The notes beneath the pieces are model-generated. The model searched no databases and was not told the origin of the DNA. It saw only the letters and a program-made list of their open reading frames with translations. Source: Cristatella mucedo (Eukaryota; Bryozoa; Phylactolaemata; Cristatellidae). Taken from it: a DNA stretch of 64,000 nt. Positions 1 to 64,000 of this stretch are shown piece by piece. The position numbers and the translations under genes were made by a program. Where the stretch lies: NCBI GenBank assembly GCA_009760855.2, contig WPIO01000236.1, positions 62,001-126,000 on the forward strand, read 5' to 3'. Position 1 is the stretch's first letter. Each line of letters begins with the position of its first letter.

Positions 1-3000
1 GAGTGCTGCACCATGTTTAAAGCATTTCGCACGTAAATAACACGTTTCGCACGAGTTCGCAGCAGATCGCGGAATATGTAGAAACTTCAAATCTGCATGT
101 CGGAGCGTGCGCTGACTGGCAGCAGAGTGCTGCACCATGTTTAAAGCATTTCGCACGTAAATAACACGTTTCGCACGAGTTCGCAGCAGATCGCGGAATA
201 TGTAGAAACTTAAATCTGCATGTCGGAGCGTGCTGCTGACTGGCAGCAGAGTGCTGCACCATGTTTAAAGCATTTCGCACGTAAATAACACGTTTCGCAC
301 GAGTTCGCAGCAGATCGCGGAATATGTAGAAACTTCAAATCTGCATTTCGGAGCGTGCGCTGACTGGCAGCAGAGTGCTGCACCATGTTTAAAGCATTTC
401 GCACGTAAATAACACGTTTCGCACAAGTTCGCATCAGATCGCGGAATATGTAAAACGTAATCTGCATTTCGGAGCGTGCGCTGACTGGCAGCAGAGTGCT
501 GCACCATGTTTAAAGCATTTCGCACGTAAATAACACGTTTCGCACGAGTTCGCACCAGATCGCGGAATATGTAGAAACTTTAAATCTGCATGTCGGAGCG
601 TGCGCTGACTGGGCAGCAGAGTGCTGCACCATGTTTAAAGCATTTCGCACGTAAATAACACGTTTAGCACGAGTACGCAGCAGATCGCGGAATGTGTAGA
701 AACTTCAAATCTGCATGTCGGAGCGTGCGCTGACTGGCAGCAGAGTTCTTCACCATGTTTTAAGCATTTCGCACGTAAATAACACGTTTCGCATTAGTTC
801 GAACCAGATCGAGGAATATGTAGAAACTTCAAATCTGCATGTCGGAGCGTGCGCTGACTGGCAGCAGAGTGCTGCACCATGTTTAAAGCATTTCGCACGT
901 AAATAACACGTTTCGCACAAGTTCGCATCAGATCGCGGAATATGTAGAAACTTCAAATCTGCATTTCGGAGCGTGCGCTGACTGGCAGCAGAGTGCTGCA
1001 CCATGTTTAAAGCATTTCGCACGTAAATAACACGTTTCGCACAAGTTCGCATCAGATCGCGGAATATGTAGAAACTTCAAATCTGCATTTCGGAGCGTGC
1101 GCTGACTGACAGCAGAGTGCTGCACCATGTTTAAAGCATTTAGCACGTAAATAACACGTTTTGCACAAGTTCGCACCAGATCGCGGAATATGTAGAAACT
1201 TTAAATCTGCATGTCGGAGCGTGCACTGACTGGCAGCAGAGTGCTGCACCATGTTTAAAGCATTTCGCACGTAAATAACACGTTTCGCAAGAGTTCGCAG
1301 CAGATCGCGGAATATCTAGAAACTTCCAATCTGCATGTCGGAGCGTGTGCTGACTTGCAGCAGAGTGCTGCACCATGTTTAATGCATTTCGCACGTAAAT
1401 AACACGTTTCGCACGAGTTTGCAGCAGATCGCGGAAGATGTAGAAACTTCAAATCTGCATGTCGGAGCGTGCCCTGACATGCAGCAGAGTGCTGCACCAT
1501 GTTTAAAGCATTTCGCACGTAAATAACACGTTTGGCACGAGTTCGCAGCAGATCGCGGAATATGTAGAAACTTTAAATCTGCATGTCGGAGCGTGCGCTG
1601 GCTGGCAGCAGAGTGCTGCACCATGTTTAAAGCATTTCGCACGTAAATAACACGTTTCGCACGAGTTCGCAGCAGATCGCGGAATATGTAGAAACTTCAA
1701 ATCTGCATTTCGGAGCGTGGGCTGACTGGCAGCAGAGTGCTGCACCATGTTTAAAGCATTTCGCACGTAAATAACACGTTTCGCACAAGTTCGCATCAGA
1801 TCGCGGAATATGTAGAAACGTTAAATCTGCATTTAAGAGCGTGCGCTGACTGGCAGCAGAGTGCTGCACCATGTTTAAAGCATTTCGCACGTAAATAACA
1901 CGTTTCGCACGAGTTCGCACCAGATCGCGGAATATGTAGACACTTTCAAATCTGCATGTCGGAGCGTGGGCTGACTGGCAGCAGAGTGCTGCACCATGTT
2001 TAAAGCATTTCGCACGTAAATAACACGTTTCGCACAAGTTCGCAGCAGATCGCGGAATATGTAGAAACTTCAAATCTGCATGTCGGAGCGTGCGCTGACT
2101 GGCAGCAGAGTGCTGCACCATGTTTAAAGCATTTCGCACGTAAATAACACGTTTCGCACGAGTTCGCACCAGATCGCGGAATATGTAGAAACTTCATATC
2201 TGCATTTCGGAGCGTGCGCTGACTGGCAGCAGAGTGCTGCACCATGTTTAAAGCATTTCGCACGTAAATAACACGTTTCGCACAAGTTCGCACCAGATCG
2301 CGGAATATGTAGAAACTTTAAATCTGCATGTCGGAGCGTGCGCTGACTGGCAGCAGAGTGCTTCACCATGTTTAAAGCATTTTGCACGGAAATAACACGT
2401 TTCGCACGAGTTCGCACCAGATCGCGGAATGTGTAGTAACTTCAAATCTGCATTCGGAGCGTGTGCTGACTGGCAGCAGAGTGCTGCACCATGTTTAAAG
2501 CATTTCGCACGTAAATAACACGTTTCGCACAAGTTCGCATCAGATCGCGGAATATGTAGAAACGTATATTCTGCATGTCGGAGCGTGCGCTGACTGGCAG
2601 CAGAGTGCTGCACCATGTTTAAAGCATTTCGCACGTAAATAACACTTTTCGCACAAGTTCGCACCAGATCGCGGAATATGTAGAAACTTTCAAATCTGCA
2701 TGTCGGAGCGTGCGCTGACTGGCAGCAGAGTGCTGCACCATGTTTAAAGCATTCCGCACGTAAATAACACGTTTCGCACGAGTTCGCAGCAGATCGCGGA
2801 ATATGTAGAAACTTCAAATCTGCATGTCGGAGCGTGCGCTGACTGGCAGCAGAGTGCTGCACCATGTTTAAAGCATTTCGCACGTAAAGAACACGTTTCG
2901 CACGAGTTCGCAGCAGATCGCGGAATATGTAGAAACTTCAAATCTGCATTTCGGAGCGTGCCCTGACTGGCAGCAGAGTGCTGCACCATGTTTAAAGCAT

Positions 3001-4690
3001 TTCGCACGTAAATAACACGTTTCGCACGAGTTCGCAGCAGATCGCGGAATATGTAGAAACTTCAAATATGCAATGTACGGAGCATGTTCGTGACTGGCAG
3101 CAGAGTGCTGCACCATTGTTTAAAGCATTTCGCACGTTCGCATCAGATCGCGGAATATGTAGAAACTTCAAATCTGCATTTCGGAGCGTGCGCTGACTGG
3201 CAGCAGAGTGCTGCACCATGTTTAAAGCATGTCGCACGTAAATAACACGTTTCGCACGAGTTCGCAGCAGATCGCGGAATGTGTAGAAACTTTAAATCTG
3301 CATTTCGGAGCGTGTGCTGACTGGCAGCAGAGTGCTGCACCATGTTTAAAGCATTTCGCACGTAAATAACACGTTTCGCACAAGTTCGCATCAGATCGCG
3401 GAATATGTAGAAACTTCAAATCTGCATTTCGGAGACGTGTGCTGACTGGCAGCAGAGTGCTGCACCATGTTTAAAGCATTTCGCACGTAAATAACACGTT
3501 TCGCACGAGTTCGCACCAGATCGCGGAATGTGTAGTAACTTCAAATCTGCATCACGGAGCGTGTTCTGACTGGCAGCAGAGTGCTGCACCATGTTTAAAG
3601 CATTGCGCTCGGAAATAACAAATTTCGCACAAGTTCGCACCAGGTCGCGGAATATGTAGAAACATCAAATCTGCATGTCGGAGCGTGCGCTGACTGACAG
3701 CAGACTGCTGCACCATGTTTAAAGTATTTCGCACGTAAATAACACATTTCGCACAATTTCGCACCAGATCGCGGAATATGTAGAAACTTTAAATCTGCAT
3801 TTCGGAGCGTGCGCTGACTGGCAGCAGAGTGCTGCACCATGTTTAAAGCATTTCGCACGTAAATAACACGTTTCGCACAAGTTCGCAGCAGATCGCGGAA
3901 TATGTAGAAACTTCAAATCTGCATTTCGGAGCGTGCGCTGACTGGCAGCAGAGTGCTGCACCATGTTTAAAGCATTTCGAACGTAAATAACACGTTTCGC
4001 ACAAGTTCGCAGCAAATCGCGGAATATGTAGAAACTTTAAATCTGCATGTCGAGTTTAATGCATTTCGCACGTAAATAACACGTTTCGCACGAGTTTGCA
4101 GCAGATCGCGGAAGATGTAGAAACTTCAAATCTGCATGTCGGAGCGTGCCCTGACATGCAGCAGAGTGCTGCACCATGTTTAAAGCATTTCGCACGGAAA
4201 TAACACGTTTCGCACGAGTTCGCACCAGATCGCGGAATATGTAGAAACTTTAAATCTGCATGTCGGAGCGTGCACTGACTGGCAGCAAAGTGCTGCACCA
4301 TGTTTAAAGCATTTCGAACGTAAATAACACGTTTCGCACGAGTTCACTGCAGATCGCGGAATCTGTAGAAAGTTCAAATCTGCATGTCGGAGCGTGCACT
4401 TGCTGACGGCAGCAGAGTGCTGCACAAGTTTTCAAGCATTTCGCACGTAAATAACACGTTTCGCACGAGTTCGCACCAGATCGCAGAATGTGTAGAAACT
4501 TTAATTCAGCATGTCGGAGCGTGTACTGACTGGCAGCAGAGTGCTGCACCATGTTTAAAGCATTTCGCACGTAAATAACACGTTTCGCACGAGTTCGCAC
4601 CAGATCGCGGAATATGTAGAAACTTCAAATCTGCATGTCGGAGCGTGCGCTGACTGGCAGCAGAGTGCTGCACCATGTTTAAAGCATTTA
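1..4690 (+). repeat. Clean satellite tract 1 (about 38 monomers)
   Basis: Regular 124-bp units with scattered substitutions and few indels. Two internal deletions are visible. One near 3140 removes about 22 bp between the two TTTCGCACG copies of one monomer. The other near 4054 fuses the GTCGAG end of one unit to the TTTAATGC start of another, losing about 35 bp. Units around 3400-3760 and 4300-4500 carry more substitutions than the rest, so homogeneity already falls toward the right edge. One A-B-C-D variant cassette lies at 991-1486. Confidence 0.93.
991..1486 (+). repeat. A-B-C-D variant cassette, copy 1 (diverged A)
   Basis: Four consecutive units, 496 bp. Unit A has CATCAG, GCATTTCGG and a GACTGACAGC end. 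Unit B has CACCAG, CTTTAAATC and GTGCACTGACTGG. Unit C has CGCAAGAG, ATCTAGAAACTTCC and a GACTTGCAGC end. Unit D has TTTAATGC, GAGTTTGCAGC, GGAAGATG and CCCTGACATGC. Here A lacks the GTATATT change of the best copies and C lacks the GGAGCAG change. Confidence 0.75.
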
Positions 4691-6950
4691 GCACGTAAAT
4701 AACCGTTTCGGGCACGAGTTTTGCACCTGATCGCGGGGAATATGTAGAACTTCAAATCTGCATGTCGTGAGCTGTGCACTGACTGGCAGGCAAGAGTGCT
4801 GCGCAACCAGGTGTTTAAAGCATTTCGGTCATCGTAAAAAACAACGTTAGCACGAGTTCTTAACGCAGATCGCGGAATATGTAGAAACTTTAAATCTGCA
4901 TGTAAAAGGGTGCACTGACTGGCAGCAGAGGGCTGCACATGTAAATTCAGCAATTTCGCACGTGAATAACACGTTCGCCACAAGTTCTGCACCAGATCGC
5001 GGAATATGTAGAAACTTCAAATCTGCATTTCGGAGCGTGTGCTGACTGGCAGCAGAGTGCTGCACCATGTTTAAAGCAATTCGCGCGTAAATAACACGTT
5101 TCGCACGAGTTCGCACCAGATCGCGGAATATGTAGAAACTTCAAATCTGCATGTCGAAGCGTGCGCTGACTGGCAGCAGAGTGCTGCACCATGTTTAAAG
5201 CATTTCGCACGTAAATAACACGTTTCGCACGAGTTCGCACCAGATCGCGGAATATGTAAAAACGTATATTCTGCATTTCGGAGCGTGCGCTGACTTCGTA
5301 GATCCAGATTGTGGATGTCTAGCAAAAAAAAAACTTCCATCTTGCATCTCGGAGCGCGCCCTGACATGCCGCAGAGTGCTGCACCATGTTTAATGCATTT
5401 CGCACGTTTAATAACACTTTTCCACGAGTTCGCGAGCCGATCGCGGAATATGTATAAACTTCAATCGGCTGTCGGAGCGTGTGCTGACTGACATGCATAG
5501 TGGCTGCACAATGGTTTAATTATGGCATTTCGACGTAAATAACCAACGTTTGGCACGAGTTCGCAGCAGATCGCGGAATATGTAGAAACTTTAAATCTGC
5601 ATGTCGGAGCGTGCGCTGGCTTGCAACAAAGTGCTGCACCATGTTTAAAGCATTTCGCACGTAAATAACACGTTTCGCACGAGTTCGCAGCAGATCGCGG
5701 AATATGAAAAAAAAAAAAAAAAAACTTCAAATCTGCATTTCGGAGCGTGCGCTGACTGGCAGCAGAGTGCTGCACCATGTTTAAAGCATTTCGCACGTAA
5801 ATAACACGTTTCGCACAAGTTCGCATCAGATCGCGGAATATGTAGAAACTTCAAATCTGCATTTCGGAGCGTGTTCTGACTTGCAGCAGAGTGCTGCACC
5901 ATGTTTAAAGCATTTCGCACGTAAATAACACGTGTCGCACGAGCTTTGCAGGCAGATCGCGGAAGATGTACCGAAACTCTCAAATCTGCATGTCCGGAGC
6001 GTGCCCCTGACATTGCAGGCAGAGTGTGCTGCCCATTTTTAAAGCATTCGCTCGGCACGTCAATAACACATTTCGCACAAGTTCGCATTCAGATCGCGGA
6101 ATATGTAGAAACTTTACAATCTGCATGTCGGAGCGTGCAACTGACTGGCAGCAGAGTGCTGCACCATGGTTTAAAAAAGCATTTCGCACGTAAATAACAC
6201 GTTTCGCACGAGTTCGCACCAGATCGCGGAATATGTAGAAACTTTAAATCTGCATGTCGGAAGCGTGTGCTGACTGGCGCGCAGAGTGCTGCACCATGTT
6301 TAAAGCATTTCGCACGTAAAGAACACGTTTGGCACGAGTTCGCACCAGATCGCGGAATATGTAGAAACTTCAAATCTGCATTTCGGAGCGTGCGCTGACT
6401 GGCAGCAGAGTGCTGCACCATGTTTAAAGCATTTAGCACGGAAATAACACGTTTCGCACAAGTTCGCACCAGATCGCGGAATATGTAGAAACTTTAAATC
6501 TGCATGTCGGAGTCGTGCGCTGACTCCCTGCAACAAAGTGACCTGCAAACCATGTTTAAAGCATATCGAACGTAAATAACACGTTTCGCACGAGTTCGCA
6601 GCAAATCGCTGAATATGTAGAAACTTCAAATCTGCATTTCGGAGCGTGGGCTGACTGGCAGCAGAGTGCTGCACCATGTTTAAAAAGCATTTCGCACGTT
6701 AATAACACGTTTGGCACGAGTTTCGCACCAGATCGCGGAATATGTAGAAACTTTAAATCTGCATTTCGGAGCGTGCGCTTGCTGGCAGCAGAGTGCTGCA
6801 CCATGTTTAAAAGCATTTCGCACGTTAATAACACGTTTGGCACGAGTTCGCAGCAGATCGCGGAATATGTAGAAACTTCAAATCTGCATTTCGGAGCGTG
6901 TGCTGACTGGCAGCAGAGTGCTGCCATGTTTAAAGCATTTCGCACGTAAA
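4691..6950. repeat. Mixed tract: satellite with disrupted patches
   Basis: Satellite units alternate with patches carrying many one- or two-base indels, mainly about 4700-5000, 5295-5570, 5940-6110 and 6500-6560. Near 5298 a unit jumps from GCTGACTT into the middle of another unit. There are an A10 run (5324-5333) and an A18 run (5707-5724). The A18 run replaces the TGTAG that normally lies between AATA and AAACTT. Between patches, units such as 5045-5290 look normal. No non-satellite insert is visible. Confidence 0.85.
5707..5724 (+). repeat. A18 homopolymer within a monomer
   Basis: Eighteen A residues replace the TGTAG normally found between GGAATA and AAACTTC. The flanks are otherwise consensus. 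It could be slippage in the genome or a sequencing artefact; the clean units around it have no comparable run. Confidence 0.9.
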
Positions 6951-8772
6951 TAACACGTTTCGCACGAAGTTCGCATCAGATCGCGGAATATGTAGAAACT
7001 TCAAATCTGCATTTCGGAGCGTGCGCTGACTGGCAGCAGAGTGCTGCACCATGTTTAAAGCATTTCGCACGTAAATAACACGTTTCGCACGAGTTCGCAG
7101 CAGATCGCGGAATATGTAGAAACTTTAAATCTGCATGTCGGAGCGTGCCCTGACTGGCAGCAGAGTGCTGCACCATGTTTAAAGCATTTCGCACGTAAAT
7201 AACACGTTTCGCACGAGTTCGCACCAGATCGCGGAATATTATGAATTTTCAAATCTGCATGTCGGAGCGTGCGCTGACTGGCAGCAGAGTGCTGCACCAT
7301 GTTTAAAGCATTTCGCACGTAAATAACACGTTTCGCACAAGTTCGCACCAGATCGCGGAATATGTAGAAACTTTAAATCTGCATGTCGGAGCGTGGCTGA
7401 CTGGTAGCAGAGTGCTGCACCATGTTTAAAGCATTTCGCACGTAAATAACACGTTTCGCACGAGTTCGCAGCAGATCGCGGAATATGTAGAAACTTTAAA
7501 TCTGCATGTCGGAGCGTGCGCTGACTGGCAGCAGAGTGCTGCACCATGTTTAAAGCATTTCGCACGTAAATAACACGTTTCGCACGAGTTCGCAGCAGAT
7601 CGCGGAATATGTAGAAACTTTAAATCTGCATGTCGGAGCGTGCGCTGACTGGCAGCAGAGTGCTGCACCATGTTAAAGCATTTCGCACGTAAATAACACG
7701 TTTCGCACGAGTTCGCAGCTGATCGCGGAATATGTAGAAACTTCAAATCTGCATTTCGGAGCGTGCGCTGACTGGCAGCAGAGTGCTGCACCATGTTTAA
7801 AGCATTTCGCACGTAAATAACACGTTTCGCACGAGTTCGCATCAGATCGCGGAATGTGTAGAAACTTTAATTCAGCATGTCGGAGCGTGTGCTGACTGGC
7901 AGCAGAGTGCTGCACCATGTTTAAAGCATTTCGCACGTAAATAACACGTTTCGCACTAGTTCGCACCAGATCGCGGAATATGTAGAAACTTCAAATCTGC
8001 ATGTCGGAGCGTGCGCTGACTGGCAGCAGAGTGCTGCACCATGTTTAAAGCATTTCGCACGTAAATAACACGTTTCGCACAAGTTCGCAGCAGATCGCGG
8101 AATATGTAGAAACTTCAAATCTGCATGTCGGAGCGTGCGCTGACTGGCAGCAGAGTGCTGCACCATGTTTAAAGCATTTCGCACGTAAATAACACGTTTC
8201 GCACGAGTTCAGAGCAGATCGCGGAATATGTAGAAACTTCAAATCTGCATGTCGGAGCGTGCGCTGACTGGCAGCAGAGTGCTGCACCATGTTTAAAGCA
8301 TTTCGCACGTAAATAACACGTTTCGCACGAGTTCGCAGCAGATCGCGGAATATGTAGAAACTTCAAATCTGCATTTCGGAGCGTGCGCTGACTGGCAGCA
8401 GAGTGCTGCACCATGTTTAAAGCATTTCGCACGTAAATAACACGTTTCGCACGAGTTCGCAACAGATCGCGGAATATGTAGAAACTTCAAATCTGCATGT
8501 CGGAGCGTGCGCTGACTGGCAGCAGAGTGCTGCACCATGTTTAAAGCATTTCGCACGTAAATAACACGTTTCGCACGAGTTCGCAGCAGATCGCGGAATA
8601 TGTAGAAACTTAAATCTGCATTTCGGAGCGTGCGCTGACTGGCAGCAGAGTGCTGCACCATGTTTAAAGCATTTCGCACGTAAATAACACGTTTCGCACG
8701 AGTTCGGAGCAGATCGCGGAATATGTAGAAACTTTAAATCTGCATTTCGGAGCGTGCGCTGACTGGCAGCAG

Positions 8773-9022
8773 AGTGCTGCACCATGTTTAAAGCATTTCG
8801 CACGTAAATAACACGTTTCGCAAGAGTTCGGAGCAGATCGCGGAATATCTAGAAACTTCAAATCTGCATGTCGGAGCGTGCGCTGACTTGCAGCAGAGTG
8901 CTGCACCATGTTTAAAGCATTTCGCACGTAAATAACACGTTTCGCACGAGTTCGCAGCAGATCGCGGAATATGTAGAAACTTCAAATCTGCATGTCGGAG
9001 CGTGCCCTGACATGCAGCAGAG
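8773..9022 (+). repeat. Isolated C-D-like unit pair
   Basis: One unit with CGCAAGAG, GGAGCAG, ATCTAG and a GACTTGCAGC end (C-like) is followed by a unit ending CCCTGACATGC (D-like), but without CTTCCAATC, TTTAATGC or GGAAGATG. It looks like a cassette partly overwritten by common units and lies in the long interval between the cassettes at 991 and 11322. Confidence 0.6.
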
Positions 9023-11090
9023 TGCTGCACCATGTTTAAAGCATTTCGCACGTAAATAACACGTTTCGCACGAGTTCGCAGCAGATCGCGGAATATGTAG
9101 AAACTTAAATCTGTATGTCGGAGCGTGCGCTGACTGGCAGCAGAGTGCTGCACCATGTTTAAAGCATTTCGCACGTAAAAATCACGTTTCGCACGAGTTC
9201 GCACCAGATCGCGGAATATGTAGAAACTTCAAATCTGCATTTCGGAGCGTGCGCTGACTGGCAGCAGAGTGCTGCACCATGTTTAAAGCATTTCGCACGT
9301 AAATAACACGTTTCGCACAAGTTCGCATCAGATCGCGGAATATGTAGAAACTTCAAATCTGCATTTCGGAGCGTGCGCTGACTGGCAGCAGAGTGCTGCA
9401 CCATGTTTAAAGCATTTCGCACGTAAATAACACGTTTCGCACGAGTTCAGAGCAGATCGCGGAATATGTAGAAACTTTAAATCTGCATGTCGGAGCGTGC
9501 GCTGACTGGCAGCAGAGTGCTGCACCATGTTTAAAGCATTTCGCACGTAAATAACACGTTTCGCACGAGTTCGCAGCAGATCGCGGAATATGTAGAAACT
9601 TTCAAATCTGCATGTCGGAGCGTGTGCTGCTGACTGGCAGCAGAGTGCTGCACCATGTTTAAAGCATTTCGCACGTAAATAACACGTTTCGCACGAGTTC
9701 GCAGCAGATCGCGGAATATGTAGAAACTTCAAATCTGCATGTCGGAGCGTGTGCTGACTGCAGCAGAGTGCTGCACCATGTTTAAAGCATTTCGCACGTA
9801 AATAACACGTTTCGCACGAGTTCGCAGCAGATCGCGGAATATGTAGAAACTTCAAATCTGCATGTCGGAGCGTGCGCTGACTGGCAGCAGAGTGCTGCAC
9901 CATGTTTAAAGCATTTCGCACGTAAATAACACGTTTCGCACGAGTTCGCAGCAGATCGCGGAATATGTAGAAACTTCAAATCTGCATGTCGGAGCGTGCG
10001 CTGACTGGCAGCAGAGTGCTGCACCATGTTTAAAGCATTTCGCACGTAAATAACACGTTTCGCACAAGTTCGCATCAGATCGCGGAATATGTAGAAACTT
10101 CAAATCTGCATTTCGGAGCGTGCGCTGACTGGCAGCAGAGTGCTGCACCATGTTTAAAGCATTTCGCACGTAAATAACACGTTTCGCACAAGTTCGCACC
10201 AGATCGCGGAATATGTAGAAACTTTAAATCTGCATGTCGGAGCGTGCGCTGACTGGCAGCAGAGTGCTGCACCATGTTTAAAGCATTTCGCACGTAAATA
10301 ACACGTTTCGCACGAGTTCGGAGCAGATCGCGGATTATCTAGAAACTTCAAATCTGCATGTCGGAGCGTGTGCTGACTGGCAGCAGAGTGCTGCACCATG
10401 TTTAAAGCATTTCGCACGTAAATAACACGTTTCGCACGAGTTTCGCAGCAGATCGCGGAATATGTAGAAACTTCAAATCTGCATGTCGTAGCGTGCGCTT
10501 GCTGGCAGCAGAGTGCTGCACATGTTTAAAGCATTTCGCACGTAAACAACACGTTTCGCACAAGTTCGCAGCAGATCGCGGAATATGTAGAACTTTAAAT
10601 CTGCATGTTTCGGAGCGTGCGCTGACTGGCAGCAGAGTGCTGCACCATGTTTAAAGCATTTCGCACGTAAATAACACGTTTCGCACGAGTTCAGAGCAGA
10701 TCGCGGAATATGTAGAAACTTAAATCTGCATTTCGGAGCGTGGGCTGACTGGCAGCAGAGTGCTGCACCATGTTTAAAGCATTTCGCACGTAAATAACAC
10801 GTTTCGCACAAGTTCGCATCAGATCGCGGAATATGTAGAAACTTCAAATCTGCATTTCGGAGCGTGTGCTGACTGGCAGCAGAGTGCTGCACCATGTTTA
10901 AAGCATTTCGCACGTAAATAACACGTTTCGCACAAGTTCGCACCAGATCGCGGAATATGTAGAAACTTTAAATCTGCATGTCGGAGCGTGCACTGACTGG
11001 CAGCAGAGTGCTGCACCATGTTTAAAGCATTTCGCACGTAAATAACACGTTTCGCAAGAGTTCGCAGCAGATCGCGGAATGTCTAGAAAC

Positions 11091-11091
11091 N
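11091..11091. other. Single N with truncated unit (likely assembly join)
   Basis: The left side stops at GTCTAGAAAC (consensus 85) and the right side resumes at AAAGCATTTCGC (consensus 19 of another unit). About 57 bp of a unit is therefore missing across one N, so the true length here is unknown. Confidence 0.85.
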
Positions 11092-11321
11092 AAAGCATTT
11101 CGCACGTAAATAACACGTTTCGCACGAGTTCGCAGCAGATCGCGGAATATGTAGAAACTTCAAATCTGCATGTCGGAGCGTGGGCTGACTGGCAGCAGAG
11201 TGCTGCACCATGTTTAAAGCATTTCGCACGTAAATAACACGTTTCGCACAAGTTCGCATCAGATCGCGGAATATGTAGAAACTTCAAATCTGCATTTCGG
11301 AGCGTGGGCTGACTGGCAGCA

Positions 11322-11816
11322 GAGTGCTGCACCATGTTAAAAGCATTTCGCACGTAAATAACACGTTTCGCACTAGTTCGCACCAGATCGCGGAATATGT
11401 AGAAACTATAAATCTGCATTTCGGAGCGTGCGCTGACTGACAGCAGAGTGCTGCACCATGTTTAAAGCATTTCGCACGTAAATAACACGTTTCGCACAAG
11501 TTCGCAGCAGATCGCGGAATATGTAGAAACTTTAAATCTGCATGTCGGAGCGTGCGCTGACTGGCAGCAGAGTGCTGCACCATGTTTAAAGCATTTCGCA
11601 CGTAAATAACACGTTTCGCAAGAGTTCGGAGCAGATCGCGGAATATCTAGAAACTTCCAATCTGCCTGTCGGAGCGTGTGCTGACTTGCAGCAGAGTGCT
11701 GCACCATGTTTTAACATTTCGCACGTAAATAACACGTTTCGCACGAGTTCGCACCAGATCGCGGAATATGTAGAAACTTCAAATCTGCATGTCGGAGCGT
11801 GCGCTGACATGCAGCA
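11322..11816 (+). repeat. A-B-C-D variant cassette, diverged copy
   Basis: Unit A ends with GACTGACAGC and has CTATAAATC. Unit B has CTTTAAATC. Unit C has CGCAAGAG, GGAGCAG, ATCTAGAAACTTCC and CTGCCTGTCGG. The fourth unit keeps the GACATGC end of D but not TTTAATGC or GGAAGATG. The next cassette begins 743 bp further on, close to six monomers. Confidence 0.7.
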
Positions 11817-12064
11817 GAGTGCTGCACCATGTTTAAAGCATTTCGCACGTAAATAACACGTTTCGCACGAGTTCGCACCAGATCGCGGAATATGTAGAAA
11901 CTTCAAATCTGCATGTCGGAGCGTGCGCTGACTGGCAGCAGAGTGCTGCACCATGTTTAAAGCATTTCGCACGTAAATAACACGTTTCGCACAAGTTCGC
12001 ATCAGATCGCGGAATATGTAGAAACTTCAAATCTGCATTTCGGAGCGTGCGCTGACTGGCAGCA

Positions 12065-12560
12065 GAGTGCTGCACCATGTTTAAAGCATTTCGCACGTAA
12101 ATAACACGTTTCGCACAAGTTCGCATCAGATCGCGGAATATGTAGAAACTTATAATCTGCATTTCGGAGCGTGCGCTGACATGCAGCAGAGTGCTGCACC
12201 ATGTTTAAAGCATTTCGCACGTAAATAACACGTTTCGCACAAGTTCGCACCAGATCGCGGAATATGTAGAAACTTTAAATCTGCATGTCGGAGCGTGCAC
12301 TGACTGGCAGCAGAGTGCTGCACCATGTTTAAAGCATTTCGCACGTAAATAACACGTTTCGCAAGAGTTCGGAGCAGATCGCGGAATGTCTAGAAACTTC
12401 CAATCTGCCTGTCGGAGCGTGTTCTGACTTGCAGCAGAGTGCTGCACCATGTTTAATGTATTTCGCACGTAAAAAACACGTTTCGCACGAGTTTGCAGCA
12501 GATCGCGGAATATGTAGAAACTTCAAATCTGCATGTCGGAGCGTGCCCTGACATGCAGCA
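12065..12560 (+). repeat. A-B-C-D variant cassette
   Basis: Exactly 496 bp. A has CTTATAATC with GCATTTCGG; B has CACCAG, CTTTAAATC and GTGCACTG; C has CGCAAGAG, GGAGCAG, TGTCTAGAAACTTCC, CTGCCTGTCGG and GTTCTGACTTGC; D has TTTAATG, GAGTTTGCAGC and CCCTGACATGC. D has GGAATATG instead of GGAAGATG and TTTAATGTATTT. Confidence 0.85.
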
Positions 12561-13180
12561 GAGTGCTGCACCATGTTTAAAGCATTTCGCACGTAAATAA
12601 CACGTTTCGCACGAGTTCGCATCAGATCGCGGAATATGTAGAAACTTCAAATCTGCATTTCGGAGCGTGCGCTGACTGGCAGCAGAGTGCTGCACCATGT
12701 TTAAAGCATTTCGCACGTAAATAACACGTTTCGCACGAGTTCGCAGCAGATCGCGGAATATGTAGAAACTTCAAATCTGCATGTCGGAGCGTGGGCTGAC
12801 TGGCAGCAGAGTGCTGCACCATGTTTAAAGCATTTCGCACGTAAATAACACGTTTCGCACGAGTTCGCAGCAGATCGCGGAATATGTAGAAACTTCAAAT
12901 CTGCATTTCGGAGCGTGCGCTGACTGGCAGCAGAGTGCTGCACCATGTTTAAAGCATTTCGCACGTAAATAACACGTTTCGCACGAGTTCGCAGCAGATC
13001 GCGGAATATGTAGAAACTTCAAATCTGCATGTCGGAGCGTGCGCTGACTGGCAGCAGAGTGCTGCACCATGTTTAAAGCATTTCGCACGTAAATAACACG
13101 TTTCGCACAAGTTCGCAGCAGATCGCGGAATATGTAGAAACTTCAAATCTGCATTTCGGAGCGTGGGCTGACTGGCAGCA

Positions 13181-13678
13181 GAGTGCTGCACCATGTTTAA
13201 AGCATTTCGCACGTAAATAACACGTTTCGCACAAGTTCGCATCAGATCGCGGAATATGTAGAAACTTATAATCTGCATTTCGGAGCGTGCTGCTGACTGA
13301 CAGCAGAGTGCTGCACCATGTTTAAAGCATTTCGCACGTAAATAACACGTTTCGCACAAGTTCGCACCAGATCGCGGAATATGTAGAAACTTTAAATCTG
13401 CATGTCGGAGCGTGCACTGACTGGCAGCAGAGTGCTGCACCATGTTTAAAGCATTTCGCACGTAAATAACACGTTTCGCAAGAGTTCGGAGCAGATCGCG
13501 GAATGTCTAGAAACTTCCAAATCTGCCTGTCGGAGCGTGTTCTGACTTGCAGCAGAGTGCTGCACCATGTTTAATGCATTTCGCACGTAAATAACACGTT
13601 TCGCACGAGTTTGCAGCAGATCGCGGAAGATGTAGAAACTTCAAATCTGCATGTCGGAGCGTGCCCTGACATGCAGCA
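13181..13678 (+). repeat. A-B-C-D variant cassette
   Basis: 498 bp, the two extra bases lying in GTGCTGCTGACTG of unit A and CTTCCAAATC of unit C. All four units carry their diagnostic changes, including GGAAGATG in D. The following unit is the E variant (CTTTAAATC with GTGTGCTG), as after several other cassettes. Confidence 0.87.
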
Positions 13679-15546
13679 GAGTGCTGCACCATGTTTAAAG
13701 CATTTCGCACGTAAATAACACGTTTCGCACGAGTTCGCAGCAGATCGCGGAATATGTAGAAACTTTAAATCTGCATGTCGGAGCGTGTGCTGACTGGCAG
13801 CAGAGTGCTGCACCATGTTTAAAGCATTTCGCACGTAAATAACACGTTTCGCACGAGTTCGCAGCAGATCGCGGAATATGTAGAAACTTCAAATCTGCAT
13901 TTCGGAGCGTGAGCTGACTGGCAGCAGAGTGCTGCACCATGTTTAAAGCATTTCGCACGTAAATAATAACACGTTTCGCACGAGTTCGCAGCAGATCGCG
14001 GAATATGTAGAAACTTCAAATCTGCATGTCGGAGCGTGAGCTGACTGGCAGCAGAGTGCTGCACCATGTTTAAAGCATTTTTCACGTAAATAACACGTTT
14101 CGCACGAGAGTTCGCACCAGATCGCGGAATATGTAGAAACTTCAAATCTGCATGTCGGAGCGCGTGCTGACTGGCAGCAGAGTGCTGCACCATGTTTAAA
14201 GCATTTCGCACGTAAATAACACGTTTCGCACAAGTTCGCATCAGATCGCGGAATATGTAGAAACTTCAAATCTGCATTTCGGAGCGTGCGCTGACTGGCA
14301 GCAGAGTGCTGCACCATGTTTAAAGCATTTCGCACGTAAATAACACGTTTCGCACAAGTTCGCACCAGATCGCGGAATATGTAGAAACTTTAAATCTGCA
14401 TGTCGGAGCGTGTGCTGACTGGCAGCAGAGTGCTGCACCATGTTTAAAGCATTTCGCACGTAAATAACACGTTTCGCAAGAGTTCGCAGCAGATCGCGGA
14501 ATATGTAGAAACTTCAAATCTGCATGTCGGAGCGTGTGCTGACTTGCAGCAGAGTGCTGCACCATGTTTAAAGCATTTCGCACGTAAATAACACGTTTCG
14601 CACAAGTTCGCAGCAGATCGCGGAATATGTAGAAACTTCAAATCTGCATTTCGGAGCGTGCGCTGACTGGCAGCAGAGTGCTGCACCATATTTAAAGCAT
14701 TTCGCACGTAAATAACAATTTTCGCACAAGTTCGCACCAGATCGCGGAATATGTAGAAACTTTAAATCTGCATGTCGGAGCGTGCGCTGACTGGCAGCAG
14801 AGTGCTGCACCATGTTTAAAGCATTTCGCACGTAAATAACACGTTTCGCAAGAGTTCGGAGCAGATCGCGGAATATCTAGAAACTTTCAAATCTGCATGT
14901 TGGAGTGTGTGCTGACTTGCAGCAGAGTGCTGCACCATGTTTAAAGCATTTCGCACGTAAATAACACGTTTCGCACAAGTTCGCATCAGATCGCGGAATA
15001 TGTAGAAACTTCAAATCTGCATTTCGGAGCGTGCGCTGACTTGCAGCAGAGTGCTGCACCATGTTTAAAGCATTTCGCACGTAAATAACACGTTTCGCAC
15101 GAGTTCGGAGCAGATCGCGGAATATCTAGAAACTTCAAATCTGCATGTCGGAGCGTGGGCTGACTGGCAGCAGAGTGCTGCACCATGTTTAAAGCATTTC
15201 GCACGTAAATAACACGTTTCGCACGAGTTCGCAGCAGATCGCGGATATGTAGAAACTTCAAATCTGCATGTCGGAGCGTGCGCTGACTGGCAGCAGAGTG
15301 CTGCACCATGTTTAAAGCATTTCGCACGTAAATAACACGTTTCGCACGAGTTCGGAGCAGATCGCGGAATATCTAGAAACTTCAAATCTGCATGTCGGAG
15401 CGTGGGCTGACTGGCAGCAGAGTGCTGCACCATGTTTAAAGCATTTCGCACGTAAACAACACGTGTCGCACAAGTTCGCATCAGATCGCGGAATATGTAG
15501 AAACTTCAAATCTGCATTTCGGGAGTGTGCTGGCTGACTGGCAGCA

Positions 15547-16042
15547 GAGTGCTGCACCATGTTTAAAGCATTTCGCACGTAAATAACACGTTTCGCACAA
15601 GTTCGCATCAGATCGCGGAATATGTAGAAACGTATATTCTGCATTTCGGAGCGTGCGCTGACTGGCAGCAGAGTGCTGCACCATGTTTAAAGCATTTCGC
15701 ACGTAAATAACACGTTTCGCACAAGTTCGCACCAGATCGCGGAATATGTAGAAACTTTAAATCTGCATGTCGGAGCGTGCACTGACTGGCAGCAGAGTGC
15801 TGCACCATGTTTAAAGCATTTCGCACGTAAATAACACGTTTCGCAAGAGTTCGGAGCAGATCGCGGAATGTCTAGAAACTTCCAATCTGCCTGTCGGAGC
15901 GTGTTCTGACTTGCAGCAGAGTGCTGCACCATGTTTAATGCATTTCGCACGTAAATAACACGTTTCGCACGAGTTTGCAGCAGATCGCGGAAGATGTAGA
16001 AACTTCAAATCTGCATGTCGGAGCGTGCCCTGACATGCAGCA
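15547..16042 (+). repeat. A-B-C-D variant cassette, reference copy
   Basis: Exactly 496 bp and complete. A: CATCAG, ACGTATATTCTGC, GCATTTCGG. B: CACCAG, CTTTAAATC, GTGCACTG. C: CGCAAGAG, GGAGCAG, TGTCTAGAAACTTCC, CTGCCTGTCGG, GTTCTGACTTGC. D: TTTAATGC, GAGTTTGCAGC, GGAAGATG, CCCTGACATGC. It is preceded by Y (GGAGCAG, ATCTAG, GTGGGCTG) and Z (CATCAG, GCATTTCGG-type) units and followed by an E unit. Confidence 0.9.
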
Positions 16043-17902
16043 GAGTGCTGCACCATGTTTAAAGCATTTCGCAACGTAAATAACACGTTTCGCACGAGTT
16101 CGCAGCAGATCGCGGAATATGTAGAAACTTTAAATCTGCATGTCGGAGCGTGTGCTGACTGGCAGCAGAGTGCTGCACCATGTTTAAAGCATTTCGCACG
16201 TAAATAACACGTTTCGCACGAGTTCGCAGCAGATCGCGGAATATGTAGAAACTTCAAATCTGCATTTCGGAGCGTGCGCTGACTGGCAGCAGAGTGCTGC
16301 ACCATGTTTAAAGCATTTCGCACGTAAATAACACGTTTCGCACGAGTTCGCAGCAGATCGCGGAATATGTAGAAACTTCAAATCTGCATGTCGGAGCGTG
16401 CGCTGACTGGCAGCAGAGTGCTGCACCATGTTTAAAGCATTTCGCACGTAAATAACACGTTTCGCACGAGTTCGCAGCAGATCGCGGAATATGTAGAAAC
16501 TTTAAATCTGCATGTCGGAGCGTGCGCTGACTGGCAGCAGAGTGCTGCACCATGTTTAAAGCATTTCGCACGTAAATAACACGTTTCGCACAAGTTCGCA
16601 GCAGATCGCGGAATATGTAGAAACTTCAAATCTGCATTTCGGAGCGTGCTGCTGACTGGCAGCAGAGTGCTGCACCATGTTTAAAGCATTTCGCACGTAA
16701 ATAACACGTTTCGCACAAGTTCGCAGCAGATCGCGGAATATGTAGAAACTTCAAATCTGCATTTCGGAGCGTGCGCTGACTGGCAGCAGAGTGCTGCACC
16801 ATGTTTAAAGCATTTCGCACGTAAATAACACGTTTCGCACAAGTTCGCAGCAGATCGCGGAATATGTAGAAACTTCAAATCTGCATGTCGGAGCGTGCGC
16901 TGACTGCAGCAGAGTGCTGCACCATGTTTAAAGCATTTCGCACGTAAATAACACGTTTCGCACAAGTTCGCATCAGATCGCGGAATATGTAGAAACTTCA
17001 AATCTGCATTTCGGAGCGTGCGCTGACTGGCAGCAGAGTGCTGCACCATGTTTAAAGCATTTCGCACGTAAATAACACGTTTCGCACAAGTTCGCAGCAG
17101 ATCGCGGAATATGTAGAAACTTTAAATCTGCATGTCGGAGCGTGGGCTGACTGGCAGCAGAGTGCTGCACCATGTTTAAATTTTTCGCACGTAAATAACA
17201 CGTTTCGCAAGAGTTCGGCAGCAGATCGCGGAATATGTAGAAACTTCAAATCTGCATGTCGGAGCGTGTGCTGACTTGCAGCAGAGTGCTGCACCATGTT
17301 TAAAGCATTTCGCACGTAAATAACACGTTTCGCACAAGTTCGCAGCAGATCGCGGAATATGTAGAAACTTCAAATCTGCATGTCGGAGCGTGCGCTGACT
17401 GGCAGCAGAGTGCTGCACCATGTTTAAAGCATTTCGCACGTAAATAACACGTTTCGCACGAGTTCGCAGCAGATCGCGGAATATGTAGAAACTTCAAATC
17501 TGCATGTCGGAGCGTGCGCTGACTGGCAGCAGAGTGCTGCACCATGTTTAAAGCATTTCGCACGTAAATAACACGTTTCGCACGAATTCGCAGCAGATCG
17601 CGGAATATGTAGAAACTTCAAATCTGCATGTCGGAGCGTGGCTGACTGGCAGCAGAGTGCTGCACCATGTTTAAAGCATTTCGCACGTAAATAACACGTT
17701 TCGCACGAGTTCGCAGCAGATCGCGGAATATGTAGAAACTTCAAATCTGCATGTCGGAGCGTGGGCTGACTGGCAGCAGAGTGCTGCACCATGTTTAAAG
17801 CATTTCGCACGTAAATAACACGTTTCGCACAAGTTCGCATCAGATCGCGGAATATGTAGAAACTTCAAATCTGCATTTCGGAGCGTGGGCTGACTGGCAG
17901 CA

Positions 17903-18274
17903 GAGTGCTGCACCATGTTTAAAGCATTTCGCACGTAAATAACACGTTTCGCACAAGTTCGCATCAGATCGCGGAATATGTAGAAACGTATAATCTGCAT
18001 TTCGGAGCGTGCGCTGACTGGCAGCAGAGTGCTGCACCATGTTTAAAGCATTTCGCACGTAAATAACACGTTTCGCACAAGTTCGCACCAGATCGCGGAA
18101 TATGTAGAAACTTTAAATCTGCATGTCGGAGCGTGCACTGACTGGCAGCAGAGTGCTGCACCATGTTTAAAGCATTTCGCACGTAAATAACACGTTTCGC
18201 ACGAGTTCGCAGCAGATCGCGGAATATGTAGAAACTTCCAATCTGCCTGTCGGAGCGTGTGCTGACTTGCAGCA
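17903..18274 (+). repeat. A-B-C partial cassette
   Basis: Exactly 372 bp. A has ACGTATAATCTGC; B is typical. C keeps CTTCCAATCTGCCTGTCGG and GACTTGC but has GAGTTCGCAGCAG and ATGTAG, as if its left half had been replaced by a common unit. No D unit follows, so the cassette is cut after C. Confidence 0.8.
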
Positions 18275-20272
18275 GAGTGCTGCACCATGTTTAAAGCATT
18301 TCGCACGTAAATAACACGTTTCGCACGAGTTCGCACCAGATCGCGGAATATGTAGAAATTTCAAATCTGCATGTCGGAGCGTGCGCTGACTGCCAGCAGA
18401 GTTCTGCACCATGTTTAAAGCATTTCGCACGTAAATAACACGTTTCGCACGAGTTCGCACCAGATCGCGGAATATGTAGAAACTTCAAATCTGCATGTCG
18501 GAGCGTGTGCTGACTGGCAGCAGAGTGCTGCACCATGTTTAAAGCATTTTGCACGTAAATAACACGTTTCGCACGAGTTCGGCAGCAGATCGCGGAATAT
18601 GTAGAAACTTCAAATCTGCATGTCGGAGCGTGCGCTGACTGGCAGCAGAGTGCTGCACCATGTTTAAAGCATTTCGCACGTAAATAACACGTTTCGCACG
18701 AGTTCGCAGCAGATCGCGGAATATGTAGAAACTTCAAATCTGCATTTCGGAGCGTGCCTGCTGACTGGCAGCAGAGTGCTGCACCATGTTTAAAGCATTT
18801 CGCACGTAAATAACACGTTTCGCACGAGTTCGCAGCAGATCGCGGAATATGTAGAAACTTCAAATCTGCATGTCGGAGCGTGTGCTGACTGGCAGCAGAG
18901 TGCTGCACCATGTTTAAAGCATTTCGCACGTAAATAACACGTTTCGCACGAGTTCGCACCAGATCGCGGAATATGTAGAAACTTCAAATCTGCATGTCGG
19001 AGCGTGCTGCTGACTGGCAGCAGAGTGCTGCACCATGTTTAAAGCATTTCGCACGTAAATAACACGTTTCGCACAAGTTCGCATCAGATCGCGGAATATG
19101 TAGAAACTTCAAATCTGCATTTCGGAGCGTGGGCTGACTGGCAGCAGAGTGCTGCACCATGTTTAAAGCATTTCGCACGTAAATAACACGTTTCGCACAA
19201 GTTCGCATCAGATCGCGGAATATGTAGAAACTTTAAATCTGCATGTCGGAGCGTGCTCTGACTGGCAGCAGAGTGCTGCACCATGTTTAAAGCATTTCGC
19301 ACGTAAATAACACGTTTCGCAAGAGTTCACAGCAGATCGCGGAATATCTAGAAACTTCAAATCTGCATGTCGGAGCGTGAGCTGACTGCAGCAGAGTGCT
19401 GCACCATGTTTAAAGCATTTCGCACGTAAATAACACGTTTCGCACGAGTTTGCAGCAGATCGCGGAATATGTAGAAACTTTAAATCTGCATGTCGGAGCG
19501 TGCCCTGACATGCAGCAGAGTGCTGCACCATGTTTAAAGCATTTCGCACGTAAATAAACACGTTTCGCACGAGTTCGCAGCAGATCGCGGAATATGTAGA
19601 AACTTTAAATCTGCATGTCGGAGCGTGCGCTGACTGGCAGCAGAGTGCTGCACCATGTTTAAAGCATTTCGCACGTAAATAACACGTTTCGCACAAGTTC
19701 GCATCAGATCGCGGAATATGTAGAAACTTCAAATCTGCATTTCGGAGCGTGGGCTGACTGGCAGCAGAGTGCTGCACCATGTTTAAAGCATTTCGCACGT
19801 AAATAACACGTTTCGCACAAGTTCGCATCAGATCGCGGAATATGTAGAAACTTTAAATCTGCATTTCGGAGAGTGAGCTGACTGGCAGCAGAGTGCTGCA
19901 CCATGTTTAAAGCATTTCGCACGTAAATAACACGTTTCGCACGAGTTCGGAGCAGATCGCGGAATATGTAGAAACTTCAAATCTGCATGTCGGAGCGTGT
20001 GCTGACTGGCAGCAGAGTGCTGCACCATGTTTAAAGCATTTCGCACGTAAATAACACGTTTCGCACGAGTTTGCAGCAGATCGCGGAAGATGTAGAAACT
20101 TCAAATCTGCATGTCGGAGCGTGCCCTGACTGGCAGCAGAGTGCTGCACCAGTGCTGCACCATTTAAAGCATTTCGCGCACGTAATAACACGTTTCGCAC
20201 GAGTTCGCACCAGATCGCGGAATATGTAGAAACTTTAAATCTGCATGTCGGAGCGTGCGCTGACTGGCAGCA

Positions 20273-20768
20273 GAGTGCTGCACCATGTTTAAAGCATTTC
20301 GCACGTAAATAACACGTTTCGCACAAGTTCGCATCAGATCGCGGAATATGTAGAAACGTATATTCTGCATTTCGGAGCGTGCGCTGACTGACAGCAGAGT
20401 GCTGCACCATGTTTAAAGCATTTCGCACGTAAATAACACGTTTCGCACAAGTTCGCACCAGATCGCGGAATATGTAGAAACTTTAAATCTGCATGTCGGA
20501 GCGTGTCCTGACTGGCAGCAGAGTGCTGCACCATGTTTAAAGCATTTCGCACGTAAATAACACGTTTCGCAAGAGTTCGGAGCAGATCGCGGAATGTCTA
20601 GAAACTTCCAATCTGCCTGTCGGAGCGTGTTCTAACTTGCAGCAGAGTGCTGCACCATGTTTAATGTATTTCGCACGTAAATAACACGTTTCGCACGAGT
20701 TTGCAGCAGATCGCGGAAGATGTAGAAACTTCAAATCTGCATGTCGGAGCGTGCCCTGACATGCAGCA
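20273..20768 (+). repeat. A-B-C-D variant cassette
   Basis: Exactly 496 bp with the ACGTATATTCTGC change in A, and typical C and D. B differs by GTGTCCTG in place of GTGCACTG, and C by GTTCTAACTTGC. Immediately upstream, near 20150, is a short GTGCTGCACC duplication and a unit with a damaged start. Confidence 0.87.
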
Positions 20769-21016
20769 GAGTGCTGCACCATGTTTAAAGCATTTCGCAC
20801 GTAAATAACACGTTTCGCACAAGTTCGCATCAGATCGCGGAATATGTAGAAACTTCAAATCTGCATTTCGGAGCGTGTGCTGACTGGCAGCAGAGTGCTG
20901 CACCATGTTTAAAGCATTTCGCACGTAAATAACACGTTTCGCACAAGTTCGCATCAGATCGCGGAATATGTAGAAACTTCAAATCTGCATTTCGGAGCGT
21001 GCGCTGACTGGCAGCA

Positions 21017-21388
21017 GAGTGCTGCACCATGTTTAAAGCATTTCGCACGTAAATAACACGTTTCGCACAAGTTCGCATCAGATGGCGGATTATGTAGAAA
21101 CGTAGAATCTGCATTTCGGAGCGTGTGCTGACTGACAGCAGAGTGCTGCACCATGTTTAAAGCATTTCGCATGTAAATAACACGTTTCGCACAAGTTCGC
21201 AGCAGATCGCGGAATATGTAGAAACTTTAAATCTGCATGTCGGAGCGTGCACTGACTGGCAGCAGAGTGCTGCACCATGTTTAAAGCATTTCGCACGTAA
21301 ATAACACGTTTCGCAAGAGTTCGGAGCAGATCGCGGAATGTCTAGAAACTTCCAATCTGCCTGTCGGAGCGTGTGCTGACTTGCAGCA
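21017..21388 (+). repeat. A-B-C partial cassette with rare A subtype
   Basis: Exactly 372 bp. A is the rare subtype with GATGGCGGATTATG and ACGTAGAATCTGC, seen again only near 26500. B has CAGCAG instead of CACCAG. C is typical but ends GTGTGCTGACTTGC. The next unit keeps TTTAATGC and GAGTTTGCAGC of D but not its GGAAGATG or CCCTGACATGC. Confidence 0.8.
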
Positions 21389-21769
21389 GAGTGCTGCACC
21401 ATGTTTAATGCATTTCGCACGTAAATAACACGTTTCGCACGAGTTTGCAGCAGATCGCGGAATATGTAGAAACTTCAAATCTGCATGTCGGAGCGTGCGC
21501 TGACTGGCAGCAGAGTGCTGCACCATGTTTAAAGCATTTCGCACGTAAATAACACGTGTCGCACAAGTTCGCATCAGATCGCGGAATATGTAGAAACTTC
21601 AAATCTGCATTTCGGAGCGTGCGCTGACTGGCAGCAGAGTGCTGCACCATGTTTAAAGCATTTCGCACGTAAATAACACGTTTCGCACAAGTTCGCACCA
21701 GATCGCGGAATATGTAGAAACTTTAAATCTGCATGTCGGAGCGTGCACTGACTGGCAGCAGAGTGCTGC

Positions 21770-21785
21770 ACCATGCGAGTTTGCA
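21770..21785 (+). repeat. 36-bp deletion junction inside a monomer
   Basis: CACCATG (consensus 9-15) is followed directly by CGAGTTTGCAG (consensus 52 onward), removing 36 bp. The size is confirmed by cassette spacing: 21017 to 22345 is 1,328 bp, exactly 11 x 124 minus 36. It lies in the clean core, so it is probably a real event. Confidence 0.85.
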
Positions 21786-22344
21786 GCAGATCGCGGAATA
21801 TGTAGAAACTTCAAATCTGCATGTCGGAGCGTGTGCTGACTGGCAGCAGAGTGCTGCACCATGTTTAAAGCATTTCGCACGTAAATAACACGTTTCGCAC
21901 GAGTTCGGAGCAGATCGCGGAATATGTAGAAACTTCAAATCTGCATGTCGGAGCGTGGGCTGACTGGCAGCAGAGTGCTGCACCATGTTTAAAGCATTTC
22001 GCACGTAAATAACACGTTTCGCACGAGTTCGGAGCAGATCGCGGAATATGTAGAAACTTCAAATCTGCATGTCGGAGCGTGCTCTGACTGGCAGCAGAGT
22101 GCTGCACCATGTTTAAAGCATTTCGCACGTAAATAACACGTTTCGCACGAGTTCGGAGCAGATCGCGGAATATCTAGAAACTTCAAATCTGCATGTCGGA
22201 GCGTGGGCTGACTGGCAGCAGAGTGCTGCACCATGTTTAAAGCATTTCGCACGTAAATAACACGTTTCGCACAAGTTCGCATCAGATCGCGGAATATGTA
22301 GAAACTTCAAATCTGCATTTCGAAGCGTGGGCTGACTGGCAGCA

Positions 22345-22840
22345 GAGTGCTGCACCATGTTTAAAGCATTTCGCACGTAAATAACACGTTTCGCACAAGT
22401 TCGCATCAGATCGCGGAATATGTAGAAACGTATATTCTGCATTTCGGAGCGTGCGCTGACTGACTGCAGAGTGCTGCACCATGTTTAAAGCATTTCGCAC
22501 GTAAATAACACGTTTCGCACAAGTTCGCACCAGATCGCGGAATATGTAGAAACTTTAAATCTGCATGTCGGAGCGTGCACTGACTGGCAGCAGAGTGCTG
22601 CACCATGTTTAAAGCATTTCGCACGTAAATAACACGTTTCGCAAGAGTTCGGAGCAGATCGCGGAATGTCTAGAAACTTCCAATCTGCCTGTCGGAGCGT
22701 GTTCTGACTTGCAGCAGAGTGCTGCACCATGTTTAATGTATTTCGCACGTAAATAACACGTTTCGCACCAGTTTGCAGCAGATCGCGGAAGATGAAGAAA
22801 CTTCAAATCTGCATGTCGGAGCGTGCCCTGACATGCAGCA
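22345..22840 (+). repeat. A-B-C-D variant cassette
   Basis: Exactly 496 bp. It carries the ACGTATATTCTGC, GTGCACTG, TGTCTAGAAACTTCC and GGAAGATG marks. D has ATGAAG for ATGTAG. It starts 1,328 bp after the cassette at 21017, which equals 11 monomers minus the 36-bp deletion at 21774. Y and Z units precede and an E unit follows. Confidence 0.88.
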
Positions 22841-24329
22841 GAGTGCTGCACCATGTTTAAAGCATTTCGCACGTTAATAACACGTTTGGCACGAGTTCGC
22901 AGCAGATCGCGGAATATGTAGAAACTTTAAATCTGCATGTCGGAGCGTGTGCTGACTGGCAGCAGAGTGCTGCACCATGTTTAAAGCATTTCGCACGTAA
23001 ATAACACGTTTCGCACGAGTTCGCAGCAGATCGCGGAATATGTAGAAACTTCAAATCTGCATGTCGGAGCGTGAGCTGACTGGCAGCAGAGTGCTGCACC
23101 ATGTTTAAAGCATTTCGCACGTAAATAACACGTTTCGCACAAGTTCGCACCAGATCGCGGAATATGTAGAAACTTTAAATCTGCATGTCGGAGCGTGCAC
23201 TGACTGGCAGCAGAGTGCTGCACCATGTTTAAAGCATTTCGCACGTAAATAACACGTTTCGCACGAGTTCGCAGCAGATCGCGGAATATGTAGAAACTTT
23301 AAATCTGCATGTGGGAGCGTGAGCTGACTGGCAGCAGAGTGCTGCACCATGTTTAAAGCATTTCGCACGTAAATAACACGTTTCGCACAAGTTCGCATCA
23401 GATCGCGGAATATGTAGAAACTTCAAATCTGCATGTCGGAGCGTGGCCTGACTGGCAGCAGAGTGCTGCACCATGTTTAAAGCATTTCGCACGTAAATAA
23501 CACGTTTCGCACAAGTTCAGAGCAGATCGCGGAATATGTAGAAACTTCAAATCTGCATTTCGGAGCGTGCGCTGACTGGCAGCAGAGTGCTGCACCATGT
23601 TTAAAGCATTTCGCACGTAAATAACACGTTTCGCACAAGTTCGCATCAGATCGCGGAATATGTAGAAACTTCAAATCTGCATTTCGGAGCGTGCGCTGAC
23701 TGGCAGCAGAGTGCTGCACCATGTTTAAAGCATTTCGCACGTAAATAACACGTTTCGCACAGAGTTCGCATCAGATCGCGGAATATGTAGAAACTTCAAA
23801 TCTGCATGTCGGAGCGTGTGCTGACTTGCAGCAGAGTGCTGCACCATGTTTAAAGCATTTCGCACGTAAATAACACGTTTCGCACGAGTTCGCACCAGAT
23901 CGCGGAATATGTAGAAACTTCAAATCTGCATGTCGGAGCGTGGGCTGACTGGCAGCAGAGTGCTGCACCATGTTTAAAGCATTTCGCACGTAAATAACAC
24001 GTTTCGCACGAGTTCAGAGCAGATCGCGGAATATCTAGAAACTTCAAATCTGCATGTCGGAGCGTGCGCTGACTGGCAGCAGAGTGCTGCACCATGTTTA
24101 AAGCATTTCGCACGTAAATAACACGTTTCGCACGAGTTCGGAGCAGATCGCGGAATATGTAGAAACTTCAAATCTGCATGTCGGAGCGTGGCCTGACTGG
24201 CAGCAGAGTGCTGCACCATGTTTAAAGCATTTCGCACGTAAATAACACGTTTCGCACAAGTTCGCAGCAGATCGCGGAATATGTAGAAACTTCAAATCTG
24301 CATTTCGGAGCGTGGGCTGACTGGCAGCA

Positions 24330-24825
24330 GAGTGCTGCACCATGTTTAAAGCATTTCGCACGTAAATAACACGTTTCGCACAAGTTCGCATCAGATCGCG
24401 GAATATGTAGAAACGTATATTCTGCATTTCGGAGCGTGCGCTGACTGGCAGCAGAGTGCTGCACCATGTTTAAAGCATTTCGCACGTAAATAACACGTTT
24501 CGCACAAGTTCGCACCAGATCGCGGAATATGTAGAAACTTTAAATCTGCATGTCGGAGCGTGCACTGACTGGCAGCAGAGTGCTGCACCATGTTTAAAGC
24601 ATTTCGCACGTAAATAACACGTTTCGCAAGAGTTCGGAGCAGATCGCGGAATGTCTAGAAACTTCCAATCTGCCTGTCGGAGCGTGTTCTGACTTGCAGC
24701 AGAGTGCTGCACCATGTTTAATGCATTTCGCACGTAAATAACACGTTTCGCACGAGTTTGCAGCAGATCGCGGAAGATGTAGAAACTTCAAATCTGCATG
24801 TCGGAGCGTGCCCTGACATGCAGCA
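24330..24825 (+). repeat. A-B-C-D variant cassette
   Basis: Exactly 496 bp, complete and nearly identical to the copy at 15547. The following units are E (CTTTAAATC, GTGTGCTG) and a GCATTTCGG / GTGAGCTG unit; the same two follow the copy at 13181, which extends the shared order to six units. Confidence 0.9.
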
Positions 24826-25569
24826 GAGTGCTGCACCATGTTTAAAGCATTTCGCACGTAAATAACACGTTTCGCACGAGTTCGCAGCAGATCGCGGAAT
24901 ATGTAGAAACTTTAAATCTGCATGTCGGAGCGTGTGCTGACTGGCAGCAGAGTGCTGCACCATGTTTAAAGCATTTCGCACGTAAATAACACGTTTCGCA
25001 CGAGTTCGCAGCAGATCGCGGAATATGTAGAAACTTCAAATCTGCATTTCGGAGCGTGAGCTGACTGGCAGCAGAGTGCTGCACCATGTTTAAAGCATTT
25101 CGCACGTAAATAACACGTTTCGCACGAGTTCGCAGCAGATCGCGGAATATGTAGAAACTTCAAATCTGCATGTCGGAGCGTGTGCTGACTGGCAGCAGAG
25201 TGCTGCACCATGTTTAAAGCATTTCGCACGTAAATAACACGTTTCGCACGAGTTCGCAGCAGATCGCGGAATATGTAGAAACTTTAAATCTGCATGTCGG
25301 AGCGTGTGCTGACTGGCAGCAGAGTGCTGCACCATGTTTAAAGCATTTCGCACGTAAATAACACGTTTCGCACAAGTTCGCATCAGATCGCGGAATATGT
25401 AGAAACTTCAAATCTGCATGTCGGAGCGTGAGCTGACTGGCAGCAGAGTGCTGCACCATGTTTAAAGCATTTCGCACGTAAATAACACGTTTCGCACAAG
25501 TTCGCATCAGATCGCGGAATATGTAGAAACTTCAAATCTGCATTTCGGAGCGTGCGCTGACTGGCAGCA

Positions 25570-25941
25570 GAGTGCTGCACCATGTTTAAAGCATTTCGCA
25601 CGTAAATAACACGTTTCGCACAAGTTCGCATCAGATCGCGGAATATGTAGAAACTTATAATCTGCATTTCGGAGCGTGCGCTGACTGACAGCAGAGTGCT
25701 GCACCATGTTTAAAGCATTTCGCACGTAAATAACACGTTTCGCACAAGTTCGCACCAGATCGCGGAATATGTAGAAACTTTAAATCTGCATGTCGGAGCG
25801 TGCACTGACTGGCAGCAGAGTGCTGCACCATGTTTAAAGCATTTCGCACGTAAATAACACGTTTCGCAAGAGTTCGGAGCAGATCGCGGAATGTCTAGAA
25901 ACTTCCAATCTGCCTGTCGGAGCGTGTTCTGACTTGCAGCA
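25570..25941 (+). repeat. A-B-C partial cassette with D head only
   Basis: Exactly 372 bp, with A of the CTTATAATC subtype, typical B and C. The next unit begins TTTAATGC like D, then continues as a CACAAG / CAGCAG unit, so D is cut inside the unit by an exchange between TTTAATGCATTTCGC and GCACAAG. Confidence 0.82.
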
Positions 25942-26560
25942 GAGTGCTGCACCATGTTTAATGCATTTCGCACGTAAATAACACGTTTCGCACAAGTTCG
26001 CAGCAGATCGCGGAATATGTAGAAACTTCAAATCTGCATTTCGGAGCGTGAGCTGACTTGCAGCAGAGTGCTGCACCATGTTTAAAGCATTTCGCACGTA
26101 AATAACACGTTTCGCACGAGTTCGGAGCAGATCGCGGAATATCTAGAAACTTCAAATCTGCATGTCGGAGCGTGGGCTGACTGGCAGCAGAGTGCTGCAC
26201 CATGTTTAAAGCATTTCGCACGTAAATAACACGTTTCGCACGAGTTCGCAGCAGATCGCGGAATATGTAGAAACTTCAAATCTGCATGTCGGAGCGTGCG
26301 CTGACTGGCAGCAGAGTGCTGCACCATGTTTAAAGCATTTCGCACGTAAATAACACGTTTCGCACGAGTTCGCAGCAGATCGCGGAATATGTAGAAACTT
26401 CAAATCTGCATGTCGGAGCGTGGGCTGACTGGCAGCAGAGTGCTGCACCATGTTTAAAGCATTTCGCACGTAAATAACACGTTCGCACAAGTTCGCATCA
26501 GATGGCGGATTATGTAGAAACGTAGAATCTGCATTTCGGAGCGTGTGCTGACTGCCAGCA

Positions 26561-27056
26561 GAGTGCTGCACCATGTTTAAAGCATTTCGCACGTAAATAA
26601 CACGTTTCGCACAAGTTCGCATCAGATCGCGGAATATGTAGAAACGTATATTCTGCATTTCGGAGCGTGCGCTGACTGACAGCAGAGTGCTGCACCATGT
26701 TTAAAGCATTTCGCACGTAAATAACACGTTTCGCACAAGTTCGCACCAGATCGCGGAATATGTAGAAACTTTAAATCTGCATGTCGGAGCGTGCACTGAC
26801 TGGCAGCAGAGTGCTGCACCATGTTTAAAGCATTTCGCACGTAAATAACACGTTTCGCAAGAGTTCGGAGCAGATCGCGGAATGTCTAGAAACTTCCAAT
26901 CTGCCTGTCGGAGCGTGTGCTGACTTGCAGCAGAGTGCTGCACCATGTTTAATGCATTTCGCACGTAAATAACACGTTTCGCACGAGTTTGCAGCAGATC
27001 GCGGAAGATGTAGAAACTTCAAATCTGCATGTCGGAGCGTGCCCTGACATGCAGCA
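26561..27056 (+). repeat. A-B-C-D variant cassette
   Basis: Exactly 496 bp with ACGTATATTCTGC in A and GGAAGATG in D. It is directly preceded by the rare GATGGCGGATTATG subtype (about 26500). It is the last complete cassette before about 5.5 kb of array with common units. Confidence 0.88.
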
Positions 27057-30000
27057 GAGTGCTGCACCATGTTTAAAGCATTTCGCACGTTAATAACACG
27101 TTTCGCACGAGTTCGCAGCAGATCGCGGAATATGTAGAAACTTTAAATCTGCATGTCGGAGCGTGTGCTGACTGGCAGCAGAGTGCTGCACCATGTTTAA
27201 AGCATTTCGCACGTAAATAACACGTTTCGCACGAGTTCGCAGCAGATCGCGGAATATGTAGAAACTTCAAATCTGCATGTCGGAGCGTGCGCTGACTGGC
27301 AGCAGAGTGCTGCACCATGTTTAAAGCATTTCGCACGTAAATAACACGTTTCGCACGAGTTCGCACCAGATCGCGGAATATGTAGAAACTTCAAACTGCA
27401 TTTCGGAGCGTGCGCTGACTGGCAGCAGAGTGCTGCACCATGTTTAAAGCATTTCGCACGTAAATAACACGTTTCGCACGAGTTCGGAGCAGATCGCGGA
27501 ATATCTAGAAACTTCAAATCTGCATGTCGGAGCGTGAGCTGACTGGCAGCAGAGTGCTGCACCATGTTTAAAGCATTTCGCACGTAAATAACACGTTTCG
27601 CACGAGTTCGGAGCAGATCGCGGAATATCTAGAAACTTCAAATCTGCATGTCGGAGCGTGCGCTGACTGGCAGCAGAGTGCTGCACCATGTTTAAAGCAT
27701 TTCGCACGTAAATAACACGTTTCGCACAAGTTCGCATCAGATCGCGGAATATGTAGAAACTTCAAATCTGCATGTCGGAGCGTGCGCTGACTGGCAGCAG
27801 AGTGCTGCACCATGTTTAAAGCATTTCGCACGTAAATAACACGTTTCGCAAGAGTTCGCATCAGATCGCGGAATATGTAGAAAACTTCAAATCTGCATGT
27901 CGGAGCGTGGGCTGACTGGCAGCAGAGTGCTGCACCATGTTTAAAGCATTTCGCACGTAAATAACACGTTTCGCACGAGTTCGCAGCAGATCGCGGAATA
28001 TGTAGAAACTTCAAATCTGCATGTCGGAGCGTGCGCTGACTGGCAGCAGAGTGCTGCACCATGTTTAAAGCATTTCGCACGTAAATAACACGTTTCGCAC
28101 AAGTTCGCAGCAGATCGCGGAATATGTAGAAACTTCAAATCTGCATGTCGGAGCGTGTGCTTGCTCGCAGCAGAGTGCTGCACCTTGTTTAAAGCATTTC
28201 GCACGTAAACAACACGTTTCGCTCCAGTTCGCAGCAGATCGCGGAATATGTAGAAACTTCAAATCTGCATTTCGGAGCGTGCGCTGACTGGCAGCAGAGT
28301 GCTGCACCATGTTTAAAGCATTTCGCACGTAAATAACACGTTTCGCACAAGTTCGCAGCAGATCGCGGAATATGTAGAAACTTTAAATCTGCATGTCGGA
28401 GCGTGCGCTGACTGGCAGCAGAGTGCTGCACCATGTTTAAAGCATTTCGCACGTAAATAACACGTTTCGCACAAGAGTTCGCATCAGATCGCGGAATATG
28501 TAGAAACTTCAAATCTGCATGTCGGAGCGTGTGCTGACTTGCAGCAGAGTGCTGCACCATGTTTAAAGCATTTCGCACGTAAATAACACGTTTCGCACGA
28601 GTTCGCACCAGATCGCGGAATATGTAGAAACTTCAAATCTGCATGTCGGAGCGTGCGCTGACTGGCAGCAGAGTGCTGCACCATGTTTAAAGCATTTCGC
28701 ACGTAAATAACACGTTTCGCACGAGTTCGCAGCAGATCGCGGAATATGTAGAAACTTTAAATCTGCATGTCGGAGCGTGCGCTGACTGGCAGCAGAGTGC
28801 TGCACCATGTTTAAAGCATTTCGCACGTAAATAACACGTTTCGCACGAGTTCGCACCAGATCGCGGAATATGTAGAAACTTCAAATCTGCATGTCGGAGC
28901 GTGGGCTGACTGGCAGCAGAGTGCTGCACCATGTTTAAAGCATTTCGCACGTAAATAACACGTTTCGCACGAGTTCGCACCAGATCGCGGAATATGTAGA
29001 AACTTCAAATCTGCATGTCGGAGCGTGCGCTGACTGGCAGCAGAGTGCTGCACCATGTTTAAAGCATTTTCGCACGTAAATAACACGTTTCGCACGAGTT
29101 CGCAGCAGATCGCGGAATATGTAGAAACTTCAAATCTGCATGTCGGAGCGTGCGCTGACTGGCAGCAGAGTGCTGCACCATGTTTAAAGCATTTCGCACG
29201 TAAATAACACGTTTCGCACGAGTTCGGAGCAGTTCGCGGAATATGTAGAAACTTCAAATCTGCATGTCGGAGCGTGCGCTGACTGGCAGCAGAGTGCTGC
29301 ACCATGTTTAAAGCATTTCGCACGTAAATAACACGTTTCGCACGAGTTCGCAGCAGATCGCGGAATATGTAGAAACTTCAAATCTGCATGTCGGAGCGTG
29401 CGCTGACTGGCAGCAGAGTGCTGCACCATGTTTAAAGCATTTCGCACGTAAATAACACGTTTCGCACAAGTTCGCAGCAGATCGCGGAATATGTAGAAAC
29501 TTCAAATCTGCATGTCGGAGCGTGCGCTGACTGGCAGCAGAGTGCTGCACCATGTTTAAAGCATTTCGCACGTAAATAACACGTTTCGCACACAAGTTCG
29601 CACCAGATCGCGGAATATGTAGAAACTTTAAATCTGCATGTCGGAGCGTGCGCTGACTGGCAGCAGAGTGCTGCACCATGTTTAAAGCATTTCGCACGTA
29701 AATAACACGTTTCGCAAGAGTTCGGAGCAGATCGCGGAATATGTAGAAACTTCAAATCTGCATTTCGGAGCGTGTGCTGACTTGCAGCAGAGTGCTGCAC
29801 CATGTTTAAAGCATTTCGCACGTAAATAACACGTTTCGCACGAGTTCGCAGCAGATCGCGGAATATGTAGAAACTTCAAATCTGCATGTCGGAGCGTGTG
29901 CTGACTGGCAGCAGAGTGCTGCACCATGTTTAAAGCATTTCGCACGTAAATAACACGTTTCGCACGAGTTCGCAGCAGATCGCGGAATATGTAGAAACTT

Positions 30001-31990
30001 CAAATCTGCATGTCGGAGCGTGAGCTGACTGGCAGCAGAGTGCTGCACCATGTTTAAAGCATTTCGCACGTAAATAACACGTTTCGCACGAGTTCGCATC
30101 AGATCGCGGAATATGTAGAAACTTCAAATCTGCATTTCGGAGCGTGGGCTGACTGGCAGCAGAGTGCTGCACCATGTTTAAAGCATTTCGCACGTAAATA
30201 ACACGTTTCGCACAAGTTCGCATCAGATCGCGGAATATGTAGAAACTTCAAATCTGCATTTCGGAGCGTGCGCTGACTGGCAGCAGAGTGCTGCACCATG
30301 TTTAAAGCATTTCGCACGTAAATAACACGTTTCGCACGAGTTCGCAGCAGATCGCGGAATATGTAGAAACTTCAAATCTGCATGTCGGAGCGTGCGCTGA
30401 CTGGCAGCAGAGTGCTGCACCATGTTTAAAGCATTTCGCACGTAAATAACACGTTTCGCACGAGTTCGCAGCAGATCGCGGAATATGTAGAAACTTTAAA
30501 TCTGCATGTCGGAGCGTGCGCTGACTGACAGCAGAGTGCTGCACCATGTTTAAAGCATTTCGCACGTAAATAACACGTTTCGCACGAGTTTGCAGCAGAT
30601 CGCGGAATATGTAGAAACTTCAAATCTGCATGTCGGAGCGTGCGCTGACTGGCAGCAGAGTGCTGCACCATGTTTAAAGCATTTCGCACGTAAATAACAC
30701 GTTTCGCACAAGTTCGGCAGCAGATCGCGGAATATGTAGAAACTTCAAATCTGCATTTCGGAGCGTGGGCTGACTGGCAGCAGAGTGCTGCACCATGTTT
30801 AAAGCATTTCGCACGTAAATAACACGTTTCGCACAAGTTCGCAGCAGATCGCGGAATGTGTAGAAACTTCAAATCTGCATGTCGGAGCGTGAGCTGACTG
30901 GCAGCAGAGTGCTGCACCATGTTTAAAGCATTTCGCACGTAAATAACACGTTTCGCACGAGTTCGCACCAGATCGCGGAATATGTAGAAACTTCAAATCT
31001 GCATGTCGGAGCGTGGGCTGACTGGCAGCAGAGTGCTGCACCATGTTTAAAGCATTTCGCACGTAAATAACACGTTTCGCACAAGTTCGCATCAGATCGC
31101 GGAATATGTAGAAACTTCAAATCTGCATGTCGGAGCGTGCGCTGACTTGCAGCAGAGTGCTGCACCATGTTTAAAGCATTTCGCACGTAAATAAACACGT
31201 TTCGCACGAGTTCGCATCAGATCGCGGAATATGTAGAAACTTTAAATCTGCATGTCGGAGCGTGCGCTGACTGGCAGCAGAGTGCTGCACCATGTTTAAA
31301 GCATTTCGCACGTAAATAACACGTTTCGCACAAGTGCGCACCAGATCGCGGAATATGTAGAAACTTCAAATCTGCATGTCGGAGCGTGGGCTGACTGGCA
31401 GCAGAGTGCTGCACCATGTTTAAAGCATTTCGCACGTAAATAACACGTTTCGCACGAGTTCGCAGCAGATCGCGGAATATGTAGAAACTTCAAATCTGCA
31501 TTTCGGAGCGTGAGCTGACTGGCAGCAGAGTGCTGCACCATGTTTAAAGCATTTCGCACGTAAATAACACGTTTCGCACAAGTTCGCAGCAGATCGCGGA
31601 ATATGTAGAAACTTTAAATCTGCATGTCGGAGCGTGCCCTGACTGGCAGCAGAGTGCTGCACCATGTTTAAAGCATTTCGCACGTAAATAACACGTTTCG
31701 CACAAGTTCGCATCAGATCGCGGAATATGTAGAAACTTCAAATCTGCATGTCGGAGCGTGCGCTGACTGGCAGCAGAGTGCTGCACCATGTTTAAAGCAT
31801 TTAGCACGTAAATAACACGTTTCGCACAAGTTCGCACCAGATCGCGGAATATGTAGAAACTTGAAATCTGCATGTCGGAGCGTGCACTGACTGGCAGCAG
31901 AGTGCTGCACCATGTTTAAAGCATTTCGCACGTAAATAACACGTTTCGCACAAGTTCGCATCAGATCGCGGAATATGTAGAAACTTCAAA

Positions 31991-32340
31991 TCTGCATTTC
32001 GGAGCGTGCGCTGACTGGCAGGCATGAGTGCTGCACCATTTTTAAAGCAGTTAGACACGTACAATAACACGTTTCGCACGAGGGCGCACCATGATCGCCG
32101 CATATGTTAGAAACTTTAAATCTGCATGTTCGGAGAGATAAGATGATGGCAGGCCAGAGTGGAGGGACGGACCATGTGTGAAGCATTTCGCACATAAATA
32201 ACACGTTTCGCAAGAGTTCGGAGCAGATCGCGGAATGTCTAGAAACTTCCAATCTGCCTGTCGGAGCGTGTGCTGACGTGCAGCAGAGTGCTGCACCATG
32301 TTTAATGCATTTCGCACGTAAATAAGAGAGTGCTGGACCA
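31991..32340. repeat. Short scrambled satellite patch inside clean array
   Basis: Roughly three units carry many small changes, for example GCATGAGTGCTG, GTTAGACACGTAC and GAGATAAGATGATGGCAGGCC. They are followed by a partly duplicated unit in which ...GCACGTAAATAAG runs straight into GAGAGTGCTGGACC (about 32310-32345). The flanks on both sides are regular. A C-type variant (TGTCTAGAAACTTCC) is still readable near 32237, so order is preserved beneath the noise. Confidence 0.85.
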
Positions 32341-32576
32341 TGTTTTAATGCATTTCGCACGTAAATAACACGTTTCGCACGAGTTTGCAGCAGATCGCGG
32401 AATATGTAGAAACTTCAAATCTGCATGTCGGAGCGTGCCCTGACATGCAGCAGAGTGCTGCACCATGTTTAAAGCATTTCGCACGTAAATAACACGTTTC
32501 GCACGAGTTCGCAGCAGATCGCGGAATATGTAGAAACTTCAAATCTGCATTTCGGAGCGTGCGCTGACTGGCAGCA

Positions 32577-32948
32577 GAGTGCTGCACCATGTTTAAAGCA
32601 TTTCGCACGTAAATAACACGTTTCGCACAAGTTCGCATCAGATCGCGGAATATGTAGAAACGTATATTCTGCATTTCGGAGCGTGCGCTGACTGGCAGCA
32701 GAGTGCTGCACCATGTTTAAAGCATTTCGCACGTAAATAACACGTTTCGCACAAGTTCGCACCAGATCGCGGAATATGTAGAAACTTTAAATCTGCATGT
32801 CGGAGCGTGCACTGACTGGCAGCAGAGTGCTGCACCATGTTTAAAGCATTTCGCACGTAAATAACACGTTTCGCAAGAGTTCGGAGCAGATCGCGGAATA
32901 TCTAGAAACTTCCAATCTGCATGTCGGAGCGTGTGCTGACTTGCAGCA
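32577..32948 (+). repeat. A-B-C partial cassette
   Basis: Exactly 372 bp. A has ACGTATATTCTGC and B is typical. C has CGCAAGAG, GGAGCAG, ATCTAGAAACTTCC but CTGCATGTCGG. The fourth unit shares only GTGCCCTG with D. Confidence 0.8.
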
Positions 32949-34192
32949 GAGTGCTGCACCATGTTTAAAGCATTTCGCACGTAAATAACACGTTTCGCAC
33001 GAGTTCGCACCAGATCGCGGAATGTGTAGAAACTTCAAATCTGCATGTCGGAGCGTGCCCTGACTGGCAGCAGAGTGCTGCACCATGTTTAAAGCATTTC
33101 GCACGTAAATAACACGTTTCGCACAAGTTCGCAGCAGATCGCGGAATATGTAGAAACTTTAAATCTGCATGTCGGAGCGTGGGCTGACTGGCAGCAGAGT
33201 GCTGCACCATGTTTGAAAGCATTTCGCACGTAAATAACACGTTTCGCACAAGTTCGCAGCAGATCGCGGAATATGTAGAAACTTCAAATCTGCATTTCGG
33301 AGCGTGTGCTGACTGGCAGCAGAGTGCTGCACCATGTTTAAAGCATTTCGCACGTAAATAACACGTTTCGCACAAGTTCGCATCAGATCGCGGAATATGT
33401 AGAAACTTCAAATCTGCATTTCGGAGCGTGTGCTGACTGCCAGCAGAGTGCTGCACCATGTTTAAAGCATTTCGCACGTAAATAACACGTTTCGCACAAG
33501 TTCGCAGCAGATCGCGGAATATGTAGAAAGAAACTTTAAATCTGCATGTCGGAGCGTGCGCTGACTGGCAGCAGAGTGCTGCACCATGTTTAAAGCATTT
33601 CGCACGTAAATAACACGTTTCGCACGAGTTCGCAGCAGATCGCGGAATATGTAGAAACTTTAAATCTGCATGTCGGAGCGTGTGCTGACGGGCAGCAGAG
33701 TCCTGCACCATGTTTAAAGCATTTCGCACGTAAATAACACGTTTCGCACGAGTTCGCACCAGATCGCGGAATATGTAGAAACTTCAAATCTGCATGTCGG
33801 AGCGTGGGCTGACTGGCAGCAGAGTGCTGCACCATGTTTAAAGCATTTCGCACGTAAATAACACGTTTCGCACGAGTTCGCACCAGATCGCGGAATATGT
33901 AGAAACTTCAAATCTGCATGTCGGAGCGTGGGCTGACTGGCAGCAGAGTGCTGCACCATGTTTAAAGCATTTCGCACGTAAATAACACGTTTCGCACAAG
34001 TTCGCATCAGATCGCGGAATATGTAGAAACTTCAAATCTGCATGTCGGAGCGTGGGCTGACTGGCAGCAGAGTGCTGCACCATGTTTAAAGCATTTCGCA
34101 CGTAAATAACACGTTTCGCACAAGTTCGCATCAGATCGCGGAATATGTAGAAACTTCAAATCTGCATTTCGGAGCGTGCGCTGACTGCAGCA

Positions 34193-34564
34193 GAGTGCTG
34201 CACCATGTTTAAAGCATTTCGCACGTAAATAACACGTTTCGCACAAGTTCGCAGCAGATCGCGGAATATGTAGAAACTTTAAATCTGCATGTCGGAGCGT
34301 GCACTGACTGGCAGCAGAGTGCTGCACCATGTTTAAAGCATTTCGCACGTAAATAACACGTTTCGCAAGAGTTCGGAGCAGATCGCGGAATGTCTAGAAA
34401 CTTCCAATCTGCCTGTCGGAGCGTGTGCTGACTTGCAGCAGAGTGCTGCACCATGTTTAAAGCATTTCGCACGTAAATAACACGTTTCGCACGAGTTCGC
34501 AGCAGATCGCGGAATATGTAGAAACTTCAAATCTGCATGTCGGAGCGTGCGCTGACATGCAGCA
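34193..34564 (+). repeat. B-C-D-like partial cassette
   Basis: Exactly 372 bp. B has CAGCAG, CTTTAAATC and GTGCACTG; C is typical with TGTCTAGAAACTTCC; the third unit has only the GACATGC end of D. The preceding unit has CATCAG and GCATTTCGG like A but no GTATATT change. Confidence 0.75.
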
Positions 34565-34688
34565 GAGTGCTGCACCATGTTTAAAGCATTTCGCACGTAA
34601 ATAACACGTTTCGCACGAGTTCGCAGCAGATCGCGGAATATGTAGAAACTTCAAATCTGCATGTCGGAGCGTGGGCTGACTGGCAGCA

Positions 34689-35060
34689 GAGTGCTGCACC
34701 ATGTTTAAAGCATTTCGCACGTAAATAACACGTTTCGCACAAGTTCGCACCAGATCGCGGAATATGTAGAAACGAATATTCTGCATTTCGGAGCGTGAGC
34801 TGACTGACAGCAGAGTGCTGCACCATGTTTAAAGCATTTCGCACGTAAATAACACGTTTCGCACAAGTTCGCACCAGATCGCGGAATATGTAGAAACTTT
34901 AAATCTGCATGTCGGAGCGTGCACTGACTGGCAGCAGAGTGCTGCACCATGTTTTAAGCATTTCGCACGTAAATAACACGTTTCGCAAGAGTTCGGAGCA
35001 GATCGCGGAATGTCTAGAAACTTCCAATCTGCCTGTCGGAGCGTGTGCTGACTTGCAGCA
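34689..35060 (+). repeat. A-B-C partial cassette
   Basis: Exactly 372 bp. A has a related ACGAATATTCTGC change with CACCAG, then typical B and C. Its C unit lies exactly five monomers after the C unit of the previous cassette, the shortest cassette spacing seen in the window. Confidence 0.8.
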
Positions 35061-35725
35061 GAGTGCTGCACCATGTTTAAAGCATTTCGCACGTAAATAA
35101 CACGTTTCGCACGAGTTCGCACCAGATCGCGGAATATGTAGAAACTTCAAATCTGCATGTCGGAGCGTGCCCTGACTGGCAGCAGAGTGCTGCACCATGT
35201 TTAAAGCATTTCGCACGTAAATAACACGTTTCGCACAAGTTCGCAGCAGATCGCGGAATATGTAGAAACTTCAAATCTGCATTTCGGAGCGTGCGCTGAC
35301 TGGCAGCAGAGTGCTGCACCATGTTTAAAGCATTTCGCACGTAAATAACACGTTTCGCACAAGTTCGGAGCAGATCGCGGATTATGTAGACTTCAAATCT
35401 GCATTTCGGAGCGTGTGCTGACTGGCAGCAGAGTGCTGCACCATGTTTAAAGCATTTCGCACGTAAATAACACGTTTCGCACAAGTTCGCAGCAGATCGC
35501 GGAATATGTAGAAACTTCAAATCTGCATTTCGGAGCGTGTGCTGACTGGCAGCAGAGTGCTGCACCATGTTTAAAGCATTTCGCACGTAAATAACACGTT
35601 TCGCACAAGTTCGCATCAGATCGCGGAATATGTAGAAACTTTAAATCTGCATGTCGGAGCGTGCACTGACTGGCAGCAGAGTGCTGCACCATGTTAAAGC
35701 ATTTCGCACGTAAATAACACGTTTC

Positions 35726-37835
35726 GCGAGTGCTGCACCATGTTTAAAGCATTTCGCACGTAAATAACACGTTTGGCCCGAGTTCGCAGCAGATCGCGGA
35801 ATATGTAGAAACTTTAAATCTGCATGTCGGAGCGTGAGCGACTTCGTCGCAGCAGATTGCTGAATATGTAGAAACTTTCAAATCTGCATTGCGGAGCTCT
35901 GGGCTGGCGGCGAAGCCGTGTGCCTTGCAACCATATTTTAAGCCAGATCCGACGTAAATTAACACGATTCCGCACAAGTTCGCAGGCAGATCGCGGAATT
36001 GATCACGTATAATCTTCATTTCGGAGCGTGCATCTGACTGACACACCGAGTGCTGCACCATGTTTAAAGCTCATTTAGCACGTTAAGAACCCGACATTGG
36101 CCACCGAGTTCCGTCATCAGACATCGCGGACTATTTCGAAACGTATATTCTGATTTCGATGCGTCGAGCTCGGCTGGCAACCAAAGTGCTGCGACCACGT
36201 TTTAAGCATATGGAACGTAAAAAAATACAGTTCGCCCAAGTCGCACCAGATCGCGGCATACTTTAGCCACCTTTAAATCTGCATGTAAAAGCGTGCCATC
36301 TGACCGGCATTCAGAGTGCTGCATCAGTGTTCTAAACTCATTTTCCGCACCAGTAACTAACTCCGTTACTGCAGAGCTTTCGGAGGTCAGATCGGCGAAA
36401 AATTGCCCTAGAAAACTTCCAATCTGCCTGTCGTACCCTGTGGTGAACTTGATCAGATGCTGCTGCACCATGTTAATGCATTTCGCACGTTAACATGACA
36501 CGTGTCGCACGAGTTCGGAGCAGATGCGCGGAATATGTAGAACCCTTGACATCTGCGGTCGGAGCGTGCCCGCACATGCAGCAGAGTGCAATCATCGGTT
36601 TCCTAATAGCATTTCGAACGGTAGTAATCACGATTTGGCACGAGTTCTCCGCATCAGATTGCTGAATATTGGAAACTTTACAATCTGCATTTCGGATCGT
36701 GCGCTTGCTGGCAAGCTAAGTGCTCGCACCACTGTTCAAAGCATTATCGCACGTAAATAACACCGTTTTTGCACTAGTTCGCACCACATTTTCTGGAATA
36801 TGCTACAAACTTTAAACTCTGCATGTCGTATCCTGTGGCCGACTGGGCGCAGATTGCTGGCACCATGTTTAAGCAATTCGTCCTCTAAACCACTTTTTCG
36901 TCGCACAAATGCTTCCCTCTAGACTCGCCGTGCGGCAGTACCTCGACAACTTCTCCTACTCTGCATTCTCTGAGCGCTGCACCAGACCGGCCTCGCACCT
37001 AGCGCCCAACATGTTTATACGCATTTCGCACGTCAAATAACACGTTTCGCCAAGGTCTCGGACATATCGCGGCGTACGAGAAACTTCCCATCTGCCTGTC
37101 GGAGCGTGTCACTGTAATTGCAGCAGACTGTCTGCACCATGTTTAATGCATTTTCGCCCACGTAAATAACACGTTTCGTCACGCGTTTGGATGCCAGATT
37201 GCGGAATGTCTAGAAACTTCCAATTCCGGTCCTGTTCGGCGCGCCGTCCCCCTGCCTTTGCCGGCATACGTGCTGCCCATGTTTTAATGTATTTCGCACG
37301 TTCATAACATCGATGCGCAACTATTTTGCAGCAGTTGCGGAAGATGTCAGAAAACTAATAATCTGCATTCTCTGAGTGCGTTCGCCCTGCTGGCAGCAAA
37401 GTGCTGCACCATGTTTCACCATATCGAACGTAAATAACACGGTCTTCCTCCACTCAAGTTTGCAGGCAGATCGCGGAATATGGAGAAACTTCAATTCTTC
37501 ATGTTACGAGCGATAACGCTCCGACTTGACAGCAGAGTGCTGCGCCCATGTTTAAGCATTCTTCGCACGTAAATAACACGTTTTCGCACCAGTTTGAAGC
37601 AGCATCGCGGAATATCTAGTCAACTTCTCCACTGCCTGTCGGAGCGTGTTCTGGACTTGTCAGCAGAGTGTGCTGCACCATGTTTTAGAAGCATTTCGCA
37701 CGTAAATAACACCGTTTCGCACGAGTCGGCAGCAAGAATCGCGGAATATGTAGAAACTTCAAATCTGCATCCGTCGGAGCGTGCCCTGGACAGTGCAGCC
37801 GAGTGCCATGTTCACCATAGTTAACAGATTTTCGC
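35726..37835. repeat. Scrambled satellite tract
   Basis: Every unit is still recognisable from landmarks such as GCTGCACCATG, CATTTCGCACG, CAGATCGCGGAATATG and TCTGCATGTCGGAGCG, but each carries many single-base insertions and deletions. Spacings between successive GCTGCACC landmarks from 36052 are about 136, 130 and 144 bp, longer than 124. The region around 36880-37010 is the least readable, but satellite pieces appear on both sides and within it. No other gene or element is visible. Plus-strand frames of 60-80 codons here are by-products of the scrambling. Confidence 0.85.
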
Positions 37836-38020
37836 ACGCATTTCGCACGTAAATAACACGTTTCGCACGAGTTCGCACCAGATCGCGGAATATGTAGAAA
37901 CTTCAAATCTGCATTTCGAAGCGTGAGCTGACTGGCAGCAGAGTGCTGCACCATGTTTAAAGCATTTCGCACGTAAATAACACGTTTCGCACAAGTTCGC
38001 ATCAGATCGCGGAATACCTA
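37836..38020 (+). repeat. Island of near-perfect satellite between scrambled tracts
   Basis: About one and a half regular units (CATTTCGCACGTAAATAACA onward) appear with no indels between two scrambled tracts. The left edge has a partial duplication in which TTTTCGCACG is followed by CATTTCGCACG. Sudden perfect sequence of this length inside noise is a useful clue that the noise is not gradual evolutionary decay. Confidence 0.8.
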
Positions 38021-40290
38021 GAAACTTCAATCTTTCCTTTCGGAGCGTGCACGCTGACTGCAGCAGCGTGCTGAACCATGTTAACTTGCATTTTCCGCAC
38101 GTAAATAAACCTCTCCACGAGTTCGCCATGCAGATCGCGGGAATATGTAGAAACTTCAAATCTGCATGTCGGAGCGTGTGGCGCTGACGGGCCGCAGAGT
38201 GCTGCACCATGTTCAAGCATTTCGCACGTGTAAGAACACGTTGCGCACAAGTTCGCATCAAGATCGCGGAAATACTGTAAAAACTTTAAATCTTGCATTT
38301 CGGAGCGTGCGCTGACTTGCCGCAGAGTGCTGCACCTTGTTTAAAGCATTTGGCACGTAAATAATACGTTTCGCACAAGTTCGCAGCAAACGCGGAATAT
38401 TGAAACTTCAATCTGCATCTTCGGAGCGTGGGCTGACCTGGCAGCCAGAGTGCTGCACCATGTTTAAGCATTCTCACCGTAAATAACACGTTTCCGCACA
38501 GCAGTTCGCATCACGATCGCAGGAATAGTAGAAACTTCAAATCTGCATTCGGGAGCGTTGCCACTGACTGGCACAGTCAGAGTGTCTGCACCATGTTTTA
38601 ATACGCATTTGCCGCACGGAAATTAACACGTCTGTTCGCACACGTTTCGCACCTCCGAGCGCGGAATATGAGTATCAAACTTCCTAAATTCCCTGCATTT
38701 CGGAGAGTGCGCTGACTGGCAGCAGAGTGCTGCACCATGTTTAAAGCATTTCGCACGTAAATAACACGTTTCGCACAAGTTCGCACCAGATCGGCCGGAA
38801 TTATGTAGAAACGATATTTCTGCATTGTTCGGAGTCCGTGCGTGGCCTGTGTCATTGCAGAGTTTGGGCTGCTACCATGTTTCACAAGCATTTCGCACAT
38901 CGTGAAATACAAACGTTCTCGCACAAGTTCCGCATTTTATAATCTACGGAATATTGTCTAAAACTTCTAATCTGCATTTCGGATCGTGTGCTGCCTGGCA
39001 GTCAGAGTGCATGTGCACATGTTTAAAGCATTGCCGCACAATGTATATAACACAGCTATTCGCACAAGTTCTCGCCTCCCAGATCGCGGAATATAGTCGA
39101 AACTTCAAATCTGCATGTTCGGAGTGGGCACTGACTGGCAGCAGAGTGCTGCCCCATGTCTTTACACAGCATTTTCCTCACGTATATAACACGTTTCGCT
39201 CAAGTTCGCCCGAGCGATCTGCGCGAATATGTAGAAACGTCCCCATCTGGCTGGTGGAGCGTGCTCTGATGCGCAGAGTGCTGCACCATGTTTAAAGTCC
39301 ATTTCGCACGTAAATAACACTTTCGCACGAAGTTCGCACCAGATCGCGATATGTAGAAACTTCAAATCCGCATCTCGGAGCGTTGCCCTGACTGGCAGCA
39401 TAGTGCTGCACCATTATTTAACAGCACTTTCGCACGTAAATTACACGTTCGCACAGTTTCGGATAGCAGATCGCGGAATATCTAGAAACTCTCAAATCGC
39501 ATGCCGAGCGTGCGCTGAACCGGCAGGCAGAGTGCTGCCCATGTTTAAGCATTTTCGGCACGTAATAACACGTTTGGCAAACCAGTTGCATCAGATCGGA
39601 GGAATATGCAGAAACTTCAAATCTGCATTTCAGGAGAGTGCGCTGCGGCAGCAGAGTGCTGCACATTGTTGTAACGCGATTTCGCCACGTAACTATGCCA
39701 CGTCTTCGCACGAGTTTGCAGCAAATCGCGGATATGTCGAAACTTCCAATCTGCCTTTCGGAGCGTGTGCTGACTGGTGCCAGCAGAGCGTTTGCCCCAT
39801 GTTTAAATGCATTCGCACGTAAACAACACGTTTCGACACGAGCTTTGCAGCAGATCGCTGAATGATGGAGAAACTTTAAAATCTGCATCTCGGAGGCGTG
39901 GCGCTCGGCTGGCAACCATTCAGTGCTGCACCATGTTTACAGCAGCTGTCGTACGTTATAACACGTTTCGCACGAGTTCCGGAGCAAATGCGGATATCCC
40001 CTAGAAACTTCAATCTGCATCGTCGGAGCGCTGGTGCTGACTGGCAGCAGCAGAGTGCTGCAACATGTTTAAAGCGTTTTGCACGGAAATAACACGTTTC
40101 GCACGAAGTTCGCAACAGATAGCCAGAATATGTAGAAACTTCAATTGATCTTCGGAGAGTGCGATGACTGGAGCAGAGTGCCTGCACCAGGTCATAAGCA
40201 TTCGCACGTAAATGACCACGTGTTGCACAAGTTTCGCATCAGATCGCGGAATATGTAAAACTAATATTTCGGCAATTCGGAGCGTGCGTG
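38021..40290. repeat. Scrambled satellite tract
   Basis: Degraded units with indels throughout, for example CTCTCCACGAG at 38111 and TTGCCGCACAATG near 39030. One nearly clean stretch runs from about 38705 to 38790. The order of landmarks is kept, and all units remain in the forward orientation. At the right edge (about 40288) TGACTGG runs directly into TCGCACAAGTTCGC, a deletion of more than half a unit. I see no gene; the plus-strand frames in 39403-40092 alternate between translated satellite fragments. Confidence 0.83.
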
Positions 40291-43200
40291 ACTGGTCGCA
40301 CAAGTTCGCACCAGATCGCGGAATATGTAGAAACGTTAAATCTGCATGTCGGAGCGTGCACTGACTGGCAGCAGAGTGCTGCACCATGTTTAAAGCATTT
40401 CGCACGTAAATAACACGTTCGCACGTACAGTTCGGAGCAGATCTGCGCGAAATGTAGAAACTTCCAAATCTGCATGTCCGAGCGTGTGCTGACTGCAGCA
40501 GAGTGCTGCACCATGTTTAATGCATTTCGCACGTAAATAACACGTTTCGCACGAGTTCGCACCAGATCGCGGAATATGTAGGAAACTTCAAATCGGCCAT
40601 GTCGGAGGCGTGACGGTCCTGACATGCAGAAGAGGTGCTGCCCATGTTTAAAGCAGTTTCGCACGTTAATAACACGTTTTGGCACGAGTTCGCACCAGAT
40701 CGCGGAATATGTAGAAACTTTAAATCTGCATGTCGGAGCGTGCGCTGACTGGCAGCAGAGTGCTGCACCATGTTTAAAGCATATCGAACGTAAATAACAC
40801 GTTTCGCACGAGTTCGCACCAGATCGCGGAATATGTAGAAACTTCAAATCTGCATTTCGGAGCGTGCGCTGACTGGCAGCAGAGTGCTGCACCATGTTTA
40901 AAGCATTTCGCACGTAAATAACACGTTTCGCACGAGTTTGCATCAGATCGCGGAATATGTAGAAACCTTTCAATCGGCATTTCGGAGCGTTGAGCTGACT
41001 GGCAGCAGAGTGTGCTGCACCATGTTTAAGCATTTCGCACGTAAATAACACGTTTCGCACAAGTTCGCACCAGATCGCGGAATATGTAGAAACTTTAAAT
41101 CTGCATGTCGGAGCGTGCACTGACTGGCAGCAGAGTGCTCCACCATGTTTAATGCATTTTCGCACGTAAATAACACGTTTCGCACGATCGCGGTTCGCAA
41201 ATCTTCCTTTCGCAGATCGCTGGAGCATATGCTAGGAAACTTCAAATCTGCAGTTTCGGAGCGTGCCAATCTTCTGCTGAGCTCTTCTGGCTGAGCAGAG
41301 TGCTGCACCATGTTTAACAGCATTTAGCACGTAAATAACACGTTTCGCACAAGATTCTCGTCAGCAGATCGGCGGAATATGTAGAAACTTCAAATCTGCA
41401 TTTCGGAGCGTGGTGCTGACTGGCAGCAGAGTGGCTGCACCATGTTTAAAGCATTTCGCACGTAAATAACACGTTTCGCACAAGTTCGCATCAGATCGCG
41501 GGAATATGTAGAAACTTCAAATCTGATTGCATTTCGGAGCGTGCTCTGACTGACAGCAGAGTGCTGCACCATGTTTAAAGCATTTCGCACGTAAATAACA
41601 CGTTTCGCACAAGTTCGCACCAGATCGCGGAATATGTAGAAACTTCAAATCTGCATGTCGGAGCGTGCACTGACTGGCAGCAGAGTGCTGCACCATGTTT
41701 AAAGCATTTCGCACGTAAATAACACGTTTCGCAAGAGTTCGGAGCAGATCGCGGAATATCTAGAAACTTCAAATCTGCATGTCGGAGCGTGCGCTGACTG
41801 GCAGCAGAGTGCTGCACCATGTTTAATGCATTTCGCACGAAAATAACACGTTTCGCACGAGTTTGCAGCAGATCGCGGAATATGTAGAAACTTTAAATCT
41901 GCATCTCGGAGCGTGCCCTGACATGCAGCAGAGTGCTGCACCATGTTTAAAGCATTTCGCACGTAAATAACACGTTTCGCACAAGTTCGCACCAGATCGC
42001 GGAATATGTAGAAACTTTAAATCTGCATGTCGGAGCGTGCGCTGGCTGGCAACATAGTGCTGCACCATGTTTAAAGCATATCGCACGTAAATAACACGTT
42101 TCGCACGAGTTCGCAGCAGATCGCGGAATATGTAGAAACTTCAAATCTGCATTTCGGAGCATGGGCTGACTGGCAGCAGAGTGCTGCACCATGTTTAAAG
42201 CATTTCGCACGTAAATAACACGTTTCGCACGAGTTCGCACCAGATCGCGGAATATGTGGACACTTCAAATCTGCATGATCGGAGCGTCGTGCCTGACTGG
42301 CAGCAGAGTGCTGCACTTACATGTTTAAAGCATTTCGCACGTAATAACACGTGTCGCACAAGTTCGCAGCAAGATCGCGGAATACCCTAGAAACTTCAAA
42401 TCTGCATTTCGGAGCGTGCGCTGACTGGCAGCAGAGTGCTGCACCATGTTTAAAGCATTTCGCACGTAAATGACCCGTTTCGCACGAGTTCGCACCAGAT
42501 CGCGGAATATTTGGTAAAAACTCTCCGTATTCTGCATGTCGGAGCGTGCGACTGAACTGCGTCAGCAGAGTGCTTGCACCCATGTTTAAAGCATTTCTGC
42601 ACGTAAAATAACACCGTTTAGCACAAGTTCGCAGAATACAGATCGCGGAATATGTGAAAACTTTAAATCTGCATGTCGGAGGGACGCTATGTCGGAGCGT
42701 GCGCTGACTGGCAGCAGAGATCTAATGCCACTTGGCGAAATAACACGGTGCCACCATGTTTATGCATATCGCGTATGTGCACGTAAAATAATCAACGTGT
42801 TTCGCAGGGACGGTTCAGTTTAAAACAGCACGTATCCGACGGAATATGTAGATACTTAAGAATCTGCATGTCGAGCGTGAGCTGACTAGCTGGCAGCAGA
42901 GTGCTGCACCCTGTTTAAAGCATTTCGCACGTAAATAACACGTTTCGCACAAGTTTGCATCAGATCGCGGAATATGTAGAAACTTTAAATCTGCATGTCG
43001 GAGCGTGTGCTGAATGGCAGCAGAGTGCTGCACCATGTTTAAAGCATTTCGCACGTAAATAACACGTTAAAGCATTTCGCACGTAAATAACACGTTTCGC
43101 ACGAGTTCGCACCAGCTCGCGGAATATGTAGAAACTTCAAATCTGCATGTGTCGGAGACGTGACTCTGCTGGCTAGGCAGCAAAGTGCTGCACCATGTGT

Positions 43201-45780
43201 TAAAGCATATTCGCCACGTAAATAACACGTTTCGCACGAGTTCGCAGCAGATCGCGGAATATGTAGAAACTTCAAATCTGCATTTCGGAGCGTGGGCTGA
43301 CTGGGAGCAGAGTGCTGCACCATGTTTAAAGCATTTCGCACGTAAATAACACGTTTCGCACGAGTTCGCAGCAGATCGCGGTTAATTGCACTTTCGCACG
43401 TAATAACACGTTTCGAACGAGTTTCTGCAGCAGATCGCTGGACATATGGTAGAAACTTCAAATCTGCATGTCGGTAGGCGTGCACTGACTGGCAACAGAT
43501 CTGCTCACCATGTTTTAAAGTATTTCGCACGTAAATAACACAGTTTCGCACGTAGTTCGCAGCAGATCGCGGAATATGTAGAAACTTCAAATCTGCATGG
43601 CGAAGCGGAAGCTGGCTGGCAGCAGAGTGCTGCACCTTGTTTAAAGCATTTCGCACGTAAATAACACGTTTCGAACAAGTTCGCATCAGATCGCGGAATA
43701 TGTAGAAACTTCAAATCTGCATTTCGGAGCGTGCGCTGACTGGCAGCAGAGTGCTGCACCATGTTTAACGCATTTCGCACGTAAATAACACGTTTCGCAC
43801 AAGTTCGCATCAGATCGCGGAATATGTAGAAATTATAAGCTGAATTCGGAGCGTGTTGCACTGACTGGCAGCAGAGTGCCTGCACCATGTTTAAAGCATT
43901 TCGCACGTAAAAATACACACGTTTCGCAAGAGTTCGGAGCAGATCGCGCTAATGTCTAGAAACTTCAATCTGCCTGTCGTAGCGTGCCACCTGACTCGCA
44001 GCAGAGTGCTGCATGCATGTTTTGAGTATTTCGCACGTAAAATAACACGTTTCGCACGAGTTGCAGCAGATCGCGGAAGACTGTCTAGAACTTCAAAATC
44101 TGCATGTCGGGAGCGTGCTGCGACATGCAGCCAGATTGCTGCACCATGTTTAAAGCATTTCGCACGTAATCTAACACGTTTTGGCACGAGTTGCCGCAGC
44201 AGATCGTCGGAATATGCAGAAACTTGTTAAATCTTGCATGTCGGAGCGTGTACTGGCTTGCAACAAAGTGCTGCAACCATTGTTTAAAGCATATCGCTCC
44301 GTAAATACCTCCACGTTTCGCAACGAGTTCGCAGCAACAATCGCGGAATATGGGTAGAAACTTCAAATCTGCATGCCGCACGAGTTCGCACCAGATCGCG
44401 GAATATGTAGAAACTTCAAATCTGCATGTCGGAGCGTGCGCTGACTGGCAGCAGAGTGCTGCCCCATGTTTAAAGCATTTCGCACGTAAATAACACGTTT
44501 CGCACGAGTTCGCACCAGATCGCGGAATATGTAGAAACTTCAAATCTGATGTCGGAGCGTGTGCTGACCGGCAGCAGAGCTGTGCACCCTGTTTATGGTA
44601 CTTCGCCGTAAATAACACGTTTCGCACGAGTTCGCACCAGATCGCGGAATATGTAGAAACTTCAAATCTGCATGTCGGAGCGTGCGCTGACTGGCAGCAG
44701 ATTGCTGCACCATGTTTAAAGCATTTCGCACGTAAATAACACGTTTCGCACGAGTTCGCAACAGATCGCGGAATATGTAGAAACTGTTAAATACTGCATG
44801 TCGGAGCGTGCTGCTGGGCTGGCAGCCAGTGCCGCACCATGTTTAAAGCTTTCGCACGTAATATACACCGTTTCGCACGAGGTTTCCATGGCAGAACGCG
44901 GAATATGTAGAAACTTCAAATCTGCCTGTCGGAGCGTGACCTTGCTGGCAGCAGAGTTCTGCACCATGTTTAAAGCATTTCGCACGTCAATAACACGTTT
45001 CGCACGAGTTCGCACCAGATCGCGGAATATGTAGAAACTTCAAATCTACGGTCGGCAGCGTGGTGCTGACTGGCAGCAGAGTGCTGCTAAACCATGTTTA
45101 CCAAGCACCCTTTCGCACGTAAATAAACACGTTTCGACCATGTTTCCGGAGCAGATCGCGGAATGTCTAGAAACTTCAAATCTGCCATGTCGGAGCGGTG
45201 CGCTGACTGGCAGCAGAGTCTGCTGCAACCATGGTTTAAAGCATTTTAGCAAGCATTGCACGTTAAATAACACGTTTCGCACCGATAGTTCGCTGGCAGA
45301 TCGCGGAATATGTATAGAAACTTTAAATCTGCATGTCTCGAGCGTGTCGCTCCGACTGGCAGCAGAGTGCTGCACCATGTTTAAAGCATTTCGCACGTAA
45401 ATAACACGTTTCGCACAAGTTTGCAGCAAATCGCGGAATATGTAGAAACTTCAAATCTGCATTTCGGAGCGTGCGCTGACTGGCAGCAGAGTGCTGCACC
45501 ATGTTTAAAGCATTTCGCACGGAAATAACACGTTTCGCACGAGTTCGCAGCAGATCGCGGGAATATGTAAAAACTTCAAGTCTGCATGTCGGAGCGTTTT
45601 GCGTGGTTTTTTTTTTCCCTGTGCTGGCAGCAGACGTTGGGCTGCACCATGTTTAAAGGATTTCCCACGTAAATAACACGTTTCGCACGAGTTCGCACCA
45701 GATCGCGGAATATGTAGAAACCTTAAATCTGCATTTCGGAGCGTGCGGTGACTGGCAGCAGAGTGCTGCACCATGTTTAA
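40291..45780 (+). repeat. Mixed satellite tract, clean and disrupted units interleaved
   Basis: Regular units dominate 40310-40960, 41030-41150, 41430-42250, 42890-43130, 43650-43830, 44390-44770 and 45360-45560. Disrupted stretches lie between them. Rearranged joints include a partial duplication at about 43068 (AACACGTTAAAGCATTTCGC), deletions near 43382 and 44375, and a jumbled joint at 42680-42780. A T10 run lies at 45607-45616. A recognisable variant cassette lies at 41429-41930. Confidence 0.85.
41429..41930 (+). repeat. Diverged A-B-C-D cassette in mixed tract
   Basis: About 502 bp. A has CATCAG and GACTGACAGC and carries an ATTGC insertion; B has CACCAG and GTGCACTG; C has CGCAAGAG, GGAGCAG and ATCTAG but common TTCAAATC; D has TTTAATGC, GAGTTTGCAGC and CCCTGACATGC. 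Order is kept though individual marks are partly lost. Confidence 0.7.
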
Positions 45781-47090
45781 AGCCATAATCGCACGTAAAA
45801 ATACACCTTTCTCGCATTATAAGTTCGCACCTAGATCGCGTGAATTATGTAGAAACTTTGTCAAATCTGCATGTCGGGAGCGTGGAGCTGCTCTGGCAGA
45901 ATGACGCGCTGCACCTCTGTTTATAAGCATTTAGNTGGCAGCAAAGTGCTGCACCATGTTTAAAGCATTTCGCACGTAATAACCCGTGTTGGCACGAGTT
46001 CGCGCAGATCGCGAAAATATTTCAGAAACGTCAAAATCTGCATGTCTGAAGCTGAGTGGCTGGCAAACAAATGTTGCTGGACACCATTGTTTAAAAGCAT
46101 TTATCGTCACGTTAATAACAGATTTAGCACGAGTTCGCAGCAAATATGCTGGAATATTGAGAAAACGTCAAACTCTGCATTTTGAAGCGTGCCACTGAAT
46201 GGCAACAGTTTTTTATTTGTTGGGTTATCCGGTTAAAGCATGCGAAGAGTAAATAAAACTTGTCGCACCACGCTCTCCACCGATACCAGGATCAGCACAG
46301 CATATGTAGAAATACGTTAAATCTGAATTTTCGAGGCCCGTGGGCAGTACATGGAGCAGATGTGCTGCCCCATGTTTCAAGCATCTCGCACGTAATAACG
46401 GGGAGTGTTTTTTTTTTTCCGGCGTTTTGGCGTTTCGCCGAGTCTCACCAGATCGCTGGTTGGGTAAATTAAGTAAACTTGAAATCTGCATTTTCGTGGA
46501 GCGTGCGGTGACTGGAAGACAGAGCACATGTGCTATGTGGGGGGCATTTCGCAACCTCATTGTACAATAAAACACTTTTCCATCGCCCCATCAGAGTTCG
46601 CTTTACCATATGCGCTAACTATTCTAGGAAATTTTCTCAAACTGCATTGCTGAGCGTGACGCTCCCTGACACTGGCAGTCACGAGCTGTGCACCATGGTT
46701 AGCATTTTCGCCGTAATAACCCGTGTCCACAGTTCGCATCAGATCGCGACACTGTAGAACTCAATCTGCTTTCGAACCCGTCGCGGGGACGTGACGTGGC
46801 CACGCACGAGTCTGCACAGGTTCTAACGATTTCGCCGTATAATTAAACGTTCCGACAAGCTTCGCACGATCGCGAATATGTAAAAACATAATAGTCGTCA
46901 TTTCAGGAGGCGTCTGCTGACTGAACCACAGTGCTGCACATGTATAAAGCGATTTCCACGTAATAACACGTTCGCACAAGTGTGTCACCAGATCGCGGAT
47001 ATGTATAAACTTCAACTGTCATTTCGAGCGTGGGCTGACTGGCAGCAGAGTACTCTGGTGCCCTTGTCGTTAAAGCATTTGCACGAAAAC
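45781..47090. repeat. Heavily scrambled satellite tract containing an N
   Basis: This is among the worst preserved satellite of the window. Units can be followed through GCTGCACC, TTTCGC, CAGATCGC and CTGCAT remnants only. A single N lies at 45935 and a T11 run at 46408-46418. Near 46200-46250 the sequence is hard to align (TTTTTTATTTGTTGGG), but it resumes as TTAAAGCATGCGAAG. After about 46730 the units become deletion-rich instead of insertion-rich, with landmark spacing close to 122-124 bp. The change back to clean units near 47100 is abrupt. Confidence 0.8.
45935..45935. other. Single N inside scrambled tract (likely assembly join)
   Basis: The left side is at GCATTTAG (consensus about 28) and the right side at TGGCAGCAAAG (consensus about 117). 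The phase jump of roughly 90 bp across one base indicates a join and not one unreadable base. Confidence 0.8.
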
Positions 47091-49105
47091 ACGTTCGAAG
47101 AGTCGGAGCAGATCGCGGAATATCTAGAAACTTCAAATCTGCATGTCGGAGCGTGTTCTGACTTGCAGCAGAGTGCTGCACCATGTTTAAAGCATTTCGC
47201 ACGTAAATAACACGTTTCGCACAAGTTCGCATCAGATCGCGGAATATGTAGAAACTTCAAATCTGCATGTCGGAGCGTGCCCTGACATGCAGCAGAGTGC
47301 TGCACCATGTTTTAAAGCATTTCGCACGTAAATAACACGTTTCGCACAAGTTCGCAGCAGATCGCGGAATATGTAGAAACTTCAAATCTGCATTTCGGAG
47401 CGTGCGCTGACTGGCAGCAGAGTGCTGCACCATGTTTAAAGCATTTCGCACGTAAATAACACGTTTCGCACGAGTTCGCAGCAGATCGCGGAATATGTAG
47501 AAACTTTAAATCTGCATTTCGGAGCGTGCGCTGACTGGCAGCAGAGTGCTGCACCATGTTTAAAGCATTTCGCACGTAAATAACACGTTTCGCACGAGTT
47601 CAGAGCAGATCGCGGAATATGTAGAAACTTTAAAAATCTGCATGTCGGAGCGTGTGCTGACTGGCAGCAGAGTGCTGCACCATGTTTAAAGCATTTCGCA
47701 CGTAAATAACACGTTTCGCACGAGTTCGCGGCAGATCGCGGAATATGTAGAAACTTCAAATCTGCATGTCGGAGCGTGGCCTGACTGGCAGCAGAGTGCT
47801 GCACCATGTTTAAAGCATTTCGCACGTAAATAACACGTTTCGCACGAGTTCGGAGCAGATCGCGGAATATGTAGAAACTTTAAAATCTGCATGTCGGAGC
47901 GTGTGCTGACTGGCAGCAGAGTGCTGCACCATGTTTAAAGCATTTCGCACGTAAATAACACGTTTCGCACGAGTTCGCAGCAGATCGCGGAATATGTAGA
48001 AACTTCAAATCTGCATGTCGGAGCGTGTGCTGACTGGCAGCAGAGTGCTGCACCATGTTTAAAGCATTTCGCACGTAAATAACACGTTTCGCACAAGTTC
48101 GCATCAGATCGCGGAATATGTAGAAACTTCAAATCTGCATTTCGGAGCGTGGGCTGACTGGCAGCAGAGTGCTGCACCATGTTTTAAGCATTTCGCACGT
48201 AAATAACACGTTTCGCACAAGTTCGCATCAGATCGCGGAATATGTAGAAACTTATAAATCTGCATTTTGGAGCGTGCGCTGACTGGCAGCAGAGTGCTGC
48301 ACCATGTTTAAAGCATTTCGCACGTAAAAAACACGTTTCGCACAAGTTCGCACCAGATCGCGGAATATGTAGAAACTTTAAATCTGCATGTCGGAGCGTG
48401 CACTGACTGGCAGCAGAGTGCTGCACCATGTTTTAAAGCATTTCGCACGTAAATAACACGTTTTTCGCAAGAGTTCGCGGAGCAGATCGCGGAATATGTA
48501 GAAACTTCAAATCTGCATGTCGGAGCGTGTGCTGACTTGCAGCAGAGTGCTGCACCATGTTTAAAGCATTTCGCACGTAAATAACACGTTTCGCACGAGT
48601 TCGCAGCAGATCGCGGAATATGTAGAAACTTTAAATCTGCATGTCGGAGCGTGTGCTGACTGGCAGCAGAGTGCTGCACCATGTTTAAAGCATTTCGCAC
48701 GTAAATAACACGTTTCGCACGAGTTCGCAGCAGATCGCGGAATATGTAGAAACTTCAAATCTGCATTTCGGAGCGTGCGCTGACTGGCAGCAGAGTGCTG
48801 CACCATGTTTAAAGCATTTCGCACGTAAATAACACGTTTCGCACGAGTTCGCAGCAGATCGCGGAATATGTAGAAACTTCAAATCTGCATGTCGGAGCGT
48901 GGGCTGACTGGCAGCAGAGTGCTGCACCATGTTTAAAGCATTTCGCACGTAAATAACACGTTTCGCACGAGTTCGCAGCAGATCGCGGAATATGTAGAAA
49001 CTTCAAATCTGCATGTCGGAGCGTGCGCTGACTGGCAGCAGAGTGCTGCACCATGTTTAAAGCATTTCGCACGTAAATAACACGTTTCGCACGAGTTCGC
49101 ATCAG
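47091..49105 (+). repeat. Clean satellite tract (about 16 monomers)
   Basis: Regular 124-bp units, mostly of the CAGCAG / GCATGTCGG family with interspersed CATCAG / GCATTTCGG units. Small changes include an added T in GTTTTAAAGC (47310, 48432), an added AA near 47634 and an inserted TT in CGTTTTTCGC near 48460. Both flanks are scrambled tracts, so this is an island of about 2 kb. Confidence 0.93.
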
Positions 49106-52100
49106 ACGCGGCAGATGTAGAAACTTCAATCTGATGTCGGAGCGTGCTCTGACATGCACAGATGTGCTGCAACCTGTTTACAAAAGCCTTCGCACGGTTA
49201 ATACTCGTTTGGCACAATTTTTGCAGCGATCGCGTGATATCATGAACTGTAAATCGCTGTCGAGCGTGCCACTGACATGCAGCCGAAGTGCCTTGCACCA
49301 TGTTTTAACAGCATGTTCGACACGTAAAATACACGTTTCGCACAAGTTTCTCAGATATCGCGGATGATAGCAAACCGTTATTCTGCCTTTCGGTGCGTGG
49401 TGCTGACTTGGCAGCAGAGTGCTGCACCATGTTTAATGCCTTTGGCACGTTAATCAACAATGTTTCGTCGCATTATTAGTCAGCAGACTCTGCTGCGCTA
49501 TGTAGAAACTTTAAATCTGCATCCTCGGAGGCTGACTCTTCAGCGCAAACAACGGGCTGCACCCTGTTTTAAAGCATATCGAACGTAATACAACTTTTCG
49601 CACGAGTTCGCCAGCAAATCGCTGAATATTTCGAAACTCAAATCTTCCTTTGTGAGCGTGCACTGACTGGCAGCAAGTGCTGCATAACCATGTTTAAAAA
49701 GCATTCGCCCGTACATAACTCTCGTTTTCGCACGAGTTCCCACCAGATCGCGGAAAATGTAGAAACTTCAAATCTGCATTTCGGAGCGTGCGGTGACTGG
49801 CAACAGAGTGCTGCACCATGTTTAATGCATTTCGCACGTAAATAACACGTTTCGCCAATTTCGCACCAATCGCGGAATTATCTAGAAACTTAAAAATCTG
49901 CAGTCAGCGCGTGAGCCTGACTGGCAGCAGAGTGCTGCACCATGCTGTTAAGCATTTCGCACGTAATAACCGTTGTCGCCCAAGTTCGGATCAGATCGCG
50001 GAATATGGTATAAACTCCAATCTGCATTTCGGAGCGTGTGTGCTGTGACTGGCAAGCAAGTGTTCACAATGTTTAAACCATTTCGCACGTAAATACAGGT
50101 GCCACGCAGTTCGCAGTCCAGATCGCGTTATTATCTAGAACACTCCACTTCTGCATGTCGGAGCGTGCGCTGACTGGCAGCAGAGTGCTGCACCATGTTT
50201 AAAGCATTTAGCACGTAAATACCACGTTTTCGCACATTTCGCATCAGATCGCGGAATATCTAGAAACTTATATCTGCATTTCGGAGCGTGCGATGACTGA
50301 CAGCAGAGTGCTGCACCATGTTTGTAAATCATTTGGCCCCGTAGAATAACACATTTCGCAAGAGTTGGCACGCAGATCGCGGAATGTCTATAACCTTTAA
50401 ATCTGCATGTCTGAGGCGGTGCACTGACTTGCAGCAGAGTGCTCGAACAGGTTTTATGTATTTCGCACGTAAATAACACGTTTCGCAGAGTTTGGAGCAG
50501 ATCGCGGACTGTCTCAAATTCCACTCCAATCTGCCTGTGGGAGCTTGCTCTGACTTGCAGCAGAGTGCTGCAACCATGTTTAAAGCTATTATCGCACGTA
50601 AAATAACCTCTCTCAGCACGAGTTTCCATCCAGACGCGGAAATGTAAAAACTTTAAATCTGCATGTCGGAGCGTCGTCTGACTTGCCTGGCATCGCAGAA
50701 CGTGGCAGGCACAACCATGTTTTAGCATTTACTCACGTAAAAATACACCGTTTCCGCACGAGTTCGGAGGACCGCTCGCCAGAATTACGTTAGAAACTGT
50801 AAATGTGCATCTCGTAGCGTGCACTGACATGCATCAGAGTGTGGCAACAGCACCATGTACTTTCAAAGCATTTCGCCACGTTAATAACACTTTCGCTTGA
50901 GAGTTTCGATCAGATCGCAGAAATATCTAGAAACTTTGAAATCTGCATTTCGGAGCGTGTGCTGACTGGCAGCAGAGGGCTGCACCATGTGTAAAGCATT
51001 TCGCACGTAAATAACACGTGGTGCGTTTCGCACTGAGTTTCGCAGGCAATCGACTTGAATCACGCTACGAAACTATCAACTCTGCATGTTCGAGCGTGTG
51101 TTGGGCTGACTTGAAGGCAGCAAGAGTGCTCACACCATTCTTCAGACAGTCATTTCGGGCACGCAGTAACTTTAACACGTTTTTCGCACAACATTTGTTG
51201 CAGCAGATCGCGGAATATGTTAAAGCAACTTGCAAATCTGGCCATTTCTCGGAGCGTGAAGCTGAGCTGGCAGGCAGAGTGCTGCAACCATGTTTATAAG
51301 TTGATTCTTCCGCGACGCTATAACATACAATAACAACGTTTTCCGTGCACGAGTTCCGGCATCAGATCGCGGAATTTGTAAACTTTTAATCTACTATTTC
51401 TCGAGACGTGCGGATGCTCTGACATGGCAGAATAGTGCTGCACTACCATGTTTTAATGCACATTTCGCACGTAAATAAACAACGTTCGCTTCCACGAGAT
51501 GTAACCATTCGCAAGCATAATCGTCCGGAAAGTAGCGAGAAACTTTCAAATCTTTTGCATGTTCGAGCACTGTGGCACTGTACACCTGGCAGCATGAGTG
51601 CTGCAGCACCATGTGTTTAAAGCAATTTCACGCAACGTAAATTAACACGTTTCGCACAAGCTTCGATATCAGATCGCGGAATATGTAAAACTCAAAATCT
51701 GCCCTTTTTAGCGTGTTCTGACTGGCAGCAGAGTGCTGCACCCATGTGTTCAAAAAGCATTTCCGCAACGTAAATATTGCACTACGTTTGTCGACACGAG
51801 TTTGTGCTCTCGGACATGATCGCGGAATTGTGGAGAAACTTGTGTTCCACTCTGCATGTCGGAGCGTGCCCTGACATGCAGATGAGTGCTGCACCATGTT
51901 TAAAGCATTTCGCACGTAAATAACACGTTTGGCACGAGTTCTCAGCAGATCGCGGAATATGTAGGTATCCGCAGCAGTAGTGCCTGCACCATGTTGTTAA
52001 AGCATTTCCGCACGTGTTTATAACACGTTTCGCACGAGTTAGCAGCAGATCAGCGGAATATGTAGAAACTTAAATCTGCAAATTTCGAGACAGCGTGTGC

Positions 52101-53480
52101 TGACTGGGCAGCACAGTGCTGCTGGCCAACATGTGTTTAAATGCATATTCCGCACGTAAATAAGACACGTTTTTCGCCGAAGTTCGCACACAATTCGCGG
52201 ATATGGGTAGGAAACTTCAACGTCAATCTGCATTTCGGAGCGTTTGCGGCCTGAACTGGCAGCAGAGTGCTGCCACCATGGTTTTTTTTTTAAAGCAATT
52301 TTTGTGCACGTAAATAACACGTTTCGCACAAGTTTTTTTCGCATCAGATCGCGTGAATATGTACACTGGCAGCAGAGTGCTGCACCATGTTTAAAGCATT
52401 TCGCACGTAAATAACACGTTTCGCACAAGTTCGAAGCAAATCGCGGAATATGTAGAAACTTCAAATTTACATGTCGGAGCAATTCTGCAGTTTTCGGAGC
52501 GTGCTCTGCTGAACTGCAGCAGAGTTGCTGCAAAAACCATGTTTTACAAGCATTTTCGCACGAAATAAACACGTTTTCGCACAAGTTTTGCAGCAGATCG
52601 CGGAATAGTATAGAAACTGCTAAATCTGCATGTCGAGCGTTGCCTCTGAACGGGGCGTGCAGCAGAGTGGGCGCTGCCACCATTGTTTAAAGCCCATTTC
52701 CATTCGCACGTAAATAAACACGTTTTTTTTCGCACAGAGGTTCTCAGGCAGATCGCGGAATGGTCCTAGGAAACTTCCAAATCTGCTCTGTCGGAGCGTG
52801 TCTCCTTTGCATATGTTTGCAGGCAGCGAGTGCGTGCAACCATTGTTTAATTGCATATCGACGTAAATAACACGTTTTAGAACGAGTTTTTTTGCGGAGC
52901 AGATCGCGGAATATGTAAGAAACGTCACAATCTTCATCTCATCTCGGACGTGCGACGTTGATCAGGGACAAGCAGAGTGCTGCACACATGTTTATAGCAT
53001 TTTTCGCACGTAAATAACACGTTTCGCACAAAACAAGTTCGCAGAGATCGCGGAATATGTAGAAACTTTAAATCTGCATGTCGGAGCGTGCACTTGAACT
53101 GGCTGCACAGATTTGGTGCTTGCCACACCATGTTTAAAGCAATTCGCACGTTAATAACACGTTTCGCACGAGTTCGCAGCAGATCGCGGAATATGTATAA
53201 ACTTTAAATCTGCATGTCGGAGCGTGGGCTGACTGGCAGCAGAGTGCTGCACCATGTTTGAAGCGTTTCGCACGTAAATAACACGTTTTCTGCATGTTTA
53301 GTTCGCAACCAAGACGCGGAATATGTAGAAACTTCTAAATCTGCTTTTCCATTCGGAGCGTGCTCCTGAATGCAGCAGAGTGCTGCACCCATATTTTAAA
53401 GCATTTTCGCACGTAATAACACGTTTTCGCAAGAGTTCGCAGCAGATCGCGGAATCTCCTAGAAACTTCCCCGGAGCGTG
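49106..53480. repeat. Long scrambled satellite tract
   Basis: About 4.4 kb of satellite with dense indels. Partly clean segments are seen near 49790-49850, 50150-50220, 51890-51960 and 52370-52460. Deletion or joint points include 51965 (GTAGGTATCCGCAGCAG), 52363 (ATGTACACTGGCAGCAG) and 52480, where CATGTCGGAGCAATTCTGC repeats part of a unit. Homopolymer runs include T10 at 52282-52291 and T8 at 52723-52730. No interrupting element, gene or other repeat family is visible. Confidence 0.83.
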
Positions 53481-56400
53481 TGCTGACTGACAGCAGAGTG
53501 CTGCACCATGTTTAAAGCATTTCGCATGTAAATAACAAGTTTCGCACAAGTTCGCACTAGATCGCGGAATATGTAGAAACTTTAAATCTGCATGTCGGAG
53601 CGTGTGCAACTGACTGGCAGCAGAGTGCTGCCACCATGTTTAAAGCATTTCGCACGTTAATTAACACGTTTCGCACGAGTTTTCGCCAGCAGATCGCGGA
53701 ATATTATCCAAACTTCAATTCTCAGTTCTGCATTTCGGAGCGTGCGCTGACTGGCAGCAGAGTGCTGCACCATGTTTAAAGCATTTCGCACGTAAATAAC
53801 ACGTTTCGCACGAGTTCGCCCCAGATCGCGGAATATGTAGAAACTTCAAATCTGCATGTCGGAGCGTGCGCTGACTGGCAGCAGAGTGCTGCACCATGTT
53901 TAAAGCATTTCGCACGTAAATAACACGTTTCGCGCACGATTTTTCGCACCAGATCGCGGAATATGTAGAAAACTTCAAATCTGCCATGTCGGAGCGTGCA
54001 CTGACTGGCAGCAGAGTGCTGCACCATGTTTAAAGCATTTCGAAAGTAAATAACACGTTTCGCACGAGTTGGGAGCAGATCGCGGAATATCTAGAAACTT
54101 CAAATCTGCATGTGCATGTCGGAGCGTGTTGCTGACCCTGGCAGCAGAGTGCTTGCACCATGTTTTAAAAGCATTTCGCACGTAAATAACACGTTTCGCA
54201 CGAAGTTCGCAGCAGATCGCGGAATATTCGTAAAACTTCAAATCTGCATGTCGGTCCGAGCGTGCCCTGACTGGCAGCAGAGTGCTGCACCATGTTTAAA
54301 GCATTTCGCACGTAAATAACACGTTTCGCAAGAGTTCGGAGCAGATCGCGGAATGTCTAGAAACTTCCAATCTGCCTGTCGGAGCGTGTGCTAACTTGCA
54401 GCAGAGTGCTGCACCATGTTTAAAGCATTTCGCACGTAAATAACACGTTTTCGCACGAGTTCGCACCAGATCGCGGAATATCTAGAAACTTCAAACTGCA
54501 TTTCGGAGCGTGGGCTGACTGGCAGCAGAGTGCTGCACCATGTTTTAAAGCATTTCGCGTACGTAAATAACACGTTTCGCACGAGTTCGCATCAGATCGC
54601 GTCGGAATATGTAGAAACTTCAAATCTGCATTTCGGAGCGTGCCTGACTTGCAGCAGAGTGCTGCACCCATGTTTTTTAAAGCATTTCGCACGTAAATAA
54701 CACGTTTCGCAGAGTTCGGCATCAGATCGCGGAATATGTAGAAACTTTCAAATCTGCATGTCGGAGCGTGGCTGACTGGCAGCAGAGTGCTGCACCATGT
54801 TTTAAAGCATTTCGCACGTAAATAACACGTTTCGCACAAGTTTCGCCCAGATCCGCGCGGAATATGTAGAAAACTTTCAAATCTGCATTGTCGGAGCGTG
54901 GCTGTGCTGACTGGCAGCAGAGTGTCTGCACCATGTTTAAAGCATTTTCGCACGTAAATAACACGTTTCGCAAGACTAGTTCGCAGCAGATCGCGGAATA
55001 TGTAGAAACTTTAATCTGCATGTCGGAGCGTGCTGCTGACTGGCACCAGAGTGCTGCACCATGTTTTAACATTTCGCACGTAAATAACACTTTTCGCAAA
55101 GAGTTCGTCGGAGCAGATCGCGGAATATCTAGTCTAGAAACTTCATAAATCTGCATGTCGGAGCTGTTTTGCTTCTTTTTTTAAAGCATTTCGCACGTAA
55201 ATAACACGTTTCGCACTAGTTCGCACCAGATCGCGGAATATGTAGAAACTTCAAATCTGCATGTCGGAGCGTGCGCTGACTGGCAGCAGAGTTCTTCACC
55301 ATGTTTAAAGCATTTCGCACGTAAATAACACGTTTCGCACAAGTTCGCACCAGATCGCGGAATATGTAGAAACTTCAAATCTGCATGTCGGAGCGTGCGC
55401 TGACTGGCAGCAGAGTGCTGCACCATGTTTAAAGCATTTCGCACGTAAATAACACGTTTCGCACGAGTTCGCACCCAGATCGCGGAATATGTAGAAAACT
55501 TCAAATCTGCATGTCGGAGCGTGTGGCTGACTGGCAGCAGAGTGCTGCACCATGTTTTAAAGCATTTCGCACGTAAATAACCGTTTCGCACAAGTTTTCG
55601 CATCAGATCGCGGAATATGTAGAAACTTTTTAAATCTGCATTTGTCGGAGCGTGCACTGACTGGCAGCAGAGTGCTGCACACCATGTTTTAAAGCATTTC
55701 GCACGTAAATAACACGTTTCGCACGAGTTCGCAGCAGATCGCGGAATGTCTAGAAACTTCAAAATCTGCATGTCGGAGCGTGTGCTGACTGGCAGCAGAG
55801 TGCTGCACCATGTTTAAAGCATTTCGCACGTAAATAACACGTTTCGCACGAGTTCGCACCAGATCGCAGAATATGTAGAAACTTCAAATCTGCATGTCGG
55901 AGCGTGCGCTTACTGGCAGCAGAGTGCTGCACCATGTTTAAAGCATTTCGCACGTAAATAACACGTTTCGCACGAGTTCGCATCAGATCGCGGAATATGT
56001 AGAAACTTCAAATCTGCATGTCGGAGCGTGTGCTGGCTGGCAGCAGAGTGCTGCACCATGTTTAAAGCATTTCGCACGTAAATAACACGTTTCGCAACAG
56101 TTCGCACCAGATCGCGGAATATGTAGAAACTTCAAATCTGCATGTCGGAGCGTGCGCTGACTGGCAGCAGAGTGCTGCACCATGTTTAAAGCATTTCGCA
56201 CGTAAATAACACGTTTCGCACAGAGTTCGCAGAGGCAGATCGCGGAATATGTAGAAACTTTCAATCTGCATGGTCGGAGCGTGCGCTGACTGCAGCAGCA
56301 GAGTGCTGCACCATGGTTTAAAGCATTTCGCACGTACGTAAACTAACACGTTCGCACAAGTTCGCACCAGATCGCGGAATATGTAGAAACTTCAAATCTG

Positions 56401-59400
56401 CATGTCGGAGCGTGCACGGACTGCAGCACAGAGTGCTGAGCACCATGTTTAAAAGCATTTCGCACGTAAATAACACGTTTCGCCAAGAGTTCGCAGCAGA
56501 TCGCGGAAATATGTAGAAACTTGAAAATCTGCATGCTCGGAGGAGTGTGCTGACTATGCAGCAGGAGTGCTGCACAACCATGTTTAAAGCATATTCGCAC
56601 GTAAATAACACGTTTCGCACGAGTTCGCACCAGATCGCGGAATGTGTAGAAACTTCAAATCTGCATGTCGGAGCGTGTGCTAACTGGCAGCAGAGTGCTG
56701 CACCATGTTTAAAGCATTTCGCACGTAAATAACACGTTTCGCACAAGTTCTCGGCAGATCGCGGAATATGTAGAAACTTCAAATCTGCATGTCGGAGCGT
56801 GCGCTGACTGGCAGCAGAGTTCGGCACCATGTTTAAAGCATTTCGCACGTAAATAACACGTTTCGCACGAGTTCGCACCAGATCGCGGAATATGTAGAAA
56901 CTTCAAATCTGCATTTCGGAGCGTGTGCTGACTGGCAGCAGAGTGCTGCACCATGTTTAAAGCATTTTCGCCACGTAAATAACACGTTTTCGCACAAGTT
57001 CGCATCAGATCGCGGAATATGGTAGAAAACTTAAATCTGCATTGTCGGAGCGTGTGCTGACTGGCAGCAGAGTGCTGCACCATGTTTAAAGCATTTCGCA
57101 CGTAAATAACACGTTTCGCACAAGTTCGCACCAGATCGCGGAATATGTAGAAACTTTAAATCTGCATGTCGGAGCGTGCACTGACTGGCAGCAGAGTGCT
57201 GCACCATGTTTAAAGCATTTCGCACGTAAAATAACACGTTTCGCACGAGTTCGGAGCAGATCGCGGAATATGTAGAAACTTCCAATCTGCCTGTCGGAGC
57301 GTGTGCTGACTGGCAGCAGAGTGCTGCACCATGTTTAAAGCATTTCGCACGTAAATAACACGTTTCGCACAAGTTCGCATCAGATCGCGGAATATGTAGA
57401 AACTTCAAATCTGCATGTCGGAGCGTGCTCTGACTGCAGCAGAGTGCTTGCACCAATGTTTAAAGCATTTCGCACGTAAATAACACGTTTCGCACGAGTT
57501 CGCATGCAGATCGCGGAATATGTTAGAAACTTCAAATCTGCATGTCGGAGCGTGCTGCTGACTGGCAGCAGAGTGCTGCACCATGTTTAAAGCATTTCGC
57601 ACGTAAATAACACGTTTCGCACGAGTTCGCACCAGATCGCGGAATATGTAGAAACTTCAAATCTGCATGTCGGAGCGTGCGCTGACTGGCAGCAGAGTGC
57701 TGCACCATGTATAAAGCATTTCGCACGTAAATAACACGTTTCGCACAAGTTCGCACCAGATCGCGGAATATGTAGAAACTTTAAATCTGCATGTCGGAGC
57801 GTGCGCTGGCTGGAAACAAAGTGCTGCACCATGTTTAAAGCATATCGAACGTAAATAACACGTTTCGCACGAGTTCGCAGCAGATCGCGGAATATGAAGA
57901 AACTTCAAATCTGCATGTCGGAGCGTGTGCTGACTGGCAGCAGAGTGCTGCACCATGTTTAAAGCATTTCGCACGTAAAAAACACGTTTCGCACGAGTTT
58001 GCAGCAGATCGCGGAATATCTAGAAACTTCAAATCTCTGCATGTCGGAGCGTGCGCTGACTGGCAGCAGAGTGCTGCACCATGTTTAAAGCATTTCGCAC
58101 GTAAATGATACGTTTCGCACGAGTTCGCAGCAGATCGCGGAATATGTAGAAACTTCAAATCTGCATGTCGGAGCGTGTGCTGACTGGCAGCAGAGTGCTG
58201 CACCATGTTAAAGCATTTCGCACGTAAATAACACGTTTCGCACGAGTTCGGAGCAGATCGCGGAATATCTAGAAACTTCAAATCTGCATGTCGGAGCGTG
58301 AGCTGACTGGAAGCAGAGTGCTGCACCATGTTTAAAGCATTTCGCACGTAAATAACACGTTTCGCACGAGTTCGCATCAGATCGCGGAATATGTTGAAAC
58401 TTCAAATCTGCATGTCGGAGCGTGCGCTGACTGGCAGCAGGGTGCTGCACCATGTTTAAAGCATTTCGCACGTAAATAACACGTTTCGCACAAGTTCGCA
58501 TCAGATCGCGGAATGTTGTATGAAACTTGGGGTAAATCTGCATTTCGGAGCGTGTGCTGACTGGCAGCAGAGTGCTGCACCATGTTTAAAGCATTTCGCA
58601 CGTAAATAACACGTTTCGCACGAGTTCGCACCAGATCGCGGAATATGTAGAAACTTTAAATCTGCATGTCGGAGCGTGTGCTGACTGGCAGCAGAGTGCA
58701 GCACCATGTTTTAACATTTCGTACGTAAATAACACGTTTCGCACAAGTTCGCAGCAGATCGCGGAATATGTAGAAACTTCCAATCTGCCTGTCGGAGCGT
58801 GTGCTGCCTCGCAGCAGAGTGCCTGCACCATGTTTAATGCATTTCGCACGTAAATAACACGTTTCGCACGAGTTCGCACCAGATCGCGGAATATGTAGAA
58901 ACTTCAAATCTGCATTTCGGAGCAAGGGCTGACTGGCATCAGAGTGCTGCACCATGTTTAATGCATTTCGCACGTAAATAACACGTTTCGCACGAGTTCG
59001 CAGCAGATCGCGGAATATGTAGAAACTTCAAATCTTCACCATTTCGGAGCGTGCCCTGACTGGCAGTCAGAGTCCCAGTGCTGCACCATGTTTAAAGCAT
59101 TTCGCACGTAAATAACACGTTTCGCACGAGTTCGGAGCAGATCGCGGAATATCTAGAAACTTCAAATCTGCATGTCGGAGCGTGTGCTGACTGGCAGCAG
59201 AGTGCTGCACCATGTTTAAAGCATTTCGCACGTAAATAACACGTTTCGCACGAGTTCGCACCAGATCGCGGAATTTGTAGAAACTTCAAATCTGCATGTC
59301 GGAGCGTGCACTGACTGGCAGCAGAGTTCTGCACCATGTTTAAAAGCATTTCGCACGTTAAATAACACGTTTCGCACGAGTTCGCACCAGATCGCGGAAT

Positions 59401-59480
59401 ATGTAGAAACTTTAAATCTGCACTTCGGAGCGTGTGCTGACTGGCAGCAGAGTGCTGCACCATGTTTAAGCAATTTGCCA
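53481..59480 (+). repeat. Moderately clean satellite tract
   Basis: Units are regular enough to read continuously but carry more single-base insertions than the core, such as GTTTTAAAGC, AAAACTTTC and CACCCAGATC. The stretch 54600-55150 and 56220-56580 is noisier; 57050-58500 is close to core quality. A joint at 55164-55182 replaces the end of one unit by a T-rich run before TTTAAAGC. The C-type variant TGTCTAGAAACTTCC is present near 54355. Confidence 0.88.
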
Positions 59481-62400
59481 CGTAAATAACACGTTTTTCG
59501 CACTAAAAGTTTCGCACGCAGATCGCGGAAATGTCATAGAAACTTCAAGTCTGCATTCTCGAGCGTGCACCGACTGGCAACAGAGTGCTGCACCATGTTT
59601 TAAGCATTTCGCACGTTAAATAAGCAAAACGTTTCGCACGAGGTTTCGCCAAGAGATCGCGGAATCGTCTAAAACTCTAATTGCAATACTGCATTTCGAG
59701 AGCGTGTGCTGGACGGGCAGCCGCCGGGCAGCACCATGAGTTAGAGCATTTCCGCACAAAAAATAACACGTTTCGCAAGAGGTTCGATGCAGCATCGCGG
59801 ATAATGTAGAAATGGGTCGAATCTGCATGTCGGAGCGTGCACGGAACATGCAGCAGAGTTGTGCTGCACCATGTTTTAAAGCATTTCGCACGTTAATCAT
59901 CCAAGTTTTGGCACGAGTTGTCAGCATCAGATTGCGGAATATGGAGAAAGCTTTAAAAATCTGCAAACTTCGACAGCGGTGGCTTGCAGTCAACATGTGA
60001 GTGCTGCACCATGTGTGAAAGAGACATCGTCGAACGTAACTAAACAGTTTTCGCAAAGAGCCGCAAAGAAAAGTGACATCGGGAATGTGTTGAAAATTCC
60101 AGTCTGCATGTGCGGAGAGGGCACTGGTGCAACAAGATCGCTGCACAGAACCATTTTAGCATTTCGCTTCAGTAAATAACACTTTTCGGCAGGAGGTTGG
60201 GGCATGATCCCGAGGAATTCTAGATAACTTTAAATGATGCATGCTGAGCGGGCACTGATCTGGCAGCAGAGTGCTGCACAAAGTTGAAAGCATTCGCACG
60301 TAAATAACACGTTTCGCACACCGTTGCGCACACAGATCTCGGAATGAGTAGAAACTTAAGATCAGCATGTCCGGAGCGTGCAATGACTGGCAAAGCAGAG
60401 GGCGTCGACACATGTTTGAAGATTTCGCTCGTAATAAACCCGTTTCGCAGGCGTCGGGAGTCAGACGCCCCGAATATCTAGAAACTTCAACTCTCACGTC
60501 GGAGCGTGTGTGGACGGCAGCACGCCCGCACAAGTGTTGTAAGCATTTCGCGACGTAACTAAACACGTGCGCACGAAGTTCGCACCAGATCGCGAAATAG
60601 TCTAGAATTTTCTGAATCTGGCAGTCGGAGGGGTGTGCTGCCTGGCAGAAGAGTGCTGCACAAAGTCTTCCAAGCATTTCGCACGTAAAGTCCAACCACG
60701 TTTCGCACAGGGTTCGCATTAGATCGCGCGGAATATGAAGAAACTGTATATTCGCATTTCGGAGCGTGCACTGACTGACTATCAGGAGTGCTGCACCAGT
60801 TTGTAAAAAAGCATTTCGCATCGTAAATAGAAAAACAAAAAAAAAGAAACATGCAAGTTGCGCCGCCAGACGCCGGAGCAGATTGCGGACTATGTCGAAA
60901 CTTTAAAGCTGCATGTCGGAGCGTGCACTGGCTGGCATGCAGAGTGCTGGCAGGCCAGGTTTCAAACATACGAGCACGTAAATAACACGTTTCGCACGAG
61001 TTTGCAGCAGATCTCGGAATATGTAGAAACTTTAAATCTGCATGTCGGAGCGTGCGCTGGCTGGCAGCAATAGTGCTGCACCATTGTTTGAAGCATTTTC
61101 GCACGTAAATAACACGTTTCTGGCACGAGTGGCATAGGATAGCGGAATCTCTAGAATTTTTATTATCTGCATGTCCTGAGCGGGCAGGACTGACAGCAGA
61201 GTGCGGCACAAGTTTAAGCATTTCGCAAGTACAAATAACACGTTTTCGGTCACATGTGCGGATCCAAAGATCGAGGACTGTGTAGGACAGTCCAACGCAT
61301 GTCGGAGAGTGCACTGACTTGCCACAGAGCTGCTGCAACATGTATAGAAGGCATTCGGCAACGGTAAAGAACCACTTTTCGAAGAGGTCGCGAACAGTCA
61401 AAGAAGTCTTGACATCTCCAATTTCCTCTCGGAGCGTGTGCTGACTTGCAGCATAGTGCTGCAGCATGTTTGACGCAGTTTCGATCGTCAATTAAGCACT
61501 ATTCGCACAAGTTTGCATCAGATCGAGGAGATAGTGGTAAAAACTTAAATCTGCATTTCGGGCGTGCACTGACTGAGAGCAGTGTGCTGCACCATGTTTA
61601 AAGCAATTTAGCACGTAAATAAACGTTCGCACGAAGTTCGCGAACAAGATGAGAGGAATATGCAGAAGAAACGTAGAATCTACAGTTCGAAGCTGTGCAC
61701 TGACTGGCAGCAATAGTGCTGCCTCATGTTAACGCATTTCGCACGTTAAGGAAACTTCCAATCTGCATGTCGGAGCGTGCGCTGGCTGGCAACAAAGTGC
61801 TGCACCATGTTTTAAGCATTTCGCTCGTAAATAACACGTTTCGCAGGAGTTCGGAGCAGATCGCGGAATATCTAGAAACTTCAAATCGCAGATGTCGGAG
61901 CGGTGCGATGATCATGCCAGCAGATTGCTGCTGCACATTTAAAGCTTTCGCCACGTAAAAATGACCCGTTTGCAGCGAGTCGCATCAGATCGCGGAATAT
62001 GTAGAAAACTTCAAATCGGCATGCGGAGCGTGTGACTGAATGGCAACAAAGTGCTGCCACCATGTTTAGGGCATATCGCACGTAAACAACTCGTTTGCGC
62101 CACTAGTCGCATCAGCATCGCGGAATTAGTAGAAACTTCAAGTCTGCATTTTGGAGCGTGCACTGACTCGCAGCAGAGTGCAGCACCATGTTTAAAGCAG
62201 GTCTGCACGTAAATAAGCACAGTTCGCACAAGTTCGCATCGAGACTCGCGGGAATTTCGAACGTTATATCTCGCCTGGTCGAAGCCGCGGGCATGACTGA
62301 CAGCGAAGTGGCTGCCCCATGTTCAGAGGCCTTACGCACTAAATAACCCCGTTTTCGCACAAGTCGCACCAGGACGCGGAATATGTAGGAACTTAAATAT

Positions 62401-62828
62401 TTGCATGTCGGCGGCGTGCATCTGACTGGCAGGAGAGAGTTCTGGCAACCAAGTTTAAAGCATTTCGCAACGGAATGAATTAACACGTTTAGCAAGCGTT
62501 TGGAGCAGATTCGGAATAATGCAGAAACTTCCATGCCTGTCGGAGCGGGCCCTGACCTTTGCGCAGCATAGTGCGGGCCCGCATGTTTGATGCAGTCCAC
62601 GTAAATAACACTATTCTGCACGGAGTTTGCAGCAGCTCGACGGAAGGAGTCAGAAACGTTAAAGGCTCAGGTCGCGGAGCGTGCACCGAAGTGCCGCAGA
62701 GTGCTGCGCAGTGTATAATCACTTAGCACGTTAAGGGAACGCACGTTTTGGCACCAGATGTTCGCACCAGATGGCGGAATAGGTTAGAGAAGTGGAGGCG
62801 TATAATATCTGCAGGTCGCCGCGTGCGG
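59481..62828. repeat. Heavily scrambled satellite tract ending at an N
   Basis: Successive GCTGCACC landmarks at about 59589, 59729, 59862, 60003, 60140 and 60273 are spaced 140, 133, 141, 137 and 133 bp, about 10% longer than the 124-bp unit, so insertions exceed deletions. All landmarks stay in order and orientation. A joint near 61749 fuses GCACGTTAAG to GAAACTTCC. The region 60030-60200 is hardest to align. The tract stops exactly at the N at 62829, after which satellite is near perfect. Confidence 0.83.
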
Positions 62829-62829
62829 N
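62829..62829. other. Single N at scrambled/clean border (likely assembly join)
   Basis: The left side is heavily scrambled and ends in GCGTGCGG; the right side begins GAATATGTAGAAAC and is clean satellite. Quality and unit phase both change at this base. Confidence 0.87.
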
Positions 62830-64000
62830 GAATATGTAGAAACTTCAAATCTGCATGTCGGAGCGTGCGCTGACTGGCAGCAGAGTGCTGCACCATGTTT
62901 AAAGCATTTCGCACGTAAATAACACGTTTCGCACGAGTTCGCAGCAGATCGCGGAATATGTAGAAACTTCAAATCTGCATTTCGGAGCGTGCGCTGACTG
63001 GCAGCAGAGTGCTGCACCATGTTTTAAAGCATTTCGCACGTAAATAACACGTTTCGCGCACGAGTTCGCATCAGATCGCGGAATATGTAGAAACTTCAAA
63101 TCTGCATTTCGGAGCGTGCGCTGACTGGCAGCAGAGTGCTGCACCATGTTTAAAGCATTTCGCACGTAAATAACACGTTTCGCACAAGTTCGCATCAGAT
63201 CGCGGAATATGTAGAAACTTCAAATCTGCATTTCGGAGCGTGCGCTGACTGGCAGCAGAGTGCTGCACCATGTTTAAAGCATTTCGCACGTAAATAACAC
63301 GTTTCGCAAGAGTTCGCAGCAGATCGCGGAATATGTAGAAACTTCAAATCTGCCTGTCGGAGCGTGCGCTGACTTGCAGCAGAGTGCTGCACCATGTTTA
63401 AAGCATTTCGCACGTAAATAACACGTTTCGCACGAGTTCGCAGCAGATCGCGGAATATGTAGAAACTTCAAATCTGCATGCCGGAGCGTGCCCTGGCTGC
63501 AGCAGAGTGCTGCACCATGTTTAAAGCATTTCGCACGTAAATAACACGTTTCGCACGAGTTCGCAGCAGATCGCGGAATATGTAGAAACTTCAAATCTGC
63601 ATGTCGGAGCGTGCTGCTGACTGGCAGCAGAGTGCTGCACCATGTTTAAAGCATTTCGCACGTAAATAACACGTTTCGCACGAGTTCGCAGCAGATCGCG
63701 GAATATGTAGAAACTTCAAATCTGCATTTCGGAGCGTGAGCTGACTGGCAGCAGAGTGCTGCACCATGTTTAAAGCATTTCGCACGTAAATAACACGTTT
63801 CGCACAAGTTCGCAGCAGATCGCGGAATATGTAGAAACTTACAATCTGCATGCATGTCGGAGCGTGCGCTGACTGGCAGCAGAGTGCTGCACCATGTTTA
63901 AAGCATTTCGCACGTAAATAACACGTTTCGCACGAGTTCGCAGCAGATCGCGGAATATGTAGAAACTTCAAATCTGCATGTCGGAGCGTGCGCTGACTGG
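62830..64000 (+). repeat. Clean satellite tract to the window end
   Basis: Nine to ten regular 124-bp units starting partway through a unit (GAATATGTAGAAACTTC). Small differences are an added GC in TTTCGCGCACGAG near 63055, a missing G in GGCTGCAGCAG near 63497, and a duplicated GCAT near 63850. The array continues past the window end. Confidence 0.94.

Follow-up and report, generated by a model that had tools for sequence, protein, structure and literature searches.

An ordered four-monomer cassette and tandem blocks of unequal length in a 124-bp satellite array of Cristatella mucedo

Introduction

In the available excerpt of the TRASH description, higher-order repeats (HORs) of Arabidopsis CEN178 are pairs of blocks that contain the same count of monomers and are highly similar position by position, a definition that invokes neither monomer classes nor a fixed period (PMC10199239). 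Human and ape alpha satellite, according to the part of PMC11062924 consulted, combines homogeneous inner arrays with layers whose divergence increases towards the edge; monomeric repeats lie alongside. A unit length of 124 bp is described for Lusy1 of Luzula sylvatica, whose CENH3-associated arrays average 189 kb (PMC11538461, in excerpt), and in Tribolium madens for a chimeric transition element (PMC13081366, in excerpt), which is set beside the present satellite by description only. Unequal exchange, conversion and the pairing of a homogeneous array with an adjacent diverged layer are established phenomena.

Here we examine a 64,000-bp window of the Cristatella mucedo genome, corresponding to positions 62001–126000 of a 228,595-bp contig. 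The original prediction for the interval 11322–27056 of this window was an irregular HOR in which four linked monomer variants (A, B, C and D) recur in the same order, and which was attributed to unequal exchange in blocks that exceed one unit and vary in length.

Results

The contig is satellite throughout, with 1,828 monomers on a single strand, and pairs of monomers in this homogeneous array differ at 5.4–6.0 positions per 124 (about 4.5%). Because 124 is not divisible by 3, a reading frame is not repeated between units, and a coding role was not seen; with its non-coding unit repeated head to tail over a long distance, the array is satellite DNA of an ordinary kind in an animal genome. A diverged array of the same family (18–20% pairwise) lies on another contig, where it adjoins non-satellite DNA. 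The predicted secondary structure of one monomer, folded as DNA, was no better than that of shuffled sequences (z −0.6), Rfam RNA families (e.g. the self-cleaving RNAs of satellites) gave 0 matches at an E value of 1 or better in window positions 11322–14500, and searches of bacterial and archaeal genomes and of viral contigs, with one exact pattern each, did not find the satellite. The CENP-B box has the motif NTTCGNNNNANNCGGGN; no such box was found in the consensus, where the best site has 2 mismatches to it. A centromeric or pericentromeric location for the array is a guess.

Table 1. Coordinates of features within the 64,000-bp window.
Feature	Position	Strand	Remarks
124-bp satellite array	1..64000	+	about 509 monomers, head to tail; within contig G000:C151
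Single N at phase break	11091..11091	.	probable join in the assembly, shortly before the interval starts
A-B-C-D cassette	12065..12560	+	496 bp
A-B-C-D cassette	13181..13678	+	498 bp
A-B-C-D cassette	15547..16042	+	496 bp; identical to 24330 copy
A-B-C copy	17903..18274	+	loose; 6–10 substitutions vs the seven cassettes
A-B-C-D cassette	20273..20768	+	496 bp
A-B-C copy	21017..21388	+	loose; 7–11 substitutions vs the seven cassettes
A-B-C-D cassette	22345..22840	+	496 bp
A-B-C-D cassette	24330..24825	+	496 bp; identical to 15547 copy
A-B-C copy	25570..25941	+	0 substitutions vs A-B-C of 12065 and 13181; 2 gap positions
A-B-C-D cassette	26561..27056	+	496 bp
10-monomer shared block	15561..16802	+	common to 24344–25583; 7 differences in total; lag 71 monomers
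10-monomer shared block	24344..25583	+	partner of 15561–16802
8-monomer shared block	13071..14067	+	common to 24220–25211; 5 differences in total; lag 90
8-monomer shared block	24220..25211	+	partner of 13071–14067
19-monomer tandem block	13320..18040	+	13320–15684, then own diverged copy 15685–18040; mean 2.5 differences per monomer vs local background 5.6
16-monomer tandem block	21772..25707	+	21772–23722, then its copy; mean 4.2 differences, truncated monomer included
9-monomer tandem block	11831..14067	+	block, then its copy; 5% level only, not all shuffles
88-bp monomer	21755..21842	+	36 bp missing

The cassette copies lie where the original prediction placed them (Table 1). Pairwise, the seven A-B-C-D copies differ by 0–7 substitutions and 0–4 gap positions. 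By way of comparison, random in-phase pairs of four monomers from window 1–34 kb, a sample that still includes cassette pairs, differ at a mean of 22.9 positions, with 0.77% of pairs at 7 or fewer. A misjoined or mis-polished long-read assembly might in principle have generated such repetition. The window's three N letters, at 11091, 45935 and 62829, all coincide with phase breaks (the contig's three others, outside the window, do not), and from about 36 kb onward the window carries 2.7–16.5 inserted bases per monomer, with an excess of insertions over deletions in 12 of the 14 bins of 2 kb, and resembles unpolished long reads. The interval itself, however, is clean (0.0–0.6 inserted bases per monomer), each copy has its own substitutions and small gaps, and BCD or ABCD is present in all five loci examined from three further contigs (C619, C620 and C304), which were retrieved using the cassette as query and hence document presence rather than frequency. 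We therefore regard an artefact of this kind as very improbable, while noting that the array order depends on one assembly, partly unpolished.

Linkage of the four variants is far above chance. Contig-wide, strict labels give 28 AB, 27 BC and 23 CD neighbours against 4.1, 2.9 and 0.95 expected, and 10 ABCD copies against 0.003; the out-of-order neighbours CB, DC, AC and BD are absent, and BA and DA occur twice each. These counts are too low, because strict labels miss the A monomers at 12065, 13181, 21017 and 25570. As a control for circularity, classes defined inside the interval were counted on the 1,701 monomers outside it, affording AB 22, BC 18, CD 16, ABC 11 and ABCD 5 where 3.5, 2.2, 0.67, 0.07 and 0.003 are expected and where the maxima over 2,000 shuffles are 10, 9, 5, 2 and 1. 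Chance adjacency, the outcome that had been named as fatal to the cassette, is thus contradicted, and the cassette proves to be array-wide rather than a feature of the 11.3–27 kb region.

A regular HOR built on a constant block, the arrangement of many human alpha-satellite arrays, would likewise show ordered monomer variants and highly identical copies, and in the interval lags of 38 and then 19 monomers do indeed score best. When six ranges were scanned, however, no regular period emerged: the best lag is 89 in window 1–34 kb, 7 in contig 8–24 kb, 16 and 6 in 28–62 kb, 17 in 144–184 kb and 10 in 184–228 kb, with no single lag or block length dominating. Moreover, the effect in the interval is small (5.2–5.5 vs 6.2 differences), and strict ABCD copies are few for an array of this size, so that a fixed period is scarcely credible for this contig. 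The whole-monomer distances between cassettes, which had been offered as a sign of exchange, add no evidence, because where indels are few any two places in the same phase of a 124-bp array are so spaced; the one step that falls 36 bp short of 11 monomers is accounted for by the 88-bp monomer.

More informative are blocks that are followed by their own copy. A scan for blocks of k monomers, compared with 200 shuffles, identified k=19, k=16 and k=6 (20029–20782) in the interval as exceeding every shuffle; k=89 does so as well, with a diffuse signal, and, in the interval, k=18, 9 and 8 reach the 5% level only. The first contig-wide scan was uninformative, its null being dominated by the unpolished stretch, and the scan was redone on two segments with indel-rich monomers excluded from the score. 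These tandem copies, together with the lack of a dominant lag, uphold the proposed exchange of variable blocks larger than one unit, although the spacing argument falls away and conversion or layering has to be added.

The need for that addition is apparent from the longest matches. Shared order does extend beyond seven units, to 10 and 8 monomers at lags 71 and 90, yet monomers outside the cassette at these lags are no more alike than background (5.8 and 6.4 differences vs 6.1 and 6.2). Because the monomers around these matches do not match, the account needs either layered exchange or conversion of short tracts as well. A run of at least 4 consecutive close monomers is shared by 23 of 351 cassette pairs and is shorter than the lag in all 23, at short lags partly because single diverged monomers end a run; gapped monomer-level alignment of window 1–34 kb did not lengthen the blocks. 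In the 17 of these pairs that were inspected, for which the best span was picked and similarity is therefore favoured, the remaining block is clearly similar at lags 12, 16, 16 and 19, moderately so at 18, 38, 44 and 89, slightly so at 17, 33, 51 and 57, and at background at 66, 71, 90, 100 and 108. For the last group, a single simple tandem duplication is not a sufficient explanation.

Variants have also been strongly reshuffled, since all four combinations occur in 128 of 153 pairs of 18 common variant sites. In a set of 1,325 monomers carrying no more than one indel, the variant correlation r2 within a monomer is 0.12 within 5 bp and 0.04 at 31–60 bp, and the decay continues between monomers, with 0.021, 0.008, 0.004 and 0.003 at lags 1–4 and 0.0015–0.0024 at lags 8–19 (0.0009–0.0010 expected). 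Similarity is nearly flat with distance (5.4 differences per monomer pair at lag 1, 5.7 at lags 161–320 and 6.0 beyond 1,200), and neighbour linkage fades over a few monomers.

These observations were set against coarse simulations, run with one seed per setting for exchange of 1.5 or 5 monomers and two for the others, mostly not tuned to the observed diversity and compared by the summary statistics named here. At lags 1, 2, 3, 5 and 10 the data give r2 values of 0.021, 0.011, 0.010, 0.002 and 0.001 in the first segment and 0.015, 0.004, 0.002, 0.002 and 0.001 in the second. Exchange of 1.5 or 5 monomers leaves neighbours far too alike (lag-1/far ratio 0.09–0.62 vs 0.93 and 1.00) and was rejected. 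A mean of 20 monomers gives 0.028, 0.010, 0.006, 0.003 and 0.001 with one seed and 0.030, 0.016, 0.011, 0.014 and 0.012 with the other. Mean blocks near 20 reproduce the linkage decay but yield an excess of long near-identical runs: those mean-20 simulations whose diversity is closest to that observed (6.9 and 8.7 differences per pair vs 5.7 and 5.3) have 118 and 123 diagonals of run score at least 12 and top runs of 20–42 monomers, against 4 and 1 such diagonals in the data, where the top runs are 10 monomers with score 18 and 16 monomers with score 12. Long runs also arise when the mean block is 8, 12 or 40. With 50% conversions the fit is closer (linkage 0.013–0.015), and 33 and 46 diagonals remain. 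None of the settings tried fits all statistics.

The block pairs invite comparison with CEN178. Under a rule like that of TRASH (at least 3 monomers, at most 1 difference each), contig 28–96.5 kb contains 143 pairs, the longest of 8 monomers, against 9–30 and 3–4 in five shuffles, and 143.5–228.6 kb contains 127, the longest of 5, against 11–52 and 3–5. HORs in this sense are found when 1 or 2 differences are allowed; when the limit is raised to 5, counts do not exceed those of shuffles and the longest runs do (33 vs 14–16; 29 vs 16–22). To the extent that the excerpted TRASH account allows comparison, the array therefore resembles CEN178 in having block-pair HORs beyond chance, and differs in unit (124 vs 178 bp), host (animal vs plant) and extent (228 kb vs megabase arrays at a known centromere). 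The likeness to alpha satellite, again as partially described, is one of organisation: a homogeneous array and a separate diverged one, here on separate contigs and lacking the fixed HOR period of alpha satellite.

With Lusy1 the satellite has its unit length in common, as far as the excerpt goes. The published 36-nt Lusy1 probe scored 20 and 18 against the two strands of the monomer, where the 90th percentile of 1,000 shuffles is 20, and membership in Lusy1 was rejected on this probe. In the mitochondrial contig (C688) AGA/AGG stands for serine and TGA for tryptophan, an animal-type code, and the host is therefore not Luzula. Domain searches for mollusc haemocyanin and arthropod cuticle gave no hit, either here or in control genomes.

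One short array of the satellite sits within a dispersed element that looks, as judged by eye, like a short terminal-inverted-repeat transposon. Oysters reportedly carry satellite-like arrays inside Helentron elements; the situation here is similar, except that a single such copy was seen and three other examined copies of the element are without satellite.

Discussion

The A-B-C-D order is real, and is probably the residue of repeated out-of-register exchange of very differently sized blocks. In our assessment it is probable that the 124-bp units are copied and lost through such exchange within the array. From the array we infer the mechanism, the cassette's single origin and the share of conversion, as follows. 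Misalignment of sister chromatids or homologues would duplicate or delete blocks that span roughly 4 to 20 monomers and may reach about 90, and later exchanges together with short gene conversions would fragment the older duplications. The cassette is a set of four successive, unusually distinct monomers, probably assembled once and then carried along in many events; its distinctive units reveal it, whereas the same history would be concealed in stretches of near-consensus monomers.

Alternatively, short-tract copying over long distances (gene conversion, break-induced replication with template switching, or re-insertion of excised circles) could have placed the cassettes, with unequal crossing-over secondary. 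The background divergence around the two longest matches, the distances between strictly matched block pairs (a median of 101 monomers in one segment and 220 in the other), the four-combination test and the run counts of simulations with 80–95% short conversions, which approach the data (3–14 long-lag diagonals), speak for this proposal. Those same simulations, however, yield a neighbour linkage of only 0.002–0.004 against the observed 0.015–0.021, the 12-, 16- and 19-monomer blocks match across their whole lag, and old tandem duplications cut by later events would look alike. We consider this route unlikely. Less likely still is that homogenisation proceeds mainly by copying tracts of 4–10 monomers over 70–100 monomers instead of by tandem block duplication, in which case distinct cassettes would spread inside a satellite array like small passengers.

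The irregular block structure that we ascribe to out-of-register exchange is a known kind of structure. What the array offers is a well-resolved stretch of animal satellite in which the sizes of exchanged blocks can be read directly, along with a diverged layer belonging to that family, whose contig includes non-satellite DNA too, and it is useful for the catalogue of satellite evolution beyond primates and plants.

The 124-bp array and its assembly

A single 124-bp tandem repeat, on one strand and head to tail, fills the window and the remainder of C151, the 228,595-bp contig of which the window occupies positions 62001-126000 (the assembly comprises 688 contigs and 572,011,866 bases). Wrap-around alignment cut C151 into 1,828 monomers, 1,414 of them with two indels or fewer, and one exact 24-mer from the satellite unit has 6,876 hits genome-wide, 4,546 of them forward and 2,330 reverse. 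All three N letters of the window stand at breaks in the 124-bp phase and are probable assembly joins; a further three near C151 position 207.7 kb are not at phase breaks. Between window position ~36 kb and C151 position ~144 kb, monomers in most bins have several inserted bases each, unlike most of the left half of the window; among the two-kb bins of window 36000-64000 the highest value is 16.5 inserted bases per 124. Insertions are raised as well in the window bins at 4-6 and 32-34 kb. These stretches look like unpolished long-read sequence, and variation there should not be read as biology. The interval of the original prediction (window 11322 to 27056) is clean. Two short stretches that do not match the satellite consensus both lie within the indel-rich part.

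Another contig, C688 (21,008 bp; L027), is mitochondrial; translations, read by eye, give the gene order cox3, atp6, cox1, nad3, all on one strand. In its cox1, AGA and AGG stand for serine, TGA for tryptophan, and AAA falls at the usual lysine sites; by these codon readings the genome is an animal's, given the usual mitochondrial codes and conserved positions. ARAGORN, run with the bacterial code, found no tRNA in 4.3 kb of C688.

Features of the satellite and its surroundings
Feature	Location	Strand	Remarks
Mini-array, 3.3 monomers	G000:C28:101572-101978 (fetched locus L030:1572-1978)	minus	~98% like C151 consensus
Dispersed element around the mini-array	about L030:1341-2147		
Short perfect inverted repeat in the monomer	consensus positions 105-119 (e.g. 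window 11000-11014)		GCAGCA-GAG-TGCTGC
Stretches unlike the satellite	window 46400-46636; L016:4605-4959 (fetched locus)		
Single N	window 11091; 45935; 62829		

Ordered cassettes occur across the array

The original prediction placed seven A-B-C-D and three A-B-C cassettes in the interval, and all 10 coordinates are correct. The A-B-C-D copies are 0-7 substitutions apart, compared with 22.9 for random in-phase four-monomer pairs; the A-B-C copies all lie where they were claimed to be, but two of the three are only loose matches. The classes are ordered, with AB, BC and CD far exceeding shuffles and CB, DC, AC and BD at zero. Since the classes were derived from one copy (24330) that the prediction itself had chosen, the count was redone with the interval excluded; among the remaining 1,701 monomers ABC occurs 11 times against 0.07 expected and ABCD five times against 0.003. 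A class-free test agrees: variants are correlated between adjacent monomers, with a mean r2 of 0.021 at a lag of one monomer (0.0009 expected), and the correlation drops to 0.0015-0.0024 by lags 8-19. The cassette is thus array-wide; ABC or ABCD labels appear at 16 places from ~50 to 215 kb of C151, the biggest cluster being in the interval. The ordered cassettes are real and were well described.

Block duplications of several lengths

A scan of every diagonal of C151 for near-identical monomer runs yielded seven scoring at least 12, a score attained by no diagonal in 20 shuffles; the top runs, of 10 monomers at lag 71 and eight at lag 90, both lie inside the interval. A second scan sought k monomers (3-150) followed by their own copy, in comparison with 200 shuffles, and its overlapping hits are non-independent. 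Between 4 and 96.5 kb of C151, blocks with k = 16 and 6 (two places each), 8, 19 and 89 exceed the best shuffle (-12.48), and k = 18, 9, 17, 22, 8, 33, 6, 38 and 11 pass at the 5% level only; between 143.5 and 228.6 kb, k = 12, 4, 44, 17 and 10 exceed all shuffles (-13.15), with k = 5 (three places) and 56 at the 5% level only. The 89-monomer block, whose left end lies immediately before the N at 11091, is diffuse because its mean is 5.6 differences. The best lag shifts along C151. Because blocks beat the shuffles at several k, the tandem duplications of several lengths that had been claimed do exist.

In all 23 cassette pairs with at least four shared close monomers the matched run is shorter than the lag, a count that makes the case look too strong, as one diverged monomer is enough to end a run. 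The similarity of the remaining block, inspected in 17 of these pairs, is a fairer test. At lags 12, 16, 16 and 19 the remaining block is also alike (2.9-4.5 differences without the cassette, against a local background of 5.6-9.7 per monomer pair); at lags 18, 38, 44 and 89 it is moderately below background, by 1.0-2.0, at lags 17, 33, 51 and 57 by 0.6-1.0, and at lags 66, 71, 90, 100 and 108 it lies within 0.3 of background. One simple duplication does not account for the far-lag pairs: either later duplications cut older ones or short tracts were copied across distance.

Simulated exchange

In a neutral model that duplicates and deletes blocks in register, mean blocks of 1.5 or 5 monomers gave lag-1/far ratios of 0.09-0.10 and 0.46-0.62, against 0.93 and 1.00 in the data; neighbours are far too alike. 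With a mean of 20 the distance profile was flat, as in the data, and one of the two seeds came close to the linkage decay, but runs scoring at least 12 lay on 118 and 123 diagonals (4 and 1 in the data) and the longest spanned 20-42 monomers, against 10 and 16, both low-scoring, in the data. Means of 8, 12 and 40 gave long runs too. With 80-95% short conversions, run counts came near the data and neighbour linkage (0.002-0.004) was too low; at 50%, linkage was 0.013-0.015 and 33 and 46 diagonals remained, the nearest compromise among the simulated settings. We read the simulations as pointing to block exchange with some conversion, in an array that is perhaps past its most active phase. Unequal exchange, as originally proposed, belongs to the right family of mechanisms.

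A diverged layer and an isolated mini-array

On a second contig, C59, satellite of the C151 family, in diverged form, is present in 11 of 11 samples taken between 720 kb and the contig end at 881 kb (L032-L034, L037-L044). The two samples further left, at 600 kb and 680 kb, are non-satellite. Pairwise divergence is 18-20% in 10 samples, mostly with few indels, and 23% in the indel-rich last one; lags 1-3 are without clear preference. The C59 consensus (106 monomers) differs from that of C151 at nine of 124 positions, and C59 monomers lie a mean of 13.8 substitutions from their own consensus. In this layer, variation at monomer positions 104-118, which overlap the short inverted repeat, is 0.071, compared with 0.124 elsewhere. 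The family thus includes, besides the homogeneous array, an old layer whose contig also carries other DNA. Homogeneous primate satellite arrays likewise have old layers beside them (PMC11062924), an arrangement that this family would share in full if both parts lay on one chromosome.

The mini-array on contig C28 is isolated and lies within a single copy of a dispersed element, for which at least 39 other places resemble the left part and at least 39 the right. Satellite is absent from all three copies inspected. By eye, the mini-array stands in place of ~80 bp of the element, whose ends carry the inverted repeats CAGGCCT/AGGCCTG.

The higher-order organisation of C151 is irregular, a type that satellites are already known to have.
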